Source: Cerasicoccus arenae
GTDB taxonomy: Bacteria; Verrucomicrobiota; Verrucomicrobiia; Opitutales; Cerasicoccaceae
Direction of reading: 5' to 3'
Assembly: GCF_014651635.1 (NCBI RefSeq)
Contig: NZ_BMXG01000016.1
Span: 64,526-97,217 of the forward strand
DNA length: 32,692 bases
Positions within the stretch are counted from its first letter, which is position 1; each line of letters begins with the position of its first letter. The notes under the pieces are model-generated. The model saw only the letters and a list, made by a program, of their open reading frames with translations. It did not search any database and was not told the DNA's origin. The position numbers and the translations under genes were made by a program. Positions 1-32,692 of this stretch are shown one piece after another.

Positions 1-1195
1 TCTGCGAGTCAAATTGGTGGAGTAGCTCGTCGGGCAGATCCTTGCGCAGGATCGCCTCTCCGCCTGCGACTACTGCGCTGCGATAGACCAGGTTTTCCAG
101 TTCGCGAACATTTCCAGGCCAATCGTATGCGCTCAGAATCGCCATGGCGTCCGCCGAGAAACGTTTTGCACGCGTCTTCCGGTTACGACACAGCTTTTGC
201 AGGACGAAATCGATTAGTGACGGGATGTCTTCTTTGCGCTCGCGTAAGGAGGGTAGGCGCAAACGCACCACGTTGAGGCGGTAATAAAGGTCTTCGCGGA
301 ACTCTCCCTCTTCGACGAGCTTTTCGAGGTTACGGTTAGTAGCGGCAATTAGGCGTACATCGACTTTGATAGTCTCGTTGCCGCCAACACGCTGAATCTC
401 CCCTTCTTGAGTGGCACGCAGGATTTTCGTCTGTGTCGTCAGCGACATATCCCCGATTTCGTCAAGGAATATGGTACCGCCGTCACAAAGTTCGAACTTG
501 CCGCGGCGTTGAGTGGTGGCTCCGGTGAAGGAGCCTTTTTCGTGGCCGAAAAGCTCGCTCTCAATTAAATTTTCCGGAATGGCAGCGCAGTTGACGGCGA
601 TAAACGGCCGTCCGTTGCGTAAACTGTGCTGGTAAATGCAACGCGCAACGAGTTCTTTACCCGTGCCACTCTCCCCAGTGACCATCACCGTGACATCACT
701 TGCGGCAACTTGGCCAATGACCTTGAAAACCTCCTGCATCGGCTCCGATGAGCCAACAATGCCTTCGCGGTAGTCTTCACTGTTGAGCATGGGCTCGTAG
801 TCATCCTTTGCCTGGTGCAGATCTGCATAGGCGGCAAGGGCCTTTTCGATAAGGCCAAGGATCTTAGCCACATCGAAGGGCTTGATAATGTAATCGAATG
901 CCCCGAATTTCATCGCCTCAATCGCCGTCTGCGTCGTGCCAAAGGCGGTCATCAGGATGACCATCGAGTCGGGGCTCTTGCTTCGCAGGTGCTGGAGGGT
1001 CTCAATCCCAGTGATCCCACCCATACGATTATCGAGCAAGATGACGGAGGGCTTGGCTGTCTCAGCTACTTTCAGGCCCTCTTCCCCCGAAGACGCCTGG
1101 ATGATCTCATAACCACGCGCAGAAAGCACGCGCTCCAGCGAATAGCGGAGGCCTTCATCATCATCAATAACCAGAATGGATTGTTCTACGGACAT
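1..1195 (-). CDS. Sigma-54-dependent response regulator, NtrC family (C-terminus cut by window edge)
   Basis: Reading the reverse strand from the ATG at 1195 gives 398 open codons running off the window start. Residues 1-120 form a receiver domain: acidic cluster DDD at 11-13, probable phospho-acceptor Asp55 in LLDNRM, and a KPFD motif near 105. Residues about 145-375 are an AAA+ sigma-54 activation domain with Walker A GESGTGKE, the sigma-54 contact loop GSFTGA (usual form GAFTGA), Walker [10 protein letters not shown] and the [11 protein letters not shown] motif. The C-terminal DNA-binding helix-turn-helix expected for the family would lie beyond the window. Proteins of this type are phosphorylated by a sensor kinase and open sigma-54 promoters using ATP. 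It is divergent from the M50 protease gene, 83 bp away. The partner kinase and target genes are not visible. Confidence 0.95.
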
Positions 1196-1278
1196 ATTGT
1201 TTTCGATCGTTCAATCCGCGCTTTCACTTGCGCAGGGTGAGAAAGCTCATACGGTAAAAAGTATTCTAAGAAGCGCAA

Positions 1279-2274
1279 GTGTCTAACACATCCTGGAAAA
1301 TCGGCCGACTGTTCGGCATCCGGCTCGAGATCCATTTTTCGTTTCTCTTATTGCTGGGTTTTTACATCTACCTCGGGCATCAGGCCGCAGGTGGCCGCGG
1401 TGCGCTGTCGCTAGGAATAACGATCATCTTGGTGTTCGTTTCGGTCGCGCTACATGAGCTGGGGCACTGCCTGACGGCGCAGCATTACGGCATCAAGGTG
1501 CCACGTATCGTCCTCATGGCGATCGGTGGGATGGCACAAATGGGCAGCATCCCTCGCGAACCGCGCAAAGAGCTGATCATCACCATCAATGGACCGCTGG
1601 TTAACTTCGCCATCGCGATCGTGCTTTTTCTGTTGCTGGCGCTCAAACATCACGATTTCGGCTACGTCGCCCAAGGGCTCGCCAATACCCTCAAGCAATA
1701 CGTCAGTTCTGCGCCGGTCCGCGTGCCCTACCGCCCGTGGTCGTTGACTTGGGATACCTTTGTCTGGGGCCTGCTCGCGTGGAATGTCGCCATGGGACTC
1801 TTTAACCTACTACCAATTTTTCCCATGGACGGCGGGCGCCTGCTCCGCGCAAGCTTAGCCACCCGACTTCCCTACCTGCGGGCCACACAAATTGCCTCGC
1901 TACTGGCCAAGATCCTGGCTGCCATCGGCATTGGTTGGGCGCTGCTCATCTCCCACCATTACCTGTTGGCGATCCTATTTGTGTTTATCTGGATCGGCGG
2001 CGAGGAGGAGTTGAAATTCGTGCGCATTATCGACCAATACGCCGGAAAAACAATTCGCGACGTCATGGTTCGGCCCCCCAATGACCTAACCAATGTCCAG
2101 TTTGCAAAGCTCCAGCTAGCCCCCGACTGGCTTGTTGACGACTACACCGCAGCGCTATTCTCGAATGCTGGAGCAACCTTCGCCGTCTACGGAGGCGGTG
2201 AAGTCATTGGAGTCGTGTATTCGGACGAGCTTTGGGACGCAGCCCTCCCCCCTTCGAGACGCACAGTCAGTTAG
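1279..2274 (+). CDS. Site-2-type M50 membrane zinc metalloprotease
   Basis: This 331-residue integral membrane protein carries HELGH at 59-63, the zinc-binding and catalytic motif of family M50, and NLLPIFPMDGGR at 176-187, whose Asp184 supplies the third zinc ligand. Several hydrophobic stretches (about 18-35, 44-60, 107-122, 163-182, 205-235) fit a SpoIVFB/Rip-like intramembrane protease. Residues about 255-325 begin with a RDVMV segment that looks like the start of a CBS domain, but only one degenerate half is present. The start is GTG at 1279, because an in-frame stop lies at 1267 and no ATG is suitably placed; AAGAAG just upstream is a weak ribosome site. Its substrate is unknown. Divergence from a response regulator might link it to signalling, which is inference. 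Confidence 0.9.
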   Translation: MSNTSWKIGRLFGIRLEIHFSFLLLLGFYIYLGHQAAGGRGALSLGITIILVFVSVALHELGHCLTAQHYGIKVPRIVLMAIGGMAQMGSIPREPRKELIITINGPLVNFAIAIVLFLLLALKHHDFGYVAQGLANTLKQYVSSAPVRVPYRPWSLTWDTFVWGLLAWNVAMGLFNLLPIFPMDGGRLLRASLATRLPYLRATQIASLLAKILAAIGIGWALLISHHYLLAILFVFIWIGGEEELKFVRIIDQYAGKTIRDVMVRPPNDLTNVQFAKLQLAPDWLVDDYTAALFSNAGATFAVYGGGEVIGVVYSDELWDAALPPSRRTVS

Positions 2275-2332
2275 CTCAATACTGATTTTGCGCGTCAGAA
2301 GCGCTTACATTACCCTCAGAACTGGTCACTGT

Positions 2333-2384
2333 GACGTGCTCCCGATGATACACTTAGCCACCTTTAGTGTATCGGGAGCACGTC
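2333..2384. repeat. Large inverted repeat between convergent genes
   Basis: Arms at 2333-2354 and 2366-2384 pair over 19 bp (GACGTGCTCCCGAT then ACACT) with a 3-nt bulge in the left arm and an 11-nt loop. It lies between the stops of the M50 protease and the GH5 gene. There is no T-run, so it may be a bidirectional transcription stop or a dispersed palindrome. Confidence 0.6.
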
Positions 2385-2461
2385 AATAGTCACTTTCTAA
2401 GGTGTCTAACTAAATAATTCAAGCGGACTTAATTGATAAAGCATGACCAGAGGATTTCGGT

Positions 2462-4960
2462 TTAGTTTTTGACAAATAGTATGGCGTCGGCGACGACAAT
2501 ACCATCGGCACCGTCGTTACTGATTATAACGCCCTGGCTTGCAATGACGCCGGACTCGAAATCAAAGGAGCCAAGCAGATTCCATTGCCCGCCGCTTGTG
2601 CGCTGGTCCACCGCAAACTCATCGGAGCCATTGGCATGGTTTACTATTGTTTTCGCATTCGAGGCGCGATTGGCATGACTTGCCCAGTTCAGATAAACAT
2701 CGTAGGTTCCCGCTGTTGGGATGTTGGGGATAAAACTAAACGTCCTGAGCTGGCTTGAGTTCCACTCATGGTCATAATCCACTCCGTGATATTCTTCAAT
2801 GCTGGTGCTGGCGAACCACGTTCCTAATTTGGTTGTGTAGGAGCCGTCCAGGTTTTCGTTGTTGTTATTATCGACGACCACTTCCACTGAAGCTGTGCTG
2901 CCTGTTTGGCGGAACAAGGCGGCGTCAGCAATTACGTAGCCATTGGCCCCATCATTCAGAAGCCTCACATAGCTGTTTTCATCCATGGTAAATTCGCCGA
3001 TGTAGGACCAATCTCCACCGACTTGCATATCGATTACAAATGTGTCGTAGAGCTCGCCGTTGTCATTGTTGGCTCCAGCCGGGTGATAAACTCTCAGCGA
3101 CGCGTTGTCTGCGCGGTTGGGGTTGCCAATCCAGTAGAGGTAAATTTCGGTATTGCCGGGCGTTAAGCTCTCTGGTTGCCATTTGGCCCATTTGCTGCCG
3201 CCGCTATTGTTATCGTGTAGGTAGTCGCCATCGTAGCCTGGGAGTGAGCTGAGATACCAGCCAGAGCTTGTGGAAAAGCCCAAATCGCCATCATCGATGA
3301 TGATGTCTACGCTGTTGTTTTGCTCGTAAAAAGCGAAGTCCTGCTCCAACACTTGCATATGTGGCCGATCTGTCGTGTAGTTGTCCCTTGGTTGGCAAGA
3401 AAGCGGCTCACTCGCAGTCCAGTAAGCGCCGCCGGCCCAATAGGTGCCGCTAATGCCCTGCGTTCCCATGTGGCGCAGCATCTTCTCTAGTGCTATGTGC
3501 CAACGATCATCATCATAGGGCACACCGTATTCACCCACGAAGCCGCGCGCGTTGTTATCTTTGAGCCATTGCACAAAAGAATGCAGCTGGTAGATGCCCA
3601 CATTGCTCGAGACCAGTGGGTCTTCGTCGTAATCTTCAGCGTAAACACCATTTCTATCCCAATCCAAATAGCAGTGTGCCTCATAAATTGCTAGATCCGA
3701 GGAATCAGTGATATTCAGATTTTCATTGATGACAGCCCAATTTGCGGAGCCACTCCATCCATCTCCCGCAACAATAATCCATGTGTTAGCGTCTTCGGAA
3801 CGGATGCCATCCACCGCGGCTTGCGCGGCCGCCGGCCATTGTCCATTAGTGTTGTGCGGTTCGTTCATGATGCCGTATCCGTAGATTGCGCTGTTACCCT
3901 CAAACGAATCGGCAATCCGCGCCCACACATCCTCATAGGCACTATTGGGCACATTGGCGCTGCCGATAAGTTCACCATAGTAGCGCGCATAGTTATGCAT
4001 ATCCAGTATGACCTTCATCCCACGCGCATCGGCCAAAGCTACGGTTTGTTGCAAACGATCAAGCTCTGCGCTATTGAGCGGGCTATTTGGTGTCGGTTGT
4101 AAACGCTCCCAACGAAAAGGGAGCCGAATCAGATTCAAGCCCTTGCTCTGATAGTAATCGAAATCTGCGGCGCTGGGGTAGAAGTAGTGAGTGCCGAAAG
4201 TTCCGGGCATGGCACTTGTCGTAAACTCAGCGCCAGCTAAATTTACCCCGAACATTTGGACGAAGCCATCGTCGGACGGATGCTCGAAATAAGGATCGGC
4301 ATCGAGCACCAGATTCACCAGCAAGGACTCCACTCGCAACAGGCCATCGTAGTGCGCGGAAGCAGCACTCACGTTGCTAATGATAATGGGAGTGTTGGCG
4401 TCAGCGATTAGAGGTGTGGGTAGTTCGTAAACATATTCCGCCCGAGAATGCACTTCATCCAGGGTGAAGACCGCGGATTGCGCCTCGCCGTTATCTGTCC
4501 ACGCTACATGGATCGCTTCGTCTTCAGTGTATTCGCGGAATTTGATATCCTCAATGTAGATGCGATGATCACACTGAAAGCTGAATTGCTCTCCGCGGGA
4601 GAAACGCCCTACACTGGATACACCGGGGCCAAAGCCGGTTCCCTCAAATCCAAATACTGTCGAGGTCGCGTTAGATGAATCAGGCGAAGATGGATTGGTG
4701 ATATCCACGCCCGTCTTGGCGTCGGTAAATTGAAATAAAACCGGCGTGCCGCCATTGTCTGGATAGATCAACGTTGCAGAGAACGTGACATCGCCATCTT
4801 CTCCATTCCACTGAGAATCGATATGATTATGGTCAAATTTCGTGAGCACGTAGCTGGATCCGATGACCTCAGCAACAGCATAGGAGCAAAAACATAATAA
4901 AGAAAGCAGGACACTGATTGCTTTCGAGGAACTAGGGTATGCGCAAAGAATTGTCTTCAT
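2462..4960 (-). CDS. Secreted GH5 endo-beta-1,4-glucanase-like enzyme with two golvesin-like domains
   Basis: The 832-residue product starts with a signal peptide (about 1-30, ending AVA). Residues 31-225 are a beta-rich domain I do not recognise. Residues about 235-540 are a GH5 barrel: GVNLAG at 238, IRLPFRW, DMHNYARYYG at 320, acid/base Glu367 in IMNEPH and nucleophile Glu477 in GFVGEYG. The DMHNYAR and IMNEPH arrangement resembles fungal Cel5A-type (subfamily 5) endoglucanases, so cellulose or mixed-linkage glucan is the likely substrate, though mannan cannot be excluded. Two related domains follow (about 551-690 and 693-832), each ending in a GADGIVVADAI-like motif typical of golvesin/Xly carbohydrate-associated domains. 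The start follows the signal peptide. No PEP-CTERM tail is present, so it is probably secreted freely. Confidence 0.9.
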   Translation of the reverse strand: MKTILCAYPSSSKAISVLLSLLCFCSYAVAEVIGSSYVLTKFDHNHIDSQWNGEDGDVTFSATLIYPDNGGTPVLFQFTDAKTGVDITNPSSPDSSNATSTVFGFEGTGFGPGVSSVGRFSRGEQFSFQCDHRIYIEDIKFREYTEDEAIHVAWTDNGEAQSAVFTLDEVHSRAEYVYELPTPLIADANTPIIISNVSAASAHYDGLLRVESLLVNLVLDADPYFEHPSDDGFVQMFGVNLAGAEFTTSAMPGTFGTHYFYPSAADFDYYQSKGLNLIRLPFRWERLQPTPNSPLNSAELDRLQQTVALADARGMKVILDMHNYARYYGELIGSANVPNSAYEDVWARIADSFEGNSAIYGYGIMNEPHNTNGQWPAAAQAAVDGIRSEDANTWIIVAGDGWSGSANWAVINENLNITDSSDLAIYEAHCYLDWDRNGVYAEDYDEDPLVSSNVGIYQLHSFVQWLKDNNARGFVGEYGVPYDDDRWHIALEKMLRHMGTQGISGTYWAGGAYWTASEPLSCQPRDNYTTDRPHMQVLEQDFAFYEQNNSVDIIIDDGDLGFSTSSGWYLSSLPGYDGDYLHDNNSGGSKWAKWQPESLTPGNTEIYLYWIGNPNRADNASLRVYHPAGANNDNGELYDTFVIDMQVGGDWSYIGEFTMDENSYVRLLNDGANGYVIADAALFRQTGSTASVEVVVDNNNNENLDGSYTTKLGTWFASTSIEEYHGVDYDHEWNSSQLRTFSFIPNIPTAGTYDVYLNWASHANRASNAKTIVNHANGSDEFAVDQRTSGGQWNLLGSFDFESGVIASQGVIISNDGADGIVVADAILFVKN

Positions 4961-5110
4961 GATACTCGGTGGGGTTAGGGTTCTAAATCACGTTTAAGTG
5001 ATTCCACCGCATATCTACAATTCAACGCTTACCAAATCAATTCGAGCTGATCGGAAGCTGTTGCGACCAGCCGGTAAAGTTGGGTATGGAAAGCCTCAAT
5101 AATCGCTGCG

Positions 5111-5872
5111 CTATTCAGTAATGCTAATCCTTAGAGTTCCTGATTTTTTTCGGATGAGCAGCACGCTTCCCAATACACCGAGAACAACCAACAATGCACT
5201 GTCTCCTGGCTCGGGAACCGTGGAAAAAGTCACATCGAGATTGGTAATGGCCAAGTTCCCCAGTGCATCTCCGTTCCGAAATGCCGCTCGGTTGATATCC
5301 AATTCTTCCACGGCGGAGGGAAATGTCAGGTCAGTGAAGACGAAGCTGCTACCGCCAATGGAAAGTGCACTGTCATAGCCGCTTATCGTTTTGCTTAATG
5401 TCAACGAGACTGAATAGGTGTCATTAGGCGGCGTAAAATCATTCGAGATAAAAAACGTGTTGTAGGCATCGGCACCCGTAACAGGCGTTCCACCGGAAGC
5501 CATGTAGCGTCCATTACCTCCTGTGCGATAGCGCACGTCCGAGGAATTCGCATCGTCACCGGGTAGCAAATATGCATAGTAGCTTGTCGCGTCGTTTTGC
5601 TGAAATCCAAAGCTCAAGCTATCCGTGATATCGGAGCTAACGCTGTCAAATGTCATCGTAAAGCTCATTGCCAAGGTATCGCCCACTTGAAACTCGGTCA
5701 TAGAATTTCGGTCACTTGGTAGCGATGTGGTAAAGGTCAATCGGCCGAGACCAAAACTGTCGAAGTTCGATATCGTTGCATTCTCGAGCAGGTTAGTGCT
5801 TTCGGCGTGGCTGTATGCAAAGGGTGTTATTAGCGCAAGAGATTGAAAGAAAATAAATATTCGTTGATTCAT
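5111..5872 (-). CDS. PEP-CTERM sorted secreted protein, paralogue A
   Basis: A 253-residue protein with an N-terminal signal peptide (about 1-23) and a C-terminal PEP-CTERM signal: VPEPG, a hydrophobic segment LLVVLGVLGSVLLI, then the basic RKK. Such tails are recognised by an exosortase (EpsH family), which anchors or processes exported proteins in organisms making extracellular polysaccharide. The body is beta-rich and unassigned. It is clearly paralogous to the divergent gene at 6199-6951: both share GNGRYMASGGTP, DFTPP and the NFDS/SFDS start. A 13-residue tail after the basic cluster is longer than usual. Function of the body is unknown. Confidence 0.88.
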   Translation of the reverse strand: MNQRIFIFFQSLALITPFAYSHAESTNLLENATISNFDSFGLGRLTFTTSLPSDRNSMTEFQVGDTLAMSFTMTFDSVSSDITDSLSFGFQQNDATSYYAYLLPGDDANSSDVRYRTGGNGRYMASGGTPVTGADAYNTFFISNDFTPPNDTYSVSLTLSKTISGYDSALSIGGSSFVFTDLTFPSAVEELDINRAAFRNGDALGNLAITNLDVTFSTVPEPGDSALLVVLGVLGSVLLIRKKSGTLRISITE

Positions 5873-6198
5873 GCCATGGCAGGTTGAACGTTGTTATCGG
5901 GTAGAAGCGTAGACAGTCAGCCGACCGCATCGTATTTGAAGGATAGCTGTGCCGTAGAACGCATACGTATTGCATCAAGATGCTGTCGAAGAGGCAATTT
6001 GTTTTTTACCAGACACTCCCTGAAGTGAAAGGTGGTAGTAGAAGACGCTTACTTGAGATTACACGGCCCGTTAGATGAACGTGCGACCACTACGAAACAG
6101 ATTGCGACTGGGCATCCTTGTTGAGGCATAAGCTAGCTGCTAATTTGTGTTCCTAATTACTCCTCAATATTAAGCAAATACCCAAAAATGTCCCTATT
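5873..6198. other. Intergenic region between divergent PEP-CTERM paralogues
   Basis: These 326 bp contain no convincing gene. They must hold the promoters of both paralogues. A weak sigma-70-like pair (TTGTTG, 17 bp, TAATTT) sits near 6119-6147 before the plus-strand gene. I see no clear operator palindrome. Confidence 0.4.
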
Positions 6199-6951
6199 AT
6201 GAAAACAATAGCATTCACGAATAAACTACTGCTGGGGGTCCTAATCACCAGCACATCTCTCTCTGCTCAAACCGTACTACTGGAAAATGCTTCGGTAACC
6301 AGCTTCGATAGCGGCAACCTGGGCCGTGTCAACTTTACCACTCCCCTGCCTGAAGATAAAGACACTCTGGCTGAGTTTGCTGTGGGCGATAGCATAACCA
6401 TGACTTTTACCCTAAACTATGAAGGCGTTGGTTCCAGTCCCGCCGATGGCTTCAGCTTTGGCTTGCAGGGAGGTACTGGCGGCGATCGCACAATATTTTA
6501 TGGCTACCTGTTGCCCATCGATGACAATGCGGTCTCGGATATGCGCTATCGGGATGGTGGCAATGGACGATACATGGCTTCCGGTGGAACCCCTATCACT
6601 GGAACGACCACGTTCAACACGTTTTACATGTCGGAAGATTTTACACCACCGAGTGATAGCTATGACATGTCGTTGTCATTAACCAAGACCAGCACCGGCT
6701 ACGAAGGCGTGGTGACGATCGCTGGCAATTCTTACGTGTCGTCTGACTTAAGCTTTCCTTCAGAAATCGAAGACTATGCGATCAATCGGGTTGGCTTTCG
6801 CGGTGGAAACGTATTCACGAACGAAACCATAACGAACATCGATGTGGTTTACGCATCCGTCCCCGAGCCAGGCACCTATGCTTTGTTATTGGCTCTTGGC
6901 GCACTGGGCATGGTTACGGCGAAGCGTGCGCGCAATCAGCGTAACGCATAG
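6199..6951 (+). CDS. PEP-CTERM sorted secreted protein, paralogue B
   Basis: A 250-residue protein with a signal peptide (about 1-23, ending LSA) and a C-terminal PEP-CTERM signal: VPEPGTYALLLALGALGMV followed by the basic KRAR. The body aligns over its full length with the protein from 5111-5872, including GNGRYMASGGTP, FYMSEDFTPP and GNVFTNETITN against GDALGNLAITN. The two therefore arose by duplication and now lie head to head. No enzyme motif is visible; export and exosortase processing are inferred from the terminal signals only. A strong terminator-like hairpin follows at 6983-7014. Confidence 0.88.
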   Translation: MKTIAFTNKLLLGVLITSTSLSAQTVLLENASVTSFDSGNLGRVNFTTPLPEDKDTLAEFAVGDSITMTFTLNYEGVGSSPADGFSFGLQGGTGGDRTIFYGYLLPIDDNAVSDMRYRDGGNGRYMASGGTPITGTTTFNTFYMSEDFTPPSDSYDMSLSLTKTSTGYEGVVTIAGNSYVSSDLSFPSEIEDYAINRVGFRGGNVFTNETITNIDVVYASVPEPGTYALLLALGALGMVTAKRARNQRNA

Positions 6952-6982
6952 TCACAACGTTCACTTCATTTTTTAGCCTAAG

Positions 6983-7014
6983 AGGTGGCGGGGAATCCTC
7001 CGTCGCCTTTTTTT
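6983..7014 (+). terminator. Rho-independent terminator after PEP-CTERM gene
   Basis: An 11-bp stem (6983-6993 with 6998-7008, three G-U pairs, 4-nt loop) is followed by a run of seven T at 7008-7014. It ends 2 nt before the GH130 start codon at 7017, which is unusual. Confidence 0.75.
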
Positions 7015-7016
7015 CG

Positions 7017-8060
7017 ATGAAAAATCTGACTTTCACTAAACCACAGCGCACGCCAATACTTAGCCCTACGGAAGAACTGCGCTTCCATTGCCCCATGAGA
7101 GGGCTTTCCGTTCAGTGGGCGAAAGCGCATGTATTCAACCCTGCCGCCATCTCCCATGGAGGTGCCGTACATCTGTTTTTTCGAGCTGAGGACGGAATCG
7201 GCGAAGGGCTGTCTGGCTATACTTCGCGCATTGGTCATGCTGTCAGCGAAGACGGCCTGCATTTCGCAGTGGACCCTTCGCCAGTTCTCTATCCGGATAA
7301 CGACGGGCACGAAGCGTATGACTGGTTTGGCGGTTGCGAAGACCCCCGTATCGTACGGCGTGAGGACGGCTTGTTCGTGATGCACTACACCATGTGGAAT
7401 CGCGAGAATCCTCACGGGCGTAAGATCAATGCTGGTATCGGTGTAGCTAGCTCATCTGACTTGACTAACTGGACCAAGCACGGCCCCGCCTTTAGTGGTT
7501 ATGAAGTGATCCTGAAAAAGTGGCATAAGGCGACGGCGGTGATCCAAACAGTGCAGCAAAGCAATCTAGTTGCGAAAAAAATTCAAGGTAAGTATTGGAT
7601 GTATTGGGGGGAGGAGGCAATTTACGCTGCTACGTCCGACGACCTGATTCGTTGGGATCCTGTCATGGGTGCAAACGACACTCCGCTATGCTTAGTCAAA
7701 CCTCGGAACGGATACTTTGACAGCGAACTGACCGAAGTCGGTCCGCCCGCAATAATTGATGAAGGCGGAATTTGCCTGATCTATAACGGCAAAAACGCAG
7801 AGGATGCCAGTATGGCTTCGTCAGAATATCAGACGGGCGCTTACGCACCCGCTATGGCTCACTTTGACCGGCAGGAACCACTGAAACTTGTGCACCGTGA
7901 CGACCAACCATTTTTGTGGCCTGAGTATCCATTTGAAAAAACCGGCCAATACACTGGTGGCACTATTTTCGCCGAAGGGCTCGTCCTCCATCGGGATCAG
8001 TGGTTTCTTTACTATGGTTGCGCGGATTCCTTTATCGGTGTCGCCTGCGCTGCTTACTAA
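7017..8060 (+). CDS. GH130 family beta-mannoside phosphorylase or related hydrolase
   Basis: The 347-residue protein lacks a signal peptide and is probably cytoplasmic. Family landmarks in order: TPILSP at 12, VFNPAA at 39, RAEDG at 56, GGCEDPR at 105-111 with the proton-donor Asp109, FDSELTEVGPPAI near 236, and YYGCADS near the end, together a five-bladed propeller. GH130 enzymes use phosphate (or water) to split beta-mannosides or mannosylglucose, working on short oligosaccharides inside the cell. The ATG at 7017 is supported because TPILSP is a conserved N-terminal feature, but it has no Shine-Dalgarno sequence and directly follows a terminator hairpin, so initiation and transcription are puzzling. 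A LacI regulator follows 335 bp downstream and may control it. Confidence 0.88.
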   Translation: MKNLTFTKPQRTPILSPTEELRFHCPMRGLSVQWAKAHVFNPAAISHGGAVHLFFRAEDGIGEGLSGYTSRIGHAVSEDGLHFAVDPSPVLYPDNDGHEAYDWFGGCEDPRIVRREDGLFVMHYTMWNRENPHGRKINAGIGVASSSDLTNWTKHGPAFSGYEVILKKWHKATAVIQTVQQSNLVAKKIQGKYWMYWGEEAIYAATSDDLIRWDPVMGANDTPLCLVKPRNGYFDSELTEVGPPAIIDEGGICLIYNGKNAEDASMASSEYQTGAYAPAMAHFDRQEPLKLVHRDDQPFLWPEYPFEKTGQYTGGTIFAEGLVLHRDQWFLYYGCADSFIGVACAAY

Positions 8061-8133
8061 ACGTCGTTACCACGGAGATAGGATCGGTCAATAACTAATC
8101 ATGTTATAGAATCTACTTCGCTACACCAAATGA

Positions 8134-8325
8134 GTTGTATCGAAGCGCCTTCGGCCATTTTGGCTTGTTGGTTTTCCATTAGTCAGAGAGCCTGACTTAG
8201 GCGTCCCGATTCCTATAGAAGATGAAATCGTGGCAGAGCTTATTGGCGTACCCTCATTGCGTTTTATTCTCGCTACGAGAGCTTGGTTAGACAACGCTGA
8301 ACATTTAGTTAGTGAATGCAATTAG
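8134..8325 (+). pseudogene. Possible coding relic without start codon in the GH130-LacI gap
   Basis: The 335 bp between the GH130 and LacI genes hold no complete gene. One plus-strand frame is open for 63 codons (after TGA at 8131, ending TAG at 8323) and reads protein-like, with segments such as PFWLVGFPLVREPDLG and LRFILATRAWLDNAEHL. It has no ATG or usable start. It could be the tail of a decayed gene or chance; I do not recognise the family. Confidence 0.25.
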
Positions 8326-8395
8326 GCCCGGCGCTCTTATGCTGATTTTTTGCATCATCACATTCAACGAGCCATGAAGAGCTGATTCAAGAACG

Positions 8396-9418
8396 ATGGA
8401 AAAGCGGATCACGATCAAGGACATAGCGAAGCGAGCCAAGGTAGCCCCATCCACTGTTTCTCGTGCCTTGAGCAACAGCGCGGAGATTTCCAAAAAGAAA
8501 CGGGAGCAGTTGAAAGCGTTAGCTCAAACCATGGGCTACAAACCATCCCCGTTGATCTCGGCATTCGCCTCGCAACGCCGTAGCGGCATTGCATCACCCA
8601 TCACGACGATAGCCTTCGTTACGAGCTTTCCTCCATCGCGCCGATGGGATGGTATACCATTCTTTCGACGCTGCTATGTGGGTCTCAAGCGACGAGCGGA
8701 TCAATTTGGGTATACCGTGGAAAATTTCGGCTTGCGAGAGCAGAGCATGAGCGCTCGTAGGCTCAACGACGTACTCTATAATCGCGGTATTCAAGCCCTC
8801 TGCTTTGGGCCCGAGATGGCAGTGGAGCCAGACTGTTGTTTTGACTGGGATCGTTTCTCCGCAATCAGCATTTGTCATTCGATGGTTTACCCCAAGCTAC
8901 ACCGAGCCATCGCCCACCATTTTCACTCGATCACTCTAGCGCTTAGCAAGCTGCGCGAGAAAGGGTACCAGCGCATCGGCTTTTGCGTAAAAAACGAAGC
9001 CGTCGAATGGACCGAAGGGCTCTGGCATGCTGGCATGCTGTATTTTTTACAGCAATATCCGGAGATGCAGGTGGAAGTTCTGTCAGTTAGCGAAGATGAT
9101 ATTATGTGCGTGGTCGACTGGTGCAAAACGCACAAAATTGAAGTGCTGTTGGAGATCTACCCGGAAGTCCACAAAATACTGCATGACAGTGGACTTGTCG
9201 CCGCCGGTATTGATTACGCGACTTTGGATTGGAACCCAGAAAACGCAGGCATTGCCGGCATCAACCAAAATGCGGAGCGCATTGGCGAAATGGCTATCGA
9301 CTTGGTCATCTCCATGTTGAAAGCGGGTGAGCGCGGGGTGCCGCCCTTGGCAACAGCCGTCATGTCTGAGGTTACATGGGTCGATGGTCCAAGCTTGCGG
9401 AGAAGTAGCAGTGTGTAG
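8396..9418 (+). CDS. LacI/GalR-family transcriptional regulator
   Basis: A 340-residue regulator. Residues 5-25 (ITIKDIAKRAKVAPSTVSRA) are the LacI-type helix-turn-helix, followed by the hinge region (KKREQLKALAQTMGYKPSP) that inserts into the operator minor groove. The rest is a periplasmic-binding-protein-like ligand domain, here diverged but with NQNAERIGEMAIDL near the C-terminus, typical of the family. Such proteins bind palindromic operators as dimers and respond to sugars or nucleosides. The position after GH130 suggests control of glycan genes in this region, an inference; I could not find a clear operator. It is convergent with the gene ending at 9444. Confidence 0.92.
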   Translation: MEKRITIKDIAKRAKVAPSTVSRALSNSAEISKKKREQLKALAQTMGYKPSPLISAFASQRRSGIASPITTIAFVTSFPPSRRWDGIPFFRRCYVGLKRRADQFGYTVENFGLREQSMSARRLNDVLYNRGIQALCFGPEMAVEPDCCFDWDRFSAISICHSMVYPKLHRAIAHHFHSITLALSKLREKGYQRIGFCVKNEAVEWTEGLWHAGMLYFLQQYPEMQVEVLSVSEDDIMCVVDWCKTHKIEVLLEIYPEVHKILHDSGLVAAGIDYATLDWNPENAGIAGINQNAERIGEMAIDLVISMLKAGERGVPPLATAVMSEVTWVDGPSLRRSSSV

Positions 9419-9443
9419 CTGGGCGTGATCACGAAGAGATCGT

Positions 9444-10190
9444 CTAGTCAGCACTTTCTGAATAATACAGCCAATAATGCCCGGCTCCTGGTTGTCCCAA
9501 CTCTTCCAGTTCCTGCTCAAGGTAGCGGTAGGCAAGGCCACTGGGGGAATAGACGCAAATGCCGGTCATACGGTCCTGCGGTCGGACCACTGTAATGTTG
9601 TCAAAAATAAGTCTCCATTGCTCATCGTCTTTGACGGCGACTCGGCTGAAAAGGCGATTTCGCTGGTCGGTATTCGGTTGGATTATTTCATTCGCGCCTG
9701 GATCTAGCACCACTGGAGCGCCACCCATACTCGCGGCGATCTGTTCGTGCCCTAAATTTATGACTCGGACAGTGCCTTCAGGGAAGGTGCTATCGTCGCT
9801 GTTGATGTACTTCACGAGGTAATCTGGCGTATACTGGCTCTTTAAATCCCACTGTCGGGGAGTTATCAGCACGAGCGCGTCCAGCTGATCTGCAGGGCTG
9901 GAGACCGTCGCAATACGAAAGCGCTTGTGCTGCTTGGTTTGAGGATCCCAAATTGGTGCCTCTTTATAAATTTTTAATTTATCGCTCGAAGTGATTGGTA
10001 CCGATTGGCTAATCGCATAAGGCGTGCTCGAAATTTTCCGAAAGCCATCCTCTGCTTCGTAGAAGTATGCGCCTGGTGTTTCATCTATAAAAAGGAAGCG
10101 CAAGGTTCGCCTCTCTACACCTTCGTCGGGGATCGCGAAAACTGATTGAGAAATGAAAAGTGCAAAAACGGTAAAGAACCATGTTTTCAT
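9444..10190 (-). CDS. Secreted protein of unknown function, partner of pseudopilin-like gene
   Basis: A 248-residue protein with a clear signal peptide (about 1-19, ending VFA) and no other recognised domain. The mature part is polar and probably beta-rich, with no lipobox and no transmembrane segment. It starts 18 bp after the stop of the 1205-residue gene on the same strand, so the two are almost certainly one operon. That placement suggests an exported factor working with the pseudopilin-like protein. I do not recognise the family. Confidence 0.8.
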   Translation of the reverse strand: MKTWFFTVFALFISQSVFAIPDEGVERRTLRFLFIDETPGAYFYEAEDGFRKISSTPYAISQSVPITSSDKLKIYKEAPIWDPQTKQHKRFRIATVSSPADQLDALVLITPRQWDLKSQYTPDYLVKYINSDDSTFPEGTVRVINLGHEQIAASMGGAPVVLDPGANEIIQPNTDQRNRLFSRVAVKDDEQWRLIFDNITVVRPQDRMTGICVYSPSGLAYRYLEQELEELGQPGAGHYWLYYSESAD

Positions 10191-10208
10191 AATGATGTTG
10201 CTGCGTAT

Positions 10209-13200
10209 TTAAATTTCTGAGGGATCGAGCCAACGAAAGTCGATGACCACATATCTTCGGCCCAGACGCATATTCTCAGGCAATAAGGGTTTTTCATAAG
10301 CTGCGTCACCGCCGTGATCTTTATCGACGATGTAGCTGGGAATGCGCTGAACAACGGCTTCTGACCAAGCTTGGGCTTCCACTTGATTGGTCAATGGATT
10401 TACGGCGTCTCCATAACTTCGGATGATAAACGTGTCCGAGCGACTGAGTAGTAAGGGGCCAAGAACCGAAAGAATATCCGCTTGCAACAAATAGCCTGGA
10501 AACCCGCTGGCACCGGTTGGCATGATGTACTCCTCATCGGCAAATTGGTTATCCTTCAGCTTATTGCGTGTGGTCACCTGCAGTTCCGGCGGCAAATCGT
10601 CTGCTTGATTGAGGACACGGTCGATCGCAGTTTGTAAGGTGCCACTCAGGCCCAAGTCATACTCGTCTGCGGTCGAGGCAATCAGCTTGCGGTTGACGAA
10701 ATCGGATAGTGAAAGAAACGGTCCCCTTAACTGCACCTGCCTGACGATTTCTTCGGATAAATCGCGCACTTCCTCATCCGTTAAATTACGCACGCCACTC
10801 CACGCATTGGCGCTGGACGCGGATTTCGCCTCGCTCGCTCCGCCGGTTTGATAAAGTGTTCGGGCAAACGGCGCAGTTAATTGAGCTTCATCAGTCTCGC
10901 CTCCTAAGGGAACGTTTCTCAGGCTCGACAGTATCGCCACCCAAGCATCGACGGAGGTCGAATTTACATTGAAGGCACCTTCCACCAGCAGGTTTGAGGC
11001 CGCGATCCTGCTGTTCGCAGGGGAACTCACATCGCCGTCGCCCCGATAGTTTTCGGGATCATTTCTGGAGCTATCGCTGGACTGGCGAATCGGCTTCAAT
11101 CTCGCATTGGGCAGTGTCTCTGTTTCGAAATCAATGCTACCAAACTCTGGATAGGTAGAGACAAAAAAGCGATCCCATAGAACATCGTTCCAAAGGTAGG
11201 ACCCATCATAATGATAGCCCTTGCCCTCGTCGTAGTAAAAAACCTGATCTCGAGTTACGCGTGGATGGGCGTAGGAATTGGAAATGGCATAGTTAACCTG
11301 CCAGTGGTTGACCACGCTAGCGGAGCGCTCTGGCTGACCGAAAAAGGAATTTTGGGATGCCAAAAAGCCTGTTGTGTTAAAGTGCTGCAGTTGCCCCAAG
11401 CTTGAAAGTGGCAGTTCTGGCCGTGGCAAGTCATACATAAGATTCGCGAATCCAGCGTCTTCCGCCAGGTAAGACTGCGGCTCGTTTTGGTAAGCACCGG
11501 TTCCTAAATTTGACAACCCCCAGCGTGTAGTTTGCGTGCCACCTAGTGGGCGCATGATGTGTGCTTCAAAATACGGATTGGGCGCAGAACCCATGCTACC
11601 CGTGCTGCCTGATTTTCCATATGTCCTCGCTCGCTCGCTCAAATGGCTGATGCTGCTTTTACCAGCATATTGGTTGGTCAAAGAGCGATAGTTCGCCTGA
11701 TAAAATGCAGCTTGCTGTGAACGCCGATCATTCGGTTGCGTAACCGTGGAAGCATTGGGTGCGTCATATACCGCAAACATATATCCGCCACCCTGCCGAA
11801 TATTTGAGCTCATGGGATCTACGAGGAAGAAATTTGCAGTATCCTCGTTGAACGAATCGCTCAGGCTTTGTGCAATGATCCACTGCACGAGATATCGATC
11901 ATCTGGCGAGCCTGGATAATCGAGATAGAGCTCGCCGGATAAGCGACTCGAGCCAGTGTAAAGCGCGGCGAAGTTTTTGCCTTGGGGAATGCTGGCTCCA
12001 GTATTGTAAGTTAAAGCTGGCGTGGGATCGAATTCATTCGTCATCACGACTGCCCGACTATCTGTGCGTGATAAAATCTCGATACGCTGCTGGCCGTCGA
12101 TTGTCGGGTTCAAGCTACTGCTTGGGTCGATGGTAAATATACGAGCTTCTCCTGGCTCGAATCCCGCACTTCGAACCGTCAGTAAGATGTCGCCAAGGTA
12201 GCCGTTGTCTAAGTTATTTCCTGGATGCTTGTTGATGCCTGTTTTTGAATCATAGCCAATGCCATCGCTTTGGTAGTTCTCCACCCCCACATCTGTATCC
12301 CCAAAACGAACCACTGGATTTGATGCGCTCAGGCGCAGAGTGTAGTCGGAAGGACCTAATGCGACATTGTAGGGATTGGCCAAAACCACAAGCGGCATCG
12401 AGTCGACCCATATAGTCCCGGATCGATTAACGCCATCCGCATCAGGTGTGCCACCCACGATGCGCATACGGAAAAATAGCTTCGCGTGTGTGAGGAGTGG
12501 ATAGAGACCATGTTGCGTAGGTGTATGCAAGCGTGGCATGGCGACCCGTTCACCTCCAATACTTTGATAAACGCCTGCGGGACTATCCGAGTTGAAATTG
12601 CTCATATTGTAATAAGACCACAACTGTTCCCAAGTGGCGCTCCGCGATAAAATGCCTTCAGCTCCATCGTATGGGAAATCGGCAGAAGCTGCATCGGGCA
12701 GCGTTGCATAGACGGTGGACTCGGCGGAGAGAGCGGTATTGTAGAGGCTGCTTGGTGCTGGATCGGTGTCCTCAAAGGCTCCGTCGAGCGCCGTTCGAAA
12801 ATCTCCGACGGAATCCTGGCTTAAAATGTAGCTCAAATCGTTTTTCAATCCACCATTCTTGGCGTCAGCTAGGACTCCTTTGGAGTGGATGGTGATGTCG
12901 TGAAAATAATCATCGAGCGCATCAGGCCATTGGGGCGAGTTCACGATCAAATCCAACGCCCCCTCTGAATCAATGAGCTCAAGGGATTCATTGTTCGCGG
13001 GATAAAGCCCGAGCGCTTCTTCCTCGGCAATCGCCTCAATGGATATCCGCTGGGCAGATGCGCGACGGTATAGCTTGGAAATATCATCCAAGCCCGAGTC
13101 GGAATATGGATCGCGTAAATCTGCACGTGCTTTAACGCCTTCATCGCCAACCCACCAAGCGTATCGCCCGTAGACGCCATCGACTTCTTCGATACTTACC

Positions 13201-13826
13201 AGAGGGGCTGTCACCGCTTGACCAAGCGTTTCTGGGGTATCAGCATTGGCGGACGATTGCACCAAGATTACATGTTCAGCGCCCTGCTCATCGTGCAAGG
13301 TCTCGGTAACGCGGCTAGTCGGATGGAGATCAATAATTTGCGTAATTGGCTTGTAGCTTTCAGGGGCCTGTTCGTTGCCGCTGACCAGCCAATTGATGAA
13401 CTGCGGCTCAGCCATGTGCGCAGACGGTTCGTTTGGATCATAAGGGCCAGTGTCAGCTTTTTTCCAAACGCCTACCCAGTGGCTATTACGCCCTGCATTC
13501 CAAAATTGTGATAAAGCGGTAGCCGTAGTCTGTCCGGACATTTGGGGAGTAATGCTAACCGATTCCGGTAGGACAACATCGGCAGTCGCAGTAGCTCTCC
13601 GATCTGGGCCGGTCAGCTTTTGCAATTCTCCGAGCGCAATCTGCATCCCTAGTAAGGCATTCTGGCGGGCTTCGTCTTCGTATTGCTTCAACTGCACTGT
13701 CAATACTTCGACTCGGACCAATGTAGCCAGTGAAAGCATCATCAGCACCAATAGAGTGAGCAGACTCATTGAGACCACTAACGCGAAGGCTGGCCGATTG
13801 GCATACTGTTTTATCGATACTGGCAT
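10209..13826 (-). CDS. Giant pseudopilin-like protein (Verrucomicrobia type, resembling Verru_Chthon cassette protein A)
   Basis: The 1205-residue product begins with a short basic stretch and a prepilin-like hydrophobic helix (FALVVSMSLLTLLVLMML, about 14-31), followed by ARQNALLGMQIALGELQ and GPDRRATATAD, phrases I associate with large Verrucomicrobia proteins of the PilX/Verru_Chthon cassette A type. The remainder is a huge extracytoplasmic region. Near residue 1055 a segment LSEEIVRQVQLRGPFLSLSD resembles the helical SAM-like region of GspK pseudopilins. This suggests a minor-pilin-like tip subunit of a type II secretion or type IV pilus-like machine. Cassette proteins B, C and D are not visible nearby; only the secreted 248-residue partner follows. 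Family assignment is from memory of the motif pattern. Confidence 0.75.
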   Translation of the reverse strand: MPVSIKQYANRPAFALVVSMSLLTLLVLMMLSLATLVRVEVLTVQLKQYEDEARQNALLGMQIALGELQKLTGPDRRATATADVVLPESVSITPQMSGQTTATALSQFWNAGRNSHWVGVWKKADTGPYDPNEPSAHMAEPQFINWLVSGNEQAPESYKPITQIIDLHPTSRVTETLHDEQGAEHVILVQSSANADTPETLGQAVTAPLVSIEEVDGVYGRYAWWVGDEGVKARADLRDPYSDSGLDDISKLYRRASAQRISIEAIAEEEALGLYPANNESLELIDSEGALDLIVNSPQWPDALDDYFHDITIHSKGVLADAKNGGLKNDLSYILSQDSVGDFRTALDGAFEDTDPAPSSLYNTALSAESTVYATLPDAASADFPYDGAEGILSRSATWEQLWSYYNMSNFNSDSPAGVYQSIGGERVAMPRLHTPTQHGLYPLLTHAKLFFRMRIVGGTPDADGVNRSGTIWVDSMPLVVLANPYNVALGPSDYTLRLSASNPVVRFGDTDVGVENYQSDGIGYDSKTGINKHPGNNLDNGYLGDILLTVRSAGFEPGEARIFTIDPSSSLNPTIDGQQRIEILSRTDSRAVVMTNEFDPTPALTYNTGASIPQGKNFAALYTGSSRLSGELYLDYPGSPDDRYLVQWIIAQSLSDSFNEDTANFFLVDPMSSNIRQGGGYMFAVYDAPNASTVTQPNDRRSQQAAFYQANYRSLTNQYAGKSSISHLSERARTYGKSGSTGSMGSAPNPYFEAHIMRPLGGTQTTRWGLSNLGTGAYQNEPQSYLAEDAGFANLMYDLPRPELPLSSLGQLQHFNTTGFLASQNSFFGQPERSASVVNHWQVNYAISNSYAHPRVTRDQVFYYDEGKGYHYDGSYLWNDVLWDRFFVSTYPEFGSIDFETETLPNARLKPIRQSSDSSRNDPENYRGDGDVSSPANSRIAASNLLVEGAFNVNSTSVDAWVAILSSLRNVPLGGETDEAQLTAPFARTLYQTGGASEAKSASSANAWSGVRNLTDEEVRDLSEEIVRQVQLRGPFLSLSDFVNRKLIASTADEYDLGLSGTLQTAIDRVLNQADDLPPELQVTTRNKLKDNQFADEEYIMPTGASGFPGYLLQADILSVLGPLLLSRSDTFIIRSYGDAVNPLTNQVEAQAWSEAVVQRIPSYIVDKDHGGDAAYEKPLLPENMRLGRRYVVIDFRWLDPSEI

Positions 13827-14236
13827 AAAAGCAACGCACCTGGACGCTTGAATAACAAGCCATTAGGGTAGTGGATGCTTCCAAGTGAAATTGTCTTCGC
13901 ATTATGTGGCGACATTCGAGAGGTGTCAATTGGAGGGGTTGCGCCGCCTGACGAAATCTGTTGCGCCGCTCGGGCATGAATCTTCATCAGAAATCCTTTC
14001 TCGAGGGCAAAACCCAAGGCCCAATTTCTATGATATGAAGCAGCATGGTCGAGCTTACGTGATTGAGGCCGCTTGAATCGTTAGTCCGGCGCTTTAGAAA
14101 AAGACCAGACTCGGAGGGTCTTCCATTGTCACAATCTGACAATTCAGGGGACCATGGCGAAGTTGCCGAAGTTCCTCAAAATGAAGAGGTTGACGCCGAC
14201 TTTCCGACTTTGGCGTCATCTGACGTAAGAGCAGCT
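13827..14236. other. Gene-free gap upstream of the pseudopilin-like operon
   Basis: About 410 bp with no credible gene. It must carry the promoter of the minus-strand operon starting at 13826. It contains a 7-bp inverted repeat (TGACGCC at 14191-14197 and GGCGTCA at 14212-14218) and a possible tRNA terminator at 14098-14122. Confidence 0.45.
14098..14122 (-). terminator. Possible terminator downstream of tRNA-Gly
   Basis: On the minus strand AAGACC and GGTCTT form a 6-bp stem around a 10-nt loop, followed by T residues from the A-run at 14098-14102. It lies 115 bp beyond the tRNA 3' end. The stem is short, so this is tentative. Confidence 0.3.
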
Positions 14237-14311
14237 TGGTGCGGGCGGAGGGAATCGAACCCTCATCTCAAGCTTGGGAAGCTCACATACTAGCCGTTGT
14301 ACTACGCCCGC
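14237..14311 (-). tRNA. tRNA-Gly (anticodon CCC), CCA encoded
   Basis: The reverse strand folds into a full cloverleaf. Acceptor GCGGGCG (14311-14305) pairs with CGCCCGC; the anticodon loop UUCCCAA places CCC at 14278-14276; the T arm is GAGGG-UUCGAUU-CCCUC. Discriminator A and the terminal CCA are encoded (14240-14237). The anticodon stem has two G-U pairs. A copy of the 17-bp palindrome lies 2 bp upstream of its 5' end. Confidence 0.95.
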
Positions 14312-14313
14312 AG

Positions 14314-14330
14314 ACTCTGTATAACAAAGC
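14314..14330. repeat. 17-bp palindrome, copy 1
   Basis: ACTCTGT-ATA-ACAAAGC, intergenic, 2 bp upstream of the tRNA-Gly 5' end. Confidence 0.7.
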
Positions 14331-14422
14331 GAAAATGCTGGCAGGCTCACAGCAGCTTGTAAAGGCAGAAGACGAGGAGAAAAATTGATCCTCCCGCGTC
14401 AACTAACACAAGGAAAACCGTG

Positions 14423-15220
14423 CTATTTCTTCGCGGTGAAAGGCAACCAGTGAGCAATGAACCTATCGAGCATGCCAGCGCCCTGAAGCTTAACCAAAAA
14501 GCCGTTCGCGGCGGCAAGTAGCTCAGGGTTGGACTTGCTGACGCCCCAGGCGATGCGCTCTTGGGTGAGCACAGCGGCAATGGGGCTTAAGCCTGCATTC
14601 TCGTCTTCAGCAGCCAACCACCAGATCGTCGGTGCATCGGCGATGACCATATCTACCCGGCCAGCGGCCAATGATTTGGCGGCGCTCTGGATATCAGAAA
14701 AGGGCACGCGCTCGGCGTAAATAAAAGTCTCCCGAACCAGGAAATCGCCGGTTGTCCCCGGCTCTACCCCCACACGGCCTTGAGTATTCTTGAGCGCGAG
14801 CGTCGTCGGGTATTTGGAAATATCTGCGGCACGTACGAGCGGCATTTGCCCCGTGACCAAATACGGCTTGGAAAAATTAATTCGCACCGCACGGATCTCC
14901 GTCGCCGACATGCCCGACATGATGATGTCGATCTTGCCATCGTTCAGCGCGGGCAACAGCTCGTCCCATTCCATCACGATGAAGTTCAGCGGCACATCCA
15001 AATCCAGAGCGAACGCGCGCGCCAAATCCGCCTCCAGCCCGGATATGCGCTCGTTGTCGATAAAGATCAATGGCGGTTGCTCAGGGTTAATCCCCACACG
15101 TAATTCACCAGTGGGCAAAAACTTCGGTGCCGGCTTGGCAGGAGTCGTTTCATCAGCCCAGAGCGGGGTGAGGCAAAGCCACAAAGCGGCAAGGAGGATT
15201 CGGAAAATGCGGTCAGCCAT
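14423..15220 (-). CDS. Periplasmic amino-acid-type solute-binding protein (SBP family 3)
   Basis: From the ATG at 15220 (MADRIF) the protein is 265 residues, with a signal peptide of about 22 residues ending PLWA. The body shows the family-3 binding-protein pattern: GELRVGINPEQPPLIF, GLEADLARAFA, WDELLPALNDGKIDIIMSGMS, RINFSKPYLVTGQ, GVEPGTTGDFLV and GRVDMVIADAP. Such proteins capture polar amino acids for ABC importers or act as sensor domains. No ABC permease or ATPase lies beside it, so it may be an orphan or serve a distant transporter. An upstream ATG at 15229 is possible; the frame stays open to 15274 but that extension spoils the signal peptide. Confidence 0.88.
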   Translation of the reverse strand: MADRIFRILLAALWLCLTPLWADETTPAKPAPKFLPTGELRVGINPEQPPLIFIDNERISGLEADLARAFALDLDVPLNFIVMEWDELLPALNDGKIDIIMSGMSATEIRAVRINFSKPYLVTGQMPLVRAADISKYPTTLALKNTQGRVGVEPGTTGDFLVRETFIYAERVPFSDIQSAAKSLAAGRVDMVIADAPTIWWLAAEDENAGLSPIAAVLTQERIAWGVSKSNPELLAAANGFLVKLQGAGMLDRFIAHWLPFTAKK

Positions 15221-15317
15221 GGGGGCCATTGTCGTCAGAGCGAGTGAATCGGCAAGCGGTATTTTACACAGCAATCATTACGGCGCATGCCATCATTTTC
15301 ATTAAGAGACCGCCAAT

Positions 15318-16442
15318 TTAAATCCATTTCTTCCGGCGGAAGTAGACCAGAAATGCGATAAAGACAGCCGCCATAAAGCCCAGGCAAATCGGGTAACCCA
15401 TTTTCCAATACAGCTCCGGCATGTTCCATTTGCTGACTGAGTGGTCAAAATTCATCCCGTAAACTCCAGCAATGAACGTGAGCGGCAGGAAAAGCGTGGC
15501 AATGATCGTCAGCACTTTCATGACTTCGTTAGTGCGGTGCTCCTGCTCCAAATGGTAGAATTCTTGCATCGTTTGCAGGATGATTCGGTGGTGGTCCATG
15601 CGGTCCACGGCGCGGCGCGATGAGTCCGCCAAGTCGCGGAAATAAAAACGATCCTCCTCGGCCAACCGTATATGATCGAGTTGCTCCAAACGATTAGCGT
15701 TGTCGCGGATTGGCAGCAAAATGCGCATCAGCGCCAGCACTGCACGCTTTTTGTGATAAATCGTCTCAATGCTCAATCCTGTCTCGTGCGCACGATGTTT
15801 ACGAGCAAGCTTATCGCTATTACACTCCAGCATGCCCTGCTCCATCGCCACGATGTCGTCCTCCACCTCATCCACGATGTCCATCATGAAGTCATTTTTT
15901 ACGTCCATGAGTGCAAAGAGCAGATAGCTGTGACCACGCTGCCGAATCCGTCCACCCCCTTTACGAATGCGCCGGACGATTGGGTCAAAAAGTTTTTCGT
16001 TACTTTCTTGCACGCTCACCAAAAAATTGTCGCCCAGGTAGAACGTGACTTGCTCCATATAGATCGCCTGCTCGTCTTCCTTAAACAAGCCCGCGCGCGT
16101 AAGCACGAAGAGGTCGTCGTCAAACTCGTCTATTTTGGGGCGGCCTTCGGTGTTCAGAATATCCTCAATCGCCAACGCATGCACTCCCAGGCGCGCGCAG
16201 AAATCCGTAATCAACGCATGGTCACTAACGCCGCTAATGTGAATCCAGCTCACGGGGTGCTGGCCGATCGCGGCGATCAGTTCGTCTGGTGAACAATCAT
16301 TCTTCTCCAGATAGTCCGCCTCGCCATAGGCCATGAGCCGGATTTCGGTGTCCGGGCAGATATCGCTCTCCAAAGGAACAACTTCGCCCGGCGGTAAACC
16401 GATGCCGTGGTGAAAAACCGTCTCCCGAGTCACTATTCGCAT
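15318..16442 (-). CDS. corA: CorA-family magnesium/cobalt channel
   Basis: The 374-residue protein has a large cytoplasmic N-terminal domain rich in charged helices (about 1-305), then two transmembrane helices at the C-terminus. Between them lies YGMNFD (328-333), the diagnostic GMN selectivity motif of CorA, preceded by TLFLPLTFIAGV. The end is the basic RRKKWI. CorA forms a homopentamer in the inner membrane and passes Mg2+ or Co2+. The ATG at 16442 starts a normal N-terminus. It is transcribed away from the phage-type cluster and is a probable host gene marking its left side. Confidence 0.95.
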   Translation of the reverse strand: MRIVTRETVFHHGIGLPPGEVVPLESDICPDTEIRLMAYGEADYLEKNDCSPDELIAAIGQHPVSWIHISGVSDHALITDFCARLGVHALAIEDILNTEGRPKIDEFDDDLFVLTRAGLFKEDEQAIYMEQVTFYLGDNFLVSVQESNEKLFDPIVRRIRKGGGRIRQRGHSYLLFALMDVKNDFMMDIVDEVEDDIVAMEQGMLECNSDKLARKHRAHETGLSIETIYHKKRAVLALMRILLPIRDNANRLEQLDHIRLAEEDRFYFRDLADSSRRAVDRMDHHRIILQTMQEFYHLEQEHRTNEVMKVLTIIATLFLPLTFIAGVYGMNFDHSVSKWNMPELYWKMGYPICLGFMAAVFIAFLVYFRRKKWI

Positions 16443-16602
16443 ATTATTCTAAAAAAACTTATTTCTGCGCAATTTCCAACCCTCGTTTTGTGTAAAAACG
16501 GCGCCAACTAGCACGAGGGAATAGCTCCCAGCGTTAACAAATAATAGTGAGAGCCAGAAAATCGCGGCGGCATGCTCAAAAACCGCAAAAAAGTTGCCCA
16601 AC

Positions 16603-16638
16603 CGAGCCAACTCAACCAGCCGAGCCAACTGAGCCAGC
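16603..16638. repeat. Two-copy 18-bp tandem repeat
   Basis: CGAGCCAACTCAACCAGC and CGAGCCAACTGAGCCAGC lie back to back, differing at two positions, with a partial third unit beginning CGACCCA after them. Confidence 0.7.
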
Positions 16639-16681
16639 CGACCCATTGTCAGTCCGGAAATAATTTGTTATTCTCTTTCTA

Positions 16682-16799
16682 TCGTCAGGAGCGAACGGGC
16701 CGCCCCGCTCATCCAAAACCAAAGCAACACCACCCCGAACTCCATCCACCAACGCCACCACCCAACCCCAAGCGAGAGCGGCCCGTTCGCTCCTGACGA
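16682..16799. repeat. 22-bp perfect inverted repeat at left edge of the phage-type cluster
   Basis: Arms at 16682-16703 and 16778-16799 are exact reverse complements (core GGAGCGAACGGGCCGC) around a 74-bp spacer. It could be a terminator-like stem, a recombination or packaging site, or a dispersed host repeat. Confidence 0.75.
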
Positions 16800-16800
16800 C

Positions 16801-16817
16801 ACTTTGCACCGCAAAGT
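16801..16817. repeat. 17-bp palindrome, copy 2
   Basis: ACTTTGC-ACC-GCAAAGT, perfect 7-bp arms, intergenic, directly after the 22-bp inverted repeat. Confidence 0.8.
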
Positions 16818-16890
16818 TAAATCAACATCCACCTCAACCCCAACATCAACCACCACACCCATCCACCAACACCTACCAATCCACAACTAT

Positions 16891-16920
16891 AACCCTTAAT
16901 CTTTAAACTTTAACCTCCCA
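16891..16920 (+). promoter_or_regulatory. CTTTAA-type leader 1
   Basis: A TTAATCTTTAAACTTTAACC leader ending 4 nt before the ATG at 16921. It matches the leaders of five other genes in this cluster and replaces any Shine-Dalgarno sequence. Confidence 0.65.
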
Positions 16921-17370
16921 ATGAACCCCGCCTTTCCCGCTGAACTCGTCACCTTACTTGGTTCCTCCATGTTTGGTGGCCTAATGAAAATGTGGGCCAT
17001 GTCCAATGCTGCCCGTCGCGAAGAGCGACTGCTCGCCATGCAAGCGCTCACTGAGCAAGCAGGCCATATTGACAAGGCTCGTCGTTACTCCAATCCCGGC
17101 TTCCAATGGACTCGCCGCGTCATCGCTCTCACTTGTGTTTTCACGGTGGTTGCCCTGCCCAAGATAATCGCCATCTGGCGCCCGGACATCCTAATGCAAG
17201 TTGGCTACCCGGAGCTCGAAGAGGGCTTCTGGTTCTTCACCAACGACGTGGAAAAAATCCACTGGAAGGAAGTCCGCGGCCTCACCATCACCCCGCTCGA
17301 CACCCACCTGCTCAGCGCAATCGTCGGCCTCTACTTCGGCGGCTCTCTCGCTGGCCACAACCGCGTCTAG
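16921..17370 (+). CDS. Three-transmembrane phage holin-like protein
   Basis: The 149-residue protein has an N-terminal amphipathic segment with a conserved-looking SSMFGGLMKMW, a basic linker (RREER, RRYSNP), a hydrophobic segment (VIALTCVFTVVALPKIIAIW, about 67-86) and a C-terminal SAIVGLYFGGSLAGH. This arrangement fits the 3-TM holin family found in gene transfer agents and Mu-like phages, whose ending typically contains GLYFGG. Holins permeabilise the inner membrane for lysis or particle release. No endolysin gene accompanies it, which is odd. A CTTTAA leader precedes the ATG, and a palindrome copy overlaps the stop codon. Confidence 0.7.
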   Translation: MNPAFPAELVTLLGSSMFGGLMKMWAMSNAARREERLLAMQALTEQAGHIDKARRYSNPGFQWTRRVIALTCVFTVVALPKIIAIWRPDILMQVGYPELEEGFWFFTNDVEKIHWKEVRGLTITPLDTHLLSAIVGLYFGGSLAGHNRV

Positions 17371-17386
17371 CTCTGCATCACAAAGC
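17370..17386. repeat. 17-bp palindrome, copy 3
   Basis: GCTCTGC-ATC-ACAAAGC, overlapping the last base of the holin-like gene's stop codon. Confidence 0.65.
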
Positions 17387-17421
17387 AAAACCAACACCCC
17401 CCCCCAAAAAAAACACCCCAC

Positions 17422-17448
17422 GCCGCTCCCTGCCCCCCAGGGAGCGGC
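17422..17448. repeat. GC-rich hairpin between holin-like and coiled-coil genes
   Basis: A perfect 11-bp stem (GCCGCTCCCTG with CAGGGAGCGGC) closes a CCCCC loop. There is no T-run after it; it may slow transcription or protect an RNA end. Confidence 0.65.
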
Positions 17449-17471
17449 CCCTTCCTCCACCCACACCCAGC

Positions 17472-17512
17472 AAACTTCAACCTTTAATCTTGAAACTTTA
17501 ACCTCCCCCCCC
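17472..17512 (+). promoter_or_regulatory. CTTTAA-type leader 2
   Basis: The element CCTTTAATCTTGAAACTTTA followed by ACCTC and eight C residues runs straight into the ATG at 17513. The homopolymer beside the start codon could alter spacing by slippage. Confidence 0.65.
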
Positions 17513-17839
17513 ATGGACCCCAACCCTGCCTTCCTCGGCGCATTCACCCTTTCTGGCATCACACTTCTCGGCGGCGCGATTCTGCTCATGCGACTTCGCG
17601 AACACCTTGCGGAATCGCCCGACCCCAAGCTCACCTACGCCACACAAACCGACCTACAAAAACTCCGCGACGAATTCGCCGCCCATCAACGCGACCTGAA
17701 AATCGATCACACCGACATCCACCGCCTCATCCGTCAAAACGCCGAACACATCGCCGCCCTCATTGCGCAATCGGAGATCTACACCCAGCGCATCAACGAG
17801 TTCAGCGGCAAGTTCGACCGACTACAATCCCACCACTAA
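17513..17839 (+). CDS. Membrane-anchored coiled-coil phage protein, DUF2730 (Mu gp25)-like
   Basis: The frame is open further upstream, but the ATG at 17513 follows the CTTTAA leader and gives a sensible 108-residue protein. Residues 7-27 (FLGAFTLSGITLLGGAILLM) are one transmembrane helix. Residues about 45-105 form a long charged helix likely to be a coiled coil (LQKLRDEFAAHQRDLKIDHT, QNAEHIAALIAQSEIYTQRI). In Mu-like phages a protein of this shape (DUF2730) lies just before the terminase genes, matching this position. Its role is unknown even in Mu. Assignment rests on size, topology and order. Confidence 0.65.
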   Translation: MDPNPAFLGAFTLSGITLLGGAILLMRLREHLAESPDPKLTYATQTDLQKLRDEFAAHQRDLKIDHTDIHRLIRQNAEHIAALIAQSEIYTQRINEFSGKFDRLQSHH

Positions 17840-17855
17840 CTTTGCGCTACAAAGT
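17839..17855. repeat. 17-bp palindrome, copy 4
   Basis: ACTTTGC-GCT-ACAAAGT, overlapping the last base of the stop codon of the coiled-coil gene. Confidence 0.75.
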
Positions 17856-17903
17856 TACCCCAACCCCCATCCCCTAACAACCCCACAGCGCTACCCACAG
17901 CTA

Positions 17904-17931
17904 CCCGGCGTCGCCACGCAGCGACGCCGGG
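17904..17931. repeat. GC-rich hairpin upstream of small-terminase-like gene
   Basis: CCCGGCGTCGC and GCGACGCCGGG form a perfect 11-bp stem with a 6-nt loop, ending 12 nt before the ATG at 17944. It could limit ribosome access to that start. Confidence 0.65.
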
Positions 17932-17943
17932 CCAGGGCACCCC

Positions 17944-18363
17944 ATGCCTCAAACCCACAATCCAATGCCTTCCTCACCCATCAACTCCTTTAGCAAACAC
18001 ATCGACCAAGTCATCGCCCAGCGTAGACACACCGAACAAATCCTCGAAGTTTCCTGCCCCGGCCACAACACCGCCGAAGCCTCCGTCAGCAAAGCCTGGA
18101 AGTCGCTCTACGGCCTGCTCGCCGAAAATGCCCATCCCGACATTACCGAGCTCAACACGCTCTCTGCAATCATCCACAAACTCACTGGTGCCTTCACCCA
18201 GCTCAAAGCACTCGAATTGAAAATCCGCGAAGCCGACCTCAAACAGGCCGAGTTTGACGCCCGACGACAACAGCTCGAAGCCACCATCCACGACGCCACA
18301 CGCACCACTGGCCTCACTCCCGAGACCATTCAAGAAATCGAACGCCGCCTCAAACTCCTTTAA
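17944..18363 (+). CDS. Small-terminase-like phage protein (position of Mu gp26/gp27)
   Basis: A 139-residue, highly helical, charged protein with no signal peptide. It has coiled-coil character from about 85 to 135 (LKALELKIREADLKQAEFDA). Its place two genes upstream of the large terminase, with only an opposite-strand gene between, fits the Mu gp26-gp27 slot, where gp27 (DUF3486) is thought to be the small terminase. I do not see a diagnostic helix-turn-helix, so this is assignment by position and shape. An internal start (MPSSPINSF) is possible. Unlike its neighbours it lacks a CTTTAA leader and instead has a GC hairpin before the start. Confidence 0.55.
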   Translation: MPQTHNPMPSSPINSFSKHIDQVIAQRRHTEQILEVSCPGHNTAEASVSKAWKSLYGLLAENAHPDITELNTLSAIIHKLTGAFTQLKALELKIREADLKQAEFDARRQQLEATIHDATRTTGLTPETIQEIERRLKLL

Positions 18364-18392
18364 CAATCACCAGACCCACAGATCCAATGAAA

Positions 18393-18770
18393 TCAATTAT
18401 TATCAAAATTTATCCGATTCAGCTTCTGCACAAACTGCTCATAAAAGGCATTGCCCGAGCGCAGCGTTTTCTCCGGCACATCCAGCGTGTCCCACTCCGC
18501 CCCGCTCACCATATTCAAGATCGCAAGCTGCCCAGTGAAAGTGTCGAGGCGCCATAGGTCGCCCTCGGCCGAAATCAAAAACACATAACGCCCGCCCTGC
18601 TGCTGGATAATCCGATCCAGCTTCGCATTGATCGATTCAATGCTCGGCGTCGATTTCGAATTATTGATCCGAACCGTGTTCGCGTTCTGCGCATAAACCG
18701 CGCCAGCCATACCCATCAGAAGCGCAATCAAGAGGATCACCCAACGCCGTCCATTCGTAAATGTTTTCAT
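18393..18770 (-). CDS. Small secreted protein encoded antisense within the phage-type cluster
   Basis: The only minus-strand gene in the cluster. The 125-residue product has a strong signal peptide (about 1-27, MAGAVYAQ) and a helical segment (SIESINAKLDRIIQQQGGRY). It then has RYVFLISAEGDLWRLDTFTGQLAILN, a pattern common in small exported proteins in which a beta strand carries LDTxTG. No catalytic residues are evident. It fits the idea of a moron: an independently expressed cargo gene inside phage genes that changes the host envelope. It is convergent with the upstream phage gene (29-bp gap) and divergent from the terminase. I do not recognise a specific function. Confidence 0.75.
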   Translation of the reverse strand: MKTFTNGRRWVILLIALLMGMAGAVYAQNANTVRINNSKSTPSIESINAKLDRIIQQQGGRYVFLISAEGDLWRLDTFTGQLAILNMVSGAEWDTLDVPEKTLRSGNAFYEQFVQKLNRINFDNN

Positions 18771-18849
18771 GCGTAAACTATGTCATCAACCCCACCGCCT
18801 GTCAATCCAAGCCCATCCCCCCCCCTAAATCGTCCCATCCACACCCACC

Positions 18850-18875
18850 AACTTTAATCTTTAACCTTTAAACTC
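18850..18875 (+). promoter_or_regulatory. CTTTAA-type leader 3
   Basis: AACTTTAATCTTTAACCTTT plus AAACTC abuts the large-terminase ATG at 18876. No Shine-Dalgarno sequence is present. Confidence 0.7.
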
Positions 18876-20285
18876 ATGCCTCCCTTTTTCCTCCCCTATC
18901 AACAACGCTGGATCGAGGACCCCTCCCCCTTCAAGGTGATGGAGAAGTCCCGCCAAATCGGCATTTCCTGGGCCACTGCATACTCTCTCGTTCGTCGAAC
19001 CGCACAGCGTGATCAGCGGCTAGACGCCTGGGTTTCCTCGCGTGACGCCATTCAGGCAAAGCTCTTCCTTGAAGACTGCCGCGCATTCGCCGATGCGCTC
19101 AACCTCGCCGCACAAGACCTCGGCCAAACGCTCATCAGCGCCGAGCGCTCCAGCTCACAAACGCTCAAGCTCGCCTCAGGCCCGCGCATCCACTCCCTCA
19201 CCAGTAACCCCGATGCCCAAGCTGGCAAGCGCGGTGCTCGTGTGCTCGACGAGTTCGCCCTCCACCGCAACCCACGCCAACTCTACGCCATCGCATCTCC
19301 TGGCCTTACTTGGGGCGGCCAGTTGGAAATTATTTCCACCCACCGCGGCTCGCAGAATTTCTTTAGCCAACTCGTCAACGAAGCCCGCCACGGAGGCAAC
19401 CCTAAGGGCATTTCACTCCACCGCGTCACCCTCGAAGACGCACTCGCCGAAGGCTTTCTCGACAAGCTTAAAAACAAGCTCCCGCCCAATGATCCCCGCC
19501 AATCCATGGACACCGCGGATTACTTTAACTTTGTGCGGCAAAGTTGCGCCAGCGAGGAATCCTTCCGACAGGAATACTGCTGCATACCCGCCGATGACAC
19601 TGCCGCATTTTTGCCCTGGGACCTCATTGCCGCCGCCGAATACAGCGACCACGAATCGTGGGAACTCGACCTCCAAACCCATCGCCTCCTCCCCCCCCCA
19701 CACCCTCTCGGTAGTTCAATAAACCGCCCGACTTATGAACCGGTAAACCCCTCCCTCTACCTCGGCGTTGACCTTGCCCGCGATCACGACCTCACCGTCT
19801 TCTGGCTGCTGGAATCGATCGGCGATCAAACTTTCTCCCGCAAAGTAATCTGCCTGAAAAATACCCCGTTTTCTCAGCAAGAAGAAGTCCTCCACAGTCT
19901 GATGCAGCTCCCCGGCCTCCGCCGCGCATGCATCGACGAGACTGGCCTCGGTCGCCAATTCGCCGAACGCGCCCGTGAGCAATACGGCCGCTACCGCGTC
20001 GAGGGCGTCACCTTCACGTCCCCAGTCAAGGAGTCCCTCGCCTATCCGCTCCGCAGCGCACTCGAAGACCGCTGCGTAAAAATCCCCAACGACAAACACA
20101 TCCGTGCCGACTTGCGCGCCATCAAAAAAGAGCCCACCGCAGCCGGCAACATCCGCTTCACCGCCGACCACGGCCCCAACGGCCACGCCGACCGTTTCTG
20201 GGCCCTCGCCCTCGCCCTCCATGCCAGCACGCGTCCCATCCACCAACCTTACCTCGAACCCCTCACCCGCACCCGTCGCTTCTAA
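18876..20285 (+). CDS. Phage large terminase, Mu gp28-like
   Basis: The 469-residue packaging motor starts with the ATPase: adenine-binding PYQQRW at 7-12, a Walker-A-like EKSRQIGISWA at 23-33, Walker B RVLDEFAL at 122-129 and coupling motif IISTHRGS at 152-159. A nuclease domain follows with conserved acids in GVDLARDHD (about 297), CIDETGLG (about 351) and GHADRFWALALA (about 435). This two-domain form cuts DNA and pumps it into the prohead using ATP. All key residues are present, so the gene appears functional. Two palindrome copies lie inside it (encoding NFVRQS and QTFSRK), and a run of nine C (19691-19699) encodes a PPP stretch between the two domains. Confidence 0.92.
   Translation: MPPFFLPYQQRWIEDPSPFKVMEKSRQIGISWATAYSLVRRTAQRDQRLDAWVSSRDAIQAKLFLEDCRAFADALNLAAQDLGQTLISAERSSSQTLKLASGPRIHSLTSNPDAQAGKRGARVLDEFALHRNPRQLYAIASPGLTWGGQLEIISTHRGSQNFFSQLVNEARHGGNPKGISLHRVTLEDALAEGFLDKLKNKLPPNDPRQSMDTADYFNFVRQSCASEESFRQEYCCIPADDTAAFLPWDLIAAAEYSDHESWELDLQTHRLLPPPHPLGSSINRPTYEPVNPSLYLGVDLARDHDLTVFWLLESIGDQTFSRKVICLKNTPFSQQEEVLHSLMQLPGLRRACIDETGLGRQFAERAREQYGRYRVEGVTFTSPVKESLAYPLRSALEDRCVKIPNDKHIRADLRAIKKEPTAAGNIRFTADHGPNGHADRFWALALALHASTRPIHQPYLEPLTRTRRF
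19528..19544. repeat. 17-bp palindrome, copy 5 (inside terminase)
   Basis: ACTTTGT-GCG-GCAAAGT, read in frame as NFVRQS. Confidence 0.75.
19830..19846. repeat. 17-bp palindrome, copy 6 (inside terminase)
   Basis: ACTTTCT-CCC-GCAAAGT, read in frame as TFSRKV. Confidence 0.65.
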
Positions 20286-20358
20286 ATCAACTCGCACCAC
20301 CACCACCACCACCCCACACCCACCTGCCCCGCATCCCCCACACACAAACACCCACCAC

Positions 20359-20390
20359 ACTTTAACCTTTAATCTTTAAACTTTAACCTC
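20359..20390 (+). promoter_or_regulatory. CTTTAA-type leader 4
   Basis: The longest copy: four CTTTAA-like units in tandem ending ACTTTAACCTC directly at the portal ATG (20391). The 73 bp before it are almost pure A/C with CAC repeats. Confidence 0.7.
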
Positions 20391-21566
20391 ATGAAAACCA
20401 CCCCCACCCACCTGCGCCGCTCGCGTCGCCACGCATTCAACCCCGTTCGTTCGCTCACACCCGAAGGACTGACCCGCCAGCTTGACGCCTTTCATGCTGG
20501 ATCACTCGCCGAAGCCGCCCGCCTCTGGGAAGTCATTGAGCAGCGCGACGACCTCATTAAGGCCGTCGCCACCAAACGCAAAAAAGCCCCCGGGCGATTT
20601 GGCTGGGATATCGTTGCCGACGATGACTCGCCAATCGCTTTGCAACACAAAGCTTCTTTGGAAGACTTCTACCGCAACATCGATTCCACCAACGCCGCCG
20701 ATCAAAATGAACGCGGAGGAATGGCCCTCCTTCTCCGCCAAATGATGGACGCCATCGGCAAACGCTACGCCGTTCATGAAATCGTTTGGAGCCCGCAACC
20801 CCGCAACGACTCCCCCCCCCGCCTAACCGCGAGTTTCCGATTTGTCCCATTGTGGTTCTTTGAAAACCGCACCGGCCAACTCCGCTTTTTGCCCAATGAT
20901 CTATCCACCCAGGGCCACACCCTGCGCGATGGCGAGTGGCTCATCACGACCGGCGATGGCCTCATGGAAGCAACTGCCGTCGCCTATCTCTTCAAGCATC
21001 TCCCCCTCCGAGACTGGCTGATCTACTGCGAACGCAACGGCATGCCCGGCGTCCGCGGCGTAACCGACGCCACCCCAGGCAGCGCCGAATGGGAGTCCGC
21101 CCGCGACGCCGTGCACGACTTCGGCGCCGAGTTCCACGCACTCATGGCTCGCGGCACCGACATCGAAGCAATCGATTTATCCAGCACCGGCCAACTCCCC
21201 TATCCGCAACTCGTTGACCGCATGGATAAAGCAATAGCGACCCTCTGGCGTGGCTCCTCCATGGGCTCAATAGCCGACAGCGGCGCAGGCATTACTTTGC
21301 AAGGCAAAGAAACTGCACTTATTGAACGGGAGGACGTCGCCCACCTCTCAGAGACACTTCACGGTCAAGTCGATCGCTGGGTCACGCACTACCTATTCGG
21401 TCAAAAACCGCGCGCCCGCATCGTAATCCGCCACAAGGAAAGTACCCAAACAAACGAGGGTTCTGAAATTGCCCGAGACGTTCTAATCGCCGCCCTCCCC
21501 AAAGCCCTGACCTCGCTCATAACACGCTTTCTACAACCAACTCAAACTCTGCAACACAAAGCTTAA
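20391..21566 (+). CDS. Phage portal protein, DUF935 (Mu gp29)-like
   Basis: A 391-residue protein matching the DUF935 portal family: LWEVIEQRDDLIKAVATKRK (about 45-64), the GMALLLRQMMDAIGKRYAVHEIVW segment (about 110-135), FRFVPLWFFENRTGQLRFLP, a LPLRDWLIYCERNGMPG segment and a C-terminal ITLQGKE-ALIERED region. It is shorter than Mu gp29 (about 510 residues). Portals form the dodecameric ring through which DNA enters the capsid and to which a tail would attach. Three palindrome copies occur in it, one forming its last codons (TLQHKA), and a run of nine C (20812-20820) encodes DSPPR, a slippage-prone site. Confidence 0.88.
   Translation: MKTTPTHLRRSRRHAFNPVRSLTPEGLTRQLDAFHAGSLAEAARLWEVIEQRDDLIKAVATKRKKAPGRFGWDIVADDDSPIALQHKASLEDFYRNIDSTNAADQNERGGMALLLRQMMDAIGKRYAVHEIVWSPQPRNDSPPRLTASFRFVPLWFFENRTGQLRFLPNDLSTQGHTLRDGEWLITTGDGLMEATAVAYLFKHLPLRDWLIYCERNGMPGVRGVTDATPGSAEWESARDAVHDFGAEFHALMARGTDIEAIDLSSTGQLPYPQLVDRMDKAIATLWRGSSMGSIADSGAGITLQGKETALIEREDVAHLSETLHGQVDRWVTHYLFGQKPRARIVIRHKESTQTNEGSEIARDVLIAALPKALTSLITRFLQPTQTLQHKA
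20637..20653. repeat. 17-bp palindrome, copy 7 (inside portal)
   Basis: GCTTTGC-AAC-ACAAAGC, read in frame as ALQHKA. Confidence 0.75.
21294..21310. repeat. 17-bp palindrome, copy 8 (inside portal)
   Basis: ACTTTGC-AAG-GCAAAGA, read in frame as TLQGKE; the outermost pair is mismatched. Confidence 0.6.
21546..21562. repeat. 17-bp palindrome, copy 9 (portal C-terminus)
   Basis: ACTCTGC-AAC-ACAAAGC, encoding the last residues TLQHKA before the portal stop codon. Confidence 0.7.
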
Positions 21567-21594
21567 TCCCTCTCCTCCAAAAAAAACACTTCTC

Positions 21595-22464
21595 ATGAAA
21601 ACCAACATAGCCCCCGGTCTCACCAGTGAGATCCCCTCTGCTACTCAACGCTCAAGCGCATGGCTCCGCCTCGCTGAATACGGCGACTGGCACCATTCGC
21701 AAGGCATGCAACGCTTCACTCGCGAATCCGCTCAAGGCATCGTACGGCATTTCAAGTCCCTTCGCGGACGCCTCGCTCGAAAATTCGGAGGCCTGCCAAT
21801 CTACATCGGCCACCCAGACGACGATCACTTTGCAGGGCAAAGCGGACATACCGACACCCGTTCCTACGCCTGGATTGACGCCCTCGACGCACGCCCAGAC
21901 GGACTTTACATCCTTCCTCACTGGTCAGAAGCGGGGCAAAACATCCTCCGTAACGCCTTCTATAAATTCCTCTCGCCGCGTTGGGCCATGCGACCACTTA
22001 GCGACGGCACCTTTGAGCCAATCCGCCTGATCTCAGTTGGGCTGACCAACCACCCCAACATCCCCGGCGACGCCATTGCCAATGAGCAATCCGCCACCGC
22101 CGCATACCCGTCAACCCCCGAGCACGTCTCCCTTACCAACGAGCGTCAAGAGCACATTGGCACCATCCTCGACGATGCCGTCCTCGCTGGCGTCATCGCG
22201 CCTAATGAAGTGAGCCGCTGGGAGGCAGGTTTGCAGGCAGATTTAGAGCGCGGTCTTTCGGAACTCAACGCCCGCCAGCCCGCACTCAAGACCGTTGCTT
22301 GCACGGAGCAACTCCGCTCCCGAGCCAGCGCCAATCAAGCCAGTGGAGATTTCCTTGCCCACGTCAATGAACGCATTTCCCGCACCGGTGAAGCCTTTGC
22401 CGTCGCGTGGTGCGCCATCAAGCAAGAGCGGCCCGATCTCTTCGATCAATTTAATACTTTCTAA
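21595..22464 (+). CDS. Mu I-type phage prohead protease (and possible scaffold)
   Basis: A 289-residue protein with the landmarks of the Mu I protein family: GLPIYIGHPDD (about 66-76), SYAWIDALDARPDGLY, YKFLSPRWAM (about 122) and ISVGLTNHPNIPG (about 146-158). The C-terminal part (about 185-285) is helical and charged, in keeping with a fused scaffold region. In Mu this protein clips head proteins during prohead maturation. It lacks the CTTTAA leader and follows the portal by 28 bp. One palindrome copy encodes HFAGQS at about 78-83. Its stop overlaps the ATG of the next frame by one base (TAATG), permitting translational coupling. Confidence 0.85.
   Translation: MKTNIAPGLTSEIPSATQRSSAWLRLAEYGDWHHSQGMQRFTRESAQGIVRHFKSLRGRLARKFGGLPIYIGHPDDDHFAGQSGHTDTRSYAWIDALDARPDGLYILPHWSEAGQNILRNAFYKFLSPRWAMRPLSDGTFEPIRLISVGLTNHPNIPGDAIANEQSATAAYPSTPEHVSLTNERQEHIGTILDDAVLAGVIAPNEVSRWEAGLQADLERGLSELNARQPALKTVACTEQLRSRASANQASGDFLAHVNERISRTGEAFAVAWCAIKQERPDLFDQFNTF
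21827..21843. repeat. 17-bp palindrome, copy 10 (inside protease)
   Basis: ACTTTGC-AGG-GCAAAGC, read in frame as HFAGQS. Confidence 0.75.
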
Positions 22465-22490
22465 TGCAGAGCGACTTTCTATCGCAAAGC
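22456..22490. repeat. 17-bp palindrome doublet, copies 11 and 12
   Basis: ACTTTCT-AAT-GCAGAGC (22456-22472) and ACTTTCT-ATC-GCAAAGC (22474-22490) are spaced at exactly 18 bp. The first spans the stop/start junction of two genes; the second would encode DFLSQS if translation starts at 22464. Confidence 0.7.
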
Positions 22491-22529
22491 ATCAACCAAA
22501 CAAACCAACACAACGATACAAAAAACCAA

Positions 22530-23072
22530 ATGAATACCCTAAAAAACATCCTCCTCGCCCTCTTCTGCGCGCGTCCCGTTTTCGCCAATGTGGCGACTGG
22601 CGTCCACGAAGGCGGCATCACGAAAACGCTCGAGACAGCGACGACTACACGTCACTTGATCGGCAAAGCTGGTAGCACTGAAGCCGAAGTCGACCTTTGC
22701 GACGCCGCAGACCTGCCGCTAGGCGTCATCACAGACGAAGGCACCGTTGGCGAGCCCGTCAATATCGCGCTGCTCGGTGCCGTGCCCAGCACACTGCTCA
22801 TGGTCGCTAGTAAGCCCATTTCCGCGGGCAGCAGTGTCTACACCGCCGCCAACGGAAAAGTCCAGGACCAGCCCACACTCGCCGGTGACTACTACCACAT
22901 CGGCTATGCCCTCACCGCTGCCGCGAGCGATGGCGAACGACTTGAAGTATGCCCCGTTCCACCACGCAAAACAAAAGTCATGAATACATTCTCCGGCACT
23001 ACCAGCGAGGACATCGCCAACCTGGGCGCAGCCCTACAAGCCGCACCAGATAAAATCATCGTCCTCCCATAA
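22530..23072 (+). CDS. Head decoration-like phage protein
   Basis: The gene lies between protease and major capsid, the usual slot for a head-stabilising or decoration protein. From the ATG at 22530 it has 180 residues: a hydrophobic start (NILLALFCARPVFANVA), then a compact beta-rich region whose TRHLIGKAG, ADLPLGVITDEG and PISAGSSVYTAANGKV follow the pattern of capsid-stabilising (DUF2190-like) proteins. A longer form from the ATG at 22464 would add 22 polar residues encoded largely by the palindrome doublet; its TAATG overlap with the upstream stop makes that start credible too. The signal-peptide-like start is unexpected for a capsid protein. Confidence 0.65.
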   Translation: MNTLKNILLALFCARPVFANVATGVHEGGITKTLETATTTRHLIGKAGSTEAEVDLCDAADLPLGVITDEGTVGEPVNIALLGAVPSTLLMVASKPISAGSSVYTAANGKVQDQPTLAGDYYHIGYALTAAASDGERLEVCPVPPRKTKVMNTFSGTTSEDIANLGAALQAAPDKIIVLP

Positions 23073-23119
23073 CCCCCCATAAAACCTAAACAAGAAACAT
23101 CCAAATCCAAAGCAATCCT

Positions 23120-24043
23120 ATGACCACCCCATCCATCAACGAAATCCACGCGGCCAATGAAAGCCGCTTCAACGCCGCTCACTTCAGCGAAGCGCTCACC
23201 GCCTTTACGGTCGGCTGGCAAGATCCCGAAAACTTGGCCACGCTGCTCGATTTCGTCGCGCCGTCCGTCAACGTAGGCCGTCGATTCGAGTTCAAACGAG
23301 CAGACAACGCTGAAGCGTTTTTCTCCGAGACCGACGATCTTCGCGCCATTGGAAGCACCTTCAAACGTGTCGATTATCGCGGTGAATCCGTGCAGGCGAA
23401 AACCCTCAACAAGGGCCTTACCGTCCGCGTCGACCATGACGAAATCACCACTTCGGATTGGGAGGAACGCACCGTTCAAATCCTGCTCCAGCGCCTGCTC
23501 CGCAATGAACTGCGGCGGGCGATTACGGCGCTGGACACCGCAGCCACCAACGGCAATAAAGTCTGGGACGACTCCACCAATCCCGACGGTGATTTGCGCA
23601 CCATGCTGATCGCCGCCGCCGATGAATCCGGCATTCGCCCGAACCGTCTCATCCTCGGCGAAGGCGCATGGGACCTACGCGCCAGCGCCTACGAATCCCA
23701 AAACAATGCGGGTGCCAACACCGGCGCAAACTATACGCTTAGCGACTTGGCCCGCAAGTTGTTCCTGGACGATGCGCGTGTTTTCTCGTCACGCTACCAG
23801 AGCAGCGCCGCGACCAAAAGCGCCATTGTCGGCAATGCCGTCTACGCGTTTTTCGGCCAGCAAGCCCTGAGCAAAGACGAACCGTCAAATCTGAAGCGAT
23901 TCGTGACGCCGAGCGAAGGCGGCGACTTCCGCGTCTTCCGTGAAGAGCACACGAAGTTCACCGACATCACCGTCGAGCACTACAGCACCGTTGTCGCCAC
24001 GAGCAACCTCGGCATCCGCAAGCTGACCGTCAGCGCCTCCTAA
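23120..24043 (+). CDS. Phage major capsid protein
   Basis: A 307-residue soluble protein with size and pattern of an HK97-fold major head protein of the Mu T/E-like type: an N-terminal helical arm, a beta-rich section (VGRRFEFKRADNAEAF, FKRVDYRGESVQAKTLNKG) and helices with an LLQRLLRNELRRAI spine. Further on are RPNRLILGEGAWDLR, TLSDLARKLFLDDARVF and a C-terminal TDITVEHYSTVVATSNLGIRKL strand. Its position after protease and decoration genes supports the call. It is the only large gene of the cluster with no palindrome copy inside, and it has no CTTTAA leader or obvious Shine-Dalgarno sequence. Confidence 0.8.
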   Translation: MTTPSINEIHAANESRFNAAHFSEALTAFTVGWQDPENLATLLDFVAPSVNVGRRFEFKRADNAEAFFSETDDLRAIGSTFKRVDYRGESVQAKTLNKGLTVRVDHDEITTSDWEERTVQILLQRLLRNELRRAITALDTAATNGNKVWDDSTNPDGDLRTMLIAAADESGIRPNRLILGEGAWDLRASAYESQNNAGANTGANYTLSDLARKLFLDDARVFSSRYQSSAATKSAIVGNAVYAFFGQQALSKDEPSNLKRFVTPSEGGDFRVFREEHTKFTDITVEHYSTVVATSNLGIRKLTVSAS

Positions 24044-24089
24044 CCCTCAACTTGGCGCAGGCACGTCCGACCCGTCCAGCGCCATCTAA

Positions 24090-24124
24090 ACTCTGCACTA
24101 CAAAGCTACTCTCCGATACAAAGT
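24090..24124. repeat. 17-bp palindrome doublet, copies 13 and 14
   Basis: ACTCTGC-ACT-ACAAAGC (24090-24106) and ACTCTCC-GAT-ACAAAGT (24108-24124) are 18 bp apart in the capsid-connector intergenic gap. Confidence 0.7.
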
Positions 24125-24133
24125 AACGAATCC

Positions 24134-24162
24134 AACTTTAATTTTAACACCCCCCCAACACC
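24134..24162 (+). promoter_or_regulatory. CTTTAA-type leader 5 (degenerate)
   Basis: AACTTTAATTTTAACAC followed by a C-run ends at the ATG at 24163. It is a shorter version of the leader found before other cluster genes. Confidence 0.5.
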
Positions 24163-24624
24163 ATGACCCCTTGGATTTCCCTCACCGAATCGCACGTTGA
24201 CCTTTTGTTAACCGCCGCACAGCGCGAAAGCCTTGCAGCGCGCCCAAATCAAGGCTTCGACAACGACCTGCTAACGCTCGCCATTGCTGAAGTCACGCTC
24301 CGCATGCGACTCGCCATCCGCGAGCAAGCGACCAACCAATTGAGCGCCAGCCAAAGCGCACTGCCGCCAGAGACCATCTCCTCATCCGCCGCACTTTGCC
24401 TGGGCGCACTCGACGGCAAGCTACCCGGCTTCTCGCTAACCGAAGCGCAAGACACAATGCTTGAATTGGCCATCGACTCCCTAGTCGAAATCAGCACAGG
24501 GGCATTGCCCGTCAGCACGCCAATCGACCCAGAATCCGCCGCCATCGTCCGCCGCACTTTCGGCCTTTTCGTTTCCAACCGTCGCCCACGCGCCGCCACA
24601 GCCACCCGCCTAGCCGGCCTTTAA
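24163..24624 (+). CDS. Putative head-completion/connector protein (Mu gp36 position)
   Basis: A 153-residue mostly helical protein with no signal peptide or membrane segment. The start WISLTESHVDLLLTAAQRES and the later LTLAIAEVTLRMRLAI resemble the arrangement in gp36-type (DUF1320) proteins, where a helical bundle closes the portal. Order after the major capsid supports a connector role. Sequence evidence is weak and the call is mainly positional. The gene directly after it is the fibre, with no tail genes between. Confidence 0.5.
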   Translation: MTPWISLTESHVDLLLTAAQRESLAARPNQGFDNDLLTLAIAEVTLRMRLAIREQATNQLSASQSALPPETISSSAALCLGALDGKLPGFSLTEAQDTMLELAIDSLVEISTGALPVSTPIDPESAAIVRRTFGLFVSNRRPRAATATRLAGL

Positions 24625-24640
24625 AACCAATCCCCCCCTC

Positions 24641-24667
24641 AACTTTAAACTTCAACCTCCTCCAACT
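24641..24667 (+). promoter_or_regulatory. CTTTAA-type leader 6
   Basis: AACTTTAAACTTCAACCTCC followed by TCCAACT precedes the fibre ATG at 24668. Confidence 0.55.
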
Positions 24668-26479
24668 ATGTCCACTTTTCCCCGCGCCCGCATCCGCATT
24701 GCGGCCGATATGTTTCAGTTCGAAAATTTCGCTGACGAGCTTCGCAGTGGCTTGTCGGGCTTCATTCCCAAGCTACGCGCCGGCGACGACGCGCAGTTTG
24801 AAATCGCGCTATTTAACGATGGTGAGTTATTGACCGACCTCTCCGGCATCAGCAGCCTGCACCTCGAAATCAAGCCGCTACACGCTGAAGCTGAGCCTGC
24901 GTTTATCGACGACGACGGCGAAGACTACGATCTCCGCGGCCCGTCGTCGCAGGCAGTTTCAATCCGCTCAAAAACCATTGCCGCCAGCGAAATGAACGCG
25001 GCACTGACGTTGACCCAGTGGGAGTCCCTCTCTGCTGATCAAGCGCACGCCATTGTCACGCTCGATGCCCCCCAAACCAATCTCGCGCCCGGTGACCGCT
25101 GGCTGACGATTGCCGTAACGACCAACGACAGCCCCGCCCAAACACGCACCGTGGCCGCGGGGCGCATCCGCATACTTGGTGGCGGACGCAGCAGCAGCGA
25201 GCCAGTTTCTTCATCCAGCGAAACATTTTACTCTGCATCGCAAAGTGATTCTCGATTCTTGCGCCTCTCGGAAAACTTAGCCGATCTAAGCGATGCGGAA
25301 GAATCCCGCGGAAACTTGGGCCTAGGCAGCGCCGCACAGATGAATGCCATCGACGAGGATGACTTTGCATCGCAAAGTAATTTACATTTACCCACTCAGC
25401 AGAGCGTAAAAACCTACGTGGATACAGCTCTTGCTGCCTTTTCGCCGACTATTCCGCGCCCTGGCGTGTTGCTCGATGGCATTAGCGGGAAGATCAATCT
25501 CGGCAACGCCTTCAACCAAGACATGACTGCTGACTGGGCCGTCTGCGGATGGTTTCGAACGGATTTGGGAGCAGAGCAAACCTTGTTGCACAAAGGCGAA
25601 TCGACGCCGCACCTTCAAATAAGCCTGACTAGTAGCGGGCTGCTGCGCGTAACTTTGGATGACGGATCAGACAGCGTAAGCGTGGACACTACAGCCGTGG
25701 TTAACGACGGGCAATGGCACCATTTTGTCGTCAGTATCGATGTCGATAGCGCCATTGGAGTCGCGGTTTACATGGATGGCCAGCTTCAGGCGACGGGCGA
25801 CCCCACGGCGCTTGGCGACCTGAGCAATGAGGACCCACTGTATATAGGTTCCTCTGGATCGTCACTTTACTTCAGCGGATCACTCAGTGGCTTTGGCTTT
25901 CTCAGCCAATCTTTGAGCAGCGATGAAGTTGCCCAATTGCGCGAACACGATCTGAGCAGCTGGATAGCCGTGAATGACACAAGCGACTTGGAGATCGCGC
26001 TGCCGCTCGACGAGGGGGTGGGCTATCAGGTGCATGACCTGTCCGGCCATCAGCACGATGGGCTTGCGAGCACTACCGGCGTGAAGCATCTGGCCCCTAA
26101 AAGCGAAGGCTACCTGCGCGCCTATGACGTCGATGCCTACAACGGCGGCACGGGTAACGTGGAGCTGATCAGCAGCACGCAGGACATCCTGCCGACAGAC
26201 AAAGCCCTCATTACGCGCCTCTTGGTTTTTGGCAACAACGGCGGCAGCACGGTCTCCGATATCGACATCCTCCGGAGCAATCGCTCAACGACATCGCCGC
26301 TTCTGGACACAACGGCCTCCATCATTCATGGTGGCACCGTCGGCATCGCAGTTGCCGTCTTGGGTAACGTCGCCCAGGGATTGTTTCGCAACAACGTCGT
26401 CATCCATTCCACGGACCCTCAGGCAACCAGCCTGGATATCCGGATCGACTACACCTGCCTCCAGGGAGGCGCGCTCTAA
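24668..26479 (+). CDS. Phage fibre / adhesin with LamG-like lectin domain
   Basis: The 603-residue protein has an N-terminal domain (about 1-175) with a beta-sandwich look (FEIALFNDGELLTDLSGIS, DRWLTIAVTTND). A linker typical of tail fibres follows (LSDAEESRGNLGLGSAAQ about 205-225 and LPTQQSVKTYVD about 241-252). Residues about 265-425 are a LamG/concanavalin-like lectin domain (WAVCGWFRTD, DGQWHHFVVSIDV, AVYMDGQLQATG, PLYIGSSG). A distinct C-terminal domain follows (about 465-603). Such a protein should bind a surface glycan. It carries two palindrome copies (YSASQS and DFASQS). Its stop overlaps the methyltransferase stop on the other strand. A fibre directly after head genes, without a tail, is unusual. 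Confidence 0.8.
   Translation: MSTFPRARIRIAADMFQFENFADELRSGLSGFIPKLRAGDDAQFEIALFNDGELLTDLSGISSLHLEIKPLHAEAEPAFIDDDGEDYDLRGPSSQAVSIRSKTIAASEMNAALTLTQWESLSADQAHAIVTLDAPQTNLAPGDRWLTIAVTTNDSPAQTRTVAAGRIRILGGGRSSSEPVSSSSETFYSASQSDSRFLRLSENLADLSDAEESRGNLGLGSAAQMNAIDEDDFASQSNLHLPTQQSVKTYVDTALAAFSPTIPRPGVLLDGISGKINLGNAFNQDMTADWAVCGWFRTDLGAEQTLLHKGESTPHLQISLTSSGLLRVTLDDGSDSVSVDTTAVVNDGQWHHFVVSIDVDSAIGVAVYMDGQLQATGDPTALGDLSNEDPLYIGSSGSSLYFSGSLSGFGFLSQSLSSDEVAQLREHDLSSWIAVNDTSDLEIALPLDEGVGYQVHDLSGHQHDGLASTTGVKHLAPKSEGYLRAYDVDAYNGGTGNVELISSTQDILPTDKALITRLLVFGNNGGSTVSDIDILRSNRSTTSPLLDTTASIIHGGTVGIAVAVLGNVAQGLFRNNVVIHSTDPQATSLDIRIDYTCLQGGAL
25230..25246. repeat. 17-bp palindrome, copy 15 (inside fibre)
   Basis: ACTCTGC-ATC-GCAAAGT, read in frame as YSASQS. 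Confidence 0.75.
25362..25378. repeat. 17-bp palindrome, copy 16 (inside fibre)
   Basis: ACTTTGC-ATC-GCAAAGT, perfect arms, read in frame as DFASQS next to the LPTQQS linker. Confidence 0.8.
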
Positions 26480-27429
26480 GCTCCATGCTTTGTAACGCAA
26501 AGCAAGAATGTAGCAACCGCATGATCGCTGGCACTGTGGGAACGCAGTGTCGGCGTGAAGTGCGGACGGGCGACCTCTACCAGCTCACGACTGGCATCCC
26601 AGATCTCACTCGAAACTTCAGCCGCCGGAATGTCGCCGAGTGCTTCCTTGTTACCCACAAGATGACGAATCAACACGGAAAAATCGCCATCGAGCGATTC
26701 CGCCCATTGACGGTAAGTTTGAAAACGCACGCGGTTAGGACGGCCGGTATTTTGCACCATGAGACGGTGCAACGCAGGCGGCGTATCCATCCAAGCCAAC
26801 TCGCCCCAGCGCTTGAGCAAACCAAGGTTCCGCAAGTCAATAACGTGCAACATGCGCCCGCCCGGCTTCAGCCGATCATAGCAGAGCTGCAGCAGTGGCA
26901 CCGGATCGAGCACGTGCTGAAAAACGCTGTTGCTGATAATCAGGTCATACGCCGCCGGATCGCTGCGCAAGTGATCTTCCGCCGCAACTCCCTGAATCAA
27001 GCGGAAGTCATTAAAGATACCATCAATACTCTGCGACGCAAAGCGACTTTGCCGAACAAAGTTTCGTTTTTCTTTTTCACGCTCCAGAAGAATTTCTGCT
27101 ACAAGACGTTCACGCTCCCGATCATGTTGCGATTGAAAGCGCTCAAAGAAAGTTACGCTCTCAGCACCACGTGCACGCATCAGCACCCCCCCCGCCAACG
27201 AATCACCTGGGCCAAGTTCGCAAACATCGCCATGATAAGCCCCCCCCCCCAGAATTTCCTCAAACAGGCCAACATACCACTCCGCATAATCGGCAGATTT
27301 CTCCGGCGAGTAGCGCGCATGGCGCTTCCCGCTGCCAAGCGATTTGATACCGAGCCTACGGCCCAACCCCAGCGCGAGGTCCGACATCACGTAGGCGTAG
27401 CAGGCAAGGCGTTGACGAAGACTAGACAT
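26476..27429 (-). CDS. SAM-dependent methyltransferase of the polysaccharide operon, with 11-G tract
   Basis: From the ATG at 27429 (MSSLRQRL) the protein has 317 residues; the frame is open to 27522, but that extension looks unlike coding sequence. SAM-binding motif I is CELGPGDSLAGG (about 67-78), with later ISNSVFQHVLDP and LKPGGRMLHVIDL, a class I Rossmann methyltransferase. As last gene of a polysaccharide export operon it probably methylates a sugar, perhaps capping the chain end. A tract of 11 G (27240-27250 on the plus strand reads C) encodes LGGGA just before motif I, and 8 G (27186-27193) follow; slippage at either would destroy the enzyme. Three palindrome copies lie inside, encoding NFVRQS, RFASQS and the C-terminal VTK. 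Confidence 0.85.
   Translation of the reverse strand: MSSLRQRLACYAYVMSDLALGLGRRLGIKSLGSGKRHARYSPEKSADYAEWYVGLFEEILGGGAYHGDVCELGPGDSLAGGVLMRARGAESVTFFERFQSQHDRERERLVAEILLEREKEKRNFVRQSRFASQSIDGIFNDFRLIQGVAAEDHLRSDPAAYDLIISNSVFQHVLDPVPLLQLCYDRLKPGGRMLHVIDLRNLGLLKRWGELAWMDTPPALHRLMVQNTGRPNRVRFQTYRQWAESLDGDFSVLIRHLVGNKEALGDIPAAEVSSEIWDASRELVEVARPHFTPTLRSHSASDHAVATFLLCVTKHGA
26487..26503. repeat. 17-bp palindrome, copy 17 (methyltransferase C-terminus)
   Basis: GCTTTGT-AAC-GCAAAGC, 7 bp past the phage fibre stop, inside the host-type methyltransferase gene. Confidence 0.75.
27028..27062. repeat. 17-bp palindrome doublet, copies 18 and 19 (inside methyltransferase)
   Basis: ACTCTGC-GAC-GCAAAGC (27028-27044) and ACTTTGC-CGA-ACAAAGT (27046-27062) are 18 bp apart. 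On the coding strand they read NFVRQS and RFASQS in one frame. Confidence 0.8.
27240..27250. repeat. Homopolymer tract, 11 C (11 G on coding strand)
   Basis: A simple-sequence tract inside the methyltransferase coding region, long enough for slipped-strand mispairing and on/off switching. Confidence 0.85.
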
Positions 27430-27615
27430 AACCGCCCGCCGAGGAATAAGGTAGAGCAAATCGTTCGAGGGCCCCAGTTCCTGCCAGGCGAACCAGCAAT
27501 ACGTTCTGCGAACTGGGGACAATCCGCGCCAGCTTTGGACATGGCTCCCAGAGCGCGCAGCACCTTGCTTGGAGGCAACGACCGAGCTGGAAGAGGTGGT
27601 TCATGGCGAGTGTGT

Positions 27616-28428
27616 TTACTTGGCCGGCGTTTGAGCTTCCATAAGTGTCAAGCCAGCATCGACATCGGTCGTATCAGTGAGGACCCTCCCCCCCTTGAGC
27701 ACAATGACGCGCCCACAAAGACTACGGATTTTTTCGGAATCATGGCTCACAAAAAGAATCGTTCGATCTTCCTCCTGAGTCAGCTCGCGCATTTTTTTAA
27801 GGCTCTTGGCCTGAAATTCTTTGTCACCCACAGCGAGCACTTCGTCAACGATCAGAATTTCCGAATCGAGGTGCGCGGCGACCGAAAAAGCCAGCCGCAC
27901 ATACATGCCCGAAGAGTAGCGTTTGACGGGTGTGTCGAGGAAGCGCTCTACGCCAGAGAATTCGACGATCTGGTCAAATTTCTTCGAGATTTCCTTACGC
28001 GCCATCCCAAGGATCGAGCCGTTAAGGAAAATATTTTCGCGACCAGTAAGCTCGGGGTGAAACCCGGTACCGACCTCAAGCAAACTGGCGAGGCGGCCTT
28101 GGATGGTCATCCTCCCGGTGCTGGGTGTAACGATGCGGCTCAGTGTTTTGAGCAAGGTAGACTTGCCCGCGCCATTGCGCCCGATAACGCCAATTCGCTC
28201 CCCCGGATAGATAGTAAAATCGAGGTCTTTCAGCGCCCAAAAATCTTCGTCAGTCTCCGGCTTGTGTTCTTCATGAGCCTTTTTGGAAAGGAACTTGAAG
28301 GGCGACTTGAGCATCCGCGTGATGTCTTCATTGACGCGCGAGTAACCCGGCATCTTCTGTCCATTAGGCAGATGGTGAATGCGGTATTTCTTGCCGAGAT
28401 TCTCGACTCTGATCGCGAAGTTATCCAT
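27616..28428 (-). CDS. Polysaccharide ABC exporter ATPase (Wzt/TagH type, short form)
   Basis: The 270-residue ATPase has Walker A GRNGAGKSTLLKTL, signature RYSSGMYVRLAFS, Walker B SEILIVDEVLAVGD and the switch histidine in FVSHDSEKI. The YRIHHLPN start and the DFTIYPGERIGVIG spacing fit the Wzt/TagH/RfbE group that powers export of O-antigen or teichoic-type polymers. It ends soon after the nucleotide-binding domain, so it lacks the C-terminal carbohydrate-binding domain of Wzt proteins that read a capped chain end. That suggests export coupled to synthesis rather than end recognition. It pairs with the upstream permease; an inverted repeat occupies the 93-bp gap. Confidence 0.92.
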   Translation of the reverse strand: MDNFAIRVENLGKKYRIHHLPNGQKMPGYSRVNEDITRMLKSPFKFLSKKAHEEHKPETDEDFWALKDLDFTIYPGERIGVIGRNGAGKSTLLKTLSRIVTPSTGRMTIQGRLASLLEVGTGFHPELTGRENIFLNGSILGMARKEISKKFDQIVEFSGVERFLDTPVKRYSSGMYVRLAFSVAAHLDSEILIVDEVLAVGDKEFQAKSLKKMRELTQEEDRTILFVSHDSEKIRSLCGRVIVLKGGRVLTDTTDVDAGLTLMEAQTPAK

Positions 28429-28439
28429 GAAGCTTTACT

Positions 28440-28520
28440 TGCCGCAAAGAGGCCCAAAAGAGCGCAAAATGATTATCGGTTGAGTATACATCTTTGCGAA
28501 TCTTGTGCTTATTTGCGGCA
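28440..28520. repeat. Inverted repeat in the gap between exporter permease and ATPase genes
   Basis: TGCCGCAAA (28440-28448) and TTTGCGGCA (28512-28520) are perfect 9-bp inverted arms, one next to the permease stop. The long loop has another CGCAAA/TTTGCG pair. It might set differential expression within the operon. Confidence 0.5.
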
Positions 28521-28521
28521 T

Positions 28522-29409
28522 TTAAATGATGTCGGCGAACCAGGATTCGCTGCTGCGGAAAAAGCGGATGCCAATGTAGCAAATGCCAAGGGTGAGGATG
28601 ATCGAAATCCACAGGCCAGGCCAGTAGAGCGTGGCGCTGTCGAGGATCGCCCAGCGGAAACCGTCCACCACGCCGACCATCGGATTGAGCGAGTAAACGA
28701 AGCGCCAGGCATCCGGCACCTTGTCACTGCTGAAGCCAACTGGCGTGATGTAGAGGCCAATTTGGACAACGAAGGGCAGGATGTGCTTAAAGTCGCGGTA
28801 GCGCACATTGAGCGCCGCAACGAGGGTCCCCACCCCGAAGGAGAGAGTTGCCGCGAGCAGCAAGAGCGGCACGAGGCAGAACAAACGCCAAGTGAAGGCG
28901 ACATCGTAGCCAATCATCAGAACCACCAGCAGCAGCATGGAAATCGCGAAGTCGACCAAGTTGACCAGCAGCGAGCTGGCGGGCAGGATAAGGCGCGGGA
29001 AATATATTTTCGCGACGATGGCGTTATTATTAGTCATCGACATCGCCACGTTGGTCAGGCCCTGCGAAAAGAACTGCCAGACAATGACACCGGAAAAAAC
29101 CATGACCGCATAGGGAACAGTGGAGCCCTCGGCCAAGCCTGCGAAGTAGCCGAAGACAATCGTCATAACGATCATCATCAACAGCGGTTGCAGAAGCGAC
29201 CAGCCAATGCCAACCGCCGTCTGCTTGTAGCGGACGATGAAGTCGCGCCAGGCCAAAAAGCCGAACAGCTCGCGAAAACGCCAGATTTCGGCCCACGGCA
29301 CCATCTGATACTTCGCCGCATCAACATCTACCCGGTGGCCCTTGTAGCGCTCGGGCAAAGGGCGTTGCGAGTAGTCGATATCGGGGTCGCTGGTTTCGAT
29401 TTCAGGCAT
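28522..29409 (-). CDS. Polysaccharide ABC exporter permease (Wzm type, ABC-2)
   Basis: A 295-residue ABC-2 membrane protein. A cytoplasmic N-terminus (about 1-50) leads into about six hydrophobic segments: SLLQPLLMMIVMTIVFGYFA, VPYAVMVFSGVIVWQFFSQ, LILPASSLLVNLVDFAISML, LFCLVPLLLLAATLSFGVG, HILPFVVQIGLYITPVG and the last near WISIILTLGICYIG. Typical family features are LLWRDFIVRYKQT-like (here LAWRDFIVRYKQTAVGIGW) before the first helix and a QIGLYITPVGFS segment. It forms the channel that carries an undecaprenyl-linked polysaccharide across the inner membrane with the adjacent ATPase. Confidence 0.92.
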   Translation of the reverse strand: MPEIETSDPDIDYSQRPLPERYKGHRVDVDAAKYQMVPWAEIWRFRELFGFLAWRDFIVRYKQTAVGIGWSLLQPLLMMIVMTIVFGYFAGLAEGSTVPYAVMVFSGVIVWQFFSQGLTNVAMSMTNNNAIVAKIYFPRLILPASSLLVNLVDFAISMLLLVVLMIGYDVAFTWRLFCLVPLLLLAATLSFGVGTLVAALNVRYRDFKHILPFVVQIGLYITPVGFSSDKVPDAWRFVYSLNPMVGVVDGFRWAILDSATLYWPGLWISIILTLGICYIGIRFFRSSESWFADII

Positions 29410-29493
29410 TATAATGAATTGGAAAAGGTCGAGACGGTTTCCATCCCGACCTTAAATGCATGCGAAACGGTTTTTCGAAGTCCTCAAATGACG

Positions 29494-30507
29494 TTACGGA
29501 CGGTTAGCCGGGTCGAATTTCTTGCCCTGAAGCAGGTCCATATCGGCATCCACCATGATCTTGGCTAGTTGCTTCATGTCCGTTTTCGGCTCCCATCCGA
29601 GCTTTTCCTTGGCCTTGGAGTAGTCTCCAATGAGCAGGTCAACTTCGGCGGGGCGCAGGAAGCGCTTGTCGAACTCCACATGTTCCTTCCAGTCAAGGCC
29701 GACAGCTTCAAAGGAGGCGTCGAGAAATTCCTTGATCGAGTAGGTTTTGTTGGTGGAGAGGACGAAGTCATCGGGCTCGTCTTGCTGAAGCATACGCCAC
29801 ATGCCTTCCACGTATTCCTTGGCAAAGCCCCAGTCGCGCTTGGCATCGAGGTTACCGAGGTAAAGCTTGTCCTGCTGGCCGAGCTTGATGGCGGCGGCGG
29901 CGAGGGTGATCTTGCGGGTGACGAAGGTTTCACCACGGCGCGGAGACTCGTGATTGAAGAGGATGCCGCTGCAGGCATAAAGATCGTAGGACTCGCGGTA
30001 GTTGACCGTGAGCCAGTGAGCCATGACCTTGGCACAGGAGTAGGGCGAGCGCGGCCAAAATGGCGTGGTTTCCTTTTGCGGAATTTCCTGCACCTTCCCG
30101 AACATTTCAGACGAACTGGCCTGATAGTAGCGGACCTTTTTGCCGATGCCAGACTCGATGATAGCTTCCAGAATGCGACCCGCACCGGTGCCGGTGGTGT
30201 CGATGGTGTATTCCGGAATATCAAAGCTCACACGCACGTGGCTCTGGGCGGCGAGATTGTAAATTTCGTCGGGTTGCAGGCTATAAAGGAGCTTCACCAG
30301 CGCAACAGAATCGCCGAGGTCACCATAGTGCAGATGCAGACGGGCGTCGGGGCCTTGGGAATATTGACCGAGGTGGTCAATGCGCCCGCGGTTAATCGAG
30401 CTTGAGCGGCGGACAATGCCGTGAACCTCATAGCCTTTGGAGAGCAGCAGTTCCGCCAAATAGGAACCGTCTTGCCCAGTGATGCCAGTAATCAGTGCTT
30501 TCTTCAT
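29494..30507 (-). CDS. gmd: GDP-mannose 4,6-dehydratase
   Basis: A 337-residue short-chain dehydrogenase with all Gmd landmarks: NADP-binding [15 protein letters not shown] (8-22), the cofactor and tetramer segment [12 protein letters not shown] (32-43), [12 protein letters not shown], catalytic SSSEMFG, the active-site Tyr and Lys of [22 protein letters not shown] and [21 protein letters not shown]. It converts GDP-D-mannose to GDP-4-keto-6-deoxy-D-mannose, precursor of GDP-fucose, GDP-rhamnose or GDP-perosamine. Placement upstream of the exporter genes indicates supply of a deoxysugar for the exported polymer. No reductase or aminotransferase completing the pathway is in the window. Confidence 0.95.
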
Positions 30508-30526
30508 TGTATAAGGGTTTATTTAA

Positions 30527-31513
30527 TTAAGCGCGCGAGCGATCCAGCTGAGACTCGACCAGCCGCTGGATCATTTCTTCAAAAGGAACGGTATTTTGCC
30601 AGCCGAGCAGGCGCTTGGCCTTGGCGGGGTTACCACAGGGGGCGTAGGGCTCAACCGTCATGACCAGCGCGGGGTCGTGCTTTACATAGTCACGCCAGTT
30701 CAGATCGACACAGTTAAAGGCCGCTTCCACGAGTTGCTCAACAGAGTGCAGCTTACCGGTGGCCAGTATAAAGTCGTCCACGGTGTCGCTTTGGAGGATC
30801 ATCCACATGCCGCGAACGTAATCGGGTGCCCAACCCCAGTCGCGACGCCCTTGCAGGCTGCCTAGCTCGAGCTCTTTCTGTAGGCCCAGCTTAATGCGGG
30901 CGGCGGCGCGGGCGATCTTCATGGTAACGAAGGTGTCGCGGCGGCGCGGGGACTCGTGGTTATAAAGAATGGCCGAGCAAGTTGGCAGACTGTAAGCCGT
31001 GCGGTAAATGCGGCTCATCTCCTGAGAAAACGATTTGGCGGCACCGTAGGGAGTCGTCGGCCGGACAGGAGTCTGCTCATCCTGCGGAGAATGAACGGGC
31101 GAGCCAAAGACTTCGCTGCTGGAGGCGTAAAGGAAGCGAGGCGGCTCATCCAGGTCGCGGATAATTTCCAGCAAACGAAGAGTCGCCATACCAATGCTTT
31201 CCACGGTCGCCTCCGGCAATTCCAAGCTCAGGCGCGGGCTGGATTGGCCAGCCAAATGATAAAACTCAGCGGGGCGGGCCTTATTAATAATGCGGCGCAG
31301 GTGGGTTGCATCTTCAAAAGCACCCGTGTGCAAGAAAAGCTGTTTCTTAAAAATCGCCTCATTCTCCACCAGATGACGAATATTACCGCTCTGGAGCGAT
31401 TCCGGGCGATGCACCAGGCCATGCACCTCATAACCCTTTTCCAGCAACATTTCGCAGAGGTAGGAACCATCCTGCCCAGTTATGCCTGTAATAAATGCTG
31501 CCTGTTTGCTCAC
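30527..31513 (-). CDS. GDP-mannose 4,6-dehydratase-like SDR enzyme (second paralogue)
   Basis: A 328-residue SDR enzyme paralogous to the next gene (stop 19 bp before the gmd ATG). It keeps [15 protein letters not shown], the active-site SSSEVFG and YGAAK motifs, YNHESPRRRDTFVT and RRDWGWAPDYVRGMW, so a nucleotide-sugar 4,6-dehydratase or closely related reaction is likely. It differs from gmd at the cofactor/tetramer loop, where [13 protein letters not shown] is replaced by VHRPESLQSGNIRH, and NLAAQSHV is NLAGQSS-like (HLAGQSSPR). It might act on another NDP-sugar or further convert the product. First gene of the operon; promoter expected in 31514-31699. Confidence 0.85.
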   Translation of the reverse strand: MSKQAAFITGITGQDGSYLCEMLLEKGYEVHGLVHRPESLQSGNIRHLVENEAIFKKQLFLHTGAFEDATHLRRIINKARPAEFYHLAGQSSPRLSLELPEATVESIGMATLRLLEIIRDLDEPPRFLYASSSEVFGSPVHSPQDEQTPVRPTTPYGAAKSFSQEMSRIYRTAYSLPTCSAILYNHESPRRRDTFVTMKIARAAARIKLGLQKELELGSLQGRRDWGWAPDYVRGMWMILQSDTVDDFILATGKLHSVEQLVEAAFNCVDLNWRDYVKHDPALVMTVEPYAPCGNPAKAKRLLGWQNTVPFEEMIQRLVESQLDRSRA

Positions 31514-31699
31514 GTAGTGGATATCGAAATTTTTGTCGGGAGCGACTTAGCCACACCCTTCGGGTAAAGGACGATGAATTTGCAGGCTGCATGCAGAGTG
31601 TCAAGGTCTGTGATCAATGGGAACTTGTACGGCTCCAAGCAGTCCATTAAGAAAATAAGGTGGACATCACTACTTTGCTGTCCTACCCGAGAAATGCTT

Positions 31700-32314
31700 A
31701 TGAAGAAATATCTTATCGCCCTGATTGTTGGCGTCGCCGCAATTGCGATCTTCGCCATTTACGGCCTGAACTCAGGCCCCAAACCAGCGCCAGCTTCTGA
31801 AACAGTAGTCGCAACGCCAGCGCCAGCCCCGCTACCAGCTTTATCACAGGGGAAAGCCCCCAAGATGGAGCATAAGGAAAGCGCCTACACCGGGCCAAAA
31901 AGAATCGTCCTCGACGGCACCCCTGTCGAAATTAACGGCAAACAAATGGACCTTTCTCAATTTGTACAGCGCGCGGAACCGGGCGACATCGAAGGTGCCA
32001 TTGCCATGTACCGCGATGAAACAGACCCAACGGAGAAAATCAACCGCCTAGCAGACCTAGCCTACCAGCCCGCTGGGGCCAAAAAAATCCACACCGCACT
32101 GGTCGAAGCACTCCAAAATACCGACGAAAACACCCGTGAAGCAGCCTTCGAAGCCATCATCGTTTATGAAGACAAAGCAATGATCCCAGCGCTGGAACGA
32201 CTCGCCCAAGAATCCAATTCCGACATCACGCGAATCAAAGCCAAAGAAGCCATCGAACTGCTCAATTCGCCCTCCTACAGTGAGCTATATTTCGAGTCTA
32301 AAGCAAAAAAATAA
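31700..32314 (+). CDS. Membrane-anchored HEAT-like repeat protein of unknown function
   Basis: From the ATG at 31700 (GAGA seven bases upstream as weak ribosome site; an ATG two codons earlier is also possible) the protein has 204 residues. An N-terminal hydrophobic segment (YLIALIVGVAAIAIFAIYGL) is followed by a Pro/Ala-rich spacer (about 25-55) and a helical region with HEAT-like repeats (TREAAFEAIIVYEDKAMIPA, ITRIKAKEAIELL). It is probably a periplasmic protein tethered to the inner membrane, acting as a scaffold. It diverges from the polysaccharide operon. No specific function is recognised. Confidence 0.75.
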   Translation: MKKYLIALIVGVAAIAIFAIYGLNSGPKPAPASETVVATPAPAPLPALSQGKAPKMEHKESAYTGPKRIVLDGTPVEINGKQMDLSQFVQRAEPGDIEGAIAMYRDETDPTEKINRLADLAYQPAGAKKIHTALVEALQNTDENTREAAFEAIIVYEDKAMIPALERLAQESNSDITRIKAKEAIELLNSPSYSELYFESKAKK

Positions 32315-32588
32315 GGCTTGCCATCTACACGCTAAATCAGTTGATTGACGCGCTCTATAACTCGCAACACAAGCTACTCGCCTCCAACTCCCGCCATTTT
32401 CTTTACTGGAACCGAGCTCATCTCCATTGGCAAAAGCCATGGAAGATGTCGGCACAAATAGCATTCATAACGAAGAAGCCTCGAATTTGTGAATTGACGA
32501 AGAAGATGTGGATATTTTTTCTCGCCAATAGATATAAAAGATTTACATCCTAAATCCTGAATAAGCACCTAAAACAAACTAGAAAACT
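32315..32588. other. Gap before last gene
   Basis: These 274 bp show no gene I would support. The A/T-rich end just before 32589 (TAGATATAAAAGATTTACAT near 32528) suggests a promoter for the last gene. Confidence 0.35.
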
Positions 32589-32692
32589 ATGAAAATCAAA
32601 TCCATGATTGCCGTCTTCGCCGCCCTGATCTGCGGTGTAGTTGCAAATGCAGAAGTTGCTGCCAAGCAAACTCTGACCATCACTGGTCGTGT
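32589..32692 (+). CDS. Secreted protein, 5' end only
   Basis: An ATG at 32589 opens a frame that runs off the window. The first residues form a textbook signal peptide: basic MKIKS, hydrophobic MIAVFAALICGVVA and a NAEVAA cleavage area, then KQTLTITGRV. Only 34 codons are visible, so the mature function cannot be judged. Upstream A-rich sequence lacks a Shine-Dalgarno motif. Confidence 0.7.
   Translation, partial: MKIKSMIAVFAALICGVVANAEVAAKQTLTITGR

Follow-up and report, generated by a model that had tools for sequence, protein, structure and literature searches.

A tail-poor phage head cluster inherited in Cerasicoccus arenae and many of its Opitutales relatives

Purifying selection acts on the genes of gene transfer agents (GTAs). 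A review describes several GTAs as genetically distinct domestications of phage genes (PMC11841831), and the well-studied ones are described as mostly alphaproteobacterial (PMC12946183). The block analysed here, which is known from its genes alone, resembles the RcGTA-type GTAs of Alphaproteobacteria, as that review presents them, in being a vertically inherited cluster of phage structural genes with accessory genes at several loci (PMC11841831); unlike them, it comes from a Mu/B3-type ancestor (terminase, portal), has no full tail and is found in another phylum. The GTAs of Brachyspira, Desulfovibrio, Methanococcus and Bartonella are likewise presented as distinct domestications (PMC11841831), a likeness to our block by description only, whereas their activity has been demonstrated. 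Phage B3 (Beetrevirus, AF232233) has a TerL 54% identical to that of the block and the same order TerS-TerL-portal-protease-capsid-gp36; in contrast to B3 and Mu, the block has no gp30- and gpG-like genes, transposase, repressor, endolysin or tape measure. A 2019 paper describes a region on scaffold_15 of 'Ca. Marcellius', with TerL and two Mu-like genes, as a degraded prophage (PMC6920513). One contig in our set that carries the cluster (L108) is likewise a 'scaffold_15' and may or may not belong to the genome described there.

The window, by which we mean the whole stretch of 32,692 nucleotides of Cerasicoccus arenae that was analysed, contains at 16921-26479 a block with intact genes for TerS, TerL, portal, protease, a cement-like protein, the major capsid protein (MCP), a connector and a LamG fibre (Table 1). 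These are open frames on the plus strand in Mu/B3 order; the first-pass annotation of this DNA had likewise read the head genes as intact and in Mu order. Its description of the head module as complete does not hold, since Mu gp30- and gpG-like genes lie between portal and protease in B3 and the window has only 28 bases there. Among the block proteins we recognised no tail, integrase or endolysin genes and, using Pfam, PHROGs and NCBIfam, no replication, regulation, integration or capsid-redirecting genes; MuA/MuB were not recognised in the block, and neither the block nor the scanned flanking genes hold a recognisable tail module. This agrees with the earlier statement that integration, regulation, lysis enzyme and tail genes are missing, and the block thus has the ordered head and packaging genes of a Mu/B3-like phage and not its tail module. 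Also as annotated before, connector and LamG fibre are followed by host genes, which are convergent and encode a methyltransferase, an ABC-2 exporter pair and two GDP-mannose 4,6-dehydratase-family proteins. Because our home-made gene caller calls some antisense frames in skewed stretches, the absences that matter were re-checked by tblastn, profile search or ORF reading.

Table 1. Features of the block and its upstream flank in the window
Feature	Position	Strand	Basis or remark
Family 3 solute-binding protein, host flank	14423..15274	-	SBP_bac_3 1e-29; behind CorA in 4/4 Cerasicoccus loci
CorA Mg2+ transporter, host flank	15318..16442	-	Pfam CorA 1e-55; shared flank marker
g1, 149-aa conserved membrane protein; holin-like by position only	16921..17370	+	Place of phage lysis genes
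g2, 104-aa protein with N-terminal TM helix; spanin/Rz-like by position only	17525..17839	+	Hydropathy
TerS, Mu gp27-like small terminase	17944..18363	+	Phage_Mu_Gp27 E 0.008, phrog_426 E 0.008 (both weak); precedes TerL
g3b, 125-aa protein with signal-like N-terminus	18393..18770	-	Antisense between TerS and TerL
TerL, large terminase (ATPase and RNase H-like nuclease)	18876..20285	+	Terminase_6C 4e-16, Terminase_6N 1e-9
Portal protein	20391..21566	+	Portal_Mu 2.9e-55
Head maturation protease, Mu gpI-like	21595..22464	+	Mu-like_Pro 1.4e-11; phrog_328 5e-15
Cement/decoration-like head protein	22464..23072	+	Phage_cement_2 2.8e-8; phrog_673 5e-11 (annotated head scaffolding)
MCP	23120..24043	+	phrog_1005 2.6e-12; 19-row alignment
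Connector, Mu gp36-like head-tail adaptor	24163..24624	+	Via orthologue in L044
Fibre with LamG lectin domain (residues 272-422)	24668..26479	+	Laminin_G_3 4.5e-19

The genes g1 and g2 stand where B3 has its lysis genes. The g1 protein matches phrog_38283 (function unknown) at 1.9e-8 and has one clear TM segment by hydropathy. A family that we take to be that of GTA holins was considered for g1 and rejected: the window protein has no Pfam match, and no family was matched by more than one of ten orthologues, even at E 10, so that the label holin-like refers to position only. The g2 gene is present in the other three Cerasicoccus loci and in G083, among others, and its protein has no NCBIfam match. 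The antisense g3b has tblastn matches at the loci of all four Cerasicoccus and in L043 and L045, with omega of 0.09-0.28. The TerL motifs that we take to be those of the ATPase and the nuclease are kept in B3 and in all 36 Opitutales rows (35 genomes, G051 being entered twice; rows below 400 aa, G006 and G047, are cut by contig ends and were left out). The window connector has no family match in Pfam, PHROGs or NCBIfam, and its orthologue in L044 matches Phage_Mu_Gp36 at 0.0016, which is below the curated cut-off. The LamG fibre clusters with fibres of relatives in f1, f5 and f21, the N-terminal likeness being judged by eye. In 50,697 phage records the MCP has no tblastn match at 1e-5, and the portal is 24-26% identical to its counterparts among the ten matches listed.

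The block is inherited vertically across the order. A related portal (at least 45% identity) was found in 48 of the 132 genomes of the Opitutales, and 23 of these 48 are assemblies of 0.8-1.1 Mb. Within the host's family, the MCP is present in nine of ten species, in single copy each, and CorA adjoins the cluster in eight of nine loci; in G117, which also belongs to this family, neither MCP nor portal nor connector could be detected. The tree of TerL, portal and MCP shares 18 of 20 splits with the rpoB tree for 23 genomes in eight families (2000 permutations of the labels gave a mean of 0.2 and a maximum of 4), and a larger set of 34 genomes shares 23 of 31 (permutation maximum 3). For rpoB, 23 genomes were usable of one group of 30 (six had no match and G129 a fragment) and 25 of another group of 30 (three had no match, G001 was in pieces and G014 in fragments). 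The rpoB split that joins f25 and f27 is well supported (98/96) and absent from the head tree, and presence and absence of the cluster take at least seven changes on the rpoB tree. As in GTAs, a phage-derived structural cluster is thus passed on with its host, according to both tree splits and the CorA flank. In the MCP tree (contig rows of 200 aa or less left out), the branch that sets the domesticated rows apart has a support of only 89%, and two contigs with tail-type genes (L032, L141) group with these rows, so a single domestication is not proven. A LolA-like downstream neighbour common to f1-g2, f21 and f5 is not relied on here because it is only 21-32% identical between families.

The head genes are under strong purifying selection. 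Within Cerasicoccus, omega is 0.04-0.09 for MCP, 0.05-0.19 for portal, 0.16-0.24 for TerL, 0.12-0.18 for protease and 0.02-0.10 for g1, with upper bootstrap bounds of at most 0.31 for these five and a comparison value of 0.04-0.05 for rpoB. As in GTAs, selection thus acts on genes (omega 0.02-0.24 over the five) that stand without self-replication or integration genes. These values lie far below 1 at dS 0.3-1.5, and frames are full-length in the pairs compared, where one f5 TerL is cut by a contig end. The connector (0.23-0.29), TerS (0.28-0.74), cement and fibre genes evolve faster. Strong selection on the head also holds in the three Cerasicoccus whose locus has no fibre and in which a connector could not be detected. 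Relaxed selection or frameshifts, which would have spoken for decay, were absent from the pairs of species that we compared; the 48 genomes with a portal do include broken copies, as one stop in G058 and a portal in two pieces in G017 (a 50% complete assembly).

The tail side has been lost stepwise, leaving the tail largely or wholly gone. The earlier argument against plain decay stands for the head, by dN/dS; for the tail side decay is possible. The window species and g2 (here a lineage label, not the gene) have both connector and fibre at the locus, G083 has the connector only, and the three other Cerasicoccus have neither; the connector profile hits once in the window genome and in none of these three. 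A hub is absent from all ten genomes of the family, and the cluster of the window genome ends in connector and fibre in place of the tail or other delivery apparatus of a GTA. Lineages elsewhere in the order still encode a hub of gp27 type and a tube-like ring, and the hub provides part of such an apparatus in f7, f10, f17, f25 and f27. In fold comparison the ring matches tube, Dit and Hcp chains and the hub c10 matches gp27/VgrG-type hubs, among the matches listed, and the predicted folds are thus tube-like and gp27-type. Direct profile comparison of single B3 proteins with the connector, terminator-like and ring alignments gave no convincing match. No tape measure was recognised in the lineages that keep ring and hub; an 807-aa protein in L036 was rejected as a candidate, as it matches a tail-fibre family and a family of unknown function over residues 52-134. 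In five of six f17 genomes the best TerL lies on another contig or more than 1.6 Mb away on the same contig, and in both f5 genomes connector, terminator-like gene and fibre are on another contig, a state not expected of an autonomous phage. Since the window genome has no hub, no tail or endolysin gene was recognised in the block and three sister species have not even a detectable connector, the cluster cannot yield a tailed GTA of the classical kind.

For the window genome we considered and rejected another copy of the block and a tail encoded apart from it: with the queries used, TerL, portal, MCP and connector were each found once and the hub not at all, and the profile search for the ring, run without a positive control, gave nothing. 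A complete Mu-like phage elsewhere in the genome, which would have made the block a rearranged fragment, is likewise contradicted by the lack of a second B3-like TerL, portal or MCP. The suggestion of a split prophage fits f5 and f17 in part, with their distant connector and fibre or TerL, but no second half was found in the window genome. The MuA family PF02914 matched nothing in 15 genomes and nothing in 14 control genomes, and this search is uninformative for the latter reason. Codon usage places the cluster nearer to rpoB than its flanking genes in six of 11 genomes compared, the window's own not among them; as a sign of high expression this result is mixed and was set aside.

We favour, at a probability of about 0.6, the view that a Mu/B3-type phage was domesticated and that its descendant, passed on vertically, serves as a host-maintained DNA-packaging head ('viriform'), most likely GTA-like. 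Among the options that the first-pass annotation had offered, a domesticated capsid or GTA-like particle is strongly favoured by vertical inheritance, purifying selection, split loci and the single copy of the MCP in genomes of the family. A domesticated head could also have a use other than transfer, for instance as a DNA-filled or empty intracellular capsid, as a decoy or for altruistic lysis, and losing the tail would then have been adaptive in the window's family. We consider this unlikely, although selection on the head persists in the three Cerasicoccus without detectable connector or fibre at the locus, TerL motifs are intact and none of the ten family genomes has a hub; against it, the hub, ring and fibres retained by relatives suggest that delivery was the ancestral role, few Cerasicoccus genes of the cluster are as conserved as g1, which stands where lysis genes would be, and non-homologous tail genes or fibres may be encoded elsewhere in the genome. 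That the block is a slowly decaying remnant of an ancestral prophage, kept by chance, would fit the stepwise losses on the tail side within the family, the missing copy in G117, the portal breaks in G058 and G017 and the degraded prophage described on scaffold_15 of 'Ca. Marcellius' (PMC6920513), yet low omega at these dS values with full-length frames, congruence with rpoB over eight families and retention in assemblies of 0.8-1.1 Mb make it very unlikely.

Active phages or prophages that integrate repeatedly near CorA, with their tail genes elsewhere, are still less probable. In their favour, related contigs with tail-type genes exist in Opitutales and IMG/VR (L114, L133, L142, L161). Taken together, these contigs have homologues of portal, protease, MCP, connector, terminator-like protein, ring and hub and, unlike the block, also encode a tube-type candidate of 310-390 aa and, in tape-measure position, a protein of 727-1046 aa, both labels being by position only. 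The trees are congruent, however, each genome of the family that has the MCP has one copy, no integration gene was recognised, the window genome has neither a second B3-like head gene nor a hub, and the prophage-type regions of G054 and G040 (L251, L252) are separate from the cluster. We give the least credence to a phage satellite that has head genes of its own and depends on a helper for the tail. It would explain why head genes are present and tail genes absent, but no integration or replication genes of its own, and no regulatory, helper-hijacking or capsid-redirecting genes, were recognised in the block proteins (Pfam, PHROGs, NCBIfam), and the block is inherited vertically in place, so this part of the earlier annotation is not upheld.

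Under the favoured reading of a host-maintained packaging head, the cluster would be expressed in some cells, and MCP, protease and cement protein would assemble a capsid around the portal. TerS and TerL would load it with host DNA by a headful-type motor, and the gp36-like connector would seal the portal and hold the LamG fibre, which may bind surface glycans. Release would depend on g1 and g2 or on unlinked genes. As the hub is gone from the window's family and the search for a ring in the window genome gave nothing, delivery there, if any, would need other proteins or release of DNA at the surface. Elsewhere in the order, in several lineages that include small-genome and gut ones, the encoded stub tail (terminator-like protein, tube-like ring, gp27-type hub) suggests that the particle is probably a short-tailed DNA carrier. 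From the genes we infer that particles may form, contain DNA, be freed by lysis and transfer that DNA. A fuller account, to which we would give slightly less than even odds, is an ancient Opitutales viriform of Mu/B3 descent in many families that passed from tailed phage through stub-tailed forms (hub and ring) to the tailless fibre-bearing or connector-less heads of Cerasicoccaceae, and that still packs DNA and is selected even in genomes of about 1 Mb or less, as a tailless gene-transfer or DNA-packaging particle.

If correct, this would be an independently derived, ancient phage-head system inherited across a verrucomicrobial order and kept even in assemblies of about 0.8-1.1 Mb, and hosts would retain packaging heads over very long times. 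The graded loss of the tail makes it testable whether delivery is the trait under selection, and the cultured Cerasicoccus frondis NBRC 105381 and C. maritimus NBRC 105382 make a direct search for particles and packaged DNA feasible. A marine bacterium and many of its relatives would thus have inherited a tail-poor phage head that probably forms small particles packing the DNA of their own host.

The window (G000:C16:64526-97217) belongs to the 4.13-Mb, 63-contig genome of a Cerasicoccus-type verrucomicrobium (NCBI: Opitutia, Puniceicoccales, Cerasicoccaceae). Its plus-strand block encodes g1, g2, TerS, TerL, Portal_Mu, a Mu-like protease, a cement protein, the major capsid protein (MCP), a connector and a LamG fibre, with genes for CorA and a solute-binding protein upstream and methyltransferase, exporter and nucleotide-sugar genes downstream. 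The first-pass annotation had described a complete Mu-type head module. The description fits the genes present, but the set is not strictly complete because the gp30- and gpG-like genes that phage B3 carries between portal and protease are missing from that place.

Features of the head-gene block and its surroundings in the window
Feature	Position	Strand	Remark
1205-aa protein	10209-13826	-	no Pfam match at 1e-5
tRNA-Gly(CCC)	14237-14311	-	2.6 kb upstream of the block, two host genes in between
Head-gene block	16921-26479	+
g1	in block 16921-26479	+	149-aa membrane protein
g2	in block 16921-26479	+	104-aa TM protein
TerS	in block 16921-26479	+	weak match
Antisense gene	18393-18770	-	signal-like N-terminus; between TerS and TerL
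1027-aa frame	26485-29568	+	most likely spurious ORF

The antisense gene has matches in six loci of the window's family, and at loci L043 and L045 a second small antisense gene adjoins its counterpart; its product is possibly a family-specific cargo or control protein. The 1027-aa frame lies opposite host genes that have Pfam matches, itself matches no family, and is most likely spurious. The two strands differ strongly in composition over positions 16000-25000, where GC skew per kb is -0.17 to -0.37. The window, loci L038-L041 and locus L044 have C-rich third codon positions in the cluster (GC skew -0.29 to -0.49); genome G083 does not.

The portal search gave a match in 60 of 132 genomes of the order, and a portal piece with at least 45% identity in 48 of 132, from 13 families. 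Nearly half of these carriers (23/48) are assemblies of 0.8-1.1 Mb, and the sample codes of many named 'Puniceicoccales' MAGs among the relatives presumably denote termite-gut samples. Portal breaks among the 48 carriers comprise one internal stop (G058) and two pieces on one contig (G017, 50% complete); in G130 the portal is split over two contigs. An MCP relative was detected at E 0.001 in 31 of 286 genomes of the class, and MCP is single-copy in nine of ten species of the window's family. TerL lies directly 5' of the portal in 19 of 20 relatives compared, the exception being L057, and all 20 keep the order portal, protease, MCP.

Some contigs stand apart. L139 and L140, filed as viruses in IMG/VR, resemble the domesticated arrangement, running from g1 and TerS to the hub with no tape-measure-type gene called, and may be chromosome fragments; in L140 a 281-aa tube-type gene was called between terminator and ring. 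In L141, a contig with tail-type genes, two MCP copies lie side by side, and its MCP groups with the domesticated copy from family f5 (84% support). L251 (G054:C4) and L252 (G040:C24) are more distant B3-like prophage-type regions, separate from the domesticated cluster of the same genomes.

CorA flanks the cluster at eight of nine loci of the window's family. At the Cerasicoccus loci CorA is the immediate neighbour of the cluster and the solute-binding gene lies on its far side. At the four loci of group g2 one large gene separates CorA from the cluster (noted at L041-L044), a subtilase-LamG protein in L044. Across 23 genomes from eight families, the TerL, portal and MCP tree shares 18 of 20 splits with the rpoB tree; 2000 random relabellings gave 0.2 shared splits on average and never more than 4. 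Both head-only splits are weakly supported (63/38 and 55/15), and the rpoB-only splits, also two, include a strong one that joins f25 with f27 (98/96). In the 34-genome set the two trees agree on 23 of 31 splits (chance maximum 3), and there are well-supported conflicts, one head split at 98/93 and one rpoB split at 100/98; for these trees the program flagged long branches and odd letter composition in some rows. On the rpoB tree of 48 genomes, 34 of them carriers, presence and absence require at least seven changes, consistent with, though not proof of, old presence followed by several losses.

Pairwise NG86 dN/dS (omega; 300 codon bootstraps) was estimated within Cerasicoccus for MCP (0.04-0.09), portal (0.05-0.19), TerL (0.16-0.24), protease (0.12-0.18) and g1 (0.02-0.10); the range for rpoB is 0.04-0.05. 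Constraint was equal in three Cerasicoccus pairs that lack connector and locus fibre and in pairs having both. In other pairs, MCP omega was 0.06 (f5), 0.16 (group g2 of the window's family) and 0.27 (f21). Faster evolution was seen for TerS (0.28-0.74), for cement within Cerasicoccus (0.20-0.62), and for connector (0.23-0.29) and fibre (0.39-0.52) in other pairs. B3 and every one of the 36 Opitutales TerL rows compared (35 genomes) retain the ATPase and nuclease motifs.

The tail side of the window's cluster consists only of the connector and the LamG fibre. In three other Cerasicoccus species the cluster stops at MCP, inside contigs of 149-855 kb; no connector was found in these assemblies, and the fibre is absent at their cluster locus. 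More is retained elsewhere in the order. Connector, terminator-like gene, ring and hub are all present in the mapped clusters of f7, f10, f17, f25 and f27, with ring directly adjoining hub in L057, L065 and L066. The tail-bearing relatives L114, L142, L155 and L161 encode 3' of MCP a tube-type candidate (310-404 aa), a ring (132-223 aa) and a 727-1033-aa protein in tape-measure position, the tube and tape-measure labels being assigned by position; a 673-aa hub relative also lies downstream in L133. AlphaFold models were built for proteins of L082, not of the window. The ring model (132 aa, pLDDT 89) has a predicted tail-tube/Dit/Hcp fold (Foldseek E 3.5e-4; top Z 9.9, rmsd 3.5, 124 aligned), and the hub model (582 aa, pLDDT 80) a predicted gp27/VgrG-type fold (Z 21.8, rmsd 3.2, 299 aligned; Mu gp44 Z 17.9). 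The hub profile matched 8 of 25 genomes (f7, f10, three of f17, f25, f27 and, partially, f13) and none of ten genomes of the window's family or the tested genomes of f4, f5, f6 and f21.

The genes are not always together. In five of six f17 genomes the best TerL and portal are on different contigs or, in G036, more than 1.6 Mb apart on one contig; in the sixth, TerL lies inverted 3.4 kb upstream of the portal. Further TerL copies at 55-58% identity in three f17 genomes were taken for prophages. Both f5 genomes have connector, terminator-like gene and fibre on another contig, with neighbours that look host-like by eye in G031 and a length of only 5 kb in G047. Genes dispersed to this degree are not passed on as a single mobile element. 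Their dispersal fits a host function, a pattern that a review (PMC11841831) reports for accessory genes of GTAs.

At most, the data support calling the cluster a vertically inherited phage head that is maintained by its host. As TerL, portal, protease and MCP are intact, we infer that it would pack host DNA. For the window's family, in which no tail was found, transfer of that DNA is the weakest link in this reading; the main rival reading is that the head serves a purpose other than gene transfer. The fibre on the window's connector could have an attachment role only.

Among the listed papers on Verrucomicrobia GTAs, Opitutales prophages and Cerasicoccus phages, mostly as titles and abstract openings, there was no earlier report of such a system. 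For scaffold_15 of 'Ca. Marcellius', PMC6920513 reports a 'degraded prophage' containing TerL and two Mu-like genes; L108, which bears the cluster and comes from 'Puniceicoccaceae bacterium 5H', is likewise a scaffold_15 and may or may not be from the same genome. The main text of a gut study (PMC12946183) does not mention Verrucomicrobia, Opitutales, Puniceicoccales or Akkermansia. Domesticated phage particles are a known kind; what is new here, as far as searched, is the lineage, the ancestral phage and the lack of a tail.
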